A stretch of DNA of 64,000 bases from Rhizobiales bacterium dw_265 (GTDB lineage Bacteria; Pseudomonadota; Alphaproteobacteria; Micropepsales; Micropepsaceae): positions 434,001-498,000 of the forward strand of contig JAAVUU010000001.1 of the NCBI GenBank assembly GCA_018449595.1. The letters are read 5' to 3'. This document shows, piece after piece, positions 1-64,000 of this stretch. The position numbers and the translations under genes were made by a program. The notes under the pieces are model-generated. The model worked only from the letters and a program-made list of their open reading frames with translations. It had not been told where the DNA came from and made no database searches. The number at the start of each line of letters is the position of its first letter. Within the stretch, counting starts at the first letter, position 1.

Positions 1-546
1 GCGCTGACCTCGCTGCGGGAATTCTGCTGGAATTCCACGATATGGCGCCGGGCCTATGACGATGGCTACTTGGGGGCCATGCCCGAATTCGGTTTTTCTC
101 CGCCGCTGCTCGCGCAGATCGCGGAAGAATTGCGCGACACATATCCGGATATTTTCCAGGATCACCCCCTGAAATATTTTTGGGCGTTCAAGTATGACAG
201 CAGGCTTACCGGCATAAGGGTCCATGCCGACCACGCCGCCGTGAATGTGAATTTCTGGATTACGCCGGATGACGCCAATCTCGATCCCAAGCGGGGCGGT
301 TTGGTGGTGTGGGACGCAAAGGCGCCGCTCGACTGGGCGCTTGGAAAATACAATGGCGATGAGAAGGCGACGCGCGCTTTCCTGGCCAGCAGCGGCGCCA
401 ACGCAGTCCGGGTGCCGTACCGCGCAAACCGGGCCGTGATTTTCGACTCCAGCCTGTTCCACGAAACAGACGCCATTCATTTCAAGGAGGGCTATCTCAA
501 CCGCCGCATCAACGTCACGCTGCTTTATGGCACCAGAAAGGGATGA
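1..546 (+). CDS. 2OG-Fe(II) oxygenase-like protein, C-terminal part (5' end outside window)
   Basis: The frame is open from base 1, so the true start lies upstream of the window. The fold is suggested by an H-x-D pair (His at 223-225, Asp at 229-231), a distal His at 460-462 in FHETD, and Arg residues at 502-507 just before the strand INVTLLYG. Together these give the 2-His-1-carboxylate plus Arg pattern of 2-oxoglutarate/Fe(II) dioxygenases of the kind often found at the C-terminus of TPR proteins. No substrate can be named and the upstream domains are not visible. A TTG at 70 could be read as a start, but conserved-looking sequence continues upstream of it. The gene ends 98 bp before the gntR gene. 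Confidence 0.6.
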   Translation, partial: ALTSLREFCWNSTIWRRAYDDGYLGAMPEFGFSPPLLAQIAEELRDTYPDIFQDHPLKYFWAFKYDSRLTGIRVHADHAAVNVNFWITPDDANLDPKRGGLVVWDAKAPLDWALGKYNGDEKATRAFLASSGANAVRVPYRANRAVIFDSSLFHETDAIHFKEGYLNRRINVTLLYGTRKG

Positions 547-586
547 GCTGTCCCGCGAGAGAAGCGATGGCGTTCTGCGTCTACAT

Positions 587-628
587 TTGACAGAACGCCG
601 CTATACGCAATATTGTTGCGCAGTATAC
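587..628 (+). promoter_or_regulatory. Putative gntR promoter with overlapping palindrome
   Basis: TTGACA (587-592) and TATTGT (611-616) are separated by 18 bp and could be -35/-10 boxes. A two-part inverted repeat overlaps the -10 box: GCAA (607-610) pairs with TTGC (616-619) around a 5-nt centre, and TATAC (602-606) pairs with GTATA (623-627). It lies 18 bp upstream of the gntR start, where an autoregulatory operator would be expected. It differs from the GTCATATATATGAC element of the other cluster promoters. Function is inferred from position only. Confidence 0.4.
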
Positions 629-644
629 AGGGCTACACATTTGA

Positions 645-1361
645 ATGATTGACCCAAGGCTCCCGCGGTATCTCAAAGTTCGTGATTTTGTGGCCCAGGC
701 GATCACCCATGGCGAATGGAACCCCGGCGACGCCATTCCCACGGAATCCCAGCTCGCCAAGATGCACGAGGTTTCGGTCGGAACCGTCCGCAAGGCGATG
801 GACCTGCTGGTCGCGGAGGGCCTGGTGGACCGGATGCACGGCAAGGGCACTTTCGTGCGCCGCTCCGGCTTCGCCACGCCGCTGTTCCGCTTCTTCGGTC
901 ATCTTTCCCAGAACGGCACCATCCTGGTGCCGCATGGCCGGGTGGTGGAGCGGCGGCGCATGACGCCGACGCCCGAGGTGCGTGCCGCGCTGGAACTGAA
1001 GCCGGGACAGGATGGCATCCGCATGAAGCGCGTGCGCATGCGCGACGAGCATATCTTCCTGGCCGAGGATATCTGGGTCTCCGCCGAGCGGTTCGACGGC
1101 ATCATGGACATCGATCCGGACACGTTCGAGCCGCTGCTCTATCCGGCTTATGAAACCCATTTCAAGGTGGTGGTGACCCGGGTGGAGGAAAACCTGTCGC
1201 TGGCCAACGACGCCGCCATGGCCAAGCGCCTGGGCGTGATGGAAGACACCATGCTGATGGAGATCAAGCGGTTGGCCTTCGCCAAGGACGGCCAGCCGGT
1301 GGAATGGCGCCGCTCCTACTGCCGCGCCATGGATTTCCAGTACAAGGTCGTGGTGCGCTGA
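645..1361 (+). CDS. GntR family (HutC/UTRA-type) transcriptional regulator
   Basis: This 238-residue protein has an N-terminal winged helix-turn-helix (about residues 5-72), with the family-typical sequence IPTESQLAKMHEVSVGTVRK followed by a GLVDRMHGKGTFV wing. A UTRA-like ligand-binding domain fills about residues 90-235, which is the layout of the HutC subfamily. Such proteins usually act as dimeric repressors released by a pathway metabolite. It is the only regulator in the catabolic cluster and converges on the cytochrome c gene, with 18 bp between their stops. I infer that it controls the cluster through the GTCATATATATGAC elements, since GT...AC palindromes are typical GntR operators. 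The effector is unknown. Confidence 0.9.
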   Translation: MIDPRLPRYLKVRDFVAQAITHGEWNPGDAIPTESQLAKMHEVSVGTVRKAMDLLVAEGLVDRMHGKGTFVRRSGFATPLFRFFGHLSQNGTILVPHGRVVERRRMTPTPEVRAALELKPGQDGIRMKRVRMRDEHIFLAEDIWVSAERFDGIMDIDPDTFEPLLYPAYETHFKVVVTRVEENLSLANDAAMAKRLGVMEDTMLMEIKRLAFAKDGQPVEWRRSYCRAMDFQYKVVVR

Positions 1362-1379
1362 CCGCCTAGGGACTGGTGT

Positions 1380-1796
1380 TCAGTGCGGGCCGGACATGCT
1401 CTTCAGCCTGTCATCATCCGGTGGCAACTCCGCCGTTCCCGCCGTGACCCCATTCTTGCTGAGCAGGAAGGCAACAATATCGGCATAGACCTGCGGCGAA
1501 AGCGAAGCCGGCGAACTGGCCGGCATATTGGCGCTAGTATAATCATACAGTTCGCTCAGGGGCTTTGCCCCCCAGCCTTGGGAAAAGGCCGGTCCGACTA
1601 GGTTGGGCGCTCCGTCACCGCCGCCATTGTCCAGCTTGTCGCCATGGCAGCTGGCGCAATTGCTCATATAGGCCTGTTCACCCCGAGCCGCCTGCGCCTG
1701 GGTATAGCTGGGAGGAACCAAGGGCTGGGCCGCTGCTGCGCCGGCCAGCAGAAGCGCGAAACCGATCCCGAACATAATACGCATCACTTGCCTCAT
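1380..1796 (-). CDS. Monohaem c-type cytochrome, periplasmic
   Basis: The 138-residue product has a Sec signal (IMFGIGFALLLAGAAAA) and one haem-binding CASCH motif at residues 47-51. A downstream Met near residue 91 (TSANMP) is a plausible sixth ligand, giving a class I cytochrome c. The start at 1796 overlaps the thiolase stop by ATGA, so it is translationally coupled as the last gene of the 4406-1380 run. A small soluble cytochrome is a normal electron acceptor for PQQ dehydrogenases, and the window has one such enzyme (16334-18175) under a similar upstream element. The pairing is inferred. Confidence 0.85.
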   Translation of the reverse strand: MRQVMRIMFGIGFALLLAGAAAAQPLVPPSYTQAQAARGEQAYMSNCASCHGDKLDNGGGDGAPNLVGPAFSQGWGAKPLSELYDYTSANMPASSPASLSPQVYADIVAFLLSKNGVTAGTAELPPDDDRLKSMSGPH

Positions 1797-2998
1797 ATCC
1801 GCTCGATCGCCATGGCGGCGCCCTGCCCTACACCGACGCAAAGCGTCACCAGCGCATGGGCCGCCTTCTTTTCCTCGAGCCCGCGCATCGCCGTCAAGGC
1901 GAGCCTGGCGCCCGTCGCGCCCAGGGGATGACCAATGGCGATGGCGCCGCCATTGGCATTGACGTGCATGGCATCGTCGGCCAGGCCGAGCTGACGCAGA
2001 ACTGCCAGCGCCTGCGCCGCGAAGGCCTCATTCAGTTCCACCACGTCGAAATCCCCGATCTTCAGGCTCGTGCGCGCCATCAGCCGCTGTGTCGCCGGCA
2101 CGGGGCCGATGCCCATCACGCGGGGCGCCACCCCGGCCGTGGCATAGCCGTTGATGCGGGCGCGCGGCGTCAAGCCATGGCGCTTCACCGCATCTTCGGA
2201 CGCCAGGATCAGGGCCGCGGCGCCGTCATTGACGCCTGAGGAATTCCCCGCCGTCACCGTGCCGCCCTCCCGCACAATGGACTTCAGCTTCGCCAGCCCT
2301 TCCAGGGTGGTGTCGGGACGGGGATGTTCGTCGCGCGCGACAGTGACGAACCCGGCCTTGCCGTTCGGCACGTCCACCGGCATCAATTCCTTGTCGAAAA
2401 AGCCCCTGGCGACGGCGGCGGCGGCGCGTTGCTGGCTGCGCAGGGCGAAAGCATCCTGGTCGGCGCGCGAAACCCGGCAATCGTCGGCGACATTTTCTCC
2501 GGTCTCGGGCATGGAATCCACGCCATAGGCCGCACGCATCGCCGGGTTGATGAAACGCCAGCCGATCGTGGTGTCCTCGATCCTGCCGGCACGGGAAAAA
2601 GCCGCATCGGTCTTGCCCATGACAAAGGGCGCACGCGTCATGCTTTCCACGCCGCCCGCGACAACCAGGTCCGCCTGGCCGCTGATGATGGCGCGCGCGC
2701 CAGTGCCGATCGCATCCAGGCCGGAGGCGCAGAGCCGGTTGACCGTGACGCCGGGAACGGTTTGCGGCAGCCCGGCCAGCAGCGCCGCCATGCGCGCGAC
2801 ATTGCGGTTGTCCTCGCCCGCCTGGTTGGCGCAGCCCAGCACCACTTCGTCAATGGCGGCCGGATCCATGGCGGGATTGCGCCCCACCAGTTCCCTGATC
2901 GCCAGCGCCGCCAGATCGTCGGGCCTGATGCGCGCCAGCGCGCCGGCATAGCGGCCGAACGGGGTACGAATGCCGTCGCAGATATAGGCGATGCTCAT
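1793..2998 (-). CDS. Thiolase, 3-oxoadipyl-CoA thiolase-like (PcaF-type)
   Basis: This 401-residue thiolase is of normal family length. It has the acyl-accepting Cys90 in [12 protein letters not shown], the active-site His in [16 protein letters not shown] and the second Cys in TLCVGVGQG. Its N-terminus ([17 protein letters not shown] and the [16 protein letters not shown] stretch) resembles PcaF/PaaJ 3-oxoadipyl-CoA thiolases more than acetoacetyl-CoA thiolases. It should cleave a 3-oxoacyl-CoA with CoA to acetyl-CoA plus a shortened acyl-CoA in the cytoplasm. The start overlaps the upstream CoA-transferase stop (ATGA), so activation and cleavage are coupled. No other protocatechuate-pathway genes are nearby, so the 3-oxoacid may not be 3-oxoadipate. 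Confidence 0.88.
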
Positions 2999-3642
2999 GC
3001 GAACTGACCCATCTTGTACTGTGCTGCGGTCTTGGCCCGCACTTCTTCCTCGGTCACGCCCGGCGCCAGTTCTATCAGCACCATGCCGCCCCTGGCGCGG
3101 TCGATGTCGAACACCGCCAGGTCGGTGATGACCATGTCGACGCAGCGGCTTCCCGTCAGCGGCAAGGTGCAGACCGGCAATATCTTGGGACTGCCCGACT
3201 TGTTGGTGTGTTCCATCACCGCGATAACGCGCTTGACGCCCGCCACCAGGTCCATCGCGCCGCCCATGCCCTTGACCATCTTGCCGGGGATCATCCAGTT
3301 GGCGATGTCGCCATTTTCCGACACTTCCATCGCGCCCAGAACCGCCATGTCTATATGGCCGCCCCGGATCATGGCGAAGCTGTCAGCGGAGGAAAAGAAG
3401 CTCGATGTCGGCAGCGCCGTGACGGTCTGCTTGCCGGCATTGATCAGGTCGGCATCCTCATCGCCCTCGAAGGGAAAGGGCCCGATCCCCAGCATGCCGT
3501 TCTCGCTTTGCAGCGTGACGTGCAGGTCGTCGGGAATGAAGTTGGCCACCAGGGTCGGAATGCCGATACCCAGATTGACATAGAAGCCCGGCTTCAATTC
3601 CCACGCGGCGCGCGCTGCCATCTGTTCGCGTGACCAGCCCAT
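2995..3642 (-). CDS. 3-oxoacid CoA-transferase subunit B
   Basis: The 215-residue beta subunit of a family I CoA-transferase starts with the usual [17 protein letters not shown] segment. It carries the catalytic glutamate, Glu47, in [10 protein letters not shown], which forms the enzyme-CoA thioester. It works with the adjacent A subunit to move CoA from succinyl-CoA to a 3-oxoacid. The start overlaps the A-subunit stop by ATGA and its own stop overlaps the thiolase start. It could be PcaJ-like or ScoB-like; succinyl-CoA is the usual donor for both, so the acceptor acid is not settled by sequence. Confidence 0.9.
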
Positions 3643-4406
3643 CAGCCACCTGCCTGGTGCGGACGCGTGGTACGGTGCTCGATGCGGCGCTGATAATCCC
3701 GGCCTTGGAACAGGCGGTTGACATAGATGCCCGGGGTATGGACCTGGTCGGGATCGAGCGTGCCCTCCGGCACCAGTTCCTCCACCTCAGCGATGGTGAT
3801 CTTGCCCGCTGTCGCCATCATCGGATTGAAGTTGCGCGCGGTCTTCCGATAGACCAAGTTGCCGGCGCTGTCGCCGCGCCAGGCCTTGACGATGGACAAA
3901 TCCGCGCGCAGCCAAGTCTCGCGCAGATAGACCTCGCCATCGAATATATCCGTCGGCTTGCCCTCGGCCACCACCGTGCCGACGCCCGTGCGCGTATAGA
4001 AGGCCGGGATGCCCGCACCGCCAGCGCGGATGCGTTCGGCCAGCGTACCTTGCGGGTTCAGTTCCAGTTCCAGCTTTCCGGCCAGGTAAAGCTCCTCGAA
4101 CAGCTTGTTCTCGCCGATATAGGACGAGATCATCTGGCGGATCTGCCCGTTGTTGAGCAGCTTCCAAAGGCCAAAATTGTCGGCGCCGCAATTGTTGGAG
4201 ATGACGGTGATACCTTTCACGCCATCCTGCTTGAGCGCGTCAATCAGGTTTTCGGGATTTCCCGTCAGGCCGAAACCGCCTGACATGATGGTCATGCCGT
4301 CGAATGTCACACCCGCCAGCGCCGAGCCAGCGTCGCGATAAACCTTGCCCTGCGCCGCGATAGTGCGGCCAGTCACTTCATGCTGTTTGCTATGTAATCC
4401 AGACAC
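3642..4406 (-). CDS. 3-oxoacid CoA-transferase subunit A
   Basis: This 254-residue alpha subunit has the CoA-binding glycine-rich segment ([18 protein letters not shown]) and the [19 protein letters not shown] and [13 protein letters not shown] blocks typical of ScoA. These read closer to succinyl-CoA:acetoacetate transferase than to PcaI. The start used is GTG at 4406, which adds about 20 residues before the usual start region near KVYRDAG. No good Shine-Dalgarno sequence is seen, so a shorter start is possible. A strong terminator hairpin lies 25 bp upstream, so expression may depend on read-through from the 5962 promoter. Confidence 0.88.
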
Positions 4407-4430
4407 CGATGTTACCCAACCATATGCTCT

Positions 4431-4465
4431 TTAAAAAATGTCCAGCGGCTTTCGCGCCGCTGGAC
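4431..4465 (-). terminator. Rho-independent terminator inside the catabolic operon
   Basis: A perfect 10-bp stem (GTCCAGCGGC 4440-4449 with GCCGCTGGAC 4456-4465) encloses a 6-nt loop. On the minus strand it is followed by ATTTTTT (4439-4433). It lies after the binding-protein gene and 25 bp before the CoA-transferase start, so it should lower expression of the CoA genes relative to the two exported proteins upstream. Confidence 0.85.
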
Positions 4466-4566
4466 TTCAAGTTCAACGCCCTGTCCCTCAGGGGAAGTAC
4501 AAGACGATCATTGACCGGCCGGGAGACCCGCACCAACAATTCCATGGGCGCGACGCCCTTAATTCC

Positions 4567-5361
4567 TCACTTCAATGTTGAGACGACGGTGCTCTTTTCC
4601 ATGCCATCCGCCTTCAATGCCTCGTCAATCGCGGGCCCCTGCAGGAATTTGATCAGGGCGCGCGCGGCTTTCGGATCGTTCGCGTTCTTGCCAATCACCG
4701 CCTGGATGATGGCGGGAACCTGCAGCGCGGGAATCACCGGACCCAGATTCCTCAGCTTCTTGTTGGGAATGATCTCGCTGAGCGGATACAGGTTGATTTC
4801 ATACTCGCCCGCCGCCAGCGGCACTTCCTCGCGCAGGGTGCTAGAGTCGTGAACCTTGTCCGCGATATCGAACTTGGCCATGACGTTCCTGACCGTCATC
4901 AGGGCGGCGCCAGTGGGCGCATACTTGATGGATTTCGCCGCCAGCATGGTCTTCTTCAGCGCTTCGGGCGTGCTGACATCCACTTCGGCATCGCCGCGCA
5001 GACCGATGGCGACGGGAACCCGCGCGATCTCGAAGGCCTGCGGCCCGATCTTTCCGGCGGCCAGAAGCTGCTCGTTGACGTCGGGCAGCAATATAGCGAC
5101 CTCGAAATCCTGCCCCTTGAGGATTTCATCCTTCAAGTTGCCGCGCGCCGAACCATATTCGGCCACCAGCGGCTTGCCGGCCACGGCCTGCGCCTTGTCC
5201 ATCACCGCATCCAGCGGCTCGCGGATCGCTGCCGTCACGATCACCCGGATGTCGCCGGGCTTGGCGTCGGCTACCTTCGGGCCTTTGAACCCTTGCGCCA
5301 TGGCAGCGGGCGCTGTCGCGAAAGCCAGTCCAGCACACAGAATGAAATTTGCAATCCTCAT
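4567..5361 (-). CDS. ModA-like periplasmic substrate-binding protein (orphan)
   Basis: The 264-residue product has a Sec signal (FILCAGLAFATAPAAMA). Its body resembles molybdate-type extracellular solute-binding proteins (SBP_bac_11): a first strand IRVIVTAAIREPLDAV, a central hinge and a C-terminal FLQGPAIDEALKADGM helix. The start at 5361 is preceded by AAGGAAAAGTGG. The open frame extends upstream to 5805 but that part overlaps the SnoaL-like gene and is not protein-like. No ABC permease or ATPase gene is nearby. It is paralogous to the protein at 10255-11034; both share a PGDxR entry motif. Binding specificity is unknown and unlikely to be molybdate given the context. Confidence 0.75.
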   Translation of the reverse strand: MRIANFILCAGLAFATAPAAMAQGFKGPKVADAKPGDIRVIVTAAIREPLDAVMDKAQAVAGKPLVAEYGSARGNLKDEILKGQDFEVAILLPDVNEQLLAAGKIGPQAFEIARVPVAIGLRGDAEVDVSTPEALKKTMLAAKSIKYAPTGAALMTVRNVMAKFDIADKVHDSSTLREEVPLAAGEYEINLYPLSEIIPNKKLRNLGPVIPALQVPAIIQAVIGKNANDPKAARALIKFLQGPAIDEALKADGMEKSTVVSTLK

Positions 5362-5374
5362 CCACTTTTCCTTT

Positions 5375-5962
5375 TTAACGGGCATCGCCGCCGCGCGGCG
5401 GCTTGGGCTTGAACGGTGTGATGTCATCATCGTCGCGCCACACCACCCGTTTCTTGAACTTCCAGCCCTCGGCGGTCTTGACCAGCCAGTCGTTGTAGAT
5501 GGCGATCTCCACCCAGGCGTCCGGCGTCGCGCGCGCGCTGTAGAGCAGCAGGTAGCACGAGCCCTTGGCCCCTTCGGGTGTCCTGGTGACGACGAGATTG
5601 GCGGTGAAATGGCGCGTGCCGCTGGTATTGCCCATCTGGACCAGGGCTGCCGTGCCCTTGCGGGGCGTGCGGTCGTCATTGGCCTTGCCGGGGCCGCGCC
5701 CGCCGGTGAATTCTCCATCGGGCGTGAAACAGGCGGCAAAGGCTTCGCCAGCGCCCATGTCCAGCGCATGGCAATAGCGATGATAAAGTTGCTGGATTTC
5801 GACATAATCGTCGGTCGAAACCTTCAACCCCCATACGCCCTTGGCGTTGGCCAAGTCGTCGGCCCCTGTTTGGGATTGGGCCCGGGCCGTATCCGCCCCG
5901 GCCACCGCGCCCAGCAGCGCCGCCAGCGCGGCGCCGCCCGTCAGAACATCACGCCTTTCCAT
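5375..5962 (-). CDS. Tat-exported SnoaL/NTF2-like protein
   Basis: The 195-residue product has a twin-arginine leader (ERRDVLTGGAALAALLGA) ending near TARA, then a SnoaL_4/NTF2-like alpha+beta domain (DDYVEIQQLYHRYCHALD, AACFTPDGEF, TRHFTANLVV, DWLVKTAEGWKFKKRVVW). Members of this fold include polyketide cyclases, ketosteroid isomerases, scytalone dehydratase and the gamma-formaldehyde lyase LdpA of lignin-dimer catabolism. Here it is a periplasmic lyase, isomerase or dehydratase candidate. The start at 5962 has GGGGAAAAGAC upstream, and the 14-bp palindrome lies 62 bp upstream. It leads the 5962-1380 gene run. Confidence 0.78.
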   Translation of the reverse strand: MERRDVLTGGAALAALLGAVAGADTARAQSQTGADDLANAKGVWGLKVSTDDYVEIQQLYHRYCHALDMGAGEAFAACFTPDGEFTGGRGPGKANDDRTPRKGTAALVQMGNTSGTRHFTANLVVTRTPEGAKGSCYLLLYSARATPDAWVEIAIYNDWLVKTAEGWKFKKRVVWRDDDDITPFKPKPPRGGDAR

Positions 5963-6023
5963 GTCTTTTCCCCATGATCCGCACGTCCGGTAGGCGGCGC
6001 GGAATCTTTGTTTTGTTCCTGTC

Positions 6024-6037
6024 GTCATATATATGAC
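6024..6037. promoter_or_regulatory. 14-bp perfect palindrome GTCATATATATGAC, regulon operator candidate
   Basis: This is a perfect palindrome, 62 bp upstream of the start of the 5962-1380 gene run. Related copies occur at 9216, 14578 and 16266, each in front of another cluster transcription unit. GT...AC dyads with an AT-rich core are typical of GntR-family operators, so the gntR product at 645 is the natural candidate binder. The TATATA core could also overlap a -10 box. Confidence 0.7.
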
Positions 6038-6109
6038 TATAGCACGATAGCGGAGGTTGTCGAGAAAAGGCGTGGCGCCGGAGCGGTTGCCCCGATCCGG
6101 CGCGCGCCA

Positions 6110-9070
6110 TCAGAACTTGAACCGCACGCCGCCCTTGTAGGTGCGCCCGATCAGATCATAAGGGTCGCCGCCGGTAATGAAGGCGACAAAGGCGAAGGAC
6201 GGCGGATCCTTGTCGAACAGGTTGGTGACATTGCCGTACAGCGTCACGGCCTGGCCGTGATCGGACCAGATGTCATAGGCTTCCGAGAGATCCACATAGA
6301 CCTGCGCCGGGAACTGGTTGATGTTGACGCTATTGGGCAGGGCTGGGCTGTAGCCATTCTGGCCCGGCCCGATCATCGTGGCGTCGGCGCGGATGTCGGA
6401 GGTGTAGCGCAGCTGCACATTGCTGACCAGGCCATCCAGGGCATAGGTGATGTTCATGTTGCTCACCCAGTTCGCCACGCCGCCACCGATGCCGCTGCCG
6501 GCGAAGTCGGTATAGGTCACCGCCGAAGTGGTGGACAGGACATCGGTCCAGGTCGTCAGCCAGCGGATGCTGAGGTCGCCGGGCAGGTTCCATTCATCCA
6601 GCGGCGCATGATAGCTGAGCTCGAAGTCCATGCCGTTGGTCTTCTGCTGGTTCAGGTTGGCTGGCGTGCTGTTGATCAGCAGGCCCCCGCCCGGGCCCCC
6701 GCCCGGCACGATCAGGGCGCAATAGGAGGCGATGCCCTGGGCGCAATAGGAGTCGATATTGATGTTGGAAACGGTGGTGATCACCTTCTGGATATTGACG
6801 TCGAACCAGTCAATGGAGGCGCTGAGCCCCTCGAACCAGCCCGAGGACGGCGTATAGACGACGCCGATGGTCGTGCTGTCGGCGCTTTCCGGCTTCAGGT
6901 TGGGGTTGCCGCCGGTGGCGGTGTATTCCGGACCGGAGGTGTGCTGGCTTGCGCTGTTGAAGCTGGCGGTGATGCCCAGGCTGACCGTGGAGTCCAGATC
7001 GGTGATCGAGGGTTCTCGCACGTCGCGCGAGCGGGTGGCGCGGAAGCGCAGGTCGTCGAGCGGCTGCCAGTTCAGGCCCGCCTTGAACGTGGTGACATTG
7101 CCGAACAGGCTGTAGCCGGTTTCGCGCACCGCGATATCGGCGTCCAGCGACTGGGCCCATGACAGATCCTTGGCGAGCGGAACACCGACTTCGACATAAC
7201 CGTCAGTGACCTCGAAGGACCCCGAATAGTTGGAGCCGTTGTTGGACAACGAATAGTTGTTGGTGCCTTCAAAGTCGGTATAGGACCGCCCGCCCTCGCG
7301 GCGATGCTCAATACCCAGGGCCAGCGACACCGGCCCCGCCCACAGCGAGAAGGGTGTGCCGCGCACATTGGCCGAGATCACATCCTGCTGATAATAGAAG
7401 CCGCTGTTGGTCTGATGCTGGAAGTATTGCGCGGCGGCCGGCGAGCCGACATTGCCGTTCGTGATGGACGGCCCCAGGCCGGCAACGGAGAAATTGCGGC
7501 CATTGCCGGGCACGACGTTCAGCGTGGTGCCGAAAATGTTGAACGGCACGCAACCGGCAGAAACCTGGCCCTGGCGGCCGGCGCCTATGCTGCCGGCGGC
7601 GAGGTTGGGATTGGATCCAACCGGGCCGCAGACCGGCACGCCATTGGGACCTGCCACCGCGAAAATCGATTCCAGGTAATTGCCTTCCAGAACATTGGTC
7701 AGCAATGGCGTCGTCTGTGGCGACTCGCCATGGATATAGTTGGCATCCCAGCTCCAGTCGCCGAAAATCTTGCCCTTGAAGCCGGCGGCGGCGCGCCAGG
7801 TCGTGTCACGCTGCTCGAACTGGTAACCACCCAGCGCTTCTTCCTGCTTGCCCACGGTAATGGTGGACAGGTTGTTGGCGTTGGCGATCGCCTGGATGGC
7901 GGCGGGCACATACGGATTGGCGTAAGGCCCCGACACCGGCACGATGATGTTGGTTTCCTGGTGGAATGTGCTGAGGCCCGTGGCCTCGCCATGGCCATAC
8001 ATGTACTGCACATAGGCGCTGGTATCGTCGTTGATGTCGTAGCTCGCCTTGCCATAGGCTGTCCAGCGACGATGCGGCGCTTCCAGCACCAGGTCGCCGT
8101 TGGGATTGGCATGCGGATCACCCGGATTGGCGGCGCCGCCATACATCAGGATGCCGGCGAGCGTGCCCTGCTGAAAATTGTACGGCGTGCCGTTGGGACC
8201 AAAGGCGACATTGTTCAGCCCGTTAAAGGCCGCACCCGTCGCGGTCTTGGCGCCCACGATCAGGGTGCCCGCCGCCTGGGTTGACCAAGTACAGCCATTG
8301 ACCAGTGACGAAGCCGGCGCCCCCGCGGCGCGCTGCGCGGCGGTGTTGGTGACCAGGCAGGCTTCCTGCTTGCCGTAAAGGTCGGGGCGCGAATAGATCG
8401 TGCCGACGCCGTGATTGTTGGACCAGTCGCCGCCCCCGACCAGGTGCAGCCGGTCGTGCAGCAGATCCGCGCCGCCGGCGATGCTCATGGCTGGTTCGAT
8501 ATTGTCGCCACGCTCGGATTCGCCGTACTGAACCGACCCGATGATGCCGTCAATGTGATCCTTCATGCGGAAGTTGAGCACGCCGGCAACGGCGTCAGAA
8601 CCATAGGCCGCCGATGCGCCGCCGGTCACCACGTCCACTCTGTCCACCAGCAAAGTAGGAATGAGGTTGATGTCCACCGAACCGCCGATATTGGTGGGCA
8701 CGGTGCGTTGGCCATCAATCAGCACCAGGGTGCGGTTGGTGCCCAGGCCGCGCAGGTCAACCAGGTTCTGGCCGTTGGCGTTGCCGCGCGGCGCCTGGGT
8801 GGTGCCGGTGGTCTGGCGCAACTGGGGAAGCTGGTTCACGACATCGGAGATCGTGGTGGGCGCGCGTGCCTGGATCGCGGCGGAGTCAGTCACCGTCACC
8901 GGCGTGGGGGTGACAAAGCCGCCTCCCAATCGCGAACCCGTCACCTCGACCTGCTCCACCGCTTCCGGCGTGGCGGCATCCTGGGCCATTGCCGCGCCCG
9001 CGGCGACCGTCGCCAGCATGGAGGTAGCAAGCAAAACACTCTTCAGATGCATGGAACGGTGCGGCGACAT
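6110..9070 (-). CDS. TonB-dependent outer-membrane receptor
   Basis: The 986-residue protein starts with a Sec signal (VLLATSMLATVAAGAAMAQ). A TonB-box-like segment (EAVEQVEVTGSR) follows, then a plug domain with TISDVVNQLPQL, LVDLRGLGTNRTLVLIDGQR and GGASAAYGSDAVAGVLNF. A long 22-strand-type barrel ends in the aromatic C-terminus GGVRFKF. The length and the LVDLRGLG/RTLVLIDG wording match the large receptors of sphingomonads and caulobacters that import plant-derived or aromatic substrates. The start at 9070 has AGGAGAGGG upstream. It is transcribed alone, with the 14-bp element 146 bp upstream. It probably imports the cluster's starting substrate. Confidence 0.93.
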   Translation of the reverse strand: MSPHRSMHLKSVLLATSMLATVAAGAAMAQDAATPEAVEQVEVTGSRLGGGFVTPTPVTVTDSAAIQARAPTTISDVVNQLPQLRQTTGTTQAPRGNANGQNLVDLRGLGTNRTLVLIDGQRTVPTNIGGSVDINLIPTLLVDRVDVVTGGASAAYGSDAVAGVLNFRMKDHIDGIIGSVQYGESERGDNIEPAMSIAGGADLLHDRLHLVGGGDWSNNHGVGTIYSRPDLYGKQEACLVTNTAAQRAAGAPASSLVNGCTWSTQAAGTLIVGAKTATGAAFNGLNNVAFGPNGTPYNFQQGTLAGILMYGGAANPGDPHANPNGDLVLEAPHRRWTAYGKASYDINDDTSAYVQYMYGHGEATGLSTFHQETNIIVPVSGPYANPYVPAAIQAIANANNLSTITVGKQEEALGGYQFEQRDTTWRAAAGFKGKIFGDWSWDANYIHGESPQTTPLLTNVLEGNYLESIFAVAGPNGVPVCGPVGSNPNLAAGSIGAGRQGQVSAGCVPFNIFGTTLNVVPGNGRNFSVAGLGPSITNGNVGSPAAAQYFQHQTNSGFYYQQDVISANVRGTPFSLWAGPVSLALGIEHRREGGRSYTDFEGTNNYSLSNNGSNYSGSFEVTDGYVEVGVPLAKDLSWAQSLDADIAVRETGYSLFGNVTTFKAGLNWQPLDDLRFRATRSRDVREPSITDLDSTVSLGITASFNSASQHTSGPEYTATGGNPNLKPESADSTTIGVVYTPSSGWFEGLSASIDWFDVNIQKVITTVSNINIDSYCAQGIASYCALIVPGGGPGGGLLINSTPANLNQQKTNGMDFELSYHAPLDEWNLPGDLSIRWLTTWTDVLSTTSAVTYTDFAGSGIGGGVANWVSNMNITYALDGLVSNVQLRYTSDIRADATMIGPGQNGYSPALPNSVNINQFPAQVYVDLSEAYDIWSDHGQAVTLYGNVTNLFDKDPPSFAFVAFITGGDPYDLIGRTYKGGVRFKF

Positions 9071-9215
9071 TGGTGACCCTCTCCTGGAATTTTTTGACCG
9101 TGAATTTCCCCCAAGCAGAACAATGCCTTGGTGAAAAGCGCGGCGTTTTTCGTTTCCTCTCGGGCCGGTTTTGGCCCATTTTTATTTCGTGCCGAGACGT
9201 TAGCCGTCTCTAACA

Positions 9216-9229
9216 GTCATATATATCTC
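9216..9229 (-). promoter_or_regulatory. Regulon element upstream of the TonB receptor gene
   Basis: The plus strand reads GTCATATATATCTC. In gene direction this is GAGATATATATGAC, identical over 14 bases and in the same orientation to the copy upstream of the PQQ dehydrogenase (16266-16279). It matches the perfect palindrome at 6024 except in one outer half-site. The 229-bp spacer 9071-9299 between the receptor start and the convergent end of the MBL gene holds nothing else recognisable. Confidence 0.65.
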
Positions 9230-9299
9230 TATATCAAAGATATCATCTATGAAAGTGCCTTCCCGCAGTTTGCAGGACGATGTCACATTTTTGCATGGG

Positions 9300-10232
9300 C
9301 TATTTCAGTTCGGCGGCGCGGTCGCTGCGCTCGTTGAACTCGACATTGGACAGGCTGAGATAGGGAATGCCGCGGCAGCCGCTGGCGTCCTTGGCCGGAT
9401 CGCCCATCGCTGTTTTCACCTCCACCAGCGACTTGCCGGAATCAACCAGCGCATCAACCTTGTCCTTGATGCCCTGATATTCGGACACCCGCTTGCGCAG
9501 ACTGTCCTTGGTATCGAGATCCCTGGCATGGCCGCCGACATAGGAATCGACGGCCAAACCCAGCAGGCCCTGCGCGTTCCTGAACCAGCCTTCAAAGGTG
9601 CCGTTCTTTTCGGGATGGACCAGGACCGTGCTGGTGATGATGTCGCCCGTAAAGGCGATCTTGTAGGCGGGAAGCTCCACAATCAGGTCGCCATTGGTGT
9701 GGGCGGGTCCGAAATGGTGAATGACAAAATGCTCGCCGTCCAGCGTGGTGGAAACCTTGTCGTTGTAGATGATGACATTCGGCAGGCGGTTGGCGGGCGG
9801 AATGCACTTGCCGCCGCCCACTTCCACGGCGGCAAATTGATAAACCGCCATCTGCTCCATCTTGTTGTTCTCGTGCGCGATGATCTTGAGCCCGTCGGGA
9901 AAGCCTGCCAGACCATTGACATGATCACCGTCGCTGTGGGTGAGAATGACATGGGTGATGGGCTTTGGCGTTAGCTTGGCGACTTCGGCCACCAGTTGTG
10001 CACCGGCCTGCGCCGTCGTCTTGGCGTCAATCACCACCACACCCTTGTCGCCGATGATGATGCCGGAATTTCCGCCGCCGCCTTCGACCCAATAGAGCTT
10101 GCCGTCCTTGATTGCATGCACGGTCAAGCCCTGCCCCTGCTGCGGGCGGGCGGCCTGTTCCTGCGCCGTGGCGGTCATGGCAAGCACCAAGGCCGTAAGG
10201 GAGAAGACGGCAAATCCCGTGAGCGGTTTCAT
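9300..10232 (-). CDS. Exported metallo-beta-lactamase-fold hydrolase, variant metal motif
   Basis: The 310-residue product has a Sec signal (FAVFSLTALVLAMTATA) and an MBL fold with the first metal motif as H99-S-D-G-D103-H104, then GPAHTNGD, FTGDI and GGHARD. In the canonical HxHxDH motif the second His is replaced by Asp101, so one zinc site is altered or the chemistry differs. The start at 10232 has AAGGACCAGGAC upstream; an ATG 18 bp earlier is less likely. It is the last gene of the 14505-9300 run and begins 22 bp after the binding-protein stop. It could hydrolyse a lactone, ester or diketone product of the periplasmic oxidation; this is inference. Confidence 0.82.
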   Translation of the reverse strand: MKPLTGFAVFSLTALVLAMTATAQEQAARPQQGQGLTVHAIKDGKLYWVEGGGGNSGIIIGDKGVVVIDAKTTAQAGAQLVAEVAKLTPKPITHVILTHSDGDHVNGLAGFPDGLKIIAHENNKMEQMAVYQFAAVEVGGGKCIPPANRLPNVIIYNDKVSTTLDGEHFVIHHFGPAHTNGDLIVELPAYKIAFTGDIITSTVLVHPEKNGTFEGWFRNAQGLLGLAVDSYVGGHARDLDTKDSLRKRVSEYQGIKDKVDALVDSGKSLVEVKTAMGDPAKDASGCRGIPYLSLSNVEFNERSDRAAELK

Positions 10233-10254
10233 GTCCTGGTCCTTTCGCATCCTG

Positions 10255-11034
10255 TCAGCGGCTCTGATTGCTGGCCTTGAGGACCGGCTCGAATGCTGAA
10301 TCCATCAGATACCGCACAATTCCGCGCGCCGCAGCGGCATCGCCCTTGGCCCCGATTCCGGCCATCAGCACCACCGGCACTTCCAGTGCGCCCGGCGCAT
10401 TGCCAAGAAAGACGTAAGGGGCGCGGGCGCTCTCCCCCACGATATTGATCAGGATTTCATATTCACCCGGGGCGAGCGTTACTGACTGCACCGGCTGGCC
10501 CATCACGGTCTTCTGCACCCTGCCCCTGATCGCCTCGGCGATGCCCAGCGCGTCAACGATGTGCAGCGCCGTCGGCTCGGCCGCAGCATTGGCCGACCAG
10601 CGGATGGACTTCGCGCCCAGCAAGGCGCGCTTCACAGCCGCCGGTGACGCGACATCCAGGGGCGGCACGTCGCCACGCTGAAAGAAACCGACATGGATGC
10701 GCGCCACGACCGGGTGGTCCGCCAGCATCGTGCCCTTGGCGATTTCGGCTTCAACGACGTCCTGGGTGACGAGCGCCAATTCGAACGGCTGGCCGGTTTC
10801 CATTTGCCGCTGCAGGACATGGGATTCGCTGTATTCGAATATCAAAGGACGGCCGATCAGGGCCTGCAAATCGGCGCGGACCTTGTTCATCGGCACCTTG
10901 AGCCCATCGGTGATCATCAGCCGCATATCGCCCGGCTGGGCGTTCGCGACATTTTCCGGTGTGGTGGTCTGGGCCAGCACGGGAAGCGACAGCAGCGAAA
11001 GAATGAGGGCCAGGCGCGCGATCATCATGTCCAT
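10255..11034 (-). CDS. Second ModA-like periplasmic binding protein (orphan)
   Basis: About 259 residues with a Sec signal (ALILSLLSLPVLAQ) and the same SBP_bac_11-like architecture as the 4567-5361 product: PGDMRLMITDGLKVPMNKV, a central KSIRWSANAAAEPTA segment and a C-terminal VRYLMDSAFEPVLKAS. The frame is open back to 11082, but those codons lie in a perfect terminator hairpin, so the start is 11034 or the ATG pair near 11028-11023. No transporter genes accompany it. Two divergent paralogs in one regulon suggest binding of different intermediates, or a periplasmic role other than ABC transport. Confidence 0.72.
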   Translation of the reverse strand: MDMMIARLALILSLLSLPVLAQTTTPENVANAQPGDMRLMITDGLKVPMNKVRADLQALIGRPLIFEYSESHVLQRQMETGQPFELALVTQDVVEAEIAKGTMLADHPVVARIHVGFFQRGDVPPLDVASPAAVKRALLGAKSIRWSANAAAEPTALHIVDALGIAEAIRGRVQKTVMGQPVQSVTLAPGEYEILINIVGESARAPYVFLGNAPGALEVPVVLMAGIGAKGDAAAARGIVRYLMDSAFEPVLKASNQSR

Positions 11035-11039
11035 CTTCG

Positions 11040-11074
11040 AAAGCAAAGGCCCGCCCGGTTTTACCGGGCGGGCC
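11040..11074 (-). terminator. Strong hairpin terminator or attenuator between NHL and binding-protein genes
   Basis: An 11-bp perfect stem (GGCCCGCCCGG 11048-11058 with CCGGGCGGGCC 11064-11074) has a 5-nt loop. On the minus strand it is followed by TTTGCTTT. It fills the 47-bp gap after the NHL stop (11082) and before the binding-protein start (11034). This is the second terminator-like hairpin inside a cluster operon and the second beside a ModA-like gene. Confidence 0.75.
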
Positions 11075-11081
11075 ATACGCA

Positions 11082-12296
11082 CTAGTTGCCGGTGACCTTG
11101 GCTCTTTCCGGGTGCAGCACGAACCGCTCGACACGATCGTTCACGAACTCGGCGGTGTAGATGAGGTTTTCCGACGGACAGGCCAAGCCATGGATCGAGC
11201 CGGGATTACCCCACTCCTTGCCGACATGACCGAAATAACCCAGCACCTTGCCGCTCAGGTCAATCTTGTAGACGCGGCCGGGATAGATGTCCCCCAGCAG
11301 CATGACATTGGGATTGTCCTTGGGCTGGCACAGCGCGTCGGGCGTGCCCGGACGCGGTTCCAGGTTCTGCTTCTTGTCGGGCGTGAAGGCCTCATACTTG
11401 CTGGGATACTGATGGCCCATCAACGGCTGGTACTTCTTGGTCGGCACATTGACGATCACCTGCCGCAGATAGTTGCCGTTGGTGTCGAAGATCTGGATGC
11501 GGCCGTTGGTGCGATCGGCGACCCAGACATGGTCATTCTTGTCTATCTGGACATTGTGGACGGTATGGAATTCGCCCGGCCCGGTGCCGCATTTTCCGAA
11601 CGAGCCGATCCAGTTGCCAGCGGGGTCGAACTTGGCCACCCGGCAATGCACATAGCCGTCGCTGACATAGATATTGCCCTTGGAATCCCAGGCGACATCA
11701 GTCGGCGCGGCAAAGCCGCCTTCTTCCGGCGGACGATCGCCGCGCGCATCGGGATCGCCCTTCCAGTAGGGCGCGCTGGCTTCGGCGCGGCGGCCCAGCA
11801 CCAACAACTGCTTGCCGGTCACACCGTCAAACTTGGTCACCATGTCGGCGCCCTTGTCCACCACCCAGATATTGTCGTCCTTGTCGGCGCGAATGCCATG
11901 GCCATAGGCGAAGCCGTACATGCCGTGACCGATCTCGCGGACAAAGTTGCCCTTCTCGTCGAATTCCAGAACCTGGGTGGCATTGCCGCCATAGACATTG
12001 CCGCGCACATCGTTGCGATTAAGCACGAAGACATGGCCCTTGGAGTTGGTCGTGACGGCGGAAACCTCGCCGAAGTCCACGTCCTGGCCATAGGGGGCGC
12101 TGGGCGGCAGCTTGAACCAGTGCGGATCCACCGGGTCGAAGGGAATTTCGGGCGCGATCTGCGGCTTGGCGAATTCCGGCGGATAATAGATGTCCTTATA
12201 GTCCACGACCGGGCGGACCTCGAGCTGGGCGAAGGCCGCCGTCGCCACGCCCACGCAAGCCGTCGCCAGCAGCGCGGCCTTCAACATACGCTTCAT
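11082..12296 (-). CDS. Secreted NHL-repeat beta-propeller protein
   Basis: The 404-residue product has a signal peptide (LKAALLATACVGVATAAFA) and repeated NHL-type blades: VTTNSKGHVFVLNRND, GHGIRADKDDNIWVVDKG, DVAWDSKGNIYVSDGY, HNVQIDKNDHVWVADRTN and a final IHGLACPSENLIYTAEF. The fold is a six-bladed propeller of the peptidyl-alpha-hydroxyglycine lyase type. The start at 12296 has GGGAGATGATGAC upstream. It lies 37 bp after the triple-SnoaL gene. In the periplasm it could bind or cleave an oxidised intermediate; no catalytic residues can be assigned with certainty. Confidence 0.82.
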   Translation of the reverse strand: MKRMLKAALLATACVGVATAAFAQLEVRPVVDYKDIYYPPEFAKPQIAPEIPFDPVDPHWFKLPPSAPYGQDVDFGEVSAVTTNSKGHVFVLNRNDVRGNVYGGNATQVLEFDEKGNFVREIGHGMYGFAYGHGIRADKDDNIWVVDKGADMVTKFDGVTGKQLLVLGRRAEASAPYWKGDPDARGDRPPEEGGFAAPTDVAWDSKGNIYVSDGYVHCRVAKFDPAGNWIGSFGKCGTGPGEFHTVHNVQIDKNDHVWVADRTNGRIQIFDTNGNYLRQVIVNVPTKKYQPLMGHQYPSKYEAFTPDKKQNLEPRPGTPDALCQPKDNPNVMLLGDIYPGRVYKIDLSGKVLGYFGHVGKEWGNPGSIHGLACPSENLIYTAEFVNDRVERFVLHPERAKVTGN

Positions 12297-12333
12297 GTCA
12301 TCATCTCCCATTGCGATTTTGAAAAGCAGGTCA

Positions 12334-14505
12334 TCAGAAGCCGCCGCATTTGAGGATGTCGGCGCAGTAGTTTGGGGGTGCCCGACCACTGACGGGATTG
12401 CGATAGGCAAACCACATCGGCTTGATGTCGGGCCAGTTCGTGTTCTGCATCCCTTTCCAGCGATAGCCGTCCAGGACGGTGCGCGGAATATCGGGAGGGA
12501 AGTCGATCGTGTTGGTGATGCCCGTCATGGGCGCGGGCATGCCCGGGCGCCAGCCGGCATCGCCGGTACCGGCGCGATCGGATCGCTCCGGCACCCTGCC
12601 CCAGCCGTCCTTCCAGCTGGAAGACCGGATATAGGTTTCGTCGATCTCCCCGCCCACCTGCATCTTCCACACCCCGCCTTCCTGGGTGAAGGTCTCGTTG
12701 GGATACATGCCGGTGCTGAAGCTACTGGGTTCCTTGCCCTTCTGGCTGGCGTGGTACAGGAACAGGCGGGTGCGCACTTTGGCCGTGGCGCCATCGGGCG
12801 CGATCTCGATCACCGGCTGCAACCGCTGATGGATGTTGATGTGATCGCGCGGATTGGTGGGCGATGGCGGACCGCTGAAATGGGTCTGCGTCATCGCTTC
12901 CAATATATGCTTGTGGCCGACATAGAAGCCGGGCCCCTGCGGCCGCGTACCGTCAATGGCGAAATTCTCCGCCATCTGGTCCCACATCGTGTCGTCGAGA
13001 TAATAGCCGAAAGTGTTGGAGACGTTTTCGACCGCGTCATAGGCCTTGGCGACCGCCAGCTTGCGGCGCGCCTCCGCCAGGCGCTGTGCGACAGAGCCGG
13101 ATGCCGCCGCCGGCGCAAGCGGCGCTGGCGCGGGCAACAGGCGATCCGCGCCGACCACCTTCAACCCGTCGGGATAAACCACCGCCTTGCCGGTGCCCGG
13201 ATTGGGGAAATCGAACACCGGAATCGCGCCGCTGACCTGCGGGGAATTGTCGGACGATGACGGCTTGTCGGGCGCTGCGGCGCCGATGGGCCGGGGATCG
13301 ATGACATCGCTCTTGCCCCAACCCTGATAATAGTCGGCCTTCATCTTGGGATAGAGCCGCATCTCGCGGATACGCCACTTGCCGTCGGCGCCGCGCAGGT
13401 AGCGGTTTTCGAAGATGGTCACCGCCCAATAGGCCTCGCCCAGCTTTGGCGACAGCATGGCAAGCTCCAGGCCGCGCGCCCGCGCCTCGTCGCCATCCAC
13501 GGTGACATACGCGTTCATCTGGATATGATCATTGGCTTGGCCGCGCTTCAGGCCTTCGGGCCCGTCGCGTTCCAGCGCGCGGCGGATGTTCCTGGGACCA
13601 GACCAGATCCCCTGCCCCGCGATCTCCAGCACGCCGTCATCGGCGAACAGGTCCACAACATCGGACCACATCTTGCGGTCAATATAGTAGCCATAGATGT
13701 TCTGCAGGTTGCGCACCGCATTGGCGTCGTTCATCGCCGCGATGCGCTGCTCGCTTTCCGCCAGGCCAAGCTTGTGGCTGCGGTCCACGCCACTGGGCTG
13801 GTCCGGCACCGGCCGGCCCGCCTGGCCAGGCGTATAGGTGTAGGGCACAAGCGGCAGGCTGTCCTTGCTGGCGTAAAAGCCCGTTTCATAGGGGCCGGAA
13901 TATTGCGGGTAGTAATGGATGCGCGCCAGCTTCCACACGCCCTTGACCCGCATATAGTCGTTCAACTGCATGCCGCCGGTGATGCCGGCGCTGCCGGCCT
14001 TGGCGCCGTTCAGTTGTCCGTCCAGCGACATGCGGGTCCAGCGCGCCGTGGCGCTGTCGCCGTCGTAGGAGAGGATGACAACCGGCTGCATCACCAGGTC
14101 GGTATGCAGCTGGCCTTTCGCCAAGCCTTCCTTGCCGCCATTGAATTCGTCCTTCAGGTGCTGGACGAAATCACCGCGCCCCTTGAACGCCACCTTGTCA
14201 TTTGAGACCAGTTCGACATCGTCGGTGACCAGCCCGCCGATCTCGTCCCACAAGCCGAATTCCGCAAACTGGGTATAGAGGATTTGCAGGTTCTTGATCT
14301 GGCGCAGCGATTGCGCGCGCTCGACATCACGCCCCAGCGCCTCGACCCGTTCCGGGCTGTCGGCGGCAACCGTCAGCAGTTCGCCGCGGCCCTGGGCTGC
14401 CACCGGCAGGGAACGGCCGGCAATGATCGCCAGCCCAAACGCCACAGGCAGCACCGCGAGGCGCAAGATGCGCCCGCCGATTCCGTGCTTCCCGGAACGT
14501 CCCAT
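12334..14505 (-). CDS. Exported protein with three tandem SnoaL/NTF2-like domains
   Basis: This 723-residue protein has an N-terminal signal segment (LAVLPVAFGLAIIAGRSLPVAA). Three SnoaL_4-like units follow at about residues 60-200 (RQIKNLQILYTQFAEFGLWD), 255-390 (AVRNLQNIYGYYIDRKMWSD) and 480-625 (AVENVSNTFGYYLDDTMWDQ), joined by Pro/Ala-rich linkers. A C-terminal tail has two Cys residues near CADILKCGGF. Each unit keeps the buried Asp/Trp region, VxDDxEL-like strand and WKLxRIHYYP-like end strand. Three fused copies are unusual for a family normally of 130-180 residues. The start has GGAGGGAAT upstream and a regulon element 73 bp away. It leads the 14505-9300 operon. Confidence 0.8.
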   Translation of the reverse strand: MGRSGKHGIGGRILRLAVLPVAFGLAIIAGRSLPVAAQGRGELLTVAADSPERVEALGRDVERAQSLRQIKNLQILYTQFAEFGLWDEIGGLVTDDVELVSNDKVAFKGRGDFVQHLKDEFNGGKEGLAKGQLHTDLVMQPVVILSYDGDSATARWTRMSLDGQLNGAKAGSAGITGGMQLNDYMRVKGVWKLARIHYYPQYSGPYETGFYASKDSLPLVPYTYTPGQAGRPVPDQPSGVDRSHKLGLAESEQRIAAMNDANAVRNLQNIYGYYIDRKMWSDVVDLFADDGVLEIAGQGIWSGPRNIRRALERDGPEGLKRGQANDHIQMNAYVTVDGDEARARGLELAMLSPKLGEAYWAVTIFENRYLRGADGKWRIREMRLYPKMKADYYQGWGKSDVIDPRPIGAAAPDKPSSSDNSPQVSGAIPVFDFPNPGTGKAVVYPDGLKVVGADRLLPAPAPLAPAAASGSVAQRLAEARRKLAVAKAYDAVENVSNTFGYYLDDTMWDQMAENFAIDGTRPQGPGFYVGHKHILEAMTQTHFSGPPSPTNPRDHINIHQRLQPVIEIAPDGATAKVRTRLFLYHASQKGKEPSSFSTGMYPNETFTQEGGVWKMQVGGEIDETYIRSSSWKDGWGRVPERSDRAGTGDAGWRPGMPAPMTGITNTIDFPPDIPRTVLDGYRWKGMQNTNWPDIKPMWFAYRNPVSGRAPPNYCADILKCGGF

Positions 14506-14577
14506 ATTCCCTCCAGCAGGGCCGCTCTTGTCCGGCGGCCTTTGCGTCCGACCAGCCGGGAATGCCCAACTGGTTCA

Positions 14578-14591
14578 GTCGTATATATGAC
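14578..14591 (-). promoter_or_regulatory. Regulon element upstream of the triple-SnoaL operon
   Basis: GTCGTATATATGAC differs from the perfect palindrome at 6024 by one base and sits 73 bp upstream of the 14505 start. It lies in the 148-bp spacer between the AtoE-like gene's stop (14654) and the SnoaL start, where only the minus-strand SnoaL operon needs a promoter. Confidence 0.65.
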
Positions 14592-14653
14592 TTTAAACAC
14601 AGGCTTGCGCTTTTGTCGAGGCGCGCGGAAGCGATTTGGTGCACTGCACACGG

Positions 14654-16033
14654 TCAGGGGATCAACCAGAGCGACAGCGAGTACAACACAAGCGACACCG
14701 CGAAGGTGATCGCGGTGTATCCCATCACCCGCTGGATGCGGATGCCGGCGATGGCGACGACCGGCACCGCCCAGAAAGGCTGCAGCATGTTGGAGACATT
14801 CTCCGCCATCGCCACGCCCATGATGGAATGCGGGACCGAGGCATGCAGCGCCAGCGCCGCTGGCACGACAAACGGCCCGTCAACCGCCCAATGGCCGCCG
14901 GCGCTGGGGATCAGCAATGTGATGATCAGCGAGCTGAGGAAGCTCCACAGCGGCAGGGTCGCCGGCGTCGCCACCGCGACAAAGCCCTTGGAGATCGCCG
15001 CCGCCAGGCCGGTGCCGCGCATGATACCCATGATGCCGCCATACATGGGATATTGCAGCAGCATCGAGCCGGTCTGGTGCGCCGCCCGGCGAATGGACTC
15101 GGCATAAGCGATCGGCGTGCGCTGCAGCGCCAGGCCGATCAGGAAGAACAGCAGAATGGTCATGTTGATGTCGAGTTCGAAGTCGCCGCGCGACAGCAGC
15201 AGCCCGATGTAGGAAAGCCCCAGCGCCAGCAGCAGCAGGGTGCCGGTCATCGAACGCTCGGCCCAGGCGGCAAAGGAGCCGCCTTCGCTGGTCTTGCCAT
15301 GGGGCTGCGATGCCGCGGCGGGGCCTTCCGCGAAGGTCACGATGCCGTCGCCCGTGGGATGGATGCGGATGAAGATCACCATCATCACCACGACCACGGC
15401 AACCGTGGGAATGAACACAAAAGGCGCGAAAATCGTGGTCGAAAGCGGCACGACACGGCCGCTCAACTTCTCCACGAAGTTCAGCGCGTTGCCATGGCTG
15501 GCCTGCGACAAAGCGATGGAACTGGACAGGCCGCTGTTGCAGATGGACCATGCGGAATAGCTGCCCGCCACCAGCCAGGCGAAATCCACCCGGGTGCGCC
15601 GCGCGATCTCGCGTGCCAGCAACGCGCCCACCACCAGGCCCAGGCCCCAGTTCAGCCAGGCGGCGGCCGCCACGGTCGGAAACACGATCAGCGCCGCCTT
15701 GGCGGGAGTCTCGACTCGCGCCGCCAGGGCGCGCAAGGCCCGCTGCACCGGCGCGGCGTCGGCAATGGCAAAGCCGGTCGCCAGGATCAGGATCATCTGC
15801 AGCGCAAAGGCGAGGATGCCGAATGCGCCGGTAAACCAGGATGTCAGGATGGTGGGAACATCGCCCTTGGGCGCGAAGCCCGCCGCCATCAGCACAACCA
15901 GCAAGGTGAGCCCGATCGAAAGCACGAAGGGATCCGGCATGATCTTCTCGAACAGAAAGACCAGGCCCGCGACCACGCCGCGCCCCTTGGCGGCGGCCGG
16001 TGCATCGTGCGGCAGAGGAGATGACTGGGTCAT
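14654..16033 (-). CDS. AtoE-like short-chain fatty acid transporter
   Basis: This 459-residue integral membrane protein has about a dozen hydrophobic segments and the family blocks ATGFAIADAAPVQRALRALA, WLNWGLGLVVGALLAREIAR, SIRRAAHQTGSMLLQYPMYGG and PSAGGHWAVDGPFVVPAALA, typical of TIGR00366/AtoE carriers for C4 acids such as acetoacetate or butyrate. It is divergent from the PQQ dehydrogenase across a 300-bp shared region with a regulon element. In the cluster it would bring a short acid or keto acid made in the periplasm to the CoA-transferase. Substrate range is inferred from the family. Confidence 0.9.
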   Translation of the reverse strand: MTQSSPLPHDAPAAAKGRGVVAGLVFLFEKIMPDPFVLSIGLTLLVVLMAAGFAPKGDVPTILTSWFTGAFGILAFALQMILILATGFAIADAAPVQRALRALAARVETPAKAALIVFPTVAAAAWLNWGLGLVVGALLAREIARRTRVDFAWLVAGSYSAWSICNSGLSSSIALSQASHGNALNFVEKLSGRVVPLSTTIFAPFVFIPTVAVVVVMMVIFIRIHPTGDGIVTFAEGPAAASQPHGKTSEGGSFAAWAERSMTGTLLLLALGLSYIGLLLSRGDFELDINMTILLFFLIGLALQRTPIAYAESIRRAAHQTGSMLLQYPMYGGIMGIMRGTGLAAAISKGFVAVATPATLPLWSFLSSLIITLLIPSAGGHWAVDGPFVVPAALALHASVPHSIMGVAMAENVSNMLQPFWAVPVVAIAGIRIQRVMGYTAITFAVSLVLYSLSLWLIP

Positions 16034-16265
16034 GCCATGCTACCTTGCGCCATGGCCACACCGCGAGCCACAGCGGTGCGGCGAACAATATGCCTGCCGC
16101 ATCGCGAAAAGCATTGTGCGCCGCAATATCCCTCGCGCATGCGCGCTTGTTTCGCGTACTGAAGTGTCCTGATCATCTTCCCTCCGGATATTTTTCCGTT
16201 TTTTCTTCACGCCACCGCCCGCGACGTCTTGCAACAAACTGGCAATGGCGGTGGAATGTGGTACA

Positions 16266-16279
16266 GAGATATATATGAC
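16266..16279 (+). promoter_or_regulatory. Regulon element in the AtoE/PQQ divergent promoter region
   Basis: GAGATATATATGAC lies 54 bp upstream of the PQQ dehydrogenase start, in the same orientation relative to the gene as the copy in front of the TonB receptor. It sits in the 300-bp divergent spacer (16034-16333) and could serve both directions. The rest of the spacer holds no other clear feature. Confidence 0.65.
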
Positions 16280-16333
16280 ATAAGGTCCGTGCATTCGTAA
16301 ATCGGCATCGACCAGGGAAAAAGGGGACACATC

Positions 16334-18175
16334 GTGAAACTGACACTGACACAAACGGTCTTGGCCGCATCCATCGCGGCTGGCCTGGCCGGCACATCCA
16401 TCGCCTGGGCGCAATCCGCCGAACGGCCCGCTGTCGGGCCCGTGGGCATCGCGCCACGCATCCAGCCGGACGCCAAGGCGAAGGAGATTATCGCCCAGCG
16501 CGCCGCTTTGGCCGCCAGCATCACCCCGGTGGACGACGCGATGCTGCTCAATCCCCCGCCCGGCGACTGGCTGTTGTGGCGCCGCACCTATGACGTGCAC
16601 GGCTTCAGCCCGCTGAAAGAGATCAATCGCGACAATATCGCCAGCCTGAACACGGCCTGGGCCTGGTCGCTGCCGCCCACCACCACCCAGGTGACGCCGC
16701 TGGTGCATGACGGCATTCTTTATGTGAACGCCGCCGGCGGCCGCGTGCAGGCGCTGGACGCCACCAATGGCGAACTGTTGTGGGAATACAGCCGCCCGCA
16801 GCCGGCCGAAGGCGAAGCCCGCGCCGGCCAGGCATCGGTGCATCGCAGCTTCGCCATCTATGGCGACAAGCTGTATCTGGGCACCGACGACAAGCACGAG
16901 GTCGCGCTGGACGCCAAGACCGGCAAGGTGGTGTGGGATCATGCCTTCGCCGATGGCAAGGACTGGCGCTTTACGTCCGGCCCGCTGGCGGTGAAGGGAA
17001 AGATCATTCAAGCCACGGTTGGCTGTGAAGCCGGCGGCTGCCCGGTCATTGCGATGGATGCGCAGACCGGCAAGGAATTGTGGCGCTTCTACACGGTCGC
17101 CCATTCCGACCAGCCCGGCGGCGACACCTGGAACGGCCTGCCCGACGACCAGCGCTTCGGCGCCTCGGTCTGGACCACGCCGAGCTACGATCCCGAGCTG
17201 AACCTGATCTATGTCGCGACCGGCAACACCTACCACTGGCAGGAACTTATGAAGGGCGGCCCGGGCAAGAAGAAGAACCGCGACGGGCTTTATGTAGATT
17301 CCACCATTGCCCTCAATCCCGATACCGGCAAGCTGAAATGGTATTACCAGCACCTGCCGCAGGATTACTGGGACCTGGATTTTGCCTTCGAGCAAACCAT
17401 CGCGACCGTCAACTACAAGGGCAAGCCGCGCAAGGTGGTATGCTCCACCGGCAAGATGGTGTGGACCGACTGCGTGGATGCGGCCACGGGCCAGTTCCTC
17501 TTCGCCCATGACGAAGGCCTGCAGAACATCGTCAAGACCTACGATCCCAAGACCGGCCGCAAGACTTATAACGAGCAGGCCATCCCGGACCTGACCGGCC
17601 AGCGCCGCGACCTGCAATGTTCGGCCGGCTATGGCGACAAGAACTGGCCCTCCGGCTCCTACGACAGCGCCACCGGCATCGACTACACGTCCCTAGTCGA
17701 GGTTTGCGGTGAAAGCGCCCCCACCATGTTCGGGCCCAACACCAGCGCCTATACCGCCGGCGAGGAAACACGCATGGCGCGCTACCAGCCCGGCACCGAC
17801 GGCAATATCGGCCGGCTGGATGCCGTAAACTGGGCCGACAACAAGATCCTGTGGTCGGTGCGCCAGCGCGCCTCCATCACCAGCGCCACCGTCGCCACGG
17901 CGGGCGGACTGATCTTCGCCGGCGACGCCGACCGCTGGTTCCGCGCCTATGACCAGACCGACGGCAAGGTGCTGTGGAAGACCCGTCTCAACGACGTCAT
18001 CAACACCTATCCGATCACTTATGCCGTGAAGGGCAAGCAGTATGTGGCGGTGGTGACGGGCTGCTGCGGCAACGGGCGGCTGAACAACATGCACCAGCTG
18101 ACCCCGGAAATCCTGCAGCCGCGCCCCGGCGGCTCGGTCCTGTGGGTGTTCGCCCTGCCGGACGCCAAGCAGTAA
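16334..18175 (+). CDS. PQQ-dependent dehydrogenase (quinoprotein), periplasmic
   Basis: The 613-residue quinoprotein has a signal peptide (TQTVLAASIAAGLAGTSIAWA) and an eight-bladed propeller with repeated PQQ blades such as YVNAAGGRVQALDATNGELL, YLGTDDKHEVALDAKTGKVVW and VIAMDAQTGKELWRFYTVA. The active-site Asp region is QDYWDLDFAFE (about residues 342-352). There is a GCEAGGC cysteine pair and a C-terminal GCCGNGR. There is no C-terminal cytochrome domain, so electrons must go to a separate cytochrome such as the one at 1380-1796. It should oxidise an alcohol to a ketone or aldehyde. It leads an operon with three SnoaL-like genes. Confidence 0.92.
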   Translation: MKLTLTQTVLAASIAAGLAGTSIAWAQSAERPAVGPVGIAPRIQPDAKAKEIIAQRAALAASITPVDDAMLLNPPPGDWLLWRRTYDVHGFSPLKEINRDNIASLNTAWAWSLPPTTTQVTPLVHDGILYVNAAGGRVQALDATNGELLWEYSRPQPAEGEARAGQASVHRSFAIYGDKLYLGTDDKHEVALDAKTGKVVWDHAFADGKDWRFTSGPLAVKGKIIQATVGCEAGGCPVIAMDAQTGKELWRFYTVAHSDQPGGDTWNGLPDDQRFGASVWTTPSYDPELNLIYVATGNTYHWQELMKGGPGKKKNRDGLYVDSTIALNPDTGKLKWYYQHLPQDYWDLDFAFEQTIATVNYKGKPRKVVCSTGKMVWTDCVDAATGQFLFAHDEGLQNIVKTYDPKTGRKTYNEQAIPDLTGQRRDLQCSAGYGDKNWPSGSYDSATGIDYTSLVEVCGESAPTMFGPNTSAYTAGEETRMARYQPGTDGNIGRLDAVNWADNKILWSVRQRASITSATVATAGGLIFAGDADRWFRAYDQTDGKVLWKTRLNDVINTYPITYAVKGKQYVAVVTGCCGNGRLNNMHQLTPEILQPRPGGSVLWVFALPDAKQ

Positions 18176-18189
18176 ACGGTTTGCCAGGG

Positions 18190-18711
18190 ATGCGCGCGGC
18201 GACCGCATGTCTTGGGTTGATAGGGCTGGTGGCGCTTCTGGCGCCGCCAGCCGTCGCCGCGCCCCTCGCCCCGACCGGCCCCGTTATTTTGACGGCCAAA
18301 GATTATTACGACATCGAACAGCTCTACTACACCTATTCCAGGGGCAAGGATTCGGGCGATGGTAAGCTGCGCGCCTCGACCTTCACCGGCGATGGCGTGA
18401 TGCTCAGCGATGTCAACAAGCATACGCCCGAGCCGATCGCTTCGGTGGCGCGGCGCACCGGCGATGGTACCCAGGGCTGGGGCGGGCGGCATCGCATCTT
18501 CAACATCATACTGACGCCGACGGAAACCGGCGTGGACGGCACCTGCTATGTCCTGATCAGCGACGGCAAGGACACCCATGACGGCACGCTGATCGCCTTT
18601 CCCGGCATCTATCACGACCGGCTGGTGAAGACGCAACAGGGCTGGCGCTTTACCTCGCGCGAGGTCTGGAACGAGCGCGAACCGGCATCGCCCTACCGGG
18701 GCCGACCATGA
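18190..18711 (+). CDS. Exported SnoaL/NTF2-like protein
   Basis: The 173-residue product has a Sec signal (LGLIGLVALLAPPAVAA) and one SnoaL_4-like domain: KDYYDIEQLYYTYSRGKD, ASTFTGDGVMLS, GGRHRIFNIILTPT, YHDRLVKTQQGWRFTSREVW. The start at 18190 is 14 bp after the PQQ gene stop, and its stop overlaps the next start by ATGA. It is most similar in layout to the 5375-5962 product. A role as lyase, dehydratase or isomerase acting on the oxidised product is likely but unproven. Confidence 0.78.
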   Translation: MRAATACLGLIGLVALLAPPAVAAPLAPTGPVILTAKDYYDIEQLYYTYSRGKDSGDGKLRASTFTGDGVMLSDVNKHTPEPIASVARRTGDGTQGWGGRHRIFNIILTPTETGVDGTCYVLISDGKDTHDGTLIAFPGIYHDRLVKTQQGWRFTSREVWNEREPASPYRGRP

Positions 18712-19121
18712 TCCGCACCGTCTTGGCGGCACTGGCTCTGTCGCTGTTGCCGATGCCTGGGCTGGCCGCCGCGCTATCGCCGCAGGACTATATGGACATT
18801 CAGCAGCTCTATGCCCGCAGCGCCGCCGAGGCGGATGCCGGTCGATGGACGCGCCATATGGTCATGAATGTCCTCCTCACGCCCGATGGCAACGGAGCGC
18901 ACGGTGTGGCCTATGCACTGACCGTCGGCGACACGCACCCACAGCCGCAGAACCTGATGAAGATAACCTCGGCCATGTATGACGACCGACTGGTGAAGAG
19001 TGCCTCGGGATGGCGCTTTGCCGGGCGACACCTGTGGCAGGACGAGGACCCCGCCACACCGTTCCAGAATCGCCATTGCCACGGCGGCATGAACAATTGC
19101 CAGCTCAAGGGGACGAAATGA
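18708..19121 (+). CDS. SnoaL-like protein with internal deletion
   Basis: The 137-residue product keeps a signal peptide (ALALSLLPMPGLAA), the first helix (QDYMDIQQLYARSAAEAD) and the C-terminal half (HMVMNVLLTP, YDDRLVKSASGWRFAGRHLW). It lacks about 40 residues between them that its three single-domain relatives have, including the FTPDGEF-like strand and the loop before the G-H-R segment. The frame is intact and both ends overlap neighbours by ATGA, so it is expressed as part of the operon. It may be a degenerate or structural partner subunit. A C-terminal NRHCHGGMNNCQ adds two Cys. Confidence 0.65.
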   Translation: MIRTVLAALALSLLPMPGLAAALSPQDYMDIQQLYARSAAEADAGRWTRHMVMNVLLTPDGNGAHGVAYALTVGDTHPQPQNLMKITSAMYDDRLVKSASGWRFAGRHLWQDEDPATPFQNRHCHGGMNNCQLKGTK

Positions 19122-19606
19122 AGCTTGCGCTCTTGCTGCTGGCTGCAACCGCGTTGCCAACCAGCGGCGCCCTGGCCGCCGTCACACCGCGGGACTATGC
19201 CCAGATCCGTGAACTCTATGCCCGCTATGCGATGGCGCAGGACGGCGGCGATGCCGGGACGCTGGCCGCACTGTTTGCGCCCGACGGCAAACTCAGCGGC
19301 GCCGAGACCCATCACCAGCCCCGCGCCGCAGTGTCAGCCCTGAAAACCCAGGTGGCGGAAGAAGGCCGCTGGGGCTGGGATCGCCATTTCCTGACCAATA
19401 TCCGGGTCCGCGAGGAAGACGGTGCGGTTCGGGCAAGTTGCGTCCTGCTGCTGCTAGACTCCCGGCCCAACACCCGCTTCCTGGTGCATGGCCGCACTGG
19501 CGTATACGAAGACCGTCTGGTCAAGACGGTCACGGGCTGGCGTTTCCAAGACCGCGAACTCTGGATGGATGGCGAAACCGCGGGCCCTTATACGCCGAAA
19601 CCCTGA
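19118..19606 (+). CDS. Exported SnoaL/NTF2-like protein
   Basis: This 162-residue protein is the last gene of the PQQ operon and overlaps the preceding stop by ATGA. It has a Sec signal (LALLLLAATALPTSGALAA) and a complete SnoaL_4-like domain: RDYAQIRELYARYAMAQD, AALFAPDGKLSG, WDRHFLTNIRV, YEDRLVKTVTGWRFQDRELW. With the 18190, 18708 and 5375 products it forms a paralogous set sharing the (D/E)DRLVKT-x4-W(R/K)F signature. No operon terminator is visible after it. Confidence 0.78.
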   Translation: MKLALLLLAATALPTSGALAAVTPRDYAQIRELYARYAMAQDGGDAGTLAALFAPDGKLSGAETHHQPRAAVSALKTQVAEEGRWGWDRHFLTNIRVREEDGAVRASCVLLLLDSRPNTRFLVHGRTGVYEDRLVKTVTGWRFQDRELWMDGETAGPYTPKP

Positions 19607-20159
19607 CCGAACGGATACCGTTGCCGGCTCACTGGAACAGATGGAGATATTCTCTGTTCGGGTCGAAAGATATGGAGCGTGCTCGCCCGGCCGCGTTCGC
19701 AATTTTCTCGATAAGTGGGCGTACCACGATCCCCAAGCCAAGCAATGTAGGCCGATTCGGTGGGGAAGACGGTGCCACATCGAAATGGCATCAAAGCGTA
19801 TAATATTTTCAATGAGTTACAGACAAAATGGTGCCCAGGGGGTGGCACGGAGATCCCCGCCGACGCATTTCTACGCTGGAATTGCAGAAATTACGACCCA
19901 CATTCGTTATTCCTGGGCGCGTGGTCGACGGGATAACCTCTCTGGGACAATAAGGGGGTCGGCGCCTTTATACCGCAGCGGAAGCCTAAAAGGACCCGCC
20001 AGGAAGTCGCCCTGTTGGCCGGAGTGCGGTCAAATATCTGTCCAAATCTGGTATATTCGTAGGGCTCGGGCTGGGCTCTCCACGTATTGGAGATTTTGTT
20101 TCCATTGGGAGGCGAGGATCTCATGCGTGCATATTTGCGCGCTAACGTGCGCGCAGGCC
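19607..20159. other. Gene-free spacer at the left edge of a probable genomic island
   Basis: No convincing reading frame exists in these 553 bp. The stretch is less GC-rich than the operon before it and marks the change from the catabolic cluster to the mosaic region. Its one recognisable element is the tRNA-Phe-like repeat at 19828. Confidence 0.6.
19828..19840 (+). repeat. 13-bp direct repeat of the tRNA-Phe 3' end, candidate att site
   Basis: ATGGTGCCCAGGG occurs here and at 39222-39234, in the same orientation. At the second site it is the CCA end and acceptor stem of tRNA-Phe. A P4-type integrase remnant starts about 560 bp to the right. Tyrosine integrases of that class recombine into tRNA 3' ends and leave such direct repeats. 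The repeat is short, so decay or chance cannot be excluded. Confidence 0.55.
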
Positions 20160-20394
20160 ATGAGAATTGCCATCGTCACTTCCCTGCTTGCCGGATGTGC
20201 CTCCGAACCCCTGTCGTCACTGGCATCCGCCATTCAAGGCGGCGCGGTCGCCGATAACAACGCTCTTGCCGATGCTACCGATCAGATTCTGCTGATCAAT
20301 ATTCTCAGGGCCCGTGACCGAGCCCCTCTAGATATGGGCGACCTGACATCCGTCAACGACGCACTTTCTCTTTCGGGGACGGTGGGTTTCTCAA
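20160..20394 (+). pseudogene. Lipoprotein N-terminal fragment, truncated
   Basis: The frame starts MRIAIVTSLLAGCAS, with a lipobox-like LAGC, and continues with ADATDQILLINILRARDRAP and a DLTSVNDALSLSGTVGFSIP segment. This resembles the N-terminus of larger alphaproteobacterial lipoproteins of unknown function. Around 20395 it runs into integrase-like sequence in another frame, so the C-terminal bulk is missing. Confidence 0.4.
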
Positions 20395-20936
20395 TTCCAT
20401 TCGGTTCAAAGCCGAGCACATCGCTCCCCTTTCCCGGCAGGCGATTGCCCTATTCCAGCAACTCCGCGACATTTCCGGCAACAGGCAGTTTTTGCTTCCG
20501 AACCGCCGCGACCCCAGAAGATATATTATGTTGATCTCAGGGTCATCGATTCGTGGGTATTCGCAGCCATTCACTGAGCAAGTCTAAAAGCCAATTTTCG
20601 CACCATCCGGTCGCGTGCGCGCGACGAAGCCCCGCAGCCTGGTCCGCAAAGGCGTTCATCCGTCCCATGACCGGCAACAGGCAATCGCCAGGCAGGTCTC
20701 AGAGAACAAGCTAACCCTCGACAATGTTGAATGAGGGGGGCTTCGATTCCGATGTGATTGCGCGTCAGCTGGCGCACCAGGAACGCGACCCGGTCCGTAG
20801 AAGCTACAACCACGCCACCTACATGGATGAGAGAAGGGTCATGATGCAGGTCTGGGCAGACATGGTCGACGAAATCCGCAATCCCGAGACCAAAGTGCTC
20901 CACTTTATACGTGCGCTGTCTCACAAGCCGGGTTGA
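20395..20936 (+). pseudogene. P4-type tyrosine integrase remnant, frameshifted
   Basis: Two pieces of one protein lie in different frames. At 20401-20520 the translation EHIAPLSRQAIALFQQLRDI followed by LLPNRRDP matches the middle of the P4-integrase catalytic domain. At 20724-20936 MLNEGGFDSDVIARQLAHQE and SYNHATYMDERRVMMQVWAD match its C-terminus, including the Tyr nucleophile of the YN-A-Y region. The N-terminal arm-binding domain and the HGFR segment are missing. The gene is dead, but it marks an integration event next to a tRNA-derived repeat. Confidence 0.8.
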
Positions 20937-20973
20937 GCGCGAACCACCGACTAGCACCCAAGCTTCCGGACCT

Positions 20974-22158
20974 TTAACCGCATTTTTCGACCGCATAGGC
21001 TTCCACCGCCGGTGTCCCGCCGCGCCGCCGCAGCAGGAGCAGCAGGACAAGGGCCGCGCCCGCCATCGCGGCGCCGGCCACCGACACGGCCGGATAACCC
21101 AGACCCGCCCTTATCACGCCTCCGCCCATGGCCGCGCCGATCGCATTGCCAAAATTGAAGGCGCCGATATTCACGGCCGAAGCGAGGTTCGGCGCATCGC
21201 CAGCCTGCTCCATCACCCGTGTCTGCAAGGGCGGCACGATGGCGAAACTCGCCACGCCCCACAGGAAGATTAACGGCGCCGCGCTGGCTTCCCAGCGCAT
21301 GCCGATCACGAAAATCAGCAGCAGCCCGATGAGCCCCAGCAGCGAGACGATCAGCGTGCCGTCGACCGAGCGGTCCGCGAAGTGCCCGCCCACCCAGTTG
21401 CCCACCGTAAGTCCGACGCCATAAAGCACCAGCATCGCGGTGACGAAGACCGCGGAGGCCTGCGTCTGCAACTTCAGGATCGGCACGATATAGGTGAAGA
21501 CGGTGAACATCGCGCTGGCGCCCAGCACGGTGAGCGCGAGTGCCCCCAGCACGGATCCGCGCTGCAGGACACGCAGTTCCGACGCGATGTCTGCGCCTTC
21601 AACCCGCAGGGGCGGCAGGGCCAAACGCAGCGACAGCATGGCGATCACGCCCACGCCGGCGATGCCCCAGAAAGCCGCGCGCCAGCCCAGCACCTCCCCG
21701 ATCCAGGCCGCCAGCGGCACGCCGCCGATGGTGGCGATCGTGAGGCCGGAGAACATGGCCGCCACCGCCGCCGCCCGGCGCTCTGGCGGCACGATGCCGG
21801 CCGCCACCACCGACCCGACACCGAAGAAGGCGCCATGGTTCAGGGAGGTGATGATGCGTGCGGCCATCAGCGCCTCATAACTGCCGGCGATGGCAGACAT
21901 GAGGTTGCCGAGAGTGAATATTCCCATCAGGCCCACCAGAAGCGTACGGCGCGGAACGCGGGCCAGGCCCAGCGTCATCAGGGGCGCGGCGATCAGCACG
22001 CCCAGGGCATAGGCGCTGACCAGCAGCCCGGCGGAAGGGATCGAAACGCCGAGATCGGCGGCGATCAGGGGCAGCATGCCCATGGGTGTGAATTCGGTCA
22101 CGCCGATGCCGAAAGCTCCGATCGCCAATGCCAGCAGCGGCGGATTGATTTTGGCCAT
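20974..22158 (-). CDS. MFS efflux transporter, DHA1 type
   Basis: This 394-residue protein has twelve hydrophobic segments. It opens with LALAIGAFGIGVTEFTPMGM and has the antiporter-like block SLNHGAFFGVGSVVAAGIVP, typical of the AraJ/YdhP-like DHA1 group. The start at 22158 has AAGGGATGGGAC upstream. It is divergent from a LysR gene across a 98-bp region, the usual arrangement of a regulator and the efflux pump it controls. The exported compound is unknown. Reading frame and transmembrane pattern appear intact, despite the degraded DNA to its right. Confidence 0.88.
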   Translation of the reverse strand: MAKINPPLLALAIGAFGIGVTEFTPMGMLPLIAADLGVSIPSAGLLVSAYALGVLIAAPLMTLGLARVPRRTLLVGLMGIFTLGNLMSAIAGSYEALMAARIITSLNHGAFFGVGSVVAAGIVPPERRAAAVAAMFSGLTIATIGGVPLAAWIGEVLGWRAAFWGIAGVGVIAMLSLRLALPPLRVEGADIASELRVLQRGSVLGALALTVLGASAMFTVFTYIVPILKLQTQASAVFVTAMLVLYGVGLTVGNWVGGHFADRSVDGTLIVSLLGLIGLLLIFVIGMRWEASAAPLIFLWGVASFAIVPPLQTRVMEQAGDAPNLASAVNIGAFNFGNAIGAAMGGGVIRAGLGYPAVSVAGAAMAGAALVLLLLLRRRGGTPAVEAYAVEKCG

Positions 22159-22238
22159 GTCCCATCCCTTCATCTGTTCCCACCACGCACATGATGCAGA
22201 ACAGCATGGCGCAGTAGTGCGGGAATCGGACCAATATC

Positions 22239-22255
22239 TGTGATATAGATTCACA
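22239..22255. promoter_or_regulatory. LysR-type operator candidate in the MFS/LysR intergenic region
   Basis: TGTGA (22239-22243) and TCACA (22251-22255) form an inverted repeat separated by 7 bp, ending 1 bp before the LysR start codon. Position and dyad fit an autoregulatory LysR site that also reads toward the divergent MFS gene. Confidence 0.4.
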
Positions 22256-22256
22256 A

Positions 22257-23180
22257 ATGAGACGGGACGCAACAGACCGGATTGGGGAGATGGCGGCGCT
22301 GGTGGCTGCGGCGCGGGAGGGCAGCCTGTCCGGGGCGGCACGCGCGCTGGGCCTCACCCCATCGGCCGTCAGCCGGATCGTCGCGCGCACCGAGGCCCGG
22401 CTCGGCGTACGCTTGATCGTCCGCACCACCCGGTCGCTGCACCTCACGGCCGAGGGCGAAGCCTTCGCGCGCGACGCGCGGCGCATCCTGGCCGATATCG
22501 AGGAATCCGAAAATACCATTGCCGACCAGGCAAGCCCGCGCGGGCGGGTGCGGATCAGCATGGCCTCGGCCCATGGCCGTCTCGTGGTCGTGCCGTTGCT
22601 GGAGGAGTTCGTGGCGCGCCATCCGGGCATCACCGTCGAGATCGAACTGAGCGATGAGCTGGCCGACATAGTCGGCGGGCGGACCGACCTCGCCATACGC
22701 TTCGGCCCGCTGGCGGACAGCCCGCTCACGGCCCGGCGCCTCAGCGAGACCGGCCGCACCGTCGTGGCATCGCCGGCTTACCTGGCGCGGTTCGGCACGC
22801 CGCGAACACCCGGCGATCTCATCCATCACAATTGCCTGAATTTCAGTTTCCGGCGCATCGAACCGGGCTGGCCGTTCCGGGAAGGCGGCCGCGACTATAT
22901 CCTCGCGGTCAGCGGCAATATGACCGCGAACAATGGCGAGACGCTGGTGCAGCTGGCGCGCAGCGGTATCGGCATCACGCGCGTCGGAAATTTCCATATC
23001 GACGGCGAGATCGCCACCAAGCAATTGGTCCCCGTCCTGGAGGACTATAATCCCCGCGACACCGAAGCCATTCACGCCGTCTTCCTGGGCGGCGCCAGCA
23101 TGCCGGCCCGCATCCGCGTGCTGGTGGATTTCCTGGCTGAAAGGATGCGCCCCGCGCGTGACCGGGACGCATCGATCTGA
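22257..23180 (+). CDS. LysR family transcriptional regulator
   Basis: The 307-residue product has an N-terminal LysR helix-turn-helix (MAALVAAAREGSLSGAARAL then LTPSAVSRIVARTEARLGV). A substrate-binding domain from about residue 90 contains RVRISMASAHGRLVVVPLLE and TDLAIRFGPLADSPLTARRL. It belongs to the group of single-target regulators of divergent MFS pumps. The start ATG at 22257 lies at the edge of the TGTGA-N7-TCACA dyad. Effector unknown. Confidence 0.9.
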   Translation: MRRDATDRIGEMAALVAAAREGSLSGAARALGLTPSAVSRIVARTEARLGVRLIVRTTRSLHLTAEGEAFARDARRILADIEESENTIADQASPRGRVRISMASAHGRLVVVPLLEEFVARHPGITVEIELSDELADIVGGRTDLAIRFGPLADSPLTARRLSETGRTVVASPAYLARFGTPRTPGDLIHHNCLNFSFRRIEPGWPFREGGRDYILAVSGNMTANNGETLVQLARSGIGITRVGNFHIDGEIATKQLVPVLEDYNPRDTEAIHAVFLGGASMPARIRVLVDFLAERMRPARDRDASI

Positions 23181-23530
23181 CACGGCATTCGTTTCACGCC
23201 AAGCAGCTCAGTCCTCGACGCAGGTTTGAATCACCTCGGCCAGTATTTGACGGACGGTATCGAGCCCCTCCTCCAGCCCACGCAGTTTTAACCCGAACCG
23301 TGCCGTTGCAAATCCGAGGATACGTAACATTGCGCACCGGCGCCTATTGATGCAGGTTATGTGCCACGCAATCAATGCCGTGCCCGCCGAGGCGGCACAG
23401 TTTCCTGCGAACGAGCGCACGCGGAAACGTCGAAGCCACCCCGCTGACGCACCGACTGACGGCACAATGACTAGTTGAACCCATATTGAAATTCGAGCGA
23501 CTTGGCTTCTGTGATGCGCCCCGCGCTTCC
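23181..23530. other. Spacer without recognisable gene
   Basis: The 350 bp between LysR and the PIN-domain gene contain an 85-codon minus-strand frame (23208-23465) with no recognisable domain or good ribosome-binding site. No repeat or terminator was identified. Confidence 0.5.
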
Positions 23531-24577
23531 TCAGAAGCCGCTTTTCAAAATCCGAAAATTTCCCTCGGTAAACATCCTTCTCATCCGGGCACTTGGAGAG
23601 TAGGTAGAGGCGCTGCCTCCCCCCTCAGTAAACAAGTTCTTAGACCATTCCAAAATCACGATGTCAGAGACTTTTTGAATTGACGGGTCGTATGAGCAGT
23701 TGCCCACAACACGCATGGAAAATCGAGTGTCTCTGGTAGTTTCTGCGCCCTCGTCGGTAGCAGTCACCTTGTACTTAGCATCAAACGATACCGCTATCGC
23801 GGACGGCTTCGGGGTGCTGAAGCCCGTCAGCGTTATTGTCTCAAATTCTACGCTCAACGATCCGCTACGACCACCATTGTTGGCAATTGCTTCGGCCTCC
23901 GGACTGAGCTGTTCCTCAATCAATTCAGCGACTTTTCCCTCATCAAGACCTTTATCTTCATCGCCGATGGAACGAAGATAATCGCTGATGGTGGGATGAA
24001 GCGTTATCGGATGCGCACCACCTGCCATGTCATGTTGCAGATTAGTCGCCATTCCGTTCAAATGCGTCCCGCCGCGATAGAAAGCCTTATCACTGGTGAT
24101 GAGGTGCACTGGCGCTTCAGACGCCTTGGAAAGCGCGACATCCCATATGCAGCAATCGCGGAACTGCTCGTTGTTTGGCCCGCACGGCGGCAGCTTCGCC
24201 AAGATGCGATCCAATGCGAACCGAGCTTGTTCAAAGGTAAAGGGCACCCTTTCAACGATCCCCGAAATGGCATTCCATCTTTCGGATAACGCCTGTGCAA
24301 TTGCTTCCTGGCTGGGCACGATTATAGCTTGCGGGTGATTGGCCAACTGGGAAATCAGGTCCGCTGCTTTGTGCATATCCTCTGCTGCTTCGTTGGCGAG
24401 CCTTAGGAGCACCACCGTCGTCTCGCGTTCCACAATTTCGGGCAGCAGAATAGTTACGGTGTGTTTCGCGGCGGAGTGGAGCATCGCGCTACCAAGTGCG
24501 CTTAACAGCAGCCTCTCTGATACAAGCGCATTGGAGTCGAGCAAGATGTAATGCGCCAGTGACGGAGTTTCGGTCAT
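23531..24577 (-). CDS. PIN-domain (DUF4935-like) putative nuclease
   Basis: The 348-residue protein has an N-terminal PIN-like domain, with Asp14 in ILLDSNAL, Glu47 in LLPEIVERET, Asp141/Asp146 in RDCCIWDVALSK and Asp163 in LITSDKAFY. These are the acidic residues expected for a metal-dependent RNase-type site. The C-terminal half (from about 230) is a separate domain of unknown type rich in beta-strand. Base composition is visibly lower in GC than the flanking catabolic and housekeeping genes. No antitoxin-like gene is adjacent. It may be a stand-alone nuclease, possibly defence related; that is inference from the family and the island context. Confidence 0.7.
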   Translation of the reverse strand: MTETPSLAHYILLDSNALVSERLLLSALGSAMLHSAAKHTVTILLPEIVERETTVVLLRLANEAAEDMHKAADLISQLANHPQAIIVPSQEAIAQALSERWNAISGIVERVPFTFEQARFALDRILAKLPPCGPNNEQFRDCCIWDVALSKASEAPVHLITSDKAFYRGGTHLNGMATNLQHDMAGGAHPITLHPTISDYLRSIGDEDKGLDEGKVAELIEEQLSPEAEAIANNGGRSGSLSVEFETITLTGFSTPKPSAIAVSFDAKYKVTATDEGAETTRDTRFSMRVVGNCSYDPSIQKVSDIVILEWSKNLFTEGGGSASTYSPSARMRRMFTEGNFRILKSGF

Positions 24578-24984
24578 CGCTCGCTCTGTTGCAATGCAGA
24601 ACGAGAGCTTACAACAACCCGCCCGGATCAGAAACGGTCGGCTTTCTCCGCTTCTGCGAAGTCGCCCGCTCTTCCCCAGTCTGAGTCTGACGGATGCCTT
24701 CGGCAGCTTGCATGTGGCTTAGCGGCGGCCCGGTGATTGCCGCCCTCGCCCATATGGGATGCTCGGTGTGCCTGCATTTATGGTTGCGGTTGGCAAAGCG
24801 GCTAGCGGAGACCTGCCAGTTGTTAATCCATTCTGACCAGTGGAAATTGGTGCAAAATCTGAAGTGGCATACGCGACCTTGCAGTGCCGAATTGCCCCCT
24901 ATGGCCCTCCGCAAGCCTGCCCATGGCAACCGATGTGCCCTAGCGCTGGCGGTAAACGGTCCTAGCACACACATCAGCTACACG
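24578..24984. other. Spacer without recognisable gene
   Basis: About 400 bp upstream of the PIN-domain gene hold several short overlapping frames, none with a recognisable domain. The stretch ends in a DUF4167-like fragment, so it may be decayed coding DNA. Confidence 0.45.
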
Positions 24985-25111
24985 ATGGGAGGGCCAGGGC
25001 TTTGCGCTCAGCCTCGCGAAGGCGACCAACGGCGACGATGCCGTGACGCGCGAGCATCATTGGCAACATGCCGAACACTATCTGCGCTTGGTGAACGGCT
25101 CGGCCAGCTAG
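24985..25111 (+). pseudogene. DUF4167 C-terminal fragment
   Basis: One frame reads GDDAVTREHHWQHAEHYLRL then VNGSAS and a stop at 25109-25111. The QHAEHYxRL element is the hallmark end of DUF4167 proteins, which are alphaproteobacterial RNA-binding-like proteins. The same frame is closed by a TAA shortly upstream and has no start, so only the tail survives. Confidence 0.4.
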
Positions 25112-25139
25112 TCCATCCGCCCCGTCGCGGCGTCTGCCA

Positions 25140-25784
25140 TTATGTGGCGAACTCGCCCGCGATCGCCGCGAACTGAAGCGCGACGGCGAACAATACAAAG
25201 CCGTGCCAGATCGGCTTGTGATACGGAAGCCGCTCGGCCAGGAAAAATCCGACACCTGCCGAGTAGACCAGGCCCCCCCACCAGAAGCCAAAGATCGATG
25301 GAGGCCAGCGCCGCCGAAAGCGGTTTAGCCACCGCCAGGATCATCCAGCCCATGGCGAGATAGGAGGCCACGCTCAGTCGCTCGAAGCGGTGAGGAAATG
25401 TAAGTTTCAGGATCACTCCCACCGCGGCGCACAGCCAGAGATGGCGGTGAGCAACGCGGTTCCGGTGCCAGGACCGAGCCGATTTGCCGCGAAGGGGGTG
25501 TAGGTCGCGGCGATCATCAGAAAGATTGCGGCATGGTCGATCCGGCGGAGAAATTCTTTCGCCGGTCCCTCGCGGCCGAACTGATAGGCGGCCGAGGCCG
25601 AGAGCATCGCCAGCAGGCCCGCGCAATAAATCGCGACACTCATTACCACCGACATGCCGGTGATATGGGCGAGTAGCCACAGACTCGCATTGATGGCAAA
25701 CAGGATGCCCACGATATGGACGGCGGCATCCAGCCGCACTTCATTGCGGCTATAGCGGCGAAATGTCGGCAGAGTGATTGTCAT
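25140..25784 (-). pseudogene. Hemolysin III family membrane protein, two frameshifts
   Basis: The three frames join into one hemolysin III (COG1272) protein of normal length, about 214 residues. The first piece covers 25784 to about 25435 (DAAVHIVGILFAINASLWLL, RIDHAAIFLMIAATYTPFAA). The second continues as LCAAVGVILKLTFPHRFERL and MGWMILAVAKPLSAALASID. The third ends GGLVYSAGVGFFLAERLPYH and LQFAAIAGEFAT. The first shift is near 25440. The second coincides with a run of seven C at 25273-25279, so it could be decay, a sequencing error or slippage. Confidence 0.75.
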
Positions 25785-25922
25785 CGCGGCGGCGCATCCC
25801 GACAGGCTTCGACTTGCTGCTTTTACGCTCTACATAAATTTATTCTTGCAGACGCGGCGGAAATACCCTCACTACGTTTCAGCATGCCGCAAGGCGCGGC
25901 ACCAAATTGGACTTATCAATAA

Positions 25923-26288
25923 ATGTTTGATCTTCCTAATCAATATTCCATTCCCGACCGTACTAAAGAGCACCCGGACCAACTGAAAACTTCGCTGGCC
26001 GCTCAGCATGAGAAGTTACCTGATCAACTTTCACTCGAAACGCCCGCCGATCAATTACCTCCCGTTTGCCCCGCTCAACCTTCATCGGAGTGCGACATTC
26101 CTGGATCGATCAGATTACCAACGCATGTTCGGGTAGCAGGTCTATCGCCGGAAGAAAAAATTATAGAAATCGCTCGCGCCATTGCGCGGCGACTTGCTCG
26201 AGAAGAATATACGCGCATGTACGAACCTGGGTCAGCGGCTGGAACAGATAATTCCGGACCCGTCCTTGCCCCGAAACGAAAGAGGTGA
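25923..26288 (+). CDS. Hypothetical protein
   Basis: A 121-codon frame with a Pro/Gln/Asp-rich, probably disordered N-terminal half. The C-terminal segment is helical and charged (SPEEKIIEIARAIARRLARE) and ends in KRKR. I do not recognise a family. Its GC content is lower than that of the cluster and housekeeping genes, as for other genes of this mosaic region. Coding potential is plausible from amino-acid composition only. Confidence 0.4.
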   Translation: MFDLPNQYSIPDRTKEHPDQLKTSLAAQHEKLPDQLSLETPADQLPPVCPAQPSSECDIPGSIRLPTHVRVAGLSPEEKIIEIARAIARRLAREEYTRMYEPGSAAGTDNSGPVLAPKRKR

Positions 26289-26539
26289 GATTCGCCGTGC
26301 TTAGGTACTGGTCGGCCCGTTAATACCGGATCTGCACCTTGGAAAAGACCTTACTCCGAGCTACATTCTCGGGCTGACCTGCCTCAAGAGCACCGTGCTC
26401 GGCAGCGACCGCTATGGACGACCGACCAGCCGATATTGAAGCCAGTACCGGCAGCCAGGTATGAATGGGTCTTGACAGAAGAAATAACGCACCCGTACCG
26501 GTGGCGCGCCTTTTATCGAGACACTTGGTAGCCCAACCT
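26289..26539. other. Spacer without recognisable gene
   Basis: These 251 bp separate the hypothetical gene from the convergent DUF3185-like gene. No hairpin with a T tract, repeat or credible short gene was seen. Confidence 0.4.
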
Positions 26540-26758
26540 CTATGCGCGACGTCCCACGATTACGAGGCCCGCACCTACCACAATTGCCGCGATTCCGGCT
26601 GCTGTCGGAATCCAAACAGAATGGCTCTCTTCCCGATTCACCTCTATGGGACCCGCCTTTACGACTGGCTTTGTCTCTGTCCAAGAAACACGGCTAAAAG
26701 CGAGCCCTCCGACACCGCAGAGAATGAGCACAATCCCAATAACTGCAATCGGCTTCAT
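26540..26758 (-). CDS. DUF3185-like small membrane protein
   Basis: The 72-residue protein has two membrane helices (IGIVLILCGVGGLAFSRVSW and PTAAGIAAIVVGAGLVIVG) joined by a short exposed loop with a VVKAGPIEVNREE segment, as in DUF3185 proteins. The start at 26758 is preceded by GCAGGAGTGAAGCA, a good ribosome-binding site. The longer frame upstream to 26935 lacks support. Such proteins are commonly encoded near stress genes; no molecular role is known. Confidence 0.7.
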   Translation of the reverse strand: MKPIAVIGIVLILCGVGGLAFSRVSWTETKPVVKAGPIEVNREESHSVWIPTAAGIAAIVVGAGLVIVGRRA

Positions 26759-26940
26759 TGCTTCACTCCTGCGTTTTAAATATCCTAAGAAGACAAAGCG
26801 ACGGCACAACCTTTTCTCTTGGCCGCCACCGTCAACAATCCGGATATCGTCCCAGGATTGGTAGATCGGACGGACAAATCCCCGGTCTGTGCGTGCCATC
26901 CGCCGACGAAGGCTGATCCGTTTCCGATACGACAACGCAG

Positions 26941-27843
26941 CTAGCGGGTGGTCGCAGGATCAGATTCGTCATCGCGCTGGCTGCCGGCGAGCGCAGCCGT
27001 CGCGCTGGCGATAAAAGCGCCGATAACGAGCGAAAGGGCGCTCACAAGAGCAAAGATAGCGCCAGCTTTCCTCGCCGCATCGGCAGCCTGCCTAGCCTTG
27101 ATCTTCGCCTTATCGATACGAGCGACGACGGTATCGATGCGTGCATTGGCATCAGCTTCCGATAAGCCAGTGTTTGCGGCGATCAGTCGAGCCAGATAGG
27201 CCTTATCGTCAGGAACAAACGATCCCGCCGCTGCACTCTGTGCCAGAATGCGCGTAACTTCGCCGGCCGCCCTCGTCCGGCCATCCGGGCCACTGGCTGG
27301 ATCGCCCGGCCGCAAGAGACTGTCAACGAAATATGAAATACCGCCGGTCTTATCCGACGCGTCGTCGGCGAAATGAGCGGCCCCAACGGTCGCTCCCGAG
27401 GCAGCGCCGGACGCAATCGTAGATGCGGCTTGAACGCCGCCGCCGACAGCGGCGGTCAGGCCAGAGCCCAGTACGCCGACGACCAGGATGGTCGCCAAGG
27501 CCCACGCCATGAAACCGTGTGCGGTATCACGGAAAAAGATCTCATCCGAACGGACACCGACCCATTTCGTACGAAGTCGGCCCGCAAAATAGCCGCCGGC
27601 TCCGGACGACAGCCATTGGACGACAATCAGCCCGATGGCCGTCGACACCGCAAACGTGCTCAGACCAGCGCCGTGGCCGGGCCATGGGGACAGCACGGTC
27701 AGACCCAGGCCCGAACCCACCAGCGTCAGGATAACGGTGATCGTCGATGCGGCAAGGGCGCCCGCGATGATAGCGCCCCAGCTGACCGCGGATTGCGATG
27801 ATTCAGTTGGGATCGCCTGGCCAACAGGAATGGACTCCACCAT
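26941..27843 (-). CDS. Conserved hypothetical membrane protein
   Basis: The 300-residue protein has a conserved-looking start (AVSWGAIIAGALAASTITVI), several glycine-rich membrane helices, a GGYFAGRLRTKWVGVRSDEI loop, a helical periplasmic or cytoplasmic stretch around residues 190-260 and a last helix FALVSALSLVIGAFIASATA. It resembles a family found in many alphaproteobacteria without known function. It follows a 25-residue peptide gene (9-bp gap) and both lie downstream of an EcfG-type promoter, so it is likely part of the general stress response. Confidence 0.7.
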   Translation of the reverse strand: MVESIPVGQAIPTESSQSAVSWGAIIAGALAASTITVILTLVGSGLGLTVLSPWPGHGAGLSTFAVSTAIGLIVVQWLSSGAGGYFAGRLRTKWVGVRSDEIFFRDTAHGFMAWALATILVVGVLGSGLTAAVGGGVQAASTIASGAASGATVGAAHFADDASDKTGGISYFVDSLLRPGDPASGPDGRTRAAGEVTRILAQSAAAGSFVPDDKAYLARLIAANTGLSEADANARIDTVVARIDKAKIKARQAADAARKAGAIFALVSALSLVIGAFIASATAALAGSQRDDESDPATTR

Positions 27844-27852
27844 GACCGCCTC

Positions 27853-27930
27853 CTACCGTAAGAACAGCATGATGAGGATAATAACGGGGATTGGCACACC
27901 CAGAAGCAAGAGCAAGATTCCACGACCCAT
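27853..27930 (-). CDS. 25-residue hydrophobic peptide
   Basis: The frame encodes MGRGILLLLLGVPIPVIILI followed by MLFLR, a single membrane helix with a central PIP kink. Similar tiny MGRG...GIPIP proteins recur in alphaproteobacterial genomes (from memory, not searched). An AAAGGAATGGCAAT ribosome-binding site precedes the ATG. Its start is 40 bp downstream of a perfect GGAAC-N16-CGTT promoter, which is the best evidence that it is expressed. Confidence 0.6.
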   Translation of the reverse strand: MGRGILLLLLGVPIPVIILIMLFLR

Positions 27931-27970
27931 ATTGCCATTCCTTTATTTTGATTTGATCTGGCGAGTCATC

Positions 27971-27995
27971 AACGTGGCAGAAATATGTTGGTTCC
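27971..27995 (-). promoter_or_regulatory. EcfG-type (general stress sigma) promoter
   Basis: On the minus strand the sequence is GGAAC (27995-27991), 16 bp, CGTT (27974-27971), the exact alphaproteobacterial EcfG consensus. It faces the 25-residue peptide gene and the 26941-27843 membrane protein. Confidence 0.7.
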
Positions 27996-28525
27996 CGTGT
28001 CTAACGGCACTCGTCAGCGACACCAAGGTACGCTGCTTCCGTTTTGATGCTATGCATGAATACATCTGCACACGCTCGCCAAAGAGCCCGACTGTTTCAC
28101 CGCAATCCACTCCAGCAAGTGCTGGCATAGGATATCTAGGCTGCAGACCGCGTTCTCGAAAGACATGAATGGATCATTGGGGATGATGCAGTTGCATCAA
28201 GCCAAGGCCATCTGGCGCCGTCGATTATGCGATAGAGGGCTACCGTCACACGCGGCATGTGAAACAATCAGACGGCAGCGTAGGGAAACTCTTATACGTG
28301 CTTAAGACACCCCCTGGCGTGCCGGTGCGTTCAGCACATCCAAAAATGAATCCGGGATGCGGAGGCAGATCGGTCACGCCAGCCTTCAAAGCATCCGCGA
28401 GAGTCCATGTCTTCCGTCCCGAGACCAATCTCGGCTATGGACGGTTTCAATCACCGCCGCCCGGTTCCGGTGCAAGATACAAATTGAATAATCATCGCCT
28501 AATCGTTCGGCAAACGCGGCTGTGA
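27996..28525. other. Spacer with one copy of the TGATNNAACTG motif
   Basis: No credible gene is seen. TGATGCA (28184-28190) and TGCATCA (28193-28199) form a compact dyad containing, on the minus strand, TGATGCAACTG. That is the same 11-mer found upstream of the histidine kinase gene. Sequence from 28200 to 28525 has only short frames. Confidence 0.5.
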
Positions 28526-29443
28526 TTATCGAAGCTGCTCAGTCAAGACCGAAAACTCGGTTAACATCGCCGAACCGAAGGATGTGGTGATTGCGGTGTC
28601 GGCGGCATCCCGTCCACGGGCGATCAGGATACGGCCTATTCTGGGCTGATTATGGCGCGCATCCAGAGTATGCCAAGTGCCACCCATATAGACCTCGAAC
28701 CAGGCACTGAAATCCATAGGCGCTGGATCAGGCGGCACGCCGATATCGCCGAGATACCCCGTGCAGTAGCGGGCGGGAATGTTCATGCAGCGGCAAAAGG
28801 CGATGGCGAGATGTGCATAATCGCGGCAGACGCCAATTCCCTCAGCATGCGCTTCCGAGGCGGTCCTGTCGTTACGCGCATGAGCATAGCTGAAATGGAT
28901 GCGGTTATGAACATACTGAAGAATGGCATCAAGCCGTGGCCATCCTTCGGCGTAGGCGCCGAAGAGTCTCCAAGCCTCGTCGGTGAGTTTCTGGGTATCG
29001 CAATAGCGGCTGCCGAGCAGATAGACCAGCGTGTCCTCCGGAAGTTCGCCGACCGGATGCTGGTTTGCGTACATGGGCAATACTTCTGGCAGTCCGCTAT
29101 CCACGATGACAAAGCGGTTCCAGAGGGAAAGGCGGCCCGGAGGAGCGATTAGCCGGGTACAGATATTGCCAAAGCCATCCAGATATCTGGTGAAGGGAAT
29201 CTGCGGATAGAGCGTGAAATTCTCGGACTGGACGAAGTCGGATTGCCGTTCAGGCCGGACATGGACCATCAACAGCATAGGCATATAATCGACGCAGTCG
29301 AAGGCGAGGTTGAATCCGCCCTGGATCAACATCTGCCGGGTGAACCTGCAAGGCTCCGAACGCCGCCCCACTTCCGTATCCATCCCGTGTGCATCGACCC
29401 GCACACCCTCCCACGGCAGGCGATTTCCGAAATCAGCCGACAT
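28526..29443 (-). CDS. Transglutaminase-like cysteine protease family protein
   Basis: The 305-residue protein has a beta-rich N-terminal domain and a transglutaminase core with the catalytic Cys in EGIGVCRDYAHLAIAFCR, the His in GTWHTLDARHN and an Asp in the same strand. It resembles the bacterial proteins of the COG1305 group. The start at 29443 overlaps the kinase stop by 11 bp and has a strong GGGAGAGCAGGA upstream. An internal ATG at 29332 (MLIQGGFNLAFD) matches where many relatives begin. Role unknown; possibly peptide or cell-envelope processing. Confidence 0.75.
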   Translation of the reverse strand: MSADFGNRLPWEGVRVDAHGMDTEVGRRSEPCRFTRQMLIQGGFNLAFDCVDYMPMLLMVHVRPERQSDFVQSENFTLYPQIPFTRYLDGFGNICTRLIAPPGRLSLWNRFVIVDSGLPEVLPMYANQHPVGELPEDTLVYLLGSRYCDTQKLTDEAWRLFGAYAEGWPRLDAILQYVHNRIHFSYAHARNDRTASEAHAEGIGVCRDYAHLAIAFCRCMNIPARYCTGYLGDIGVPPDPAPMDFSAWFEVYMGGTWHTLDARHNQPRIGRILIARGRDAADTAITTSFGSAMLTEFSVLTEQLR

Positions 29444-30584
29444 TCCTGCTCTCCCGTGGGATTCGAACCTCCAAAGCAGTACCGGTGCCGGGCCCCATGG
29501 TCATGGTGGCGCCGAGCTGGTCGACGACGCCGCGGACCAGGCGCATTCCCAGGCCGGTGCCGCCGGCATTGCCGAAGGCCATGCCAACACCGGCATCGCG
29601 GATACGAAGGCATATGTCGCCATCCGTCGTGAAAGCCTCCACATGCACGCCGCCCTGTTGGCGCGGCGGATAAGCATGCTTGAAACTGTTCGCCACCAGT
29701 TCGCTGACGATCACGCCCATCTGCATCGCCTTAGCGGACGGCAGATATAGATCGCCGTCTTTCACCGAGACCTCGACTGCCGCAATGTTGTCCGGCTTGT
29801 TCTGCGCCAAGGAGGCGCACAGGCCCTTGAGAAATACTCCCACATTGACCATGTCGGTGCCCGAGGCGCGATAAAGCTGTTCATGCACCGCGGCGATAGC
29901 CATGACGCGCTGGCGCGCCGCCACCAGTGCCTTCCCGGCCTCGCCATCGGTCACGCGCCGGCCCTGCAGGCGCAACATGGAGGCAACCACCTGCAGCGAA
30001 TTCTTCACCCGGTGATCGATCTCCTGCATCAGCATCGCATTGCGTTCCAGCAGCGCGTCCTTCTCGGCCACCAGCCGCTCCGCAGTCTGTCGCGCGGTTC
30101 GCTCCGCCAGCAAGGTCCGGCGTAGTTCCAGTTCCGCGACGGCATGCCGGGCCAGGGCTCCCAGCACCGTCTTCTGTCCGTCGGTGAAGCTTCTCTTTTC
30201 GGTATCGAGTACGCATAAGGTGCCGATACGAAAGCCATCGGGGGTCTCAATGGGCGCGCCAGCATAGGATCTTGGAAAGGGCTCTTTCAGGAAATCGGCC
30301 AATCCTTCGAAACGGGAATCGGCTGCAATGTCGTTCACGACAAACACGCCCGCTTGCCCGATTGTATGGCTGCAAATGGCCGCGTCCGCCGGCATGTTCA
30401 GATTGTCGATTCCCACGGCCGCCTTGCTCCATTGGTTCTGTCCGTCGATGAAATTGATCGCCGCGATGGGCGTCTTGCACAGGAGCGCCGCGACCGCCGC
30501 AATGTCCCTGAACGAAGCGGTATCGTCGGTATCCAGATCGTCATAGCGATGAAGCGCGGCGAGCCGTGTGTCGGGCTGGTCCAT
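29433..30584 (-). CDS. GAF-domain sensor histidine kinase (HisKA_2 type)
   Basis: This 383-residue soluble kinase has an N-terminal GAF domain (about residues 20-155; IAAVAALLCKTPIAAINFID, GAPIETPDGFRIGTLCVLD). A coiled linker and a HisKA_2 dimerisation domain follow, with the phospho-acceptor His near residue 195 in EIDHRVKNSLQVVASMLRLQ. The HATPase region contains ELVANSFKHAYP and GTGLGMRLV. This type of kinase often feeds stress or light signalling in alphaproteobacteria. The start at 30584 has GAGGAGGATCAGCGC upstream. No response regulator with a receiver domain is adjacent. Confidence 0.85.
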   Translation of the reverse strand: MDQPDTRLAALHRYDDLDTDDTASFRDIAAVAALLCKTPIAAINFIDGQNQWSKAAVGIDNLNMPADAAICSHTIGQAGVFVVNDIAADSRFEGLADFLKEPFPRSYAGAPIETPDGFRIGTLCVLDTEKRSFTDGQKTVLGALARHAVAELELRRTLLAERTARQTAERLVAEKDALLERNAMLMQEIDHRVKNSLQVVASMLRLQGRRVTDGEAGKALVAARQRVMAIAAVHEQLYRASGTDMVNVGVFLKGLCASLAQNKPDNIAAVEVSVKDGDLYLPSAKAMQMGVIVSELVANSFKHAYPPRQQGGVHVEAFTTDGDICLRIRDAGVGMAFGNAGGTGLGMRLVRGVVDQLGATMTMGPGTGTALEVRIPRESRNVG

Positions 30585-30670
30585 GCGCTGATCCTCCTCG
30601 AAATGCGGAAATCTCCGGGGCGGAGGTTTCGCGAGATGCATTATGTGAGCGGATTTAGGCCGGCCGCACC

Positions 30671-30695
30671 TGATGCAAAAGAGCCAGTTGCATCA
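30671..30695 (-). promoter_or_regulatory. TGATGCA dyad with TGATNNAACTG motif upstream of the kinase
   Basis: TGATGCA (30671-30677) and TGCATCA (30689-30695) form an inverted repeat with an 11-bp spacer, about 87 bp upstream of the kinase start. On the minus strand the right half reads TGATGCAACTG, the recurring motif of this region. The following GGCTCTTTTG also resembles the csbD copy. Confidence 0.5.
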
Positions 30696-30716
30696 GTACG
30701 TATTGATACAAGTGTA

Positions 30717-32252
30717 TCAGCGGGTGGGGCGACGGGGCGGCGCGCCCTTCTTGGCGGGGCCACCGGTGAAGCCGCGTTCGCGCGCCCAAACAATGGCGGC
30801 CGCCCGACTGTGCACCTGAATCTTATTGTAGATGCGGGCCACGTGGTTGCGCACGGTATTGCGCGTCAAACCGAGCTTTTTGACGATTTCCGCATCGCCC
30901 AATCCCTGACACATGAGACCCAGGACATCGATTTCGCGGTCCGTGAGGTCGGACAGGCCGGCGGTGGCGGTTTTGGGCCGTTCGGGATGGCGCATGATGG
31001 CCAGCTTCTCGATCACCGTGCGGCTGAACCAGGATGTGTCCTGCATCACCGCTTCGATGGCGGTGATCAATTCGCCCTCCGAGCGTTTGCGGTCGGTGAT
31101 GTCCTGGATGACGGTGAGGACGCATTCCTGGCCCTGGATGGTGACGGTCTCGGCCGACAGCAGGCAGTCCAGAACTTCTTCCCGCTTGGTGCGCAACTGA
31201 AGTTCGAAATTGCGCAAACTGCCGCGCTGTTCGATCTGCTGTTCGAATTGGCGGCGCGTAGCGGGATTGATCCAGATGGCCAGTTCGCTGCCCAGATGGC
31301 CAACCGTCTCTTCCTCGGTATAGCCGAGCACCGCCATGAACGCTTCGTTGACGTCCAGAAGCCGCATGCTGTCGCGGGTGGACAGAAACGTCGGCACCGG
31401 CGTCAGGCGGAACGAACGCGCAAACCGCTCTTCGCTCTGGCGCAGCGCGTCTTCGGCTTTTTTGCGCGGCTCCATGTCCATGAAAGTGAACAGCATGCAG
31501 GCTTCCTCGCCCATCTCGATAGGCTGGCCGGCGACGACGACGAACTTGGAGCCGCCGCCCGGAAGCCGCAACGTCGCCTCGGTTTGCGGAATGGTACGAC
31601 CTTCGCGCAAGGCGACAATCGCGGTTTCGCGCGTCGCGGCATTCTCCAGCACATCCACTTCATAGGTGGTATGGGCGATGACATCGTCGCGGCTATAGCC
31701 GGTCATCTCCAGGAAGCCTTGATTGACCTTCACATAGCGCAAATCGGAGAGCCTGCAGATAATCGCCGGCGCCGGATTGGCGTTGAAGGTGCGCTCAAAA
31801 CGCTCCTCCGCCGTAAACCGCTCGGTCACGTCGGTGATAACCAATACGAATGACTCCGGCTTTTCCTTGGAATCCGTCAGCGCAAGGCCGCGCAACTGAT
31901 GCATGCAGTGCCAGCTGTCCTCCGGTGCACCGCCAGCCTTACGGACTTCAACGACGACGTCCTGGAATGTTTCCCCGGCAAGCAGCCGATCGATGGGATA
32001 TTGCGCGTCGCTGAGAGCGTGATTGTTGCGATATTTGAGGACAAAGCGTTCACGATAGTCCTGGGCCGAAGCCCCCAAATCGGCGAGTTCAGCCACGTCG
32101 TGCTGGACAAGAGCACGTTCGTTCGCCCACACGATGCCTTCGATGGGATCGATGAGGATAACGCCCTCCCCCAAGCCCGCGATGATCTCCTGCAACTGGC
32201 GGCGGTCGACCTGTTGTCGCAGAACGGCTTCGTCCGGAACCTCGTTCGTCAT
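30717..32252 (-). CDS. PAS-domain LuxR-type transcriptional regulator
   Basis: The 511-residue protein has three PAS-like units (about residues 15-145, 150-270 and 285-400). Each ends in the usual VLVITDVTERF, LFTFMDMEPRKKAED or LTVIQDITDRKRSE strand-helix joint. A C-terminal LuxR/FixJ-type helix-turn-helix (LTDREIDVLGLMCQGLGDAE, NTVRNHVARIYNKIQVHSRA) fills residues 440-500. It has no receiver domain, so it probably senses a signal directly through the PAS domains. It may bind the TGATNNAACTG sites around it; that is inference from proximity. Transcribed toward the kinase, separated by about 130 bp. Confidence 0.85.
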   Translation of the reverse strand: MTNEVPDEAVLRQQVDRRQLQEIIAGLGEGVILIDPIEGIVWANERALVQHDVAELADLGASAQDYRERFVLKYRNNHALSDAQYPIDRLLAGETFQDVVVEVRKAGGAPEDSWHCMHQLRGLALTDSKEKPESFVLVITDVTERFTAEERFERTFNANPAPAIICRLSDLRYVKVNQGFLEMTGYSRDDVIAHTTYEVDVLENAATRETAIVALREGRTIPQTEATLRLPGGGSKFVVVAGQPIEMGEEACMLFTFMDMEPRKKAEDALRQSEERFARSFRLTPVPTFLSTRDSMRLLDVNEAFMAVLGYTEEETVGHLGSELAIWINPATRRQFEQQIEQRGSLRNFELQLRTKREEVLDCLLSAETVTIQGQECVLTVIQDITDRKRSEGELITAIEAVMQDTSWFSRTVIEKLAIMRHPERPKTATAGLSDLTDREIDVLGLMCQGLGDAEIVKKLGLTRNTVRNHVARIYNKIQVHSRAAAIVWARERGFTGGPAKKGAPPRRPTR

Positions 32253-32414
32253 GCTGGCTCATGTTCTGGCGGAATGCTGGCCGCTGCCGGGCGCGTTTAG
32301 GGCAACCAAGCTGCATGAAATCCTGGCCGTAAGCAAACGCGGCCGGACCGTCCTTTGCCTTCAGGAAAGCCGCGTGCCGGAAAGCGCGCTCCCGCTTCCC
32401 GGCACCGACTGGAG

Positions 32415-32597
32415 CTAGCGCTTAAACGCGTCGCGTGCCGCGTCCTTGGCTCCGCCCACGGCGTTCTGGACCTTTCCCGCGGCCTTCTCGGCGCTGCCTT
32501 CGGCTTCGGTCTTGGCATCGCCCGTGAGCTTGCCGACGCCTTCCTTGATGCTGCCCTTGACCTGCTTGGCGGCGCCGTCGATGCGATCCTTATCCAT
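32415..32597 (-). CDS. CsbD family stress protein
   Basis: The 60-residue product has the CsbD pattern (DRIDGAAKQVKGSIKEGVGK, LTGDAKTEAEGSAEKAAGKV), small, hydrophilic and Ala/Lys/Glu-rich. CsbD-like proteins are induced by general stress in many bacteria but have no known molecular activity. The start has AACAGGAGAACATC upstream. A copy of the TGATNNAACTG motif lies about 90 bp upstream in the same orientation. No EcfG-type box was found here. Confidence 0.9.
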   Translation of the reverse strand: MDKDRIDGAAKQVKGSIKEGVGKLTGDAKTEAEGSAEKAAGKVQNAVGGAKDAARDAFKR

Positions 32598-32686
32598 GAT
32601 GTTCTCCTGTTCAAAAAGGAAAGCGCACGGCATGATGCCATGCGCCCCCATCCGACATAGGAGGCGTTCGATCGCGTCAAAAGACC

Positions 32687-32740
32687 CAGTTCGATCAAGC
32701 GCCTTGGTATTCCTGCATCAATCCAAAGCTGATCGAACTG
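32687..32740. promoter_or_regulatory. Inverted pair of TGATCGAACTG motifs between csbD and an HTH gene
   Basis: CAGTTCGATCA (32687-32697) and TGATCGAACTG (32730-32740) are exact inverted copies 32 bp apart. One reads toward CsbD on the minus strand and the other toward the small HTH gene on the plus strand, so each divergent gene has one copy facing it. Confidence 0.55.
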
Positions 32741-32775
32741 TTACAAGACGATTGCGGAACAACACCACACACGCA

Positions 32776-32979
32776 ATGCCGATCGGATCGAAGAACGCCG
32801 CCAGAGACCGGGAAATATTCTCCCGCTTTAAGGCTGGAACGGCGCTAGAGGTTCTCTACCAAGACTACGGTCTAAGAGAGAGCCGCCTGCGGACCATTTT
32901 GCGTGCAGAACATCTGCGGCGGCAAGTCAGCACAGATCCCTATTACAAATCACTGCGGGCAGCGCGCGATGTCGAGTGA
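32776..32979 (+). CDS. Small helix-turn-helix protein, hypothetical
   Basis: The 67-codon gene encodes a basic protein with a likely HTH (DREIFSRFKAGTALEVLYQD then YGLRESRLRTILRAEHLRRQ), similar in pattern to sigma-region-4 or resolvase-type helices. The ATG at 32776 lies 36 bp after the plus-oriented TGATCGAACTG motif. The longer frame from 32446 is an antisense shadow of CsbD. It could be a small regulator of this stress region; the family is not recognised. Confidence 0.5.
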   Translation: MPIGSKNAARDREIFSRFKAGTALEVLYQDYGLRESRLRTILRAEHLRRQVSTDPYYKSLRAARDVE

Positions 32980-33049
32980 AAAGCCAACCGCCGATATCGA
33001 AACAGTGACCCTAGAGCGTTCGAGGTCAAGGACGCAAAAAGGTGACATG

Positions 33050-33070
33050 TCACGCTGCGTCGCAGCGTGA
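33050..33070. repeat. Perfect 21-bp inverted repeat upstream of the GlsB-like gene
   Basis: TCACGCTGCG (33050-33059) and CGCAGCGTGA (33061-33070) form 10-bp arms around one base. An overlapping smaller dyad GTGAA-N3-TTCAC follows (33067-33079). It lies 100 bp upstream of the GlsB-like start and 71 bp after the HTH stop. There is no T tract, so an operator is as likely as a terminator. Confidence 0.5.
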
Positions 33071-33169
33071 AAACTTCACGCTTGGCGGCTTGACGCGTCG
33101 GTATAACCGCAGTCACGGTGAACCCGTATCGACTTAGGATTGAACCTGAGCGCATCAGTGGAGGGATGA

Positions 33170-33424
33170 ATGGACGTACATGGCATCATTGCATGGCTCA
33201 TCATCGGAGCGATTGCCGGCTGGCTGGCGGGAACCCTGGTCAAGGGTGGCGGTTTCGGCCTACTCGGTGACATCGTGGTGGGAATTGTCGGTGCATTCAT
33301 CGGCGGCTGGTTGGCCGGTGTTCTCGGAATTGGCATTGGCGGCGGACTGATCGCCTCGATCATCACCGCAACGATCGGCGCGGTGGTCCTGATTGTCATC
33401 TTGCGCATGATCAAGCGAGCCTAA
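33170..33424 (+). CDS. GlsB/YeaQ/YmgE family stress membrane protein
   Basis: The 84-residue protein has three glycine-rich membrane helices (IIAWLIIGAIAGWLAGTLVK, GDIVVGIVGAFIGGWLAGVL, SIITATIGAVVLIVILRMI), the layout of the transglycosylase-associated/YeaQ family. The start is preceded by GTGGAGGGATGA. These proteins are stress-induced inner-membrane proteins of unclear function. It sits between CsbD and the catalase, supporting a stress locus. Confidence 0.9.
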   Translation: MDVHGIIAWLIIGAIAGWLAGTLVKGGGFGLLGDIVVGIVGAFIGGWLAGVLGIGIGGGLIASIITATIGAVVLIVILRMIKRA

Positions 33425-33624
33425 AAGGCCGAGTTCTTCCAGGCCGCGCCCGTCGCGCCTCAATGCGGTTCGCAAGGTCCGAAGGGCCGAACTTAGTTGC
33501 ATCGCTGTGGGACATGGCGCCCGTATCGGCGCCCAGCGGCTGTCATTGCTTCGCGCCCAGCGCGGCCTGCCGAGTTCTCGGATGGGGCCCCCTGACATCA
33601 TCAGAAGGCATGACCGCGTGTCCC

Positions 33625-33649
33625 GGAACTTTCCCGAAGCCGGGACGTT
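33625..33649 (+). promoter_or_regulatory. EcfG-type promoter upstream of the catalase gene
   Basis: GGAAC (33625-33629), 16 bp, CGTT (33646-33649) is an exact EcfG consensus, 89 bp upstream of the catalase start. The surrounding 33425-33738 spacer (314 bp) has no credible gene; the frames there lack recognisable domains. Confidence 0.72.
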
Positions 33650-33738
33650 CTGTGCCTCATACAAGCAAGAATGCTGGGCGGGCACGGCGCTGGGCTTGAT
33701 CGCCGCCAATGCCCCCCACCATCTGGAGGGAGCCTTCC

Positions 33739-35889
33739 ATGCCATCCGTCAAAAGCACGAGCGCAACGAAGAAGTCCGGCAAGCCGCAAACCAAAGCTCG
33801 ATCGTCAGGCATAGCATCTGAGGGCCGGTATGCCGAACGCCAAGGCGCGGGCGGCGAAACCCATCAAACTGTCCAAGGTGGTCAGGATACCCTCACCACG
33901 CAGCAAGGCACGCCGGTCTCGGACGACCAGAATACGCTGCGCCAGGGCGCGCGCGGTCCCGCTCTGATCGAAGATTTTCATTTTCGCGAGAAGATTTTCC
34001 ACTTTGACCACGAGCGCATTCCCGAACGTATTGTGCACGCGCGGGGCTATGGCGCCCATGGCTTCTTCGAGACCTACAAGCCACTGACCGATCTGACTCG
34101 CGCGGACATCTTCCAGCGCGCGGGCGAGAAGACGCCCGTGTTCGTGCGCTTTTCGACGGTGGCCGGCAACAAGGGATCGGCCGATCTGGCGCGCGACGTG
34201 CGTGGCTTCGCGGTGAAGTTCTACACCAAGGAAGGAAACTGGGACCTGGTCGGCAACAACATCCCGGTCTTCTTCATCCAGGACGCGATCAAGTTTCCCG
34301 ACCTCATCCATTCGGTGAAGCAGGAGCCGGACAGGGATTTCCCGCAGGCTGCGTCCGCCCACGACAATTTCTGGGACTTCATCTCCCTGATGCCGGAATC
34401 CATGCACATGATCATGTGGGTGATGTCGGACCGCGCCATTCCGCGCGGCTTCCGCTTCATGGAAGGCTTCGGTGTCCATACCTTCCGGCTGGTCAATGTC
34501 AAGGGCCGCTCGACCTTCGTCAAATTCCACTGGAAGCCCAAGCTCGGCATGCAGTCGGTGTGCTGGAACGAAGCGGTGAAGATCAACGGTGCCGATCCGG
34601 ACTTTCATCGCCGCGATCTGTGGAATGCGATTCAGAGCGGCGACTTCCCGGAATGGGAACTACGTCTGCAGACCTTCGACCAGAAATTCGCAGACAGTTT
34701 CGATTTCGATGTGCTTGACCCCACCAAGCTGATCCCGGAAGAGATCCTCCCTGCCAAACCCGTCGGTCGCATGGTGCTGAACCGTATGCCGGACAATTTC
34801 TTTGCCGAGACCGAGCAGGTTGCCTTCATGACCCAGAATGTCGTGCCCGGCATCGACTTTTCCAACGACCCGTTGTTGCAGGGCCGCAACTTCTCCTATC
34901 TCGACACGCAGTTGAAGCGGCTCGGAAGCCCGAACTTTGTACAATTGCCGATCAACGCGCCCAAATGCCCGTTCCATCACTTCCAGCAAGATGGGCACAT
35001 GGCGTTCCACAATCCCAAGGGACGCGCCAATTACGAGCCGAACTCCTGGGGTGCCGAGGGCGGCCCGCGAGAATCTCCCGAACGCGGTTTCACCTCTCTC
35101 CCAGAAGAAGCAGACGGTCCAAAGGCGCGGCTGCGGGCCGAAAGCTTCGCCGACCATTACAGCCAGGCGCGCCAGTTCTTCATGAGCCAGACCGCCATCG
35201 AGCAGAAGCATATCGCCGACGCGTTGGTGTTCGAACTGAGCAAGGTCGAACGGCCTGATATCCGCGAGCGTGTGGTCTCCCACCTCGTCAATATCCACCC
35301 GGACCTCGTGAACGCTGTCGCGAAGGGTCTCGGCCTGTCGAGCCTGCCTAAGGCGGCGAAGGCCGCCATGGCGACCAACACCAAGCTGGCGCCATCGGAT
35401 GCACTTAGCATTCTCAAGAATCCGCCGGGCAGCTTCAAGGGCCGCAAGCTGGGCGTGCTAATCACGGATGGCATTGACGATGCGCTTCTGGTAGCGCTTG
35501 AAGACGCCTCCCGGAAAGAAGGCGCGACCGTGGAACGCATCGCCCCCGCTGTCGGCGGCGTCACTGCGGTCAATGGTACGCTGATCCCGGCCCACCACAA
35601 GATCGACGGCGGGCCCTCGGTGCTATTCGATGCGGTCGCGATCCTGGCCTCAGAGGACGGTGCCAAGGTGCTTTTGGCGTTGCCATCGGCACGCGATTTC
35701 GTCGCCGACGCCTATGCTCATTACAAGTTCATCGGCTTCACCGCCGCCACGAAATCCCTGTTCGCCAAGGCCGGCTTGCCGCCCAAGCCCGACAAAGGCT
35801 TCCTGCCGCTTGAGAAGCGGGCCGACGTAAAGACCTTTCTTGCTGCGTGCCGGAATCTGCGTTTCTGGGATAGGCCGGACGGCGCGTGA
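33739..35889 (+). CDS. katE: Large-subunit (clade 2, HPII-type) catalase
   Basis: This 716-residue monofunctional haem catalase dismutates hydrogen peroxide. The distal His is residue 100 in [17 protein letters not shown], the distal Asn about residue 173 in [18 protein letters not shown] and the proximal haem-ligand Tyr387 in [14 protein letters not shown]. After residue about 570 comes the flavodoxin/DJ-1-like domain ([20 protein letters not shown]) that defines the large-subunit clade. The start at 33739 has GGAGGGAGCC upstream; the frame begins 30 bp earlier but without support. Expression from an EcfG promoter fits a stationary-phase or general-stress catalase. Confidence 0.95.
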
Positions 35890-36027
35890 ATTGGTACCCT
35901 GCGTAAAAGGCTCATCGTGCATAAGGTAGGGTAGCGCTCCAAATGCGATGCGGCCACGGACCACAGCTGGAGCCAACAGCGTGTACGCCCAAGTGCTCTC
36001 CGGCAAAATCGGCGGAGCGTCCACCGC

Positions 36028-36933
36028 TTAGGACAACCTGGCGTTGCCCAGTCTTTGGCGCAGGCGTGGCGCGGTAAAGTCCATGAAGGCCCGCAATTTG
36101 AGGGGCACTCGGACATTGCCTCGGTAGACGAGATGCACCGGCCAGGGTTTCGGCTCGAAGCCGGCCAACACAATCTTCAGGATCTTCTCCTTGACGCGAT
36201 CCGCGACTTGATAAGACAGGATCCGCGTCAAACCGACCCCGGCAACCGCCGCGTCAATGGCAGCTTCCGACGTATTGACGACCAGTCTGGAATGGAGGCC
36301 AACGGCCCGGTCTTCGTCCCGGCCCAGGCGCCAGACCCCAGGTTCTCCCATGGCCTGCGCTTCGACAATTGCGTGCCGCGCAAGGTCACCGGGCGTTTTC
36401 GGAGCGCCATGGCGTTTGAAGTAATCGGGTGCGCCACACACGACGCGCCGGACTTCACCCAAGCGCGTGGCGGTCAACTCGCTATCCGGTAGATCGCCGA
36501 TCCGCAGGGCCACGTCGATATGTTCTTCGATAAAGTGCGCAATGCGGTCGCTCTGTACCAGGCGAACCGACACATCGGGATAGGCCGCCAGGAAATCGGT
36601 GATGACCGGCAACATATGAAGCCGCCCGAAGACGATGGGCGCTGTCACCACCAGCTCGCCGGTGGGTGCGGTGTATTCGCCGGAAGCAGCACGTTCGGCC
36701 TCGGTAACGTCCACCAGGATGGATCTGGCGGCAGCGACAAAACTATGACCGGCTTCGGTGAGGGTGAGACCGGCGCGGGAGCGGATCAGCAGGCTGGTGT
36801 TGAGATAGGCTTCCAGTTCAGAAATCTTCCGGCTCACCGTGGGAAGCGGCGTGCCCAGCTGCCGCGCCGCGGCCGACAAGCTTCCCGCCTCCACCGCTTT
36901 GACAAGCACCGTCATCGCTTCAAGCCTGTCCAT
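36028..36933 (-). CDS. LysR family transcriptional regulator
   Basis: The 301-residue protein has the LysR HTH (MTVLVKAVEAGSLSAAARQL, PLPTVSRKISELEAYLNTSL) and a PBP2-like effector domain (ELVVTAPIVFGRLHMLPVIT, IDVALRIGDLPDSELTATRL), typical of the CrgA-like subgroup. The ATG at 36933 (MDRLEAMTVL) fits relatives better than the GTG at 36945. It is divergent from the AhpD-like gene at 37049, with 115 bp between them, and probably regulates the 37049-39048 genes. Confidence 0.88.
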   Translation of the reverse strand: MDRLEAMTVLVKAVEAGSLSAAARQLGTPLPTVSRKISELEAYLNTSLLIRSRAGLTLTEAGHSFVAAARSILVDVTEAERAASGEYTAPTGELVVTAPIVFGRLHMLPVITDFLAAYPDVSVRLVQSDRIAHFIEEHIDVALRIGDLPDSELTATRLGEVRRVVCGAPDYFKRHGAPKTPGDLARHAIVEAQAMGEPGVWRLGRDEDRAVGLHSRLVVNTSEAAIDAAVAGVGLTRILSYQVADRVKEKILKIVLAGFEPKPWPVHLVYRGNVRVPLKLRAFMDFTAPRLRQRLGNARLS

Positions 36934-37048
36934 GCCAGTTTCCACATTTCAAGAGGAATCCTTCCGAAGATAGCGTCTGAACATAAAATCTGGAAGGACC
37001 TAACAACAGGCAGCCGGGCTGATCCGGCGTGCTCGGAAGGAAACTCGC

Positions 37049-37600
37049 ATGTCCCGCATCGCCACCCCGCCCACCATCGAAGCCGCGCCCGCCGCTTCCC
37101 ACGCCGGCCTCGAGGCTGTGAAGAAGTCACTGGGCGTCGTGCCCAATCTGTTTCGCCTCGTTGCCACCAGCCCCGCCGCCCTGGAAGGCTATCTGAGCCT
37201 CTCCGGTGCGCTGTCCAAGGGCGCCATTCCCGCGCAGCTGGGCGAGCGGATTGCTCTGGCGGTCGCCGAAGTCAATGGCTGCGATTATTGCCTGTCCGCC
37301 CATGCCTATCTCGCCAAGAACCTCGCCAAGCTGGACGACGCGGAGATCACCGCCAACCGCTCCGGTGCCTCCAACGATCCCAAGGCCGATGCCGCGGTGC
37401 GCTTCGCCGCCAAGATCGCCCGCGAGCGCGGCCATGTCAGTGAGGGTGACGTGAAAGCCGTCAAAGATGCCGGTTACACCGACGCCCAGGTGATCGAGAT
37501 CATTCAGCATGTCGCACTCAGTGTCTGGACCAACTATCTCAACATCGCGCTCGACACCGAAATCGACTTCCCGGTCGTGAACGCACGCCAGGCAGCCTGA
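37049..37600 (+). CDS. AhpD-like carboxymuconolactone decarboxylase family protein
   Basis: The 183-residue helical protein has the peroxidase-type motif CDYCLSAH preceded by ERIALAVAEVNG, as in AhpD-type alkylhydroperoxidases, and a second domain-like half (AAVRFAAKIARERGHVSEGD, VIEIIQHVALSVWTNYLNIA). The two Cys and the His suggest a thiol peroxidase rather than a decarboxylase. It starts 115 bp from the divergent LysR gene and ends at a terminator. Likely role: detoxification of organic peroxides under LysR control. Confidence 0.85.
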   Translation: MSRIATPPTIEAAPAASHAGLEAVKKSLGVVPNLFRLVATSPAALEGYLSLSGALSKGAIPAQLGERIALAVAEVNGCDYCLSAHAYLAKNLAKLDDAEITANRSGASNDPKADAAVRFAAKIARERGHVSEGDVKAVKDAGYTDAQVIEIIQHVALSVWTNYLNIALDTEIDFPVVNARQAA

Positions 37601-37609
37601 CGATGAACA

Positions 37610-37643
37610 GGACCGGCGGTGATAGCCGCCGGTCCTTCCTTTT
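37610..37643 (+). terminator. Rho-independent terminator after the AhpD-like gene
   Basis: A perfect 10-bp stem (GGACCGGCGG 37610-37619 with CCGCCGGTCC 37626-37635) and a 6-nt loop are followed by TTCCTTTT. It separates the AhpD-like gene from the DUF1348 gene, 15 bp further on. Confidence 0.8.
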
Positions 37644-37657
37644 AAGGACAAATCACA

Positions 37658-38122
37658 ATGGATCGCCCGCCGCTGCCGCCCTTCAACGAAGAGACTACCG
37701 TGCAGAAAGCTCGGCTTGCGGAAGATGCCTGGAACAGCCACGATCCGGCGCGCGTAGCGCTGGCCTATACCGTGGACAGCGTGTGGCGCAATCGCGCCGA
37801 GTTCGTCACCGGACGGGCCGAGATTGAGGCGTTTCTCGCCCGCAAATGGGCGCGCGAGCATGACTACCGGCTCATCAAAGAGATATGGGGTTTCCGCATC
37901 AACCGTATGGCCGTGCGCTTTGCCTACGAGTTCCGTGACGACAGCGGCAACTGGTTTCGAGCCTATGGCAATGAAAATTGGGAATTTGACGAGCACGGTC
38001 TGATGCGCCGCCGCTTCGCCAGCATCAATGACCTGCCCATCAGAGAAGCCGACCGGAAATTCCATTGGCTGCTGGGCCGCCGCCCGGACGACCATCCGGG
38101 GCTGAGCGAACTGGGTCTTTGA
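37658..38122 (+). CDS. DUF1348 (NTF2-like) protein
   Basis: This 154-residue member of the highly conserved DUF1348 family has [66 protein letters not shown] and [20 protein letters not shown]. The fold is NTF2-like, with no known substrate. It is unrelated in detail to the SnoaL-like proteins of the catabolic cluster and has no signal peptide. It often accompanies LysR-regulated oxidoreductase or hydrolase genes, as here. Confidence 0.88.
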
Positions 38123-38184
38123 TTCACCGTCACCATTCAGCTGGCACATCCACTACCGGCAGCGCAAATCGGAAAGGAACGAAA

Positions 38185-39048
38185 ATGTCCGTTCAATATC
38201 TCAGCCAGAAAGTCGGCGAGATCGACGTGTTCTACCGGGAAGCCGGACCCAAGGATGCGCCGGTCATCCTACTGCTGCACGGCTATCCCACGTCCAGCCA
38301 TATGTTTCGCGACCTTATTCCGCGCCTGGAACACTCTTTCCGCCTGATCGCGCCCGACCTGCCCGGCTTCGGCCTGACCCAGGCGCCGCCGCGCGGCCAG
38401 TTCGCCTTCACCTTCGACAACTTATCGAAGGTGGTGGATGACTTCACCCAGGCCATCGGTCTTAGCCGCTACGCCATTTATGTCTTCGACTATGGCGCCC
38501 CGACGGGCTTCCGCTTGGGCGCGGCCCACCCGGAACGGGTTACGGCCATCATCAGCCAGAACGGCAATGCCTATCTTGAAGGGTTGAGCACCGCCTGGTC
38601 GCCGTATCAGAAATATTGGGCAGACGGTACGCAGGAATCGCGCGATGCCTGCCGGGCCGCCCTCACGCCCGAGGCAACCCGCTTCCAATATCTAGAAGGC
38701 GCGGACTCATCGCGGGTCTCGCCGGATGGATACAATCTGGACATCGCGTATCTGGCACGGCCCGGCATGGATGAAATCCAACTCGACTTGATCTACGATT
38801 ATCGGACCAATGTCGCGCTCTATCCCGCGTGGCAGCAATACTTCCGGGATCACCAGCCGCCGCTTCTCGCCGTTTGGGGCCGCAACGACATTTATTTCCT
38901 GCCTCCCGGCGCCGCAGCATTCGCGCGCGATATTCCCGCCGCGGAAATCCAGTTCGTGGAGTCAGGCCATTTTGCCCTGGAGACGCACGCAATGGAAATC
39001 GCCGACCGTATCGCGGTCTTTCTCGGTGTCGCGTTGAAGGACGACTAG
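38185..39048 (+). CDS. Alpha/beta hydrolase, epoxide hydrolase/dehalogenase-like
   Basis: The 287-residue cytoplasmic hydrolase has the HGYPTSSHMFRDLIP oxyanion region, an Asp nucleophile (Asp102) in VFDYGAP, an acid in VWGRNDIYF and the catalytic His in ESGHFALETH. An Asp rather than Ser nucleophile places it with epoxide hydrolases and haloalkane dehalogenases. The residue after Asp is Tyr rather than the halide-binding Trp of dehalogenases, which favours epoxide or another hydrolysis. The start at 38185 follows GGAAAGGAACGAAA. Confidence 0.82.
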   Translation: MSVQYLSQKVGEIDVFYREAGPKDAPVILLLHGYPTSSHMFRDLIPRLEHSFRLIAPDLPGFGLTQAPPRGQFAFTFDNLSKVVDDFTQAIGLSRYAIYVFDYGAPTGFRLGAAHPERVTAIISQNGNAYLEGLSTAWSPYQKYWADGTQESRDACRAALTPEATRFQYLEGADSSRVSPDGYNLDIAYLARPGMDEIQLDLIYDYRTNVALYPAWQQYFRDHQPPLLAVWGRNDIYFLPPGAAAFARDIPAAEIQFVESGHFALETHAMEIADRIAVFLGVALKDD

Positions 39049-39222
39049 CCCTCACGACCTTTGACGAGCCCCTGCGTGATCACGCGGTAGTTTGTTCGGT
39101 GGTTTGTGCCGTCTCCCCTTCGGTAAACTTAATGATTTCAATGGCTAGTGAGGATTTTCGGTGGGGTAGATGATTCACCCACCGGGGAAAACGCAATAAT
39201 GCCAAGTAGATAAGGAGATATA

Positions 39223-39299
<77 letters not shown>

Positions 39300-39362
39300 C
39301 GGCCAACACGTGGCGGAGGGGCTTATTAGGCGATGGTCCCCGCCCTGTCCAGAGTCCCGCCG

Positions 39363-39557
39363 TTAATCCTCGTCGGAGTCCTTTTCCAAGAGATTCCCGG
39401 GGGATGCGGGGTCCGCCGGGGCGCCCGGAATGGCATAGCCGCCCTTCAGCCAGCTGTGCAGGTCCACATCGGCGCAACGCTTGGAACAGAAGGGTTTGAA
39501 CCCCTGCTGGGTGGGCTTGCCGCAGATGGGGCATTTGGCGGCCCCCTTAGCGCTCAA
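39363..39557 (-). CDS. yacG: DNA gyrase inhibitor / zinc-binding protein YacG
   Basis: The 64-residue zinc-ribbon protein has CPICGKPT and [18 protein letters not shown], followed by AIPG, the full YacG signature with four Cys ligands. YacG binds GyrB in E. coli and inhibits supercoiling. It overlaps the maf stop by 11 bp, the usual alphaproteobacterial pairing. It is the last gene of the housekeeping run ending at tRNA-Phe. Confidence 0.93.
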
Positions 39558-40113
39558 GGCCGGCTCCCGCCAGCAGCGAAACGGTCAGGGCCAGCGGCAG
39601 CCCGACCACATTGGAATAGGAACCGGCGATCTCTTTTATATGGGCCTCGAAACGCCCCTGGATGGCATAGCCGCCGGCCTTGCCCTCGCCTTCGCGGCAT
39701 TCGACATAGCGGGCGACCTGCTCCGCGCCCAGCCGCAGGACCGTCACCCGTGTCAGCGCCACCCGTGTGCGCAGCCGTCCGTCCGGCGTCACCAGCGCCA
39801 CCGCCGTCAGCACCTGGTGGCGGCGGCCCGACAGCAGCGCCAAGCAATCGCCGACCATCGCCGCATCCAGCGCCTTGGGCAGGATGCGCCGGCCACAGGC
39901 CACCACCGTATCGGCGGCCAGCACGAAGGCGCCGGGGCGCTGGGCCGCAACCTTGCGCGCCTTTTGCGTCGCCAGGCGCAGGGCATGGGCGCGCGGCTGC
40001 TCGGCCTTGCGAACGCTTTCGTCAATATCGGCGGGAAGAATGGCGTCGGGCACGATGCCCACCTGCGCCAGCAAGGCGGCGCGGCGCGGGCTCTCGCTGG
40101 CCAGGATCAGCAA
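39547..40113 (-). CDS. maf: Maf family nucleotide pyrophosphatase
   Basis: The 188-residue protein has the Maf start ([19 protein letters not shown]), the catalytic [11 protein letters not shown] segment and [12 protein letters not shown] and [20 protein letters not shown] blocks. Maf proteins hydrolyse non-canonical or modified NTPs to prevent their incorporation. The start is TTG at 40113, one base after the infA stop; no ATG exists at the conserved N-terminus. Confidence 0.93.
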
Positions 40114-40114
40114 G

Positions 40115-40336
40115 TTACCGGAAGCGATAAGTGATGCGGCCCTTGGTCAGGTCATAGGGCGTCATCTCGATCATCACCTTGTCGCCCGTCAGCACGCGGA
40201 TGCGGTTCTTGCGCATCTTGCCGGCGGTATGGGCGATGATGATGTGGTCGTTGGCGATCAGCTTCACGCGGAAGGTCGCATTGGGCAGGAGCTCCTCGAC
40301 AATACCTTCGAACTCCAGCAATTCTTCCTTGGACAA
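40115..40336 (-). CDS. infA: Translation initiation factor IF-1
   Basis: The 73-residue OB-fold protein ([57 protein letters not shown]) is almost identical in pattern to bacterial IF-1. The conserved N-terminus aligns with a TTG at 40336, preceded by AGAGGA at good spacing. The in-frame ATG 75 bp upstream would add 25 residues unlike any IF-1. It assists IF-2 and IF-3 at the 30S A site. Confidence 0.96.
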
Positions 40337-40417
40337 AATGATCCTCTGGTGGCGCGTGACAGGGGGGTGAGATAGGGCGGGAAAGGCCAGAAAGCAAGAC
40401 TTTCCAGCCATTTCTCC

Positions 40418-40876
40418 TCAGGTATCGGCCGCCGCAGGGGTCAGAAAGCGGCCCTTTAGCCGCTCCATCAGCTGGTCGCGCACGGCGCGGTAGGCCGCCA
40501 GGCGCTGCTCGCGCGAGCCTTCCACGGCGGTCGGGTCCATGGTCGGCCAGTATTCCACCTGGGTGTCGGCGGTGCGGGTCAGTTCCATCGCCTTGTGCTG
40601 GGCCTCGGGCGACAAAGTGATGACCAGATCGAAAGAGCCGTCTTCCAGGTCCTCGAAGCGGCGGGGCTTGTGGGCCGCGATTTCCAGCCCGATCTCGTCC
40701 ATCGCCTGAACCGCCAGCGGGTCCAGTTCGCCCGCCCGCACCCCCGCCGACTCGACATACAGGCCCCCACGTCCTTGAAGATGACCGGCCAGATGGCGCA
40801 GCATCGCCGCCGCCATGGGCGAACGCACCGCATTCATGGTGCAGGCGATCAGCACGGCTTTCGGCGATGCGCCCAT
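40418..40876 (-). CDS. Low-molecular-weight protein tyrosine phosphatase family protein
   Basis: The 152-residue protein has the P-loop C-x5-R-S as CTMNAVRSPMA near the N-terminus and the late acid region WPTMDPTAVEG, expected for LMW-PTP/arsenate-reductase-like enzymes. In alphaproteobacteria this gene sits between UPF0262 and infA, as here. Its start directly abuts the UPF0262 stop. Whether it acts on phosphotyrosine or arsenate is not clear. Confidence 0.88.
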   Translation of the reverse strand: MGASPKAVLIACTMNAVRSPMAAAMLRHLAGHLQGRGGLYVESAGVRAGELDPLAVQAMDEIGLEIAAHKPRRFEDLEDGSFDLVITLSPEAQHKAMELTRTADTQVEYWPTMDPTAVEGSREQRLAAYRAVRDQLMERLKGRFLTPAAADT

Positions 40877-41344
40877 TCAACCTCGCATCTGCAGCACGCA
40901 GACCAGGGTGAACAGCCGCCGCGCGGTGTCGAAGTCGGTTGCCACCTTGCCTTCCAGGCGCGCCTGCAACTCCCGCGCGCCCTCGTCATGGACGGTCTTT
41001 CGCGCCATGTCGAGCGCCTCGATCTGGTGCGGCGGCGCGGTGCGGATCGCCTTGTAATAGTTTTCGCAGATCAGGAAATAGTCCTTCACCACCTTGCGCA
41101 GCGGCGTCAGCGACAACATCACCTTGCCATGGGCGCGGGCGTCTTCCAGGCGGATGTCCAGCACCAGGCGGGTCTCTTCCACCCCCAGCACCAGACGGTA
41201 CGGCCCGCCGGGCGAGCCTATCGGCCGGAAGACATTGGCTTCCAAAAGGTCATAGATGGCGACTTCGCGTTCCTGCTCGATGGCGCGGCTGCGCTGCACG
41301 ACGCTGTGTTCGTCGAGGGTGATCGCGGTCAGGCGGTAGTCCAA
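40877..41344 (-). CDS. UPF0262 family protein
   Basis: The 155-residue protein matches the alphaproteobacterial UPF0262 family: RLTAITLDEHSVVQRSRAIE, EREVAIYDLLEANVFRP, LSLTPLRKVVKDYFLICENY and an ARRLFTLVCVLQ end. Function is unknown. The start appears to be TTG at 41344, 3 bp after the hisD stop. Position between hisD and the phosphatase gene is conserved. Confidence 0.9.
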   Translation of the reverse strand: MDYRLTAITLDEHSVVQRSRAIEQEREVAIYDLLEANVFRPIGSPGGPYRLVLGVEETRLVLDIRLEDARAHGKVMLSLTPLRKVVKDYFLICENYYKAIRTAPPHQIEALDMARKTVHDEGARELQARLEGKVATDFDTARRLFTLVCVLQMRG

Positions 41345-41347
41345 GTC

Positions 41348-42661
41348 TCAGTCTTTTCCAGGTGAAGTGGGGCGGTTCAGGCGGGCGGCGATGGAGCGGG
41401 CGTGCGCCTCAAGCCCTTCGGCCTCGGCCAGCACCAGCGCATCGGGGCCCAGGGCGGCGATGCTGCGCGCGTCCAGCCCCAGCAAGGTGGTGCGCTTCAT
41501 GAAATCCAGCACCGACAGGCCGGAGGAAAAGCGCGCCGTGCGCGAGGTCGGCAGCACATGGTTGGGCCCGGCGATGTAATCGCCCATCGCTTCGGGGGTG
41601 TGCCGCCCCAGGAAGATCGCGCCGGCGTGGCGGACCTTTTTCGAGAAGGCTTCCGGCTCGTCGGTGGCGATTTCCAGATGTTCCGGGGCAAAGGCGTCGG
41701 CTAGCGGCGCGGCATCGTCCAGCGCCTCCACCACAATGATGGCGCCATAGTCGTTCCAGCTTTTGGAGGCGATCTCGCGGCGCGGCAGGATGGCGATCTG
41801 GCGGGCGGCGGCCTCGGCCACCTTGTCGGCGAAACCGGCATCGTCGGTGATCAGGATGGATTGCGACGAGGCATCATGTTCGGCTTGGCTGAGCAGGTCG
41901 GCGGCGATCCATTCCGGGTCGTTGTGGCCGTCGGCGATGACCAGGATTTCCGATGGCCCCGCGACGCTGTCGATGCCGACCTGGCCGAACACTTCGCGCT
42001 TGGCGGCGGCGACATAGGCGTTGCCGGGGCCGACGATCTTGTCCACCGCCGCGATGGTTTGGGTGCCGTAGGCCAGCGCCGCTACCGCTTGCGCGCCGCC
42101 GACGCGATAGATTTCCGAGACCCCGGCGCGGCGCGCCGCCGCCAGCACCAGCGGGTTCAGCACGCCACCCGAGGCCGGCGTCACCATCACGATGCGCGCC
42201 ACGCCCGCGACATGGGCGGGAATGGCATTCATCAGCACCGAGGACGGGTATGACGCCGTGCCGCCGGGCACATACAGGCCGACGCTGTCCACGCTGGTCC
42301 AGCGCCAGCCCAGCAGCGCGCCGGTGTCGTCTGTGAAGCGGTCGTCGGCCGGCACCTGGCGCTTGTGATAGGCCTCGATGCGGGTGGCGGCGGTTTCGAT
42401 GGCCGCGAACTGTTCGGAGGTGACCTTGACCAGCGCTGCGTCAATCTCGGCGGCCGACAGTTTCAGGGTCGCCGCCGTCACGCCCGCATGGTCGAAACGG
42501 TTGGTCAGTTCGATCACCGCCGCATCGCCGCGCGCGCGCACATCGGCGATGATGCCGCGCACCACGGCGGCAACGTCTTCCTCCTCCTCGCGCTTGGCAA
42601 AGAGCAATTTCTGGAAGTCCGCATCGAAGGATGCGTCAGACGCGTTCAGCCGGCGCGCCAT
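41348..42661 (-). CDS. hisD: Histidinol dehydrogenase
   Basis: The 437-residue zinc enzyme catalyses the last two steps of histidine biosynthesis (L-histidinol to L-histidine with NAD). It has VGLYVPGGTASYPSSVLMNA, AGVSEIYRVGGAQAVAALAY, the metal/His region LLSQAEHDASSQSILITDD and HTPEAMGDYIAGPNHVLPT, all at normal family spacing. The ATG overlaps the TAA of the DUF2948 gene by one base. Isolated from other his genes here, as is common in this class. Confidence 0.97.
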   Translation of the reverse strand: MARRLNASDASFDADFQKLLFAKREEEEDVAAVVRGIIADVRARGDAAVIELTNRFDHAGVTAATLKLSAAEIDAALVKVTSEQFAAIETAATRIEAYHKRQVPADDRFTDDTGALLGWRWTSVDSVGLYVPGGTASYPSSVLMNAIPAHVAGVARIVMVTPASGGVLNPLVLAAARRAGVSEIYRVGGAQAVAALAYGTQTIAAVDKIVGPGNAYVAAAKREVFGQVGIDSVAGPSEILVIADGHNDPEWIAADLLSQAEHDASSQSILITDDAGFADKVAEAAARQIAILPRREIASKSWNDYGAIIVVEALDDAAPLADAFAPEHLEIATDEPEAFSKKVRHAGAIFLGRHTPEAMGDYIAGPNHVLPTSRTARFSSGLSVLDFMKRTTLLGLDARSIAALGPDALVLAEAEGLEAHARSIAARLNRPTSPGKD

Positions 42662-43080
42662 TATATTCTCTCATGGTCAGGCGTACCGATGGCCGCCCAG
42701 GGCCCGGTCATGTCGGCCAGCTCGGCGTCAATACATTCCACCGTCAGCCGCAGCCCGCCGCCGCCCGCCAGCACGATCTCGATCACACCGCCGGGATCTT
42801 CGCCGCCATTAGGCGTGAACTTCAGCGCCAGCACCGACACCACCGCCTCGCCCGCGCCCAGCTTGACCTTCTGCGACTGCACCTTCAGCACGCCGTCGAA
42901 ATGCAGCCCGGCGCGCACCCGCGTCTTGCCGCCCGTCTCCCATTGCAGGCGGTTGACCACCGCCGCAAAGCGCCGCTTCCTGGGCAGCCAGGTCAGGTTC
43001 TTGAGCTTGACCACCGCATCCTGCAGCCGCGCCGACAGCACTTCCAGGTCTTCGGCATCTTCCGCCGCCAGCTTTATCAT
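42661..43080 (-). CDS. DUF2948 family protein
   Basis: The 139-residue protein ([73 protein letters not shown]) fits the alphaproteobacterial DUF2948 family encoded between murA and hisD. The start ATG at 43080 overlaps the murA stop (ATGA). Function unknown. The longer frame running up to 43746 is antisense-free but lies inside murA and is not coding. Confidence 0.88.
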
Positions 43081-44357
43081 TCGCTGATCCGCGCGATATC
43101 GGCGCCGACGCGGGAGAGCTTCTCTTCCAGCCGGTCGAAGCCGCGATCCAGGTGATAGACCCGGCCCACCACCGTCTCGCCTTCCGCCGCCAGCCCGGCC
43201 AGCACCAGCGACACCGAGGCGCGCAGGTCGGTCGCCATCACCTGGGCGCCCTTGAGCGTCTTGACCCCGCGCACCGTGGCGGTGTCGCCGTCGATGCGCA
43301 CATCCGCGCCCATGCGCGCCAGTTCCGGCACATGCATGAAGCGGTTCTCGAAAATCTTTTCCTTCACCACCGAAGTGCCGTCCGCCACCGTCATCAGCGC
43401 CATGATCTGGGCCTGCAGGTCGGTGGGAAAACCCGGATAGGGCGCGGTGGTGACATCGGCCGCGCGCGGCCGCGAACCGTTCATATGTACTTTCACGCCG
43501 CGATCGGTGGTCGTGACCTCGGCGCCGCTTCTGGTCAGCAGCGCGGTCAGCGAGGCGATGGTGTCGGGCCGCGCCCCCACCAGTTCGACGTCGCCGCCGG
43601 CAATGGCGGCGGCAATGGCATAGGTGCCGGCCTCGATGCGGTCGGGCATCACCCGGTGTTCGGCGCCATGCAGCGCCGCCACGCCCTCGATGGTGATCTC
43701 GCCCGTGCCCAGGCCCGTCATCTTCGCGCCCATGGCGATCAGGCACTGGCCCAGGTCCACGGTCTCCGGCTCGCGCGCGGCATTGACGATGCGGGTGGTG
43801 CCGTGCGCCAGGGTCGCGGCCATCATCGCGGTCTCGGTGGCGCCGACCGAGACAAAGGGAAACACGATCTCCGCACCTTTCAGGCCGCCGGGCGCGGTGG
43901 CGGTGACATAGCCTTCGGCCAGGTCGATCTTGGCGCCCATCGCCTCCAGGGCATTGAGATGCAGTCCCACCGGCCGCGCCCCGATGGCGCAGCCGCCCGG
44001 CAGCGAGACCTTGGCCTCATGCTGGCGCGCCAGCAGCGGCGCCAGCACCTGGAAGCTCGCCCGCATCTTGCGCACCATGTCATAGGAGGCGAAGACCGAG
44101 GTGATCTCGCCCGCCTGCAGGGTCATGGTGTCGCCATCGCCCAGCCCCGGGCCCATGTTCACCTGGACGGTGACGCCGAAGCTCATCAGCAACTCGGCCA
44201 TGGCGCGCACATCGGCCAGGCGGGGCACATTGGCCAGACGCAGGGGCTCCGCCGTCAGAAGCGAGGCGGCCATCAGCTTGAGTGCGGCATTCTTGGCGCC
44301 GCTGATGGGGATTTCCCCCTTCAGCGGGTGGCCGCCGCGGATACGAATACGGTCCAT
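43077..44357 (-). CDS. murA: UDP-N-acetylglucosamine 1-carboxyvinyltransferase
   Basis: The 426-residue enzyme makes the first committed step of peptidoglycan synthesis, transferring enolpyruvate from PEP to UDP-GlcNAc. It has the N-terminal [20 protein letters not shown], the PEP-reactive Cys123 in [14 protein letters not shown] and the later [11 protein letters not shown] segment. Cys at this position is the fosfomycin target. A 48-codon gene lies 54 bp upstream. Confidence 0.97.
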
Positions 44358-44410
44358 CCGGTGTTTGTAGCCGCCCCGCCATCAGAGGGAAAGGCTGGGA
44401 AAAGCACGGC

Positions 44411-44557
44411 TTATCCCGGATTTTGCGGGGGCTTGGGCGGCGGCTTGGGCTGGGCCTCGGACGGCTGGGGCTTGGGCGCACGGCCCGCGCCTTGCTTGCG
44501 GCGCTTGAGGTTGGCGCGCAGCGCGGCGGCCAGCTTTTCGGGCGGGGATTTGGGCAT
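44411..44557 (-). CDS. Small basic proline-rich protein upstream of murA
   Basis: A 48-codon gene encodes KLAAALRANLKRRKQGAGRA followed by a Pro/Lys-rich tail ending QNPG. Alphaproteobacteria commonly have such an ALRANLxRRK micro-protein beside murA; this comparison is from memory. The start ATG is at 44557 and translation ends 54 bp before murA. Function unknown. Confidence 0.6.
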   Translation of the reverse strand: MPKSPPEKLAAALRANLKRRKQGAGRAPKPQPSEAQPKPPPKPPQNPG

Positions 44558-44681
44558 GAATAGCTCGGGGTGATTATCCGAAAATCGCGGCTTTCCTTCG
44601 CGGAATCCTTACGTTATAGCAGCGCACCCTTGACCACAGTCTGGCAAGGTTTCCGGTCTAACATCGGGAAATACCACGGTT

Positions 44682-44756
44682 GCCGTAGTAGCGTAGTGGT
44701 AGCGCAATCCCTTGGTAAGGGATAGGTCGTGAGTTCGATTCTCACCTACGGCACCA
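44682..44756 (+). tRNA. tRNA-Thr (GGT)
   Basis: The plus strand folds as a 75-nt tRNA: acceptor GCCGTAG/CTACGGC with discriminator A and encoded CCA. The anticodon stem ATCCC/GGGAT with loop TTGGTAA gives anticodon GGT, and the T-arm is GTGAG/CTCAC with TTCGATT. A strong inverted repeat begins inside the CCA end. Confidence 0.96.
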
Positions 44757-44789
44757 TTCATTTGCGCGCTGCCAGCGCGCAAATGAATG
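44755..44789 (+). terminator. 16-bp perfect hairpin after tRNA-Thr
   Basis: CATTCATTTGCGCGCT (44755-44770) pairs perfectly with AGCGCGCAAATGAATG (44774-44789) across a 3-nt loop. It starts at the last two bases of the encoded CCA. There is no T tract, so it may terminate poorly but could guide 3' processing of the tRNA. Confidence 0.55.
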
Positions 44790-45251
44790 CCAAGCCCGCC
44801 CGCGGCGGCCTAGCGACAGCGTCGTGGCCGCGCGCCTTGAGGGCGGGCGCGGCAGCAGGAGAGCACCGACCTTCTTTCCAACATCCTCCCCATGCGAACT
44901 AATCGCGCGCCTCGGCCCACGTCCGCTTTTCGAAAATTCCAACCAGCAGTTGCTGCGTCGCAATATGATTGCTGCACTGCGACATAACCGCTCCCGAGAG
45001 CCCGGGTGGGCGATTTGGGATTGCATCCCTTCCCGGCACGTTGCAAATTTATCTCACGTTAAGCCGTTGACTTACGAAGGTTTTGACAAGACCCAAGAAG
45101 ATCAACAGCAGGTTTGGCGTAAAGAATTCACCCTTGCCGTCGCCTTCGCACTTGCACAACAAAAGGTCGCTGCTTCGGTTTGTTGCGTACCCAGAAAATG
45201 AATATTCAGGGCGGAACCAGGATTGATCACCCCAACCCAATGGAGATCATC
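44790..45251. other. Spacer without recognisable gene
   Basis: About 460 bp between the tRNA-Thr hairpin and the small secreted protein. A 125-codon plus-strand frame (44824-45201) has no recognisable domain and a composition unlike the neighbours. No repeat was identified. Confidence 0.5.
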
Positions 45252-45509
45252 ATGCTTCGCACAGTCACCGCCGCCGCCCTTCTCGCCCTGACCGCCGTCA
45301 CCGCCCAGGCCGATGAAACCCTCGCCACCCGCGTCCATCTCGCCGCCGTGGCGGCCTGCGCCCCGGAAACCGCCTCCAGCCTGCCGGTTTCGCACTATGG
45401 CGCCATCAGCCAGTACTGCGTTGACCGCCTGACCAAGACCACCCTGGCCAGGATTCAGGCCAATGCCTACGCCAAGACCCAGGCGTCCACTGCCCTCAAC
45501 CTGAACTAA
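45252..45509 (+). CDS. Small secreted protein, hypothetical
   Basis: The 85-residue product has a clear Sec signal (TVTAAALLALTAVTAQA) and a 66-residue mature part with two Cys (AACAPET, SQYCVDR) and a helical end (RIQANAYAKTQASTALNLN). Its two-Cys layout recalls UrcA-like alphaproteobacterial periplasmic proteins, but I cannot confirm that. The ATG at 45252 is chosen over upstream ATGs because GGAGATCATC precedes it at normal spacing and the signal peptide starts there. A hairpin follows 15 bp after the stop. Confidence 0.6.
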   Translation: MLRTVTAAALLALTAVTAQADETLATRVHLAAVAACAPETASSLPVSHYGAISQYCVDRLTKTTLARIQANAYAKTQASTALNLN

Positions 45510-45524
45510 GCTGATCGCTGGCAT

Positions 45525-45552
45525 GGGCGTCCTTCACCCCGGAAGGGCGCCC
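45525..45552. terminator. Hairpin between convergent genes
   Basis: Arms GGGCGTCCTTC (45525-45535) and GAAGGGCGCCC (45542-45552) pair with one G-T wobble around a 6-nt loop. It lies between the convergent stops at 45509 and 45576 and may stop transcription from both sides. No T tract on either strand. Confidence 0.4.
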
Positions 45553-45575
45553 GCAGGCTTCACGGTATAAGGCTG

Positions 45576-45893
45576 CTACTGGCCTTCGCGCTTCAGCGCA
45601 ACCTGGTGTGGCGCGCCATCCATCAGCTGGCCGCGCGCCAGTTCCTCGACCAAGTCGGCATCGCCGCCTTCACGCTCCATCAGGGCGATGCGATGTTCCA
45701 GCCGGACGCGCGCATCCTGCAGCGCCCCCAGTTGCTCCTGCCGGATGCCCAGTTGGGCGCGGGCATCTTCCAGCGCCAGCGCGCCGCGATGGCCCCAGAC
45801 CGCATAGGTCGCGAAATAGCCTGTCCCCACCATCGCAAGCGTCGGAACGAGAAGAACGGCAAAAGACCGGGAAACCGAGGCTCTGATTCGCAC
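45576..45893 (-). CDS. FtsB/DivIC-like septum formation initiator family protein
   Basis: The 105-residue bitopic protein has one N-terminal membrane helix (FAVLLVPTLAMVGTGYFATY). The heptad-type coiled coil is EDARAQLGIRQEQLGALQDA then RVRLEHRIALMER, followed by a short DADLVEELARGQL region, as in FtsB-family division proteins. The start is GTG at 45893. It is not beside its more common neighbour genes eno and pdhA, so assignment rests on architecture. Confidence 0.72.
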   Translation of the reverse strand: MRIRASVSRSFAVLLVPTLAMVGTGYFATYAVWGHRGALALEDARAQLGIRQEQLGALQDARVRLEHRIALMEREGGDADLVEELARGQLMDGAPHQVALKREGQ

Positions 45894-45945
45894 GCACCTA
45901 ACGAATCACACGCTGATTCTCAGCGTCAAGCGATAAGCGGCGCGC

Positions 45946-46134
45946 CTAGTGAATCACTTCCAGCACGGCCAGCGCCGTCGCGGCCAGGCCGAGCGCGGGA
46001 TAAAGAATCTCCGACCAGGAATGCAGCGGCTTGTCGCTATGTTCCCATTCCAGGTCGCGCAGGGCGCGCGACTGGGTGCGGGCGAAGAAATAGTCTTCGT
46101 GGCGATAATCGGCGTGGGAGGAAATGTGCTTCAT
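45946..46134 (-). CDS. Small membrane protein, hypothetical
   Basis: A 62-codon frame encodes a charged, His- and Arg-rich N-terminal half (KHISSHADYRHEDYFFARTQ) and one C-terminal membrane helix (ILYPALGLAATALAVLEVIH). A GAGGGCGCC sequence precedes the ATG. I do not recognise the family. It is divergent from the esterase gene at 46295. Confidence 0.45.
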   Translation of the reverse strand: MKHISSHADYRHEDYFFARTQSRALRDLEWEHSDKPLHSWSEILYPALGLAATALAVLEVIH

Positions 46135-46294
46135 GGCGCCCTCGACTTTCGGGTGCAGAAATAGTCATGCAAGGCCGGCCGGTGACCCCCGACCCCGCAT
46201 GCCGGCCATGCCGCCCACGGATGGCTCGGAAGCACGCCGCCCCGAACGTCTTATAATACAGGCGCGAATCACTTGGCGGTTCGCCGGGGGACGG

Positions 46295-47584
46295 ATGCAA
46301 CGCTGGCTGGCGGGATTGTTGATGCTCGGCCTGGTGCCGCTGCCCGCGCTTGCCCAGGACGATGACGGCACGCGGCTGTTCCAGCCCGCACCCAACGCGC
46401 CCATGCAGCCGCAGGCGACCGCGGCCCCCACGCCCGTCACCCGCAGCACCCTGAGCGACGTGCCGATGACCGTCGCCACGCCGGCGCCCATGGCGCTGTC
46501 GGCGCCGCCGCCCGCCATGCGCAGCGCCCTGGTGGATGCCCCACCCCAGCCTGTCTCCCCGCCGCCGCCGCTGAGAAGCACCCCGGTGCTGATGCGCCTG
46601 CCGGTCAACACCGCCGCCGCCGGCTATGGCCCGCCGAAGATCGTCTTTGCCGGCGGCGTCAGCGCGCAATTCGATCTCACCTACGCCACCCTCAACGGCT
46701 TTCGGCCCCTGACCCTGGATCTCTACCAGCCGCGCCTCACCACCGCCGCGCCCCTGATCGTCTTCATCCATGGCGGCGGCTGGAACACTGGCGACGCCCG
46801 CCATGCCGCGCCGTTCGACGATTTCCCCCGCGCCCTGGCCGGGCTGGCGGCGCAGGGCTATGTCGTGGCCAGCGTCAATTACCGCCTGTCGGAAGAGGCG
46901 CGCTTTCCCGCCGCGCTGCAGGATGTGAAGGCGGCGATCCGCTGGCTGCGCGGCCATGCGAACGATTACGGCATCGACACCACCCGCGTCGCGGCCTGGG
47001 GCATGTCGGCGGGCGGACAGCTTGCGGCGCTGGCGGGCGTCAGTTGCGGCGTGCCGCGCTTCGAGCCCGATGGCGGCGCCGACCGCGACCTGCCCTCGGA
47101 CTGTGTCGAGGCGGTGATCGACTGGTACGGCGCCACCGACCTGGAGGCGCTGGCCGCCGACAATGGCAGGCCGGTGGAAAAGCCCGCCGAGGGCACATTC
47201 ACCCAGGCCGGCAGCACCGCCGAAGGCACCTATCTGGGCTGCGAACCGGCCACCTGCCCGCCCGCCACGGCCCGGCTGGCCAGTCCGCTGGCCTTCATCA
47301 ATGCCATGAGCCCGGCCTTCCTGATCCAACACGGCGCTGCCGACACCACCGTATCGCCCCGACAGTCGCAGAAACTGTATGACGCGCTTCGGGCCAAAAA
47401 CATTCCCGCCGAGATGGCGATCTATCCCGAAGTGGGACATGAGTTCGCCCGCGACGGCCGTTCCGATCCCGTCGTGACCGCCCAGGCGATGGACAAGGTC
47501 AAGGCGTTCCTGGCCGCCACCTTCGGCGGTATGCGGGTTGCGGCCACAAAGCCCGCGCCGCCGGTACGCGGCCCGCTGAATTAA
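46295..47584 (+). CDS. Secreted alpha/beta hydrolase (carboxylesterase-like)
   Basis: The 429-residue protein has a Sec signal (MQRWLAGLLMLGLVPLPALA) and a Pro/Ala-rich linker to about residue 110. A carboxylesterase-type domain follows, with the oxyanion motif FIHGGGWNTGD, the Ser nucleophile in WGMSAGGQLA, an Asp in QHGAADTTV and the His in VGHEFA. It resembles bacterial BD-FAE/tannase-like feruloyl or acetyl esterases. The start at 46295 has CGGGGGACGG upstream. The linker suggests a periplasmic or surface-exposed enzyme. Confidence 0.82.
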   Translation: MQRWLAGLLMLGLVPLPALAQDDDGTRLFQPAPNAPMQPQATAAPTPVTRSTLSDVPMTVATPAPMALSAPPPAMRSALVDAPPQPVSPPPPLRSTPVLMRLPVNTAAAGYGPPKIVFAGGVSAQFDLTYATLNGFRPLTLDLYQPRLTTAAPLIVFIHGGGWNTGDARHAAPFDDFPRALAGLAAQGYVVASVNYRLSEEARFPAALQDVKAAIRWLRGHANDYGIDTTRVAAWGMSAGGQLAALAGVSCGVPRFEPDGGADRDLPSDCVEAVIDWYGATDLEALAADNGRPVEKPAEGTFTQAGSTAEGTYLGCEPATCPPATARLASPLAFINAMSPAFLIQHGAADTTVSPRQSQKLYDALRAKNIPAEMAIYPEVGHEFARDGRSDPVVTAQAMDKVKAFLAATFGGMRVAATKPAPPVRGPLN

Positions 47585-47656
47585 CCCTGGACGTTGTGCT
47601 GGCCCGCTTCTTGAAGCGGAAAGCCCGAGATTATGCCGTTCGGGGCAAGCACGCAC

Positions 47657-47980
47657 ATGGATCAGCAGATTTTCACCGATGGGATCGGACGCATCTCCGT
47701 CATCGGCGGGATCGTGCGCCTGGACCTGGTCACCTATTCCGCCACCCAGCTGGATGCGCGCGGCCAGCCGCAGCCGGTCCTGACCCACCGTATCGTGATG
47801 GGCACCGACGCCTTCCTGCGCTCGTCCGAGAAAATCCTGCAGGTAGTGCGGCAACTGACAGGGCCGCAGCCGCCGCGTGTCGCCGCATCCCAACCCGCGC
47901 CACCCAGGCCGCAGATCGCGGCACCCGCGCCGGAACAGCCCAAGCCCGCCGCGCCGCCGCCGAAAGCCCCCTTCCCATGA
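47657..47980 (+). CDS. Small conserved protein of the type I secretion operon
   Basis: The 107-residue product has a conserved-looking N-terminal half (MDQQIFTDGIGRISVIGGIV, FLRSSEKILQVVRQLTG) and a disordered Pro/Ala/Gln tail. Its stop overlaps the ABC transporter start by ATGA, so it is co-translated with the secretion genes. I recall similar small proteins beside alphaproteobacterial type I systems but cannot name a function. The ATG at 47657 is chosen because the conserved part starts there. Confidence 0.6.
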   Translation: MDQQIFTDGIGRISVIGGIVRLDLVTYSATQLDARGQPQPVLTHRIVMGTDAFLRSSEKILQVVRQLTGPQPPRVAASQPAPPRPQIAAPAPEQPKPAAPPPKAPFP

Positions 47981-50166
47981 GCGCGCAAGGAAAACCCGAG
48001 CCGCAAGCGGAACCCACCGCCGCCAACAGCAATGCCCAGCGCCATGACAGCGGCATCCGCGCCCTGGCGGCGGTGGCGCGCCACTACCAGCTCGACTGGA
48101 GCCTGCAGCGGCTGTTTCACAAATATGCTGGCGACCGCGAGCCGGACGCCAAGGAACTGGCGCGTATCGCCCGCACCGAGGGGCTGAAGGCCAGCGCCGA
48201 AAAGACCAACTGGAAATACCTGCAGCGGCTGCAGAAGCTGACGCCCTTCCTGGCGCGGCTGGACAATGGCGCCTATTTCGTCGTGCTGAAGGTGGGCGAG
48301 GCGGCGGGGCCGGATCAGGTCGTGCTGTTCAATCCCAAGATGCCGGAAGCCAATCTGTTCCCGGTGGCGAAGGACAAGTTCTGCGCCCATTGGACCGGCG
48401 AGATCGTGCTGCTCAAGCGCGTCTACAAAGCCGGCGATACCAGCCGCCGCTTCGGCCTGGGCTGGTTCGGGCCGGAATTCTGGCGCCAGCGGGCGCTGCT
48501 GCGCAACATCATCGTCGCCGCCCTGGCCATGCATGTGCTGGCGCTGGCGGTGCCGATCTTCTTCCAGATCGTGATCGACCGGGTGCTGGTCTATCTCAGC
48601 GACGCGACGCTGGCGGTGATCGGCGTCGGCGTGGTGCTGGCCATCCTGTTCGATGCGACCTTTACCTGGTTGCGCGGCTATTTCGTGCTGCGCGTCGCCA
48701 GCCGCATCGACATCCGCCTGGCGCGTCTTACCTTCCGCCACCTGATGAGCCTGCCGATCAGCTTCTTCGACACGTCGCGGGCCGGCGTCGTCACCAAGCA
48801 TATGCAGCAGGGCTCGCAGATCCGCGAATTCCTCACCGGCCGCCTGCTGACGACGCTGCTCGACCTGCCGGCGCTGTTGATCTTCCTGCCGCTGATGCTG
48901 TGGTATTCGATGACCCTGACCGCCGTGGTGCTGGCGGTGACGGCGCTGCTGGGGGCGGTGATCGCCGCCATGCTGGGGCCCTATCGCAAGCGGCTGCGGC
49001 ACCTGTACCAGGCCGAGGCCACCCGCCAGTCGCTGCTGGTGGAAAGCGTGCACGGCATGCGCACCGTCAAGTCGTTGAACCTGGAGCCGCGCCGCGAGGA
49101 AGCCTGGGATGACGCCGCCGCCGATGCGGTCAAGACCTATGTCCAGGTCGGCAAGATTTCGCTGGCCGCCAACACCCTGTCCGGCTTCATCGAAAAGGCG
49201 CTGAGCGTCACCATCGTCTGCGTCGGCGCCTATCTGGTGTTCGGCGGCGCCCTCACCGTGGGCGGGCTGGTGGCCTTCAACATGCTGTCGTCGCGGGTGA
49301 TCTCGCCGGTGCTGCAGTTGATCGGCCTGCTCAACAACTATCAGGAAGTGATGATGTCGGTGGAGATGCTGGGCGAGGTGATGAACCGGCCCAGCGAGAA
49401 CGGCGCGCGCGGGCTGACGCCGCCCATCGCCGGCGAGATCGAGTTCGACAAGGTCACCTTCCGCTATCCCGGCACCGAAAAGCCCGCGCTGAAGGACGTG
49501 TCGCTGAAGATTCCCGCCGGCAGCATGATCGGCATCGTGGGCCGCAGCGGCTCGGGCAAGACCACGCTGTCGGCGCTGCTGCAGGGCATGCACCAGACGA
49601 CCGAAGGCGCCATCCGCATCGACGGCCACAATATCCGCGACATCGACCTGGCCTATCTGCGCAGCCAGAACGGCGTGGTGCCGCAGGAACCCTTCCTGTT
49701 CCGCGGCAGCATCAAGGACAATATCCGCATGGGCGAACCCACCGCCTCCTTTGAAGATGTGGTGCGGGCGGCGCGCATGGCGGGCGCCGACGAATTCATC
49801 CAGCAACTGCCCAAGCGCTACGACACCGAACTGGAGGAAAGCGCCGTCAACCTGTCGGGCGGCCAGAAGCAGCGCATTTCCATCGCCCGCGCCCTGCTGC
49901 GCAAGCCGCGCGTCATCATTTTCGACGAAGCCACCAGCGCGCTCGACCCCGAAAGCGAAGCCGTGGTGGTGAAAAACCTGAAAGAGATCGCCAAGGGCCG
50001 CACCGCCATCGTGATCTCCCACCGCCTGGCCACCATCCGCGACGCCGACGCCATCCTGATACTGGACAACGGCACTCTCAATGATGTCGGCACCCACGCC
50101 CAGCTGATGCAGCGCAACTTCATCTACAACCAGCTGTGGAACCAGCAGCATGCGGGGGCGGCATGA
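47977..50166 (+). CDS. Type I secretion ABC transporter (HlyB-like)
   Basis: This 729-residue inner-membrane exporter has an N-terminal C39-like domain whose usual catalytic Cys position reads DSGIRALAAVARHY, so it is a non-proteolytic CLD. A six-helix membrane domain follows, and an ATPase with Walker A GRSGSGKTT (about 522-530), signature LSGGQKQR (about 627), Walker B VIIFDEATS and the H-loop VISHRLAT. A CLD implies export of an RTX-type substrate that is not cleaved. Gene order 47657-47977-50163-51714 links it to HlyD and the RTX protein. No TolC gene is in the window. Confidence 0.93.
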   Translation: MSAQGKPEPQAEPTAANSNAQRHDSGIRALAAVARHYQLDWSLQRLFHKYAGDREPDAKELARIARTEGLKASAEKTNWKYLQRLQKLTPFLARLDNGAYFVVLKVGEAAGPDQVVLFNPKMPEANLFPVAKDKFCAHWTGEIVLLKRVYKAGDTSRRFGLGWFGPEFWRQRALLRNIIVAALAMHVLALAVPIFFQIVIDRVLVYLSDATLAVIGVGVVLAILFDATFTWLRGYFVLRVASRIDIRLARLTFRHLMSLPISFFDTSRAGVVTKHMQQGSQIREFLTGRLLTTLLDLPALLIFLPLMLWYSMTLTAVVLAVTALLGAVIAAMLGPYRKRLRHLYQAEATRQSLLVESVHGMRTVKSLNLEPRREEAWDDAAADAVKTYVQVGKISLAANTLSGFIEKALSVTIVCVGAYLVFGGALTVGGLVAFNMLSSRVISPVLQLIGLLNNYQEVMMSVEMLGEVMNRPSENGARGLTPPIAGEIEFDKVTFRYPGTEKPALKDVSLKIPAGSMIGIVGRSGSGKTTLSALLQGMHQTTEGAIRIDGHNIRDIDLAYLRSQNGVVPQEPFLFRGSIKDNIRMGEPTASFEDVVRAARMAGADEFIQQLPKRYDTELEESAVNLSGGQKQRISIARALLRKPRVIIFDEATSALDPESEAVVVKNLKEIAKGRTAIVISHRLATIRDADAILILDNGTLNDVGTHAQLMQRNFIYNQLWNQQHAGAA

Positions 50167-51527
50167 GCGACGCGTCTTTCAGCAAACGCGGCCAACGCCA
50201 CCGCGACGCCGACCTCGACCGGGTGAGCACCGACTTCCAGTCCGACGCCAGCGCCATCGAGGAAGCGCCGGTACCGCTGTCGGCCCATGCCGCGCTGTGG
50301 CTCGTGCTGGCGCTGCTGGTCACCGCCATCGTCTGGTCGGTGATCGGCACGGTGGACCGCATCGTGGTGGCGCCGGGCAAGATCGCCACCCGCACGCCCA
50401 TGCTGGTGATGCAGCCTTTCACCACCTCGAAAATCATGTCCATCGACGTCAAGGCCGGCGATCATGTCCGCAAGGGCCAGGTGCTGGTGCGCTTCGATCC
50501 CTCCTTCGCCCAGGCCGATGTTTCCTCGCTGCAGCAGAAAGTCGCCTCGCTCGGCGCCCAGGTGGAGCGCCTTGAGGCGCAACTGTCGAACCGCAACTTC
50601 ACCGCCCGCAGCGATGACACACCCGAACGCCTGACCCAGGCGCAGATCTTCGACCAGGAGATGAGCGACTATCAGGCCGAGATCAGCCAGCGCGACAGCC
50701 GCCTGGCCCAGATCGATTCCCAGGTCGCCACCGACGACAGCGCCCTGCCCGGCCTGCAGCAGCAACTGGTCATGGCCCAGCGCGTGCTGGAAATGTACGA
50801 CCGGCTGCGCCGCCAGCAGGCGGCGGCGACGCTCGACATCCTGCGCGCCCAGAACGGGCTGATCGACGCCCAGATGAAACTGCGCAACACCCAGGGCGAC
50901 CGCGACAAGCTGGTCCAGCAGCGCGCCGAAACAGTGCATGAGCGCCAGGCCTATCTGGAAAAATGGCGCAGCGACCACAACCAGTCGCTGGTGCAGGCGC
51001 GCCAGGATCTGGCGGAAGCCGGCGAGACCCTGAACAAGGCCAACCGCATGCACGAACTGACCGAACTGACCGCGCCGGTGGACGGCGTGGTGCAGCAGGT
51101 CGCGGATCGTTCCGAGGGCTCCGTTCTGAAAGAAGCCGAAACCCTGGTTACCATCGTGCCGGATGGCGCCGACCTTTATGTCGAAGCCAATGTGCCGTCG
51201 CGCGATGTCAGCTACCTGGCGGTGGGCGATACGGTGCGGGTGAAGCTGGAAAGCTATCCCTTCCAGCGCTTCGGCACCGTCACCGGCGTCCTGACCGTCA
51301 TCAGTCCGGATTCCATGCCGCTTGGCGAAGGCGAGGAAAAATCCAAGCTGGTCTATCGCGCCCAGGTGCGGCTGGACGAGAATGCCGGCACCCTGGCGGC
51401 GCGGGGCATTTCCCTGAAGCCCGGCCTGGTGGCCTCGGCCGAGATCAAGACCGGCACCCGCTCCATCGCCTCCTACATCTTGAATCCGGTGCTGCGCCTC
51501 ACCGACGAGAGCATGCGCGAGCCCTGA
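50163..51527 (+). CDS. Type I secretion membrane fusion protein (HlyD-like)
   Basis: The 454-residue adaptor has a short cytoplasmic tail, one membrane helix (AALWLVLALLVTAIVWSVIG), a lipoyl-like half (VMQPFTTSKIMSIDVKAGDH), a long coiled coil from about residue 120 to 310 and a C-terminal beta-barrel part (RVKLESYPFQRFGTVTGVLT). It should bridge the ABC exporter and a TolC channel. The start overlaps the ABC stop by ATGA. Confidence 0.92.
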   Translation: MSDASFSKRGQRHRDADLDRVSTDFQSDASAIEEAPVPLSAHAALWLVLALLVTAIVWSVIGTVDRIVVAPGKIATRTPMLVMQPFTTSKIMSIDVKAGDHVRKGQVLVRFDPSFAQADVSSLQQKVASLGAQVERLEAQLSNRNFTARSDDTPERLTQAQIFDQEMSDYQAEISQRDSRLAQIDSQVATDDSALPGLQQQLVMAQRVLEMYDRLRRQQAAATLDILRAQNGLIDAQMKLRNTQGDRDKLVQQRAETVHERQAYLEKWRSDHNQSLVQARQDLAEAGETLNKANRMHELTELTAPVDGVVQQVADRSEGSVLKEAETLVTIVPDGADLYVEANVPSRDVSYLAVGDTVRVKLESYPFQRFGTVTGVLTVISPDSMPLGEGEEKSKLVYRAQVRLDENAGTLAARGISLKPGLVASAEIKTGTRSIASYILNPVLRLTDESMREP

Positions 51528-51713
51528 CGGAGCGGCGCCGCAACTATCCGCAAACATGGTTAACCGCCTAACGCGGCGGTTTTCCTGGCTTTTTGCGAGG
51601 GTTCACAATTGTGCCAAAAGGAAACAGCCGCCACCCCCCTTGCCTTGCGATCTGTTTCATTATGAGACTCGTAAAGTAGGGATCGCGCCATCCAAGGCGC
51701 CAGCCAAACGGGG

Positions 51714-54700
51714 ATGAGCATGGTTACCAAGGTCAACGGCACGAAGGGCACCAAAGGCACCAACGGCAAGAATCCGACGGCGGGGAGCAATGGCGGCGAC
51801 GCCACCTTCACCCAGAACGGCCAGATCGGCGCCGACACCCTCAACCTGCAGGCCAATGGCGGCGACGGCGGCGCGGGCGGCAATGGCACCGGCACGGCCA
51901 ATGGCGCGGGCGGCGGCAATGGCGGCAATGCTTCCGCCACCCTCAACGGCAACATCTTCAACGCCCCCGCCGCCAACAACCTCACCGTCTCGCTGACCGC
52001 CACCGGCGGCGACGGCGGCGCGGGCGGCACCAGCGTCAACGGCACGCCGGGCAAACAGGGCAATGGCGGCAACGCCACCGTCGCGGTGAACGGCAACATC
52101 ATCCAGCCCTCCAAGAACATGAACAATATCGAACTGGACGCCATCGCGGTGGGCGGCGACGGCGCCAAATACGGCAATGCCAGCGCCACCCTCAACGGCA
52201 ACATCGTCCAGCCCACCAAGGCCAACAGCGTAACGCTTGAGGCCGTCGCCTCCGCCGCCGGCCCCGACGATGCCAGCCATGACGGCGACAAGAGTTTCGG
52301 CACCAAGACCGCCACCCTCAACGGCAATATCGTGCAGGGCAATATCAACAATGTCTGGCTGTCGGCCGATGCCTATGCCTCCAACGGCACCGCGACCGTC
52401 AACGGCAACATCGTCCAGACCAATGCCGCCAACACCGGCACCGTGACCCTGGAAGCCTCGGGCAACCACATCGCCATCACCCAGAACCAGGTCACCCTGG
52501 GCAAGCAGGAATTCGACCTCAGCGTCGGCCCCTATGCCGCCTATGACACCACCATCAAGGGCAATACCTTCAAGGGCAGCGGCAGCAACACCTTCGTGTT
52601 CAGCGACACCGCCACACCGGGCCCCAGCACCGACACGGCGAGCGTGGACCTGGGCGCCGGCACCTTCATCTTCAACGGCCAGTCCAACAGCCTGACCGGC
52701 TTCGCCAACGTCACCGTCAACGGCGACGCTTCCTACACCCTGACCGGCGACAGCAAGGCCAATATCCTGACCGGCGGCAGCGGCAACGACTTCCTCTATG
52801 GCCTGGGCGGCAACGACACGCTCTACGGCCTGGCGGGCAACGATTATCTCGACGGCGGCGCGGGCAACGACAAGCTTTATGGCGGCGACGGCAACGACAC
52901 CCTGGTCGGCGGCCCCGGCAACGACACGCTCGACGGCGGCACGGGCTTCAACAAGGCGGTGCTCTCCGGCCTGCCGACCAGTTTCAGCAGCAACGGCACA
53001 TCCCTCACCGTGACCGGGCCTGACGGCACCGACACCCTGACCAACATCCAGGAAATCGACATCACCGGCAGCACCTCGCACATCCTGGTGGTGGGCGACG
53101 GCGGCTATGCCACCATCAATGACGCCATCGCGGCGGCCAATGCCGGCGACACCATCCTGATCGCGCCCGGCACCTATGACGAGAATGTCGTCGTCAACAA
53201 GAGCGTGACCCTGGAGGGCGCGGGCAATCCCGGCGATGTTGTGATCCATGGCAGCTTCGCCACGGACAATGGCATCACCGGCTCGGTGACGGACTTCCTC
53301 AAGACCGCGCCGGGCTATAGCGGCGCGGCGGGCACCGGCATCGCGGTTTCGGCCGACAATGTGACGCTGTCGAACCTCACCGTCGAGGATTTCCTGACCG
53401 GCGTGGCGGCTTCGGGCCCCAGCGTTTCGGGCCTGACGCTGAACGGCGTGAACATGCAGGATTCGGTGAACGGCTTCTCCAAGCCGGACGACACCGCGCT
53501 GAACGGCCTGACCATCGACAACAGCGCCTTCTCGGACGATTACATCGGCGCGGGCTTCTACAACGACCAGGGCGCCGCCGGCGGCCCCGGCTCCGGCAAG
53601 GACGCCACCAACACCACCATCGAGAACAGCACGTTCAACAATATCCTGCAGAAGGGCGTCTATATGGAGACCGCCCAGGGCAACACCCTGCTGGACAACC
53701 TCACCATGGACAATGTCGGCCAGTATGGCGGCGCGCCGAGCTTCGGCCAGAACGGCCTCAACGGCAACGGCATCGACATCAACCTGAAGTACCACACCTA
53801 TACCGGCGACCTGACGATCAGCGATCCCCATATCACCAACACCGGCGGCTCGGCGGGCCAGAGCGGCGCCGTCGTGGTGGAAGGCCGCGACGATCCGACC
53901 GGCTATAACGGCATCCCCGCCGACGTCAGCGGCCTGAACGTGACCGTCGAAGGCGGCACCATCCAGACCGGCGGCACCGGCATCCGCGCCGGCGAGATCA
54001 AGAGCGATCCGTCGCAGAATGTGACCGGCCCGGCGGTGACGATCCAGGGCGTCGACATCACCGCGGCGCAGGGCGATATCGACAATCACACCAACTCGGT
54101 GATGACGGTGCTGGGCACCAGCGGCAACGACACCTATGCCGCGGCGCAGACGCCCGGCTCGACCGGCCCGATCCATTTCTTCGGCGGCCTCGGCAACGAC
54201 ACCTTCACCGGCGGCACCGGCACCGACGTCTCCTATTATACGGGCCGCGAGACCCAGTACACCATCACCGGCGCCCTGCCCGGCACGGTCCAGGTCAATG
54301 GCGGACCCGACGGCAACGACACGCTGAACAATATCGAGCGGCTCAAGTTCCTGTCGCCCGCCCATGTCAGCGATACCGACAACAACGGCAAGGGCGACCT
54401 GCTCTTCCAGGCCAGCAGCAACGGCAAAATCCAGCTGGGGCTGCAGGGCCCCAGCAGCCTGGTCAACGTCCCCGGCACGGGCGTCACCTGGAAGGCGATC
54501 GGCACCGGCCAGTTCACCGCCGACACCGACCGCAAGGCCGGCATCCTGCTGCAGCAGACCGGCACCGGCAACCTGGAACTGATCACCTCCGCCGGCCCCA
54601 CGCCGGTCACCACTGCGTTGACCCTGCCGGTGGGCGTCACCACCGCCGGCTTCACCGCCATCACCGCCGGCGACTTCAACGGCGATGCCGCGTCCGACAT

Positions 54701-55307
54701 CCTTCTGCAGAACACGGCCACCGGCGCTGCCGAAATCCTGTTCCTCAATACCAAGGCCGGCGAAGCCATCGGCACGGTGGACAGCGCCGCCACGGTCGCA
54801 TCGCCGGGCGCGGGCTGGACGGCCATCAGTTCCGGCGATTTCAATGGTGACGGCACCAGCGACATCCTGTGGCAGAACACCGCCACCAAGCAGACCGAGG
54901 TCTATCTGATGAACGGCGCCAAGGTGGCCGCCACCAGCGGGGCCCTGTCGCCGGGCGCCAACTTCACCGCCATCGGCAGCGGCGACTTCAACAATGACGG
55001 CAAGAGCGACATCCTGTTCCTGAACAACAGCGACGGCTCGGCCCAGATCTGGACCATGAACGGCGCGACCCCGACCGGGTCGCCCCTCACCATCGCCGCG
55101 CCCGCCGCCGTCACCCCCGGCGACAAATTCGTGCTCAAGGGCGCGGAAGACATCAATGGCGACGGTTTCAGCGACCTGCTGTTCGCCGACAGCCAGAACA
55201 ACATCAAGGCGGTGGAACTGACCACCGGCGGCGCGGTGTTGAGCACCGTGACTCTGACCTCGGCCAACAGCAACTTCCACCTGGTCGCCTCGACCGGCGG
55301 CGGCTGA
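51714..55307 (+). CDS. Secreted RTX / beta-helix / FG-GAP-like repeat protein
   Basis: The 1197-residue protein lies just after the type I secretion pair and has no signal peptide, so it is the likely substrate. Residues 1-250 are Gly/Asn-rich with five ATLNGNIVQ-like repeats. RTX calcium-binding nonapeptides ([20 protein letters not shown]) fill about 352-410. A pectate-lyase-like right-handed beta-helix follows (about 457-800, starting [20 protein letters not shown]), with a second RTX pair at about 822-840. FG-GAP/VCBS-type repeats ([20 protein letters not shown]) run from about 885 to the end. An adhesin or polysaccharide-binding role fits; lyase residues cannot be assigned. The start may be 51714 or 51720. 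Confidence 0.82.
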
Positions 55308-55330
55308 TCCGGGCGGCATCGCCTATCGAA

Positions 55331-55356
55331 GGGCCGGGGCAACCCGGCCCTTTTTT
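55331..55356 (+). terminator. Rho-independent terminator after the RTX gene
   Basis: A perfect stem GGGCCGGG (55331-55338) with CCCGGCCC (55343-55350) and a GCAA loop is followed by TTTTTT. It lies 24 bp after the RTX stop and closes the secretion locus. Confidence 0.92.
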
Positions 55357-55404
55357 CTTGCCCGCAATGCCCCTAGTCTGGCACCGCATTTGGTGGGGCC
55401 GGAC

Positions 55405-57474
55405 ATGAAACGCGCTTGGATCGCAGGGCTTTTGGTCGCCACCTTGTCGGCAGCCCCCCTGGCGGCAATGGCTGACGAAGGCATGTGGACCTTCGACAAT
55501 TTCCCTTCAGCGGCGGTCAAGGCGAAATACGGCGTCACCGTGGATGCGCCCTGGCTGGCCCGGGTGCGGGGCGCCTCGGCGCGGCTGTCGGTTGGCTGTT
55601 CCTCCTCCGTCGTCACCGGCTCGGGCCTGGTGCTGACCAACCATCACTGCGTGCGCGCCTGCGCCCAGCAGCTTTCCACCGCCGGGACCAATTATGCCGA
55701 GGACGGTTTCTCGGCCCTCAAGCGCGAAGACGAAAAGCTCTGCCCCGGCATGGTGGCGGAAATCCTCGACACCATCACCGACGTCACTCCCGCCATCAAC
55801 GCCGCCACCGCCGGCAAGAACGGCGGCGATTTCGTCAAGGCGCGCGACGCCGCCATTGGGGCGACCGAGAAACAGGGCTGCGCCGGGCGCGAGGCGCTGT
55901 ATCGCTGCCAGGTGATCGCGCTGTACCAGGGCGGCCAGTACAAGCTTTATGCCTACCGCAAATATTCCGACGTGCGGCTGGTGTTCGCGCCGGAGGGGCA
56001 GACCGCCTTCTTCGGCGGCGATCCCGACAATTTCAACTTTCCCCGTTATGACCTGGATTTCTCCTTCCTGCGGCTTTACGAGAACGGCAAGCCCGCCGCC
56101 ACGCCCGCGCACCTGACCTGGAGAACCGCACCGCCGAAAGACGGCGAACCGATCTTCGTCTCGGGCAATCCCGGCTCGACCCAGCGCCTGCTGACCGCCG
56201 AACAGCTGATGACCCTGCGCGACCAGAACCTGCCGGAAACCCTGCTGCTGTTTTCGGAACTGCGCGGCCGGCTGATCCGCTTCGGCGAGGAAAGCGCCGA
56301 GCATGAGCGCATCGCCAACGACCTGCTGTTCGGCATCGAGAACAGCTTCAAGGCCATTCGCGGCGAGGAACAGGCGCTGGTGGACCCGGCCCTGATCGCC
56401 GCCAAGACGAAATACGATGCCGACCTGAAAGCGGCGACGCAGAAGGATGCGACATTGGCCGCTACCATCGGCGATCCCTGGGGCGAGACCGCCGCGGTGC
56501 AGCCGCTGCGCCGCGCCCTGTACAAGCCCTATTATTTCCTGGAGGCGCGCGCCGGGCTGGGCTCGGACCTCTTCCATTATGCCCGTCTTCTGGTGCGCGC
56601 GGGAGAAGAACGCACCAAGGCCGACCACGACCGGCTGCCGGAATATTCCGATTCCAAGCTGGCGCTGCTGGAGAAACAGGTCACCGACGCCCAGCCGGTC
56701 TATCCCGAGCTGGAACAGCTGACCCTGGAATTCTGGCTGTCCAAGCTGCGCGAGAACCTCACCGCCGACGCCGAAGGCACCAAACTCTTCCTGGGCAAGG
56801 AATCGCCGGAGACCCTGGCGGCGCGGCTGTCGAAATCGAAGCTGGCCGACGCCGCCTATCGCAAGCAATTGTGGGACGGCGGCAAGGCCGCCATCGCCGC
56901 CAGCGATGACCCGATGATCCGGTTCGTGCTGGCGACCGACGCTGCCAGCCGCGCCATCCGCAAGGACTATGAAGACAAGGTCACCGGACCCAGCGACCGC
57001 GCCGCCGAGCGCATCGCCAGGGCCCGCTTCGCCGTCCATGGCACCAGCGATTATCCCGACGCCACCTTCTCGCTGCGCCTGAGCTATGGCGCGGTCGAGG
57101 GCTGGACCGACAATGGCGTGACGGTAACGCCCTTTACCTATTACGGCGGACTGTGGCAGCGCGCCACCGGCCAGTTCCCCTTCAACCTGGCGCCCAAATG
57201 GCAGGGTGCCGAAAGCAAGGTGAACCCCAACACGGTGTTCGATTTCGTCAGCACCAACGACATCATCGGCGGCAATTCCGGCTCGCCCGCCATCAGCGCC
57301 AGGGGCGAAGTGGTGGGCGCGGTGTTCGACGGCAATATCGAAAGCCTGGGCGGTTCGTTCGGCTTTGACGGCCGCGTCAACCGCGCCGTCACCGTCTCCA
57401 CCGCCGCCATCACCGAGGCGCTGAAAAACGTCTATGCCAACGACCGGCTGGTGACGGAATTGCTGGCGCGCTGA
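55405..57474 (+). CDS. S46 family dipeptidyl-peptidase (DPP7/DPP11-like)
   Basis: The 689-residue periplasmic serine peptidase has a Sec signal (AWIAGLLVATLSAAPLAAMA) and a chymotrypsin-fold triad at His81 (TNHHC), Asp216 (FPRYDLDFSF) and Ser625 (GGNSGSPA), separated by the large helical domain typical of S46. These enzymes release dipeptides from peptide N-termini. The start at 55405 gives a normal signal peptide. The M20 gene follows by 3 bp, suggesting a periplasmic peptide-use operon. Confidence 0.93.
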   Translation: MKRAWIAGLLVATLSAAPLAAMADEGMWTFDNFPSAAVKAKYGVTVDAPWLARVRGASARLSVGCSSSVVTGSGLVLTNHHCVRACAQQLSTAGTNYAEDGFSALKREDEKLCPGMVAEILDTITDVTPAINAATAGKNGGDFVKARDAAIGATEKQGCAGREALYRCQVIALYQGGQYKLYAYRKYSDVRLVFAPEGQTAFFGGDPDNFNFPRYDLDFSFLRLYENGKPAATPAHLTWRTAPPKDGEPIFVSGNPGSTQRLLTAEQLMTLRDQNLPETLLLFSELRGRLIRFGEESAEHERIANDLLFGIENSFKAIRGEEQALVDPALIAAKTKYDADLKAATQKDATLAATIGDPWGETAAVQPLRRALYKPYYFLEARAGLGSDLFHYARLLVRAGEERTKADHDRLPEYSDSKLALLEKQVTDAQPVYPELEQLTLEFWLSKLRENLTADAEGTKLFLGKESPETLAARLSKSKLADAAYRKQLWDGGKAAIAASDDPMIRFVLATDAASRAIRKDYEDKVTGPSDRAAERIARARFAVHGTSDYPDATFSLRLSYGAVEGWTDNGVTVTPFTYYGGLWQRATGQFPFNLAPKWQGAESKVNPNTVFDFVSTNDIIGGNSGSPAISARGEVVGAVFDGNIESLGGSFGFDGRVNRAVTVSTAAITEALKNVYANDRLVTELLAR

Positions 57475-57477
57475 TCC

Positions 57478-58989
57478 ATGCGGCACACCACCCGGCTGCT
57501 ATCTGCCCTGATGCTTTGCCTGGCGGCGTCGCCTGCTCCGGCCCAGCCGGACCTGGCGGCGCGGGTTAAGGCTTTCGGCAATGCCCATCGCCGCGAGATC
57601 GTCACGGAATTCCTCAAGCTGGTGTCGCTGCCCGACATTCATGGCGACGCCTCGGCGCTGCAGAAGAACGCCGCTTTGCTGCAGCAGATGATGCAGAAGC
57701 GCGGGCTGGAGACCGCGCTGTGGCAGACCTCGGGCGGGGTGCCAGTGGTGTTCGGCGAAAAGAAGGCGCCCGGCGCCACGCGCACCATCCTGTTCTACAT
57801 CCATTATGACGGCCAGCCGGTGGAGGCGAAGCGCTGGGCCCAGCCCGATCCGTTTGTGCCGGTGGTCCGCACCGCCAGCATCGAGGCCGGCGGCAAAGAC
57901 GTCACCGATCTGGCCAACGCCGCCTTCCCCGATGACTGGCGCATCTATGCCCGCGCCGCCGGCGACGACAAGGCCCCGATCGAGGCGATGCTGGCGGCGC
58001 TGGACGCCATCGGCTCCGCGCCCAAGGTCAACGTCAAGATCATCCTGCATGGCGAGGAAGAAGGCCGCGGCCCCGGCCTGGATGAAGTCATCAGACAATA
58101 TCCCGACCGGCTGAAGTCCGACCTGCTGGTCATCCTGGATGGGCCGCAGCATGCCAGCGGCAATGCCACCATCTTTTACGGCGCGCGCGGCGGCGCGGGC
58201 CTTGACGTCACCGTCTACACAGCGCGCCAGGGCATGCACAGCGGCAATTACGGCAACTGGATGCCCGACGCCAATGTGCGGCTGGCGCAACTGATCTCGT
58301 CCATGGTGTCGCCGACCGGCAAGGTGGTGATCCCCGGCTTCTACAGCGATGTACTGCCCTTCAAGCCGGATGCCCGGGCGATGATGGACGCGGTGCCCGA
58401 CAATTCGCGCGATATCCAGTTGGCCTTCGGCGTCGGTTCGCTGGACGGGGCGGCGTCGTCGCTGCAGGAAGCGGTGAACCTGCCCAGCTTCAGCATCCAC
58501 CAGATGCAGGGCGGCGAAGTCGGCGGCGTCATTGCCGCCAGCGCCACCGCCCAGATCGCGATGCGGCTGGTGGCCGACAACGATCCCAGCGTAATGGTGG
58601 AGCGCGTCACCGGCTTCATCCGCGCCCAGGGCTATTTCATCACCGACAAGGATCCCGATGTCGCCACGCTGGCCGCCCATGCCCGCATCGCCAGGCTGAT
58701 CCCGCGCGTGCCGTTCGACGGCAGCGGCGCCTGGCGCACCGATCCGGGCAACCCCCAGGCGGTGGCGGCGACGCAGGCACTGCGCTCGGTGTGGGGCGCC
58801 AAAGTGGTGCGCATCCGCACCCTGGGCGGCACCGTGCCGGCGTCAGCCTTCATTGACGCCTATCATGTGCCCACGGTGGGGGTATCGCTGGCCAATTACG
58901 ACGACAACCAGCACAGCGACAATGAGAATGTCCGCATCGGCAATATCTTTGACGGCATGGTCACGCTTTCTGCACTAATGATGCATTAG
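57478..58989 (+). CDS. M20 family metallopeptidase, exported
   Basis: The 503-residue protein has a Sec signal (LLSALMLCLAASPAPAQ) and the M20 di-zinc motifs: YIHYDGQPVE, ARAAGDDKAPIEAMLAALD, HGEEEGRGPGLDEV, VILDGPQHAS and a C-terminal NQHSDNENVRIG. A dimerisation domain occupies the middle. It likely acts as a carboxypeptidase or dipeptidase completing peptide breakdown after the S46 enzyme. Its TAG stop overlaps the stop of the convergent gene at 58986. Confidence 0.88.
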   Translation: MRHTTRLLSALMLCLAASPAPAQPDLAARVKAFGNAHRREIVTEFLKLVSLPDIHGDASALQKNAALLQQMMQKRGLETALWQTSGGVPVVFGEKKAPGATRTILFYIHYDGQPVEAKRWAQPDPFVPVVRTASIEAGGKDVTDLANAAFPDDWRIYARAAGDDKAPIEAMLAALDAIGSAPKVNVKIILHGEEEGRGPGLDEVIRQYPDRLKSDLLVILDGPQHASGNATIFYGARGGAGLDVTVYTARQGMHSGNYGNWMPDANVRLAQLISSMVSPTGKVVIPGFYSDVLPFKPDARAMMDAVPDNSRDIQLAFGVGSLDGAASSLQEAVNLPSFSIHQMQGGEVGGVIAASATAQIAMRLVADNDPSVMVERVTGFIRAQGYFITDKDPDVATLAAHARIARLIPRVPFDGSGAWRTDPGNPQAVAATQALRSVWGAKVVRIRTLGGTVPASAFIDAYHVPTVGVSLANYDDNQHSDNENVRIGNIFDGMVTLSALMMH

Positions 58990-59288
58990 GAAATATCGTA
59001 ACCGCTGACCACGATCTGGCGGCGCAAGGTTTCGGCATAAGCCTTGCGCTTGATGCGGGCCTCGTCGCTGCCGTCGAAGGCCGCGCGCTGGGCGGCATCG
59101 CGGAAGACAAAGACCCGGCCATGGTTCCAGGCGCTTTCGCCGTTCGGCGTCAGCGTCACCAGTTCCAGAAACGTGTCCGCCTTGTGCGCCGCTTCATCTA
59201 TCGGCGTCACCACGTCGCGCAGGTAATCGCCATAGGCCCGTTCCCTGCCCGGCAGCACCAGGAACTTGAACATACGCGCGGTCTTCAT
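58986..59288 (-). CDS. Small protein, possible dimeric alpha/beta-barrel
   Basis: The 100-residue protein (MFKFLVLPGRERAYGDYLRD, FLELVTLTPNGESAWNHGRV, AETLRRQIVVSGYDIS) has the strand-helix pattern and length of ferredoxin-like dimeric barrels, but I cannot name its family. The start overlaps the stop of the MFS-like gene by ATGA, so the two are co-translated. Confidence 0.55.
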   Translation of the reverse strand: MKTARMFKFLVLPGRERAYGDYLRDVVTPIDEAAHKADTFLELVTLTPNGESAWNHGRVFVFRDAAQRAAFDGSDEARIKRKAYAETLRRQIVVSGYDIS

Positions 59289-60109
59289 TGCGCCGCCTGC
59301 GCCGCGACAGCGCCGCCCCGGACATGGATCACCGTCCAGGTCGCCGCTCCCGGCAGCGCCATCGCCGCCAGGGCGCCCGACCAACTTCCACCCTGCGCCG
59401 TCACCAGGTTCGCCATCAGCAGCGGCCCCAAGGCCGCCGCGCCATTGGTCAGCATGCCGTTCCAGGCGGTGAGGATGGAGGTATCGTCGCCGCCGATCTC
59501 TTGAATCGTTGACCAGGTCGAGGCCTTGTCGCGCACCGTCTCTCCCTGCCCGGCCGCGATCAGGGCGCGTTCGCTATCCGAAACACCGGCATGCGCCTCA
59601 GGCTTGTCGCGAAACAGCAGCCACCAGGCCAACGCGCTGACGATGCCCGACACCAGCCAGATGGTCAGTGGCGCCCCGATGATCGGCCCCAGGTAAACCC
59701 CGGTCAGCAGCGCCGCATTGGCGCGCGCCCGTTCCGACAGCGGGAACCAGTGGCGGAAGGCGGTGACCGAGGCCGGCATGTCCACCGCCTGGAAGCCGCC
59801 CAGCGCGAAACGCAATCCGATCAGCGAGGCGGCGCTGCCCGCGAAGGGGATCGCCAGGGTCAGCGCCGACCAGGCGGCATTGGCGATCAGCAGCGCCACC
59901 CGCGCCCCCGCCCAGGCGGTGAAGATGCCGGCGGGAATGGACGAGACGGCATAGGCCCAGTGGAAGGCGGTCAAAATCCACGACATCTGGGCCAGGGTGA
60001 AATGCATGTCCTTCTGGATGATGGGGGCGGCCACCGTCATGGCGGTGCGGTCCAGCGACATGATCGGCAGCACCAGCAGCCAGGCCAGCTTCCAGCGTAC
60101 CGATGTCAT
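59285..60109 (-). pseudogene. MFS transporter, ACS-type, with in-frame internal deletions
   Basis: The first 150 residues are a good anion:cation-symporter-type MFS (LDRTAMTVAAPIIQKDMHFT, WILTAFHWAYAVSSIPAGIF, VYLGPIIGAPLTIWL). After that, TM6 is shortened and the protein jumps from the central loop straight to the last two helices (NGMLTNGAAALGPLLMANLV, GALAAMALPGAATWTVIHV), for 274 residues against about 420 normally. The frame is intact but helices 7-10 are missing, so transport activity is unlikely. Confidence 0.65.
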
Positions 60110-60317
60110 CTCATCCCCCGATCCAGGCCGTCAGGATAGGACCGCGGGACGGCGCGATGCCAGTCCCGCATTGCCGCGATCCGTTGACCTTGATTTGTGC
60201 AGGGCTGAACGGTTTCACGGCAGGCGGCGGGCGCGGGATTAACCTTGATCCGCGCCTGTGATCGCTGCCGCCCGGCCGCCGGTGTAGCGTTGCGGACCAT
60301 ATCCGCCCGAGGCCGCC

Positions 60318-60560
60318 ATGAAGAAACTTGTTCCCGCCTTGCTGCTCGCCGCACTGCTGCCGCTGCTCGGCGGCTGCGTCGTCTATGGCTCGGGCCCCGG
60401 CCTGGGCTATTCCAGCAGCGCCTGGGCGAATTATGACGGCGGCTATGAGTTCGGCGGCCAGGGCTATGGCCCCGGCGGCTATTGCCCGCCCGGCTATGGC
60501 GATCCCTATGCCTCTTATGGCGGCTATCAGGCCTATGGCGGCTATAACGGCTATTACTGA
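60318..60560 (+). CDS. Gly/Tyr-rich small lipoprotein
   Basis: The 80-residue product has a lipoprotein signal with lipobox LGGC (PALLLAALLPLLGGCVVYGS) and a mature part made of repeated GGY, GYG and YGGY units. It resembles low-complexity outer-membrane lipoproteins of unknown function. The 208-bp region upstream holds no other feature. Its stop overlaps the convergent 60554 gene by 7 bp. Confidence 0.7.
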   Translation: MKKLVPALLLAALLPLLGGCVVYGSGPGLGYSSSAWANYDGGYEFGGQGYGPGGYCPPGYGDPYASYGGYQAYGGYNGYY

Positions 60561-61093
60561 GACCGCGCCAGCCGCACCTTGTAGGCGTGGGATTCGCCGC
60601 GCACCCGCATGTTGTAGCCGCCGATCAGGGCGGAATAGATGTCCACCACATAGCTTGCCGCCGGCTTGTCCCATTTTGCCCGCGCTCCGGAATCGTTGAG
60701 CTGCCGCCAGACCTGGCCATTGGCAAGCGTCACCACGAACGTACCGTCGCCGTTGAAGCTGTAGTCGCGCATGGCCTGGTCGCCGTATTTCAGGTTGCCG
60801 AACAGATTGCCCAGGAAGCCGTCATCCTCCTGTGGCGGCGCGGTGGAAACCCGCTGGGGCCGTGGCGGGCCACCATCATGCGGCACCAGCCCGACCTGGC
60901 TGGACGGGGCCGCTGGCAGGCCAAGCTGGGCGCGCATCGGCTGGGCCGAGCCATAGAAACAATCCAGCCAGGTGCGGTTGTCGGTGAGGCCATCGCAGCG
61001 CGCCGCCCCCGACATCACCTGCTCGCGGGTGGGATCGGCCAGCGCACCGCCCGCCAGCAGAAGAAAGACCGCCAGGACCGCGCGCATGCTCAT
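60554..61093 (-). CDS. Exported protein of unknown function
   Basis: The 179-residue protein has a Sec signal (AVLAVFLLLAGGALA), a Cys-containing region (ARCDGLTDNRTWLDCFYGSA) often seen in small alphaproteobacterial periplasmic proteins, a Pro-rich linker and a C-terminal beta domain (GDGTFVVTLANGQVWRQLND). The start overlaps the amidohydrolase stop by ATGA, so it is part of that operon. Confidence 0.65.
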   Translation of the reverse strand: MSMRAVLAVFLLLAGGALADPTREQVMSGAARCDGLTDNRTWLDCFYGSAQPMRAQLGLPAAPSSQVGLVPHDGGPPRPQRVSTAPPQEDDGFLGNLFGNLKYGDQAMRDYSFNGDGTFVVTLANGQVWRQLNDSGARAKWDKPAASYVVDIYSALIGGYNMRVRGESHAYKVRLARSQ

Positions 61094-61983
61094 GCCCAGT
61101 TCAACAGCCGCTGCAGGTTGCCGCCCTTGACCTTGGCGATGTCGGCGGCGGAATAGCCCGGCATATGGACATCGGCGATGTGCGGGCTGTCGCCGCTCCA
61201 CACCATGCGGTCGGCGCCGAACTCCTTGATGATGCGGCGGGTGAAGGGCATCACGCTCTGATAGTCGGGCGTGTCGGTGGCGAAATAGCCCAGCCCCGAC
61301 ATCTTCATATAGACATTGGGATATTTCGCCAGGTCCAGCACATCGGCATATTCCCAGGTCATGCAGACCTTGGGATTGGCGAGATGGTCGATCAGCACCT
61401 TGCAGCCCGGAAAGGCCGCGATCGCCTGGCCGACCTGCACGGCATAATCGGAGCCCATGTCCAGTTCGATCACTAGGCCCAGGTCCACGCCCTTCTTCCA
61501 CAGCGCCCGCACCCCGTCATCGGCGAAGCTGGTGAGATAGGCGGTGTTGCCGCGATGGGCATGGAAGCGGGTGGAGACAATGCGCGGCTGGCTTTTCACC
61601 AGCGCTTCCAGCCTGGCGGGCGCGTCGGCGTCGCGCGGATAGAACATGCTGGTGCCTTTGAACTGGGCGGGCGAGGTGCGCGCCAGGCAATCCAGCACCA
61701 GGCTGTGATCGTCGCCATAGGGTTCGGGATGCACGAACATCGCCCGGTCGATGCCGAAGCTGTTCATATGGCCCAGGTAGGAGATCAGCGGATCGATCGG
61801 CAGCTTGGCGGCATCCGGCTTGTAGGTGCCGCGCGGGCTGAAGGGAAACCTGGCCGTGTTGCTGGAGAACATGTGCATGTTCCACTCGATCACGGGCGTC
61901 GCGGCCGCGGCTTGCGCCGCCGTCGCGCTGACGGCGGCCGCCCCCATGGCCAACACTGTGCGCCGGTCCAATCCCTTGGTCAT
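61090..61983 (-). CDS. Tat-exported amidohydrolase (PF04909-like)
   Basis: The 297-residue protein has a twin-arginine leader (LDRRTVLAMGAAAVSATAAQ) and a TIM-barrel amidohydrolase_2 pattern: VIEWNMHMF near the start, FVHPEPYGDD, a CKVLIDHLANPKVCMTW strand, and DRMVWSGDSPH near the end. Metal ligands would include the N-terminal His/Asn region, an internal His and the Asp of SGDSPH. Relatives hydrolyse or decarboxylate lactone or aromatic acids. The start at 61983 has AAGGGGGATCGGC upstream and is divergent from the TPR gene. Confidence 0.78.
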   Translation of the reverse strand: MTKGLDRRTVLAMGAAAVSATAAQAAAATPVIEWNMHMFSSNTARFPFSPRGTYKPDAAKLPIDPLISYLGHMNSFGIDRAMFVHPEPYGDDHSLVLDCLARTSPAQFKGTSMFYPRDADAPARLEALVKSQPRIVSTRFHAHRGNTAYLTSFADDGVRALWKKGVDLGLVIELDMGSDYAVQVGQAIAAFPGCKVLIDHLANPKVCMTWEYADVLDLAKYPNVYMKMSGLGYFATDTPDYQSVMPFTRRIIKEFGADRMVWSGDSPHIADVHMPGYSAADIAKVKGGNLQRLLNWA

Positions 61984-62056
61984 GCCGATCCCCCTTGGGC
62001 CGCCCATTGATTTTCGGGCCCCGCAAAGAGATACCATGCCGGGGAGGCCTGCGAAA

Positions 62057-64000
62057 ATGAAGACCCAGGAATTGCGCGACCGGGCCGTGGCGCTGCACCG
62101 CAGCGGAAGGCTGGGGGAAGCCGAACAGCTTTATCTCGACGTGCTGGCCGGCGCGCCGCGCGACTTCACCGCCCGTCACCTGCTGGGGGTGGTGCGCGCC
62201 CAGCAGGGCCGCCGCGAGGAGGCGCTGGCCGAGATCGGCGCCGCGCTGGCGATCCGCCCCGATGACGCCGAGGCGCTGCTGAACCAGGCCAATGTCTTCA
62301 AAAGCCTGGGCCGCGCCGCCGAGGCTCTGGCCGGGTTTGGGCGGGCGCTGGCGCTGCGCCCCGGCTGGCCCCAGGCCCTGAACAATCGCGGCACCGTGCT
62401 GCAGTCGCTGGGGCGCTTTGACGAGGCGCTGGCCGATTATGACGCCGCGCTGGCCGCCGGTCCCAATGCCGAGGCGTTGAACAATCGCGGCAGCGTGTTG
62501 CAGGACATGAAGCGCCCGGCGGAGGCGCTGGCGGCCTATGACCAGGCGCTGCGGCTGGCGCCGGGATTTGCCATCGCGTTCAACAATCGCGGCAGCGTGC
62601 TTTTGGAACTGAACCGTCACGCCGATGCGCTGGCCTGTTTCGACCGGGCGCTGGCGTTGAAGCCGGGCGATGCCGAATTGCACAACAATCGCGGCAACGC
62701 CCTGCAGGGATTGCTGCGCCATGATGAGGCGGTGGCGGCCTATGACCGGGCGCTGGCGCTGCGCCCCGACTATGCCGAGGCCCTGAACAATCGCGGCAGC
62801 GCGCTGCAGCAGCTGAAGCGCCATCAGGAGGCGCTGGACAGCTTTGACCGCGCCGGCCTGCCGCAGGCCTTTGGCGGCGCGGCGATGGCGGCGCTGAACC
62901 TGTGCGACTGGGACCGGGTGGCGAAATTCGCGGCGCAAATGGAAAGCCGGGTGACGGCGGGCGAACCCATTCCGCCCTGGGTGCTGCTGGGCTATAGCGG
63001 CGATGCCATGCTGCAGCGGCGCTGCGCGCGGAATGTGATCCGCAGCCGTTTTGCGATATTGCCGCCGCCGCTGGCCACAGCGCGGTATACCCATGACAGA
63101 ATACGCCTGGCCTATATCTCATCGGATTTCGGGCATCATCCGGTGACGGCACAGATGACGCAGTTGATCGAAATGCACGACCGCGCCGGGTTTGAGATCA
63201 TCGGCCTTTCCACCGGCAGCGATGACGGCAGCCCGCAGCGCAAGCGCATCGCCGGTGCCTTCGACCGCTTCCACGATCTGCAGCAACAGCCGCCGCCGGA
63301 CGCCGCGCGCTTCATCCGCGACCTGGAAGTGGACATATTGGTGGACCTCAACGGCCATACCAAGGGCGACAATTTCGACATCCTGGCGCATCGCCCCGCG
63401 CCGGTGCAGGCGACCTGGCTGGGCTATGCCGGCACCAGCGCCGCGCCTTTCATCGACCACATCATCGCCGACCGCATCGTCGCGGCGGATGCGGCGGCCT
63501 TCAGCGAGAATATCATCGCCCTGCCCGGCTGCTTCTTTCCCACCGACAGCGGCCGGGCCATCGGCACCGCGCCATCGCGCGCCGAAGCCGGGCTGCCACA
63601 GACCGGCTTTGTCTTCTGCTCCTTCAACAACAACTGGAAGATCACGGCAGCCGTTTTCGCCACATGGCTGCGCCTGCTGGCGCGGGTGGAGGGCAGTGTA
63701 CTGTGGCTGAAGCATGCCGGTGACGCCGCCGCCGCCAACCTGCGCGCCGCCGCCCGGGGCCACGGCGTCGATCCGGCGCGGCTGGTGTTCGCCAGACCGG
63801 CGGCGCTGGAGGTGCATCTGGCCCGCCACCGCCTGGCCGACCTGTTCCTCGACACCCTGCCCTACAATGCCCATGCCACGGCCTGCGACGCGCTGTGGGC
63901 GGGGCTGCCGGTGTTGACGCTGGCGGGGCGCGCCTATGCCGGGCGGGTCGCGGCCAGCATGCTGACCGCCATGGGCGTGCCGGAACTGGTGACAGAGACG
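62057..64000 (+). CDS. TPR repeat / SPINDLY-type O-GlcNAc transferase-like protein (3' end outside window)
   Basis: The frame starts at 62057 and runs off the window, with at least 648 codons. Residues 1-265 are tandem TPR units, several opening with ALNNRGSVLQ-like helices. A GT41/OGT-type catalytic domain follows: IRLAYISSDFGHHPVTAQMT, LVDLNGHTKG, ATWLGYAGTSAAPFIDHIIA, FVFCSFNNNWKIT and TLPYNAHATACDALWAGLPV. Such bacterial proteins glycosylate surface proteins or flagellins in some species; the target here is unknown. It is divergent from the Tat amidohydrolase. Confidence 0.88.
   Translation, partial: MKTQELRDRAVALHRSGRLGEAEQLYLDVLAGAPRDFTARHLLGVVRAQQGRREEALAEIGAALAIRPDDAEALLNQANVFKSLGRAAEALAGFGRALALRPGWPQALNNRGTVLQSLGRFDEALADYDAALAAGPNAEALNNRGSVLQDMKRPAEALAAYDQALRLAPGFAIAFNNRGSVLLELNRHADALACFDRALALKPGDAELHNNRGNALQGLLRHDEAVAAYDRALALRPDYAEALNNRGSALQQLKRHQEALDSFDRAGLPQAFGGAAMAALNLCDWDRVAKFAAQMESRVTAGEPIPPWVLLGYSGDAMLQRRCARNVIRSRFAILPPPLATARYTHDRIRLAYISSDFGHHPVTAQMTQLIEMHDRAGFEIIGLSTGSDDGSPQRKRIAGAFDRFHDLQQQPPPDAARFIRDLEVDILVDLNGHTKGDNFDILAHRPAPVQATWLGYAGTSAAPFIDHIIADRIVAADAAAFSENIIALPGCFFPTDSGRAIGTAPSRAEAGLPQTGFVFCSFNNNWKITAAVFATWLRLLARVEGSVLWLKHAGDAAAANLRAAARGHGVDPARLVFARPAALEVHLARHRLADLFLDTLPYNAHATACDALWAGLPVLTLAGRAYAGRVAASMLTAMGVPELVTET
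62381..62798 (+). repeat. 102-bp DNA repeat encoding TPR units
   Basis: AACAATCGCGGCA occurs at 62381, 62480, 62582, 62684 and 62786, spaced 99, 102, 102 and 102 bp, matching one 34-residue TPR per unit. The near identity at DNA level suggests recent duplication of repeats within the glycosyltransferase gene. Confidence 0.85.

Follow-up and report, generated by a model that had tools for sequence, protein, structure and literature searches.

A probable local control circuit with an operator of unusual type in a catabolic gene cluster of Rhizobiales bacterium dw_265

INTRODUCTION

In most operator sites of the HutC subfamily of GntR-type regulators, GT and AC are 4 nt apart (GT-N4-AC) (PMC4494728). 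The 2015 survey that gives this spacing (Suvorova et al.) lists SdhR, with the site TCTTATGTCTTATATAAGACATAAGA and the core GTCTTATATAAGAC, as an exception within the subfamily (PMC4494728). NagR and DasR are HutC-subfamily repressors under small-molecule control (PMC4333415, PMC4918961).

Here we describe a 14-bp element that lies in front of the transcription units of a gene cluster with the look of a catabolic pathway. Our comparisons make it very probable that the element belongs to a real local control circuit of this cluster, with an operator of unusual type. Literature searches for the regulon found no paper describing it.

RESULTS

The cluster and its candidate operators

The window is the whole 64,000-nt stretch of DNA that was analyzed. 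The relevant features, in window coordinates, are as follows.

645..1361, + strand: GntR-family regulator with a UTRA effector domain (HutC subfamily; Pfam PF00392 and PF07702), the proposed binder (GntR645)
1380..1784, - strand: cytochrome c (Pfam), last gene of the copy 1 operon; syntenic in genome G070
1793..2998, - strand: 3-oxoadipyl-CoA thiolase-type protein (PcaF family; TIGR02430 above cut-off)
2995..4406, - strand: 3-oxoacid CoA-transferase subunits B and A (TIGR02428 and TIGR02429 above cut-off)
4567..5301, - strand: periplasmic solute-binding-type protein (SBP_bac_11)
5375..5962, - strand: SnoaL-like protein, first gene behind copy 1
6024..6037, - strand: candidate operator copy 1, perfect palindrome GTCATATATATGAC, 5' of the SnoaL/SBP/scoA/scoB/pcaF/cytochrome c operon (5962 to 1380, minus)
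6110..9070, - strand: TonB-dependent receptor behind copy 2
9216..9229, - strand: candidate operator copy 2, GAGATATATATGAC in gene orientation, 5' of the TonB-dependent receptor
9300..14505, - strand: operon behind copy 3, four genes
9300-10250, - strand: SoxH-like metallohydrolase, copy 3 operon
10255-11082, - strand: SBP, copy 3 operon
11082-12296, - strand: NHL propeller, copy 3 operon
12334-14505, - strand: triple-SnoaL protein, copy 3 operon (723 aa, three SnoaL_4 domains in tandem)
14578..14591, - strand: candidate operator copy 3, GTCATATATACGAC in gene orientation, 5' of the triple-SnoaL/NHL/SBP/MBL operon
14654..16033, - strand: AtoE-type transporter family, possible fifth unit (TIGR00366, 332.7 bits, below the cut-off of 575.75); syntenic in genome G082
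16266..16279, + strand: candidate operator copy 4, GAGATATATATGAC, between the divergent PQQ operon (16334, +) and AtoE-type transporter (16033, -)
16334..19606, + strand: operon behind copy 4, a PQQ-dependent dehydrogenase and three SnoaL-like proteins

The sequence-only reading had placed four related 14-mers in front of four operons, and all four were found there. A scan of the 64-kb window for GTCATATATATGAC gave these four copies at ≤2 mismatches; dinucleotide shuffles give an expectation of 0.03, and none of 100 shuffles reached four. Relaxing the threshold to ≤3 mismatches, with an expectation of 0.47, added one weak site, at 20029. The distances from copy to start codon are ~62 bp for the SnoaL gene (5962), 146 bp for the TonB receptor (9070), 73 bp for the triple-SnoaL gene (14505), and 55 bp for the PQQ gene (16334), in agreement with the spacing of 54-146 bp given in that reading. 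Its observation that the copies at 9216 and 16266 are exact reverse complements that face their genes alike was also borne out, both reading GAGATATATATGAC toward their gene. Because the site at 16266 lies in a divergent intergenic region, the AtoE-type transporter gene, absent from that reading, may share copy 4.

Judged from their predicted functions, the genes that the element would control fall into uptake (the TonB receptor, the solute-binding proteins, and the AtoE-type transporter), periplasmic oxidation (the PQQ dehydrogenase, the SoxH-like hydrolase, and cytochrome c), and CoA-dependent breakdown (the 3-oxoacid CoA-transferase and the PcaF-type thiolase) of a putative pathway. Homologues of the triple-SnoaL protein, at 37-59% identity, occur in Caulobacteraceae and Sphingobium contigs, with two further copies in G070.

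Copies elsewhere in the genome

The genome-wide counts given here come from pattern search only. At ≤2 mismatches there are 10 sites in the 4.2-Mb genome, 6 of which lie within a 25-kb stretch (C1:425843-450279) made up of the four window copies and two sites just left of the window.

C1:433044, window position -956: GTCATTTATATGAC, 1 mismatch; a second TonB receptor follows ~92 bp downstream
C1:425843, window position -8157: GTCATATAGTTGAC, 2 mismatches, upstream of a second PQQ-type gene

The genome scan proposed in the sequence-only reading, in which many unrelated matches would have spoken against a regulon, thus came out in its favor, the best sites being clustered here. Its statement that the window has no further copies holds at ≤2 mismatches; outside the window, C1:433044 and C1:425843 add two. 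The estimate of about 15 genes stands for the four units, and the count becomes ~17-20 if the AtoE-type transporter and the left-hand units belong.

Between the C1:425843 candidate operator and the second PQQ-type gene lies a metallohydrolase fragment (C1:426153-426368; L016:12153-12368) of 75 residues that is 49% identical to the metallohydrolase encoded at 9300-10250. This region looks like a decayed paralogous operon with its operator still there.

No catabolic context was found on inspection of the remaining 4 of the 10 sites. We rejected all of them as regulon members: C17:15008 sits within a transporter gene, C16:57763 overlaps a gene end and is followed by an unrelated gene, and the copies on C2 and C15 are without catabolic context. 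At ≤3 mismatches the genome has 45 sites versus 14 for the reversed pattern, and such weak sites are therefore not interpretable one by one.

Conservation in related genomes

The cluster is present in two genomes of the same genus, on one contig in G082 and split over two in G070. Most of its proteins are 60-83% identical there, and the GntR gene is at the same end of the cluster. The sequence-only reading had called for a comparison of orthologous promoters; across the three genomes, and hence on the basis of two others with an orthologous cluster, the site is kept in 3/3 at the TonB receptor promoter (the identical 14-mer in G082 and G070), 3/3 at the triple-SnoaL promoter (a perfect palindrome in G082, GTCATATAGAGGAC in G070), 3/3 in the PQQ-AtoE intergenic region, and 2/3 at the SnoaL promoter, where G070 has GTCATATGTATGAC in gene orientation (L066:6294) and the site is lost in G082. 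At these promoters the 14-mer and the TATA just before it remain, and the flanking intergenic DNA has largely diverged. The asymmetric GAG arm is kept at the TonB receptor in all three genomes and at the PQQ gene in two. G070 also has a good extra site (C31:7908; L067:7908), GTCATACATATGAC followed by TATATA, 3' of a PQQ-type gene and with no obvious target gene.

Sites at ≤1 mismatch are limited to 8 of 69 genus members, and no genomes but the cluster-bearing ones, which have a GntR645 orthologue, were seen to have sets of them. Single matches at this threshold were examined and discarded: those in G026, G067, and G076 are intragenic with no such cluster around them, that in G048 is in a gene-free stretch, and that in G018 is between unrelated genes, the last two also lying away from any cluster. 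The motif is missing at the triple-SnoaL gene of the more distant homologues, in G065 (48%) and in the Caulobacteraceae and Sphingobium contigs (37-41%). Therefore, the element tracks GntR645 and not the triple-SnoaL gene.

GntR645 and the palindromes of its homologues

The protein encoded at 645-1361 has an N-terminal GntR winged helix (PF00392, residues 9-71, 63.4 bits versus a cut-off of 27) and a C-terminal UTRA effector-binding domain (PF07702, residues 95-231, 86.8 bits versus a cut-off of 23.8), and this combination assigns it to the HutC subfamily. Among 96 genomes of the order, orthologues are found in G070 and G082 (77-79%, syntenic) and in G055 (58%). We found no site in the window near 645, at the gene's own promoter, and none at ≤2 mismatches of the consensus in the analyzed loci around the orthologues in G070, G082, and G055, their promoters included. 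A weaker site, GTCAACTATATGTC, occurs at the G055 locus, where it separates a TonB receptor from a transporter gene.

Loci of more distant homologues, outside this cluster and across the Alphaproteobacteria, have the same type of palindrome. G446 (47% identical) has an exact GTCATATATATGAC ~70 bp after gntR and 19 bp before a transporter gene; the G122 locus (42%) has GTCTTATAGAGGAC, the G359 and G352 loci (40-42%) have GTTCTATATAGAAC, the G032 locus (36%) has GTCTTATATAAGAC, and near copies of GTCTTATATAAGAC are present at those of G426, G324, G131, and G513. A site matching the consensus GTYNTATATANRAC lies ≤200 bp from gntR in 9 of the 18 such loci tested at ≤1 mismatch and in 14 of 18 at ≤2 mismatches, a test that is not fully independent because the consensus came partly from the tested loci. 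For comparison, the mean over 250 permuted palindromes was 0.09 loci at ≤1 mismatch, and the highest value was 4. Farther than 200 bp from gntR there is only one GTYNTATATANRAC site across the 18 loci, and in seven homologue regions of 12-20 kb every such palindrome adjoins gntR. Two results are independent of the GTYNTATATANRAC consensus: the exact window 14-mer beside the G446 homologue, and the rarity of the 16-mer TAGTCATATATATGAC, which occurs in just 2 of 385 genomes of the class, this one and G446, there beside the gntR homologue. The distribution of TAGTCATATATATGAC and the palindromes beside the homologues' own genes support the proposal, made in the sequence-only reading, that the GntR protein encoded at 645 is the probable binder.

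In a tree of the homologues there are two groups, one with mainly TCTTATATAAGA-type sites and the other, which includes GntR645, with GTC/GTT sites. Several loci of the former lie beside altronate-dehydratase-like or sulfolactate-lyase-like genes, and members of the latter are often beside amidohydrolase-like and transporter genes (names read from N-terminal sequences in both cases). At L083:1-780, L100:10549-12008, and L102:4000-5498, TCTTATATAAGA-type palindromes lie between the gntR homologue and altronate-dehydratase-like or sulfolactate-lyase-like genes. In the GntR645 subgroup (L082, L096, L097, L099, and L101) the recurring neighbors are an amidohydrolase-like gene and a transporter, a possible clue to the ligand type. 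An IPTE motif of the DNA-binding domain accompanies GTCA sites, but its carriers are mostly one clade, so we do not count it in favor of a contact.

Promoters and a proposed mechanism

TATA stands just 5' of most of the aligned sites, and at two of the four copies the element overlaps the -10 of a promoter-like sequence.

6036..6063, - strand: TCGACA-16-TATAGT with TG before the -10; the -10 overlaps candidate operator copy 1; hexamers and spacing are the same in G070
14590..14619, - strand: TCGACA-18-TAAAGT; the -10 overlaps candidate operator copy 3; TCGACA is kept in G082 and G070

Consensus-based promoter matches in the region number 6 versus 3.2 expected, a set not clearly above chance; the promoter argument therefore rests on position and conservation.

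We consider it very likely that GntR645 uses the 14-bp element as its operator. At every transcription unit of the cluster, a GntR645 dimer would recognize the palindrome GTC-ATATATAT-GAC. Each predicted operator would reach from the end of the predicted -10 across the predicted transcription start, and because the sites overlap both, a bound dimer would most likely repress. A pathway ligand would, on binding the UTRA domain, free GntR645 from the DNA, and uptake, periplasmic oxidation, and CoA-dependent breakdown would then be switched on together.

DISCUSSION

The element could belong to a different regulator, such as the IclR-type protein whose gene (C1:418754-419587) lies ~15 kb to the left of GntR645 or a protein from another part of the genome, with GntR645 a bystander. 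The lack of a site at the GntR645 promoter fits this reading; for HutC-type local repressors, an autoregulatory site at the own promoter is common but not universal. However, homologues of GntR645 in unrelated genomes have the same palindrome type beside their own genes, and GntR645 is at the cluster edge in both G082 and G070, whereas no called gene on the cluster contigs of these genomes (L066, L068, L069, and L075) matches the IclR protein. We judge ownership by another regulator to be decidedly improbable. It is less probable still, to the point of being hard to credit, that the element is a common core-promoter feature, an AT-rich -10 region whose palindrome is incidental. A TATAGT-like -10 does abut most sites, but the distal GAC arm is kept although it is outside the -10, the 69 genus members have few good copies, with sets of them only where a GntR645 orthologue is present, and the exact 16-mer is confined to 2 of 385 class genomes.

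If GntR645 binds the element, it could do so as an activator; some GntR-type regulators are activators, among them TauR of Rhodobacter capsulatus (work cited in PMC4494728). We regard activation as unlikely, since the site's overlap with the predicted -10 and start region puts it where repressors act, and since NagR and DasR, relatives within the HutC subfamily, repress (PMC4333415, PMC4918961). With GntR645 as the probable repressor, the catabolic cluster gains a specific candidate pair of operator and regulator, and the regulator could be used for finding the inducing compound.

GntR645 has the same GntR winged helix and UTRA architecture as NagR/YvoA, DasR, and HutC, and the solved structures closest to it by sequence are those of DasR and YvoA. 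It differs from them in its presumptive operator: instead of the GT-N4-AC core of most of the subfamily, with 4 nt between GT and AC, the element GTCATATATATGAC has 10 (GT-N10-AC). The likeness to SdhR, judged by operator, is closer, for SdhR is a HutC-subfamily protein with a GT-N10-AC core of 14 bp, GTCTTATATAAGAC, with a TATATA center. That core type, with GT and AC ends, is present in our own sites and in the 14 homologue loci within ≤2 mismatches of GTYNTATATANRAC, and distant homologues of GntR645 (L081, L091, L094, and L104) have GTCTTATATAAGAC or near copies of it. The half-site, in contrast, is GTCA here versus GTCT in SdhR, and the outer symmetry of SdhR (TCTTAT...ATAAGA) is absent, the flank here being TATA toward the promoter and variable on the far side. 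The regulated genes also differ, those here being a TonB/PQQ/SnoaL catabolic cluster.

These comparisons suggest that an SdhR-like operator is a clade-level property. It seems reasonably likely that an entire clade of HutC-type regulators within the Alphaproteobacteria works through 14-bp GT-N10-AC sites centered on TATATA, in which the third and fourth bases of the half-site (CA, CT, or TC) vary with lineage, and that the SdhR "exception" represents a distinct operator class. The wider comparison thus suggests that the reported HutC operator code misses a sizeable group, which matters for the prediction of regulons from sequence.

Follow-up and report, generated by a model that had tools for sequence, protein, structure and literature searches.

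Genes of the csbD Cluster

The window, the whole 64,000-nt stretch of DNA that was analyzed, carries the following genes of the stress region:

32415–32597, minus strand: csbD, start codon at 32597 (MDKDRI form)
30717–32252, minus strand: PAS-PAS-PAS-LuxR one-component regulator, candidate binder of the sites described below; downstream of csbD on the same strand
29433–30641, minus strand: histidine kinase with GAF and HisKA_2/HWE domains
27853–27930, minus strand: 25-aa hydrophobic ORF, downstream of the promoter P1; a 76% identical ORF is found in Xanthobacter (locus L080)
26941–27843, minus strand: predicted membrane protein of 300 aa behind the 25-aa ORF, matching no Pfam family

The domains found in the regulator were PAS_9, PAS_8, PAS_4 and GerE (E = 5.6e-15 for GerE), with no receiver family listed, which is the composition of a one-component PAS-LuxR protein: PAS domains and a C-terminal LuxR helix-turn-helix (HTH), without a receiver. 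Among solved structures, the DNA-binding domain of NarL is closest to this HTH, and the consensus NTVRNHVA is common to the PAS-LuxR proteins of Rhizobiales, Burkholderia, Xanthomonadales and Pseudomonas groups.

The Repeated 11-Mer

An earlier note on this DNA proposed the 11-mer TGATNNAACTG as a motif of the stress region, and the four copies that it gave were all found, at 28189–28199, 30685–30695 and 32687–32697 on the minus strand and at 32730–32740 on the plus strand. Three more copies, at 3067, 42506 and 61462 (all on the minus strand), were not listed there. The total is thus seven, whereas 100 dinucleotide shuffles average 0.20 and never reach this number. The whole 4.2-Mb genome has 53 copies (three in the backward-read control), and 23 of the first 30, which were checked, overlap a called ORF of at least 90 aa, an approximate figure, since the crude ORF caller also placed three of the promoter copies under called ORFs. 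Because of these two counts, the excess of TGATNNAACTG is not a property of stress genes in particular, the 11-mer alone is no stress-gene signature, and it was dropped as a unit.

The dyads TGATGCA-GT-TGCATCA (28184–28199) and TGATGCA-N11-TGCATCA (30671–30695) pointed out in the same note were confirmed, and the “GG-TCTTTTG” likeness between the copies at 30695 and 32697 is real. As a motif, TGATNNAACTG mixes two different elements: the left arm of a first box, D1, in the copy at 28199, and the left part of a second box, D2, in the copies at 30695 and 32697. The palindrome alone (TGATNNANNTNNATCA with at most one mismatch) was rejected as too unspecific, with 76 sites in the genome; a perfect copy of it at C1:863244 appears inside a gene that, from its sequence, we take to be ruvC.

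A Composite Site at Three Predicted Promoters

The unit that emerged from our analysis is a composite of 39–40 bp, in which a 16-bp 7-2-7 dyad (D1) is followed, after a spacer of 7 or 8 bp, by a second 16-bp box (D2). The window has three such composites, all on the minus strand, located before csbD, the GAF/HisKA_2 kinase and the pair of 25-aa ORF and membrane protein (P1):

csbD promoter, layout TGATGCAGGAATACCA-N7-TGATCGAACTGGGTCTTTTG-N17-CTATGT
32705–32720, minus strand: D1, TGATGCAGGAATACCA, imperfect 7-2-7 dyad, with a 23-nt offset to D2 as in Mesorhizobium
32682–32697, minus strand: D2, TGATCGAACTGGGTCT, containing the third noted copy of TGATNNAACTG
32678–32683, minus strand: -35 position, CTTTTG
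32655–32660, minus strand: -10-like CTATGT, 37 nt after the D2 start; exact match to the D2/-10 pattern
32730–32740, plus strand: fourth copy of TGATNNAACTG, on the other side of D1 with a 9-nt spacer from it; no -10-like match

Kinase promoter, layout TGATACACTTGTATCA-N8-TGATGCAACTGGCTCTTTTG-N17-CTAAAT
30704–30719, minus strand: D1, TGATACACTTGTATCA, perfect 7-2-7 dyad, overlapping the stop codon of the PAS-LuxR gene
30680–30695, minus strand: D2, TGATGCAACTGGCTCT, after a spacer of 8; contains the second noted copy of TGATNNAACTG
30676–30681, minus strand: -35 position, CTTTTG
30653–30658, minus strand: -10-like CTAAAT; exact match to the D2/-10 pattern

P1, layout TGATGCAACTGCATCA-N7-TGATCCATTCATGTCTTTCG-N17-CTAGAT
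28184–28199, minus strand: D1, TGATGCAACTGCATCA, perfect 7-2-7 dyad containing the first noted copy of TGATNNAACTG
28161–28176, minus strand: D2, TGATCCATTCATGTCT, after a spacer of 7
28157–28162, minus strand: -35 position, CTTTCG
28134–28139, minus strand: -10-like CTAGAT; exact match to the D2/-10 pattern

D1 has the form TGATGCA-NN-TGCATCA and is a perfect dyad in two of the three promoters, with heptamers inverted and 2 bp between them, the 7-2-7 arrangement of NarL/FixJ regulators with a GerE-type HTH. The D2 boxes of the window are poor palindromes with only partial symmetry. D2 lies over a poor -35 sequence (CTTTYG), and a -10-like CTANNT follows exactly 37 nt after its start in all three promoters; among the 38 distinct sites described below, TANNNT peaks at offset 38, where nine of them have it. 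A consensus scan found none of the three window promoters. The predicted transcription start of the kinase would be better matched by a second ATG near 30584. The earlier note had missed the perfect dyad TGATACA-AG-TGTATCA at 30704–30719, the constant spacing to the -10-like hexamer and the third composite, in which TGATCCA......TCTTTCG (28176) replaces TGATNNAACTG.

The pattern D2+CTTTYG+N17+CTANNT is matched exactly at four places of the 4.2-Mb genome, namely the three window promoters (a number that none of 100 shuffles of the window reached) and one on contig C20. The latter was ruled out as an independent target: it belongs to a decayed partial duplicate of the locus, which carries another catalase gene and retains a remnant of csbD and a truncated start of the kinase. 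A random distribution over the genome, which the earlier note had named as a refutation of its motif, is thus roughly what the 11-mer has, and clearly not what the composite has.

Conservation Beside PAS-LuxR Orthologs

With an alignment of the PAS-LuxR protein and its 43% relative from genome G047 as query, 80 named ortholog loci (51–72% identity) were retrieved from Alpha-, Beta- and Gammaproteobacteria. In most of them csbD lies beside the regulator, on either side. This family neighbors csbD in Mesorhizobium, Xanthobacter, Burkholderia, Xanthomonas and Achromobacter, while in Pseudomonas it is present with no csbD nearby. Conservation of the site was sought only beside PAS-LuxR genes.

Any csbD match was present in 66 loci, and 29 csbD upstream regions were tested, with near-duplicates and most Methylobacterium omitted. 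Using a matrix built only from the three window promoters (spacers 6–10 allowed, pass at p<=0.02), D1-spacer-D2 was found upstream of csbD in 19 of the 29 loci and not in the other 10; the spacer was 7 in 18 of the 19, with five spacers allowed. Over all 80 loci the scan gave 33 composite matches (reversed control 0), and the core GCAYYA-N6-8-TRRTGC gave 47 (reversed control 3). By either criterion, 41 of the 80 loci have a site near the PAS-LuxR gene, against 1/80 in the reversed control. Under these strict criteria 39 of the 80 loci had no match, including 17 of 18 Methylobacterium/Methylorubrum, both sphingomonads and four of five Alcaligenaceae; weaker forms of the site are visible in some of them. 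Some of the 33 matches, a Burkholderia series with CAATCCATTCACC, are unlike the core. Burkholderia matches about 400 bp upstream of PAS-LuxR (TGATGCAGTTTCATCA) were set aside as coding, as they start a small ORF.

A csbD promoter from Mesorhizobium, TGATGCAACTGCATCA-N7-TGATCCAGGAATGTCTTTTGA, is nearly identical to P1 of the window, and Xanthobacter (L080:9536) again has the kinase promoter, including the spacer of 8 nt. Forms such as GCGAATGCACYA-N7-TRGTGCATYCGC in Burkholderia, Xanthomonas and Pseudomonas have the same heptamer as an inverted repeat. The consensus of 38 distinct sites (row L088 of the site table is misplaced and is to be ignored) is TGRTGCRAATGCAYYA for D1, or TGRTGCR-AA-TGCAYYA, and TRRTGCATYCGCWTCT for D2, which nearly matches D1 in reverse complement.

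Linkage to the Regulator and EcfG-Type Promoters

In ten genomes, from 10 of the 80 loci, the composite was present at 9 of 11 records of PAS-LuxR-linked csbD (8/10 distinct, as L231 and L249 are one site) and at 1 of 14 unlinked csbD of the same genomes. Among 26 csbD genes of relatives that lack the regulator, none had it. In these counts L247 and L255 amount to one region, and L225–L227 and L233–L235 were omitted, with no tblastn start. The composite thus goes with the regulator and not with csbD.

The general stress promoter recognized by EcfG (PhyR-NepR) has the consensus GGAAC-N16-17-CGTT. An EcfG-type GGAAC-N16-18-GTT is located upstream of csbD in 24 of the 26 relatives without the regulator, where EcfG appears to control this gene, whereas it is absent from all 10 linked csbD promoters, that of the window included. 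Unlinked csbD have it in 4 of 13 cases, and the unlinked copies of the window's own genome in one of three; this count leaves out the duplicates L249 and L255 as well as L232, a second csbD from Burkholderia.

A strict-core scan of the genomes of 36 of the 80 ortholog loci gave 26 sites (backward control 8). Of these, 22 are within the PAS-LuxR locus, and one more belongs to Paraburkholderia bryophila, where a second PAS-LuxR gene follows it at a distance of 83 bp. With a backward control of 8, single strict-core sites outside the locus mean little. L259 and L262 were rejected as lying inside called ORFs, and L260 is a hairpin downstream of a REC-PAS gene. Across 61 relatives, counting the window's own genome, the strict core was found three times; the own genome contributes no site, owing to the degeneracy of its D2 boxes.

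Discussion

Our analysis has directly revealed how the composite is built, that it is rare in the genome, and that it is both conserved and linked to the regulator gene. From the sequence, we consider it likely that the three composites of the window are one and the same kind of operator-promoter, which serves the PAS-LuxR regulator of the same cluster, dimers of which would activate their targets. The expectation of the earlier note that the stress region has regulatory-looking sites is borne out by the paired composite before three promoters, and its idea of a site overlapping the -35 region by the position of D2 over CTTTYG; the linkage also favors the neighboring PAS-LuxR protein, its candidate, as the likely binder.

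The following mechanism can be proposed. The PAS domains would sense a signal, upon which the protein would bind as two adjacent dimers at tandem NarL-like sites, D1 and D2, both of which are 7-2-7 inverted repeats of varying perfection with TRRTGCA as the strongest heptamer. D2 would replace a good -35 element. If transcription starts about 7 nt after the -10-like hexamer, the centers of D2 and D1 would fall near -42 and -65, the place of an activator touching RNA polymerase; through such a contact the bound regulator may activate weak sigma-70-type promoters. Its predicted targets are csbD together with the regulator's own gene behind it, the kinase, and the pair of 25-aa ORF and membrane protein, which would make up a self-contained PAS-LuxR regulon.

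It seems rather unlikely that the PAS-LuxR protein uses the composite as an operator for repression, with D2 covering the -35 and blocking RNA polymerase until a signal frees the protein. D2 does overlap the -35 position in all three promoters, and the regulator gene lies within its own predicted regulon. However, the -35 hexamer is poor and the consensus scan misses all three promoters, as is usual for activator-dependent promoters; D1 near -65 is of no obvious use to a blocker; and sites of NarL and of Streptomyces PAS-LuxR proteins at such a position activate (PMC7419079, PMC9774167).

We regard it as improbable that another DNA-binding protein binds the boxes and that the linkage to PAS-LuxR is an artefact of locus collection, even though the PAS-LuxR protein served to collect every one of the 80 loci. 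The confinement of 22 of 26 strict-core sites to its locus over 36 genomes, the site before the second PAS-LuxR gene and the lack of the composite at csbD genes without the regulator (0/26) argue against this, as does the small Mor-like HTH of the window, which has no relative in the 80 loci. Still less probable is that the inverted repeat acts at the RNA level, forming a hairpin or a terminator after the PAS-LuxR gene. In Burkholderia, Xanthomonas and Pseudomonas the site does come shortly after the stop codon of that gene, and a D1:D2 stem folds in several lineages (L079, L080, L084, L104), but this stem is absent or weak at the window csbD, at P1 and in L076, none of the sites has a T-tail, and the sites of the window, of Mesorhizobium and of Xanthomonas 7857 lie upstream of promoters or genes and not behind PAS-LuxR. 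Chance clustering of the common coding word CTGATCGAACTG, which its 53 genome copies and the 23 of 30 overlapping called ORFs would suggest, is true only of isolated copies and can practically be dismissed for the composite, where it is refuted by a mere four exact genome matches, and where the site recurs in other classes.

The proposed activation by paired dimers of the PAS-LuxR protein has parallels in known systems. At BvgA and DosR promoters, adjacent response-regulator dimers about two turns apart reach the -35; the sites here are different, and BvgA and DosR belong to two-component systems. As described in PMC7419079, Escherichia coli NarL has 7-2-7 sites at or abutting the -35 (yeaR-yoaG, ogt), in tandem at ogt. 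The composite resembles these operators in its heptamers inverted with 2 bp between, its site abutting the -35 and its tandem sites, but the heptamer is another one and the box centers are 23–24 bp apart instead of 33 bp as at ogt; moreover, unlike NarL, the present regulator has PAS domains and no receiver, and its regulon is local. The PimM family of Streptomyces, according to PMC9774167, comprises PAS-LuxR proteins whose operator, the 16-bp palindrome CTVGGGAWWTCCCBAG, lies in the -35 region of target promoters. Both are one-component regulators with PAS and a LuxR HTH and a 16-bp box at the -35 region. In contrast to the PimM family, the operator here is unrelated and TRRTGCA-based (the consensus of our sites does not fit the PimM-type operator), there are two boxes per promoter and several PAS domains, and the targets are stress genes and not antibiotic genes.

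The geometry is thus already known; of the operator sequence, the paired form and the target set, none was found in the open-licence literature searched. Our analysis thereby offers a concrete candidate operator and a predicted target list for a widespread, apparently undescribed PAS-LuxR family. It also presents csbD, a standard general-stress gene, as having either of two promoter types, the EcfG type in relatives that lack the regulator and the paired operator where csbD and the regulator are linked. With a csbD reporter, the signal read by the PAS protein is directly testable.

We slightly favor the view that the locus is a transferable stress module of three proteobacterial classes, in which the sensor-regulator would travel with its targets and paired operators, so that csbD and the kinase would leave the EcfG response for a private circuit with almost all of its genome sites in the module. 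Acquisition of the region by transfer may be suggested because two observations both fit it: in the rest of the genus, 36 genomes, the matches are only partial and weak, and the G+C content of the region is lower than that of the right part of the window.

Additional elements of the stress locus

Besides the composite promoter P1, an EcfG-type site (GGAAC-N16-CGTT) lies upstream of the 25-aa ORF, and judging from the sequence this ORF may therefore be doubly promoted; a site of the same type precedes the catalase gene. The ORF and the adjoining gene for a 300-aa membrane protein are also paired in Xanthobacter (locus L080; 76% and 60%, respectively). The csbD leader carries a terminator-like hairpin between the csbD promoter and the start codon, which is possibly an attenuator, and a dyad followed by more inverted repeats was found before the Transgly_assoc gene.

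Features in the window
27853-27930, minus strand: hydrophobic 25-aa ORF
27971-27995, minus strand: EcfG-type promoter upstream of the ORF
33625-33649, plus strand: EcfG-type promoter upstream of the catalase gene
32619-32649, minus strand: csbD leader hairpin, 14 pairs, T-rich tail
33042-33053: dyad GTGACATGTCAC, upstream of the Transgly_assoc gene (33170)

Partial copy and matches in other genomes

The same genome contains a partial copy of the stress locus (G000:C20:20000-38000, L176). It carries another long catalase, a remnant of csbD (ATGGATTGA) and, downstream of a kinase promoter copied intact, a truncated kinase; gene calling gave no PAS-LuxR gene in this region.

In the matrix scan of the ortholog loci, a stretch conserved in Burkholderia, TGCTGCACGGGTATTG-N8-CAATCCATTCACCTCTTTCGC, also scored, yet it lacks the core heptamers.

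Positions of the Burkholderia stretch
L084, L091, L094, L097-L100, L102, L105: about 10,030-10,140
L090: 3571

In Mesorhizobium, the scan revealed a second composite (L076:1087, L077:6682, L078:6690) upstream of a small ORF, which we take to resemble DUF982.
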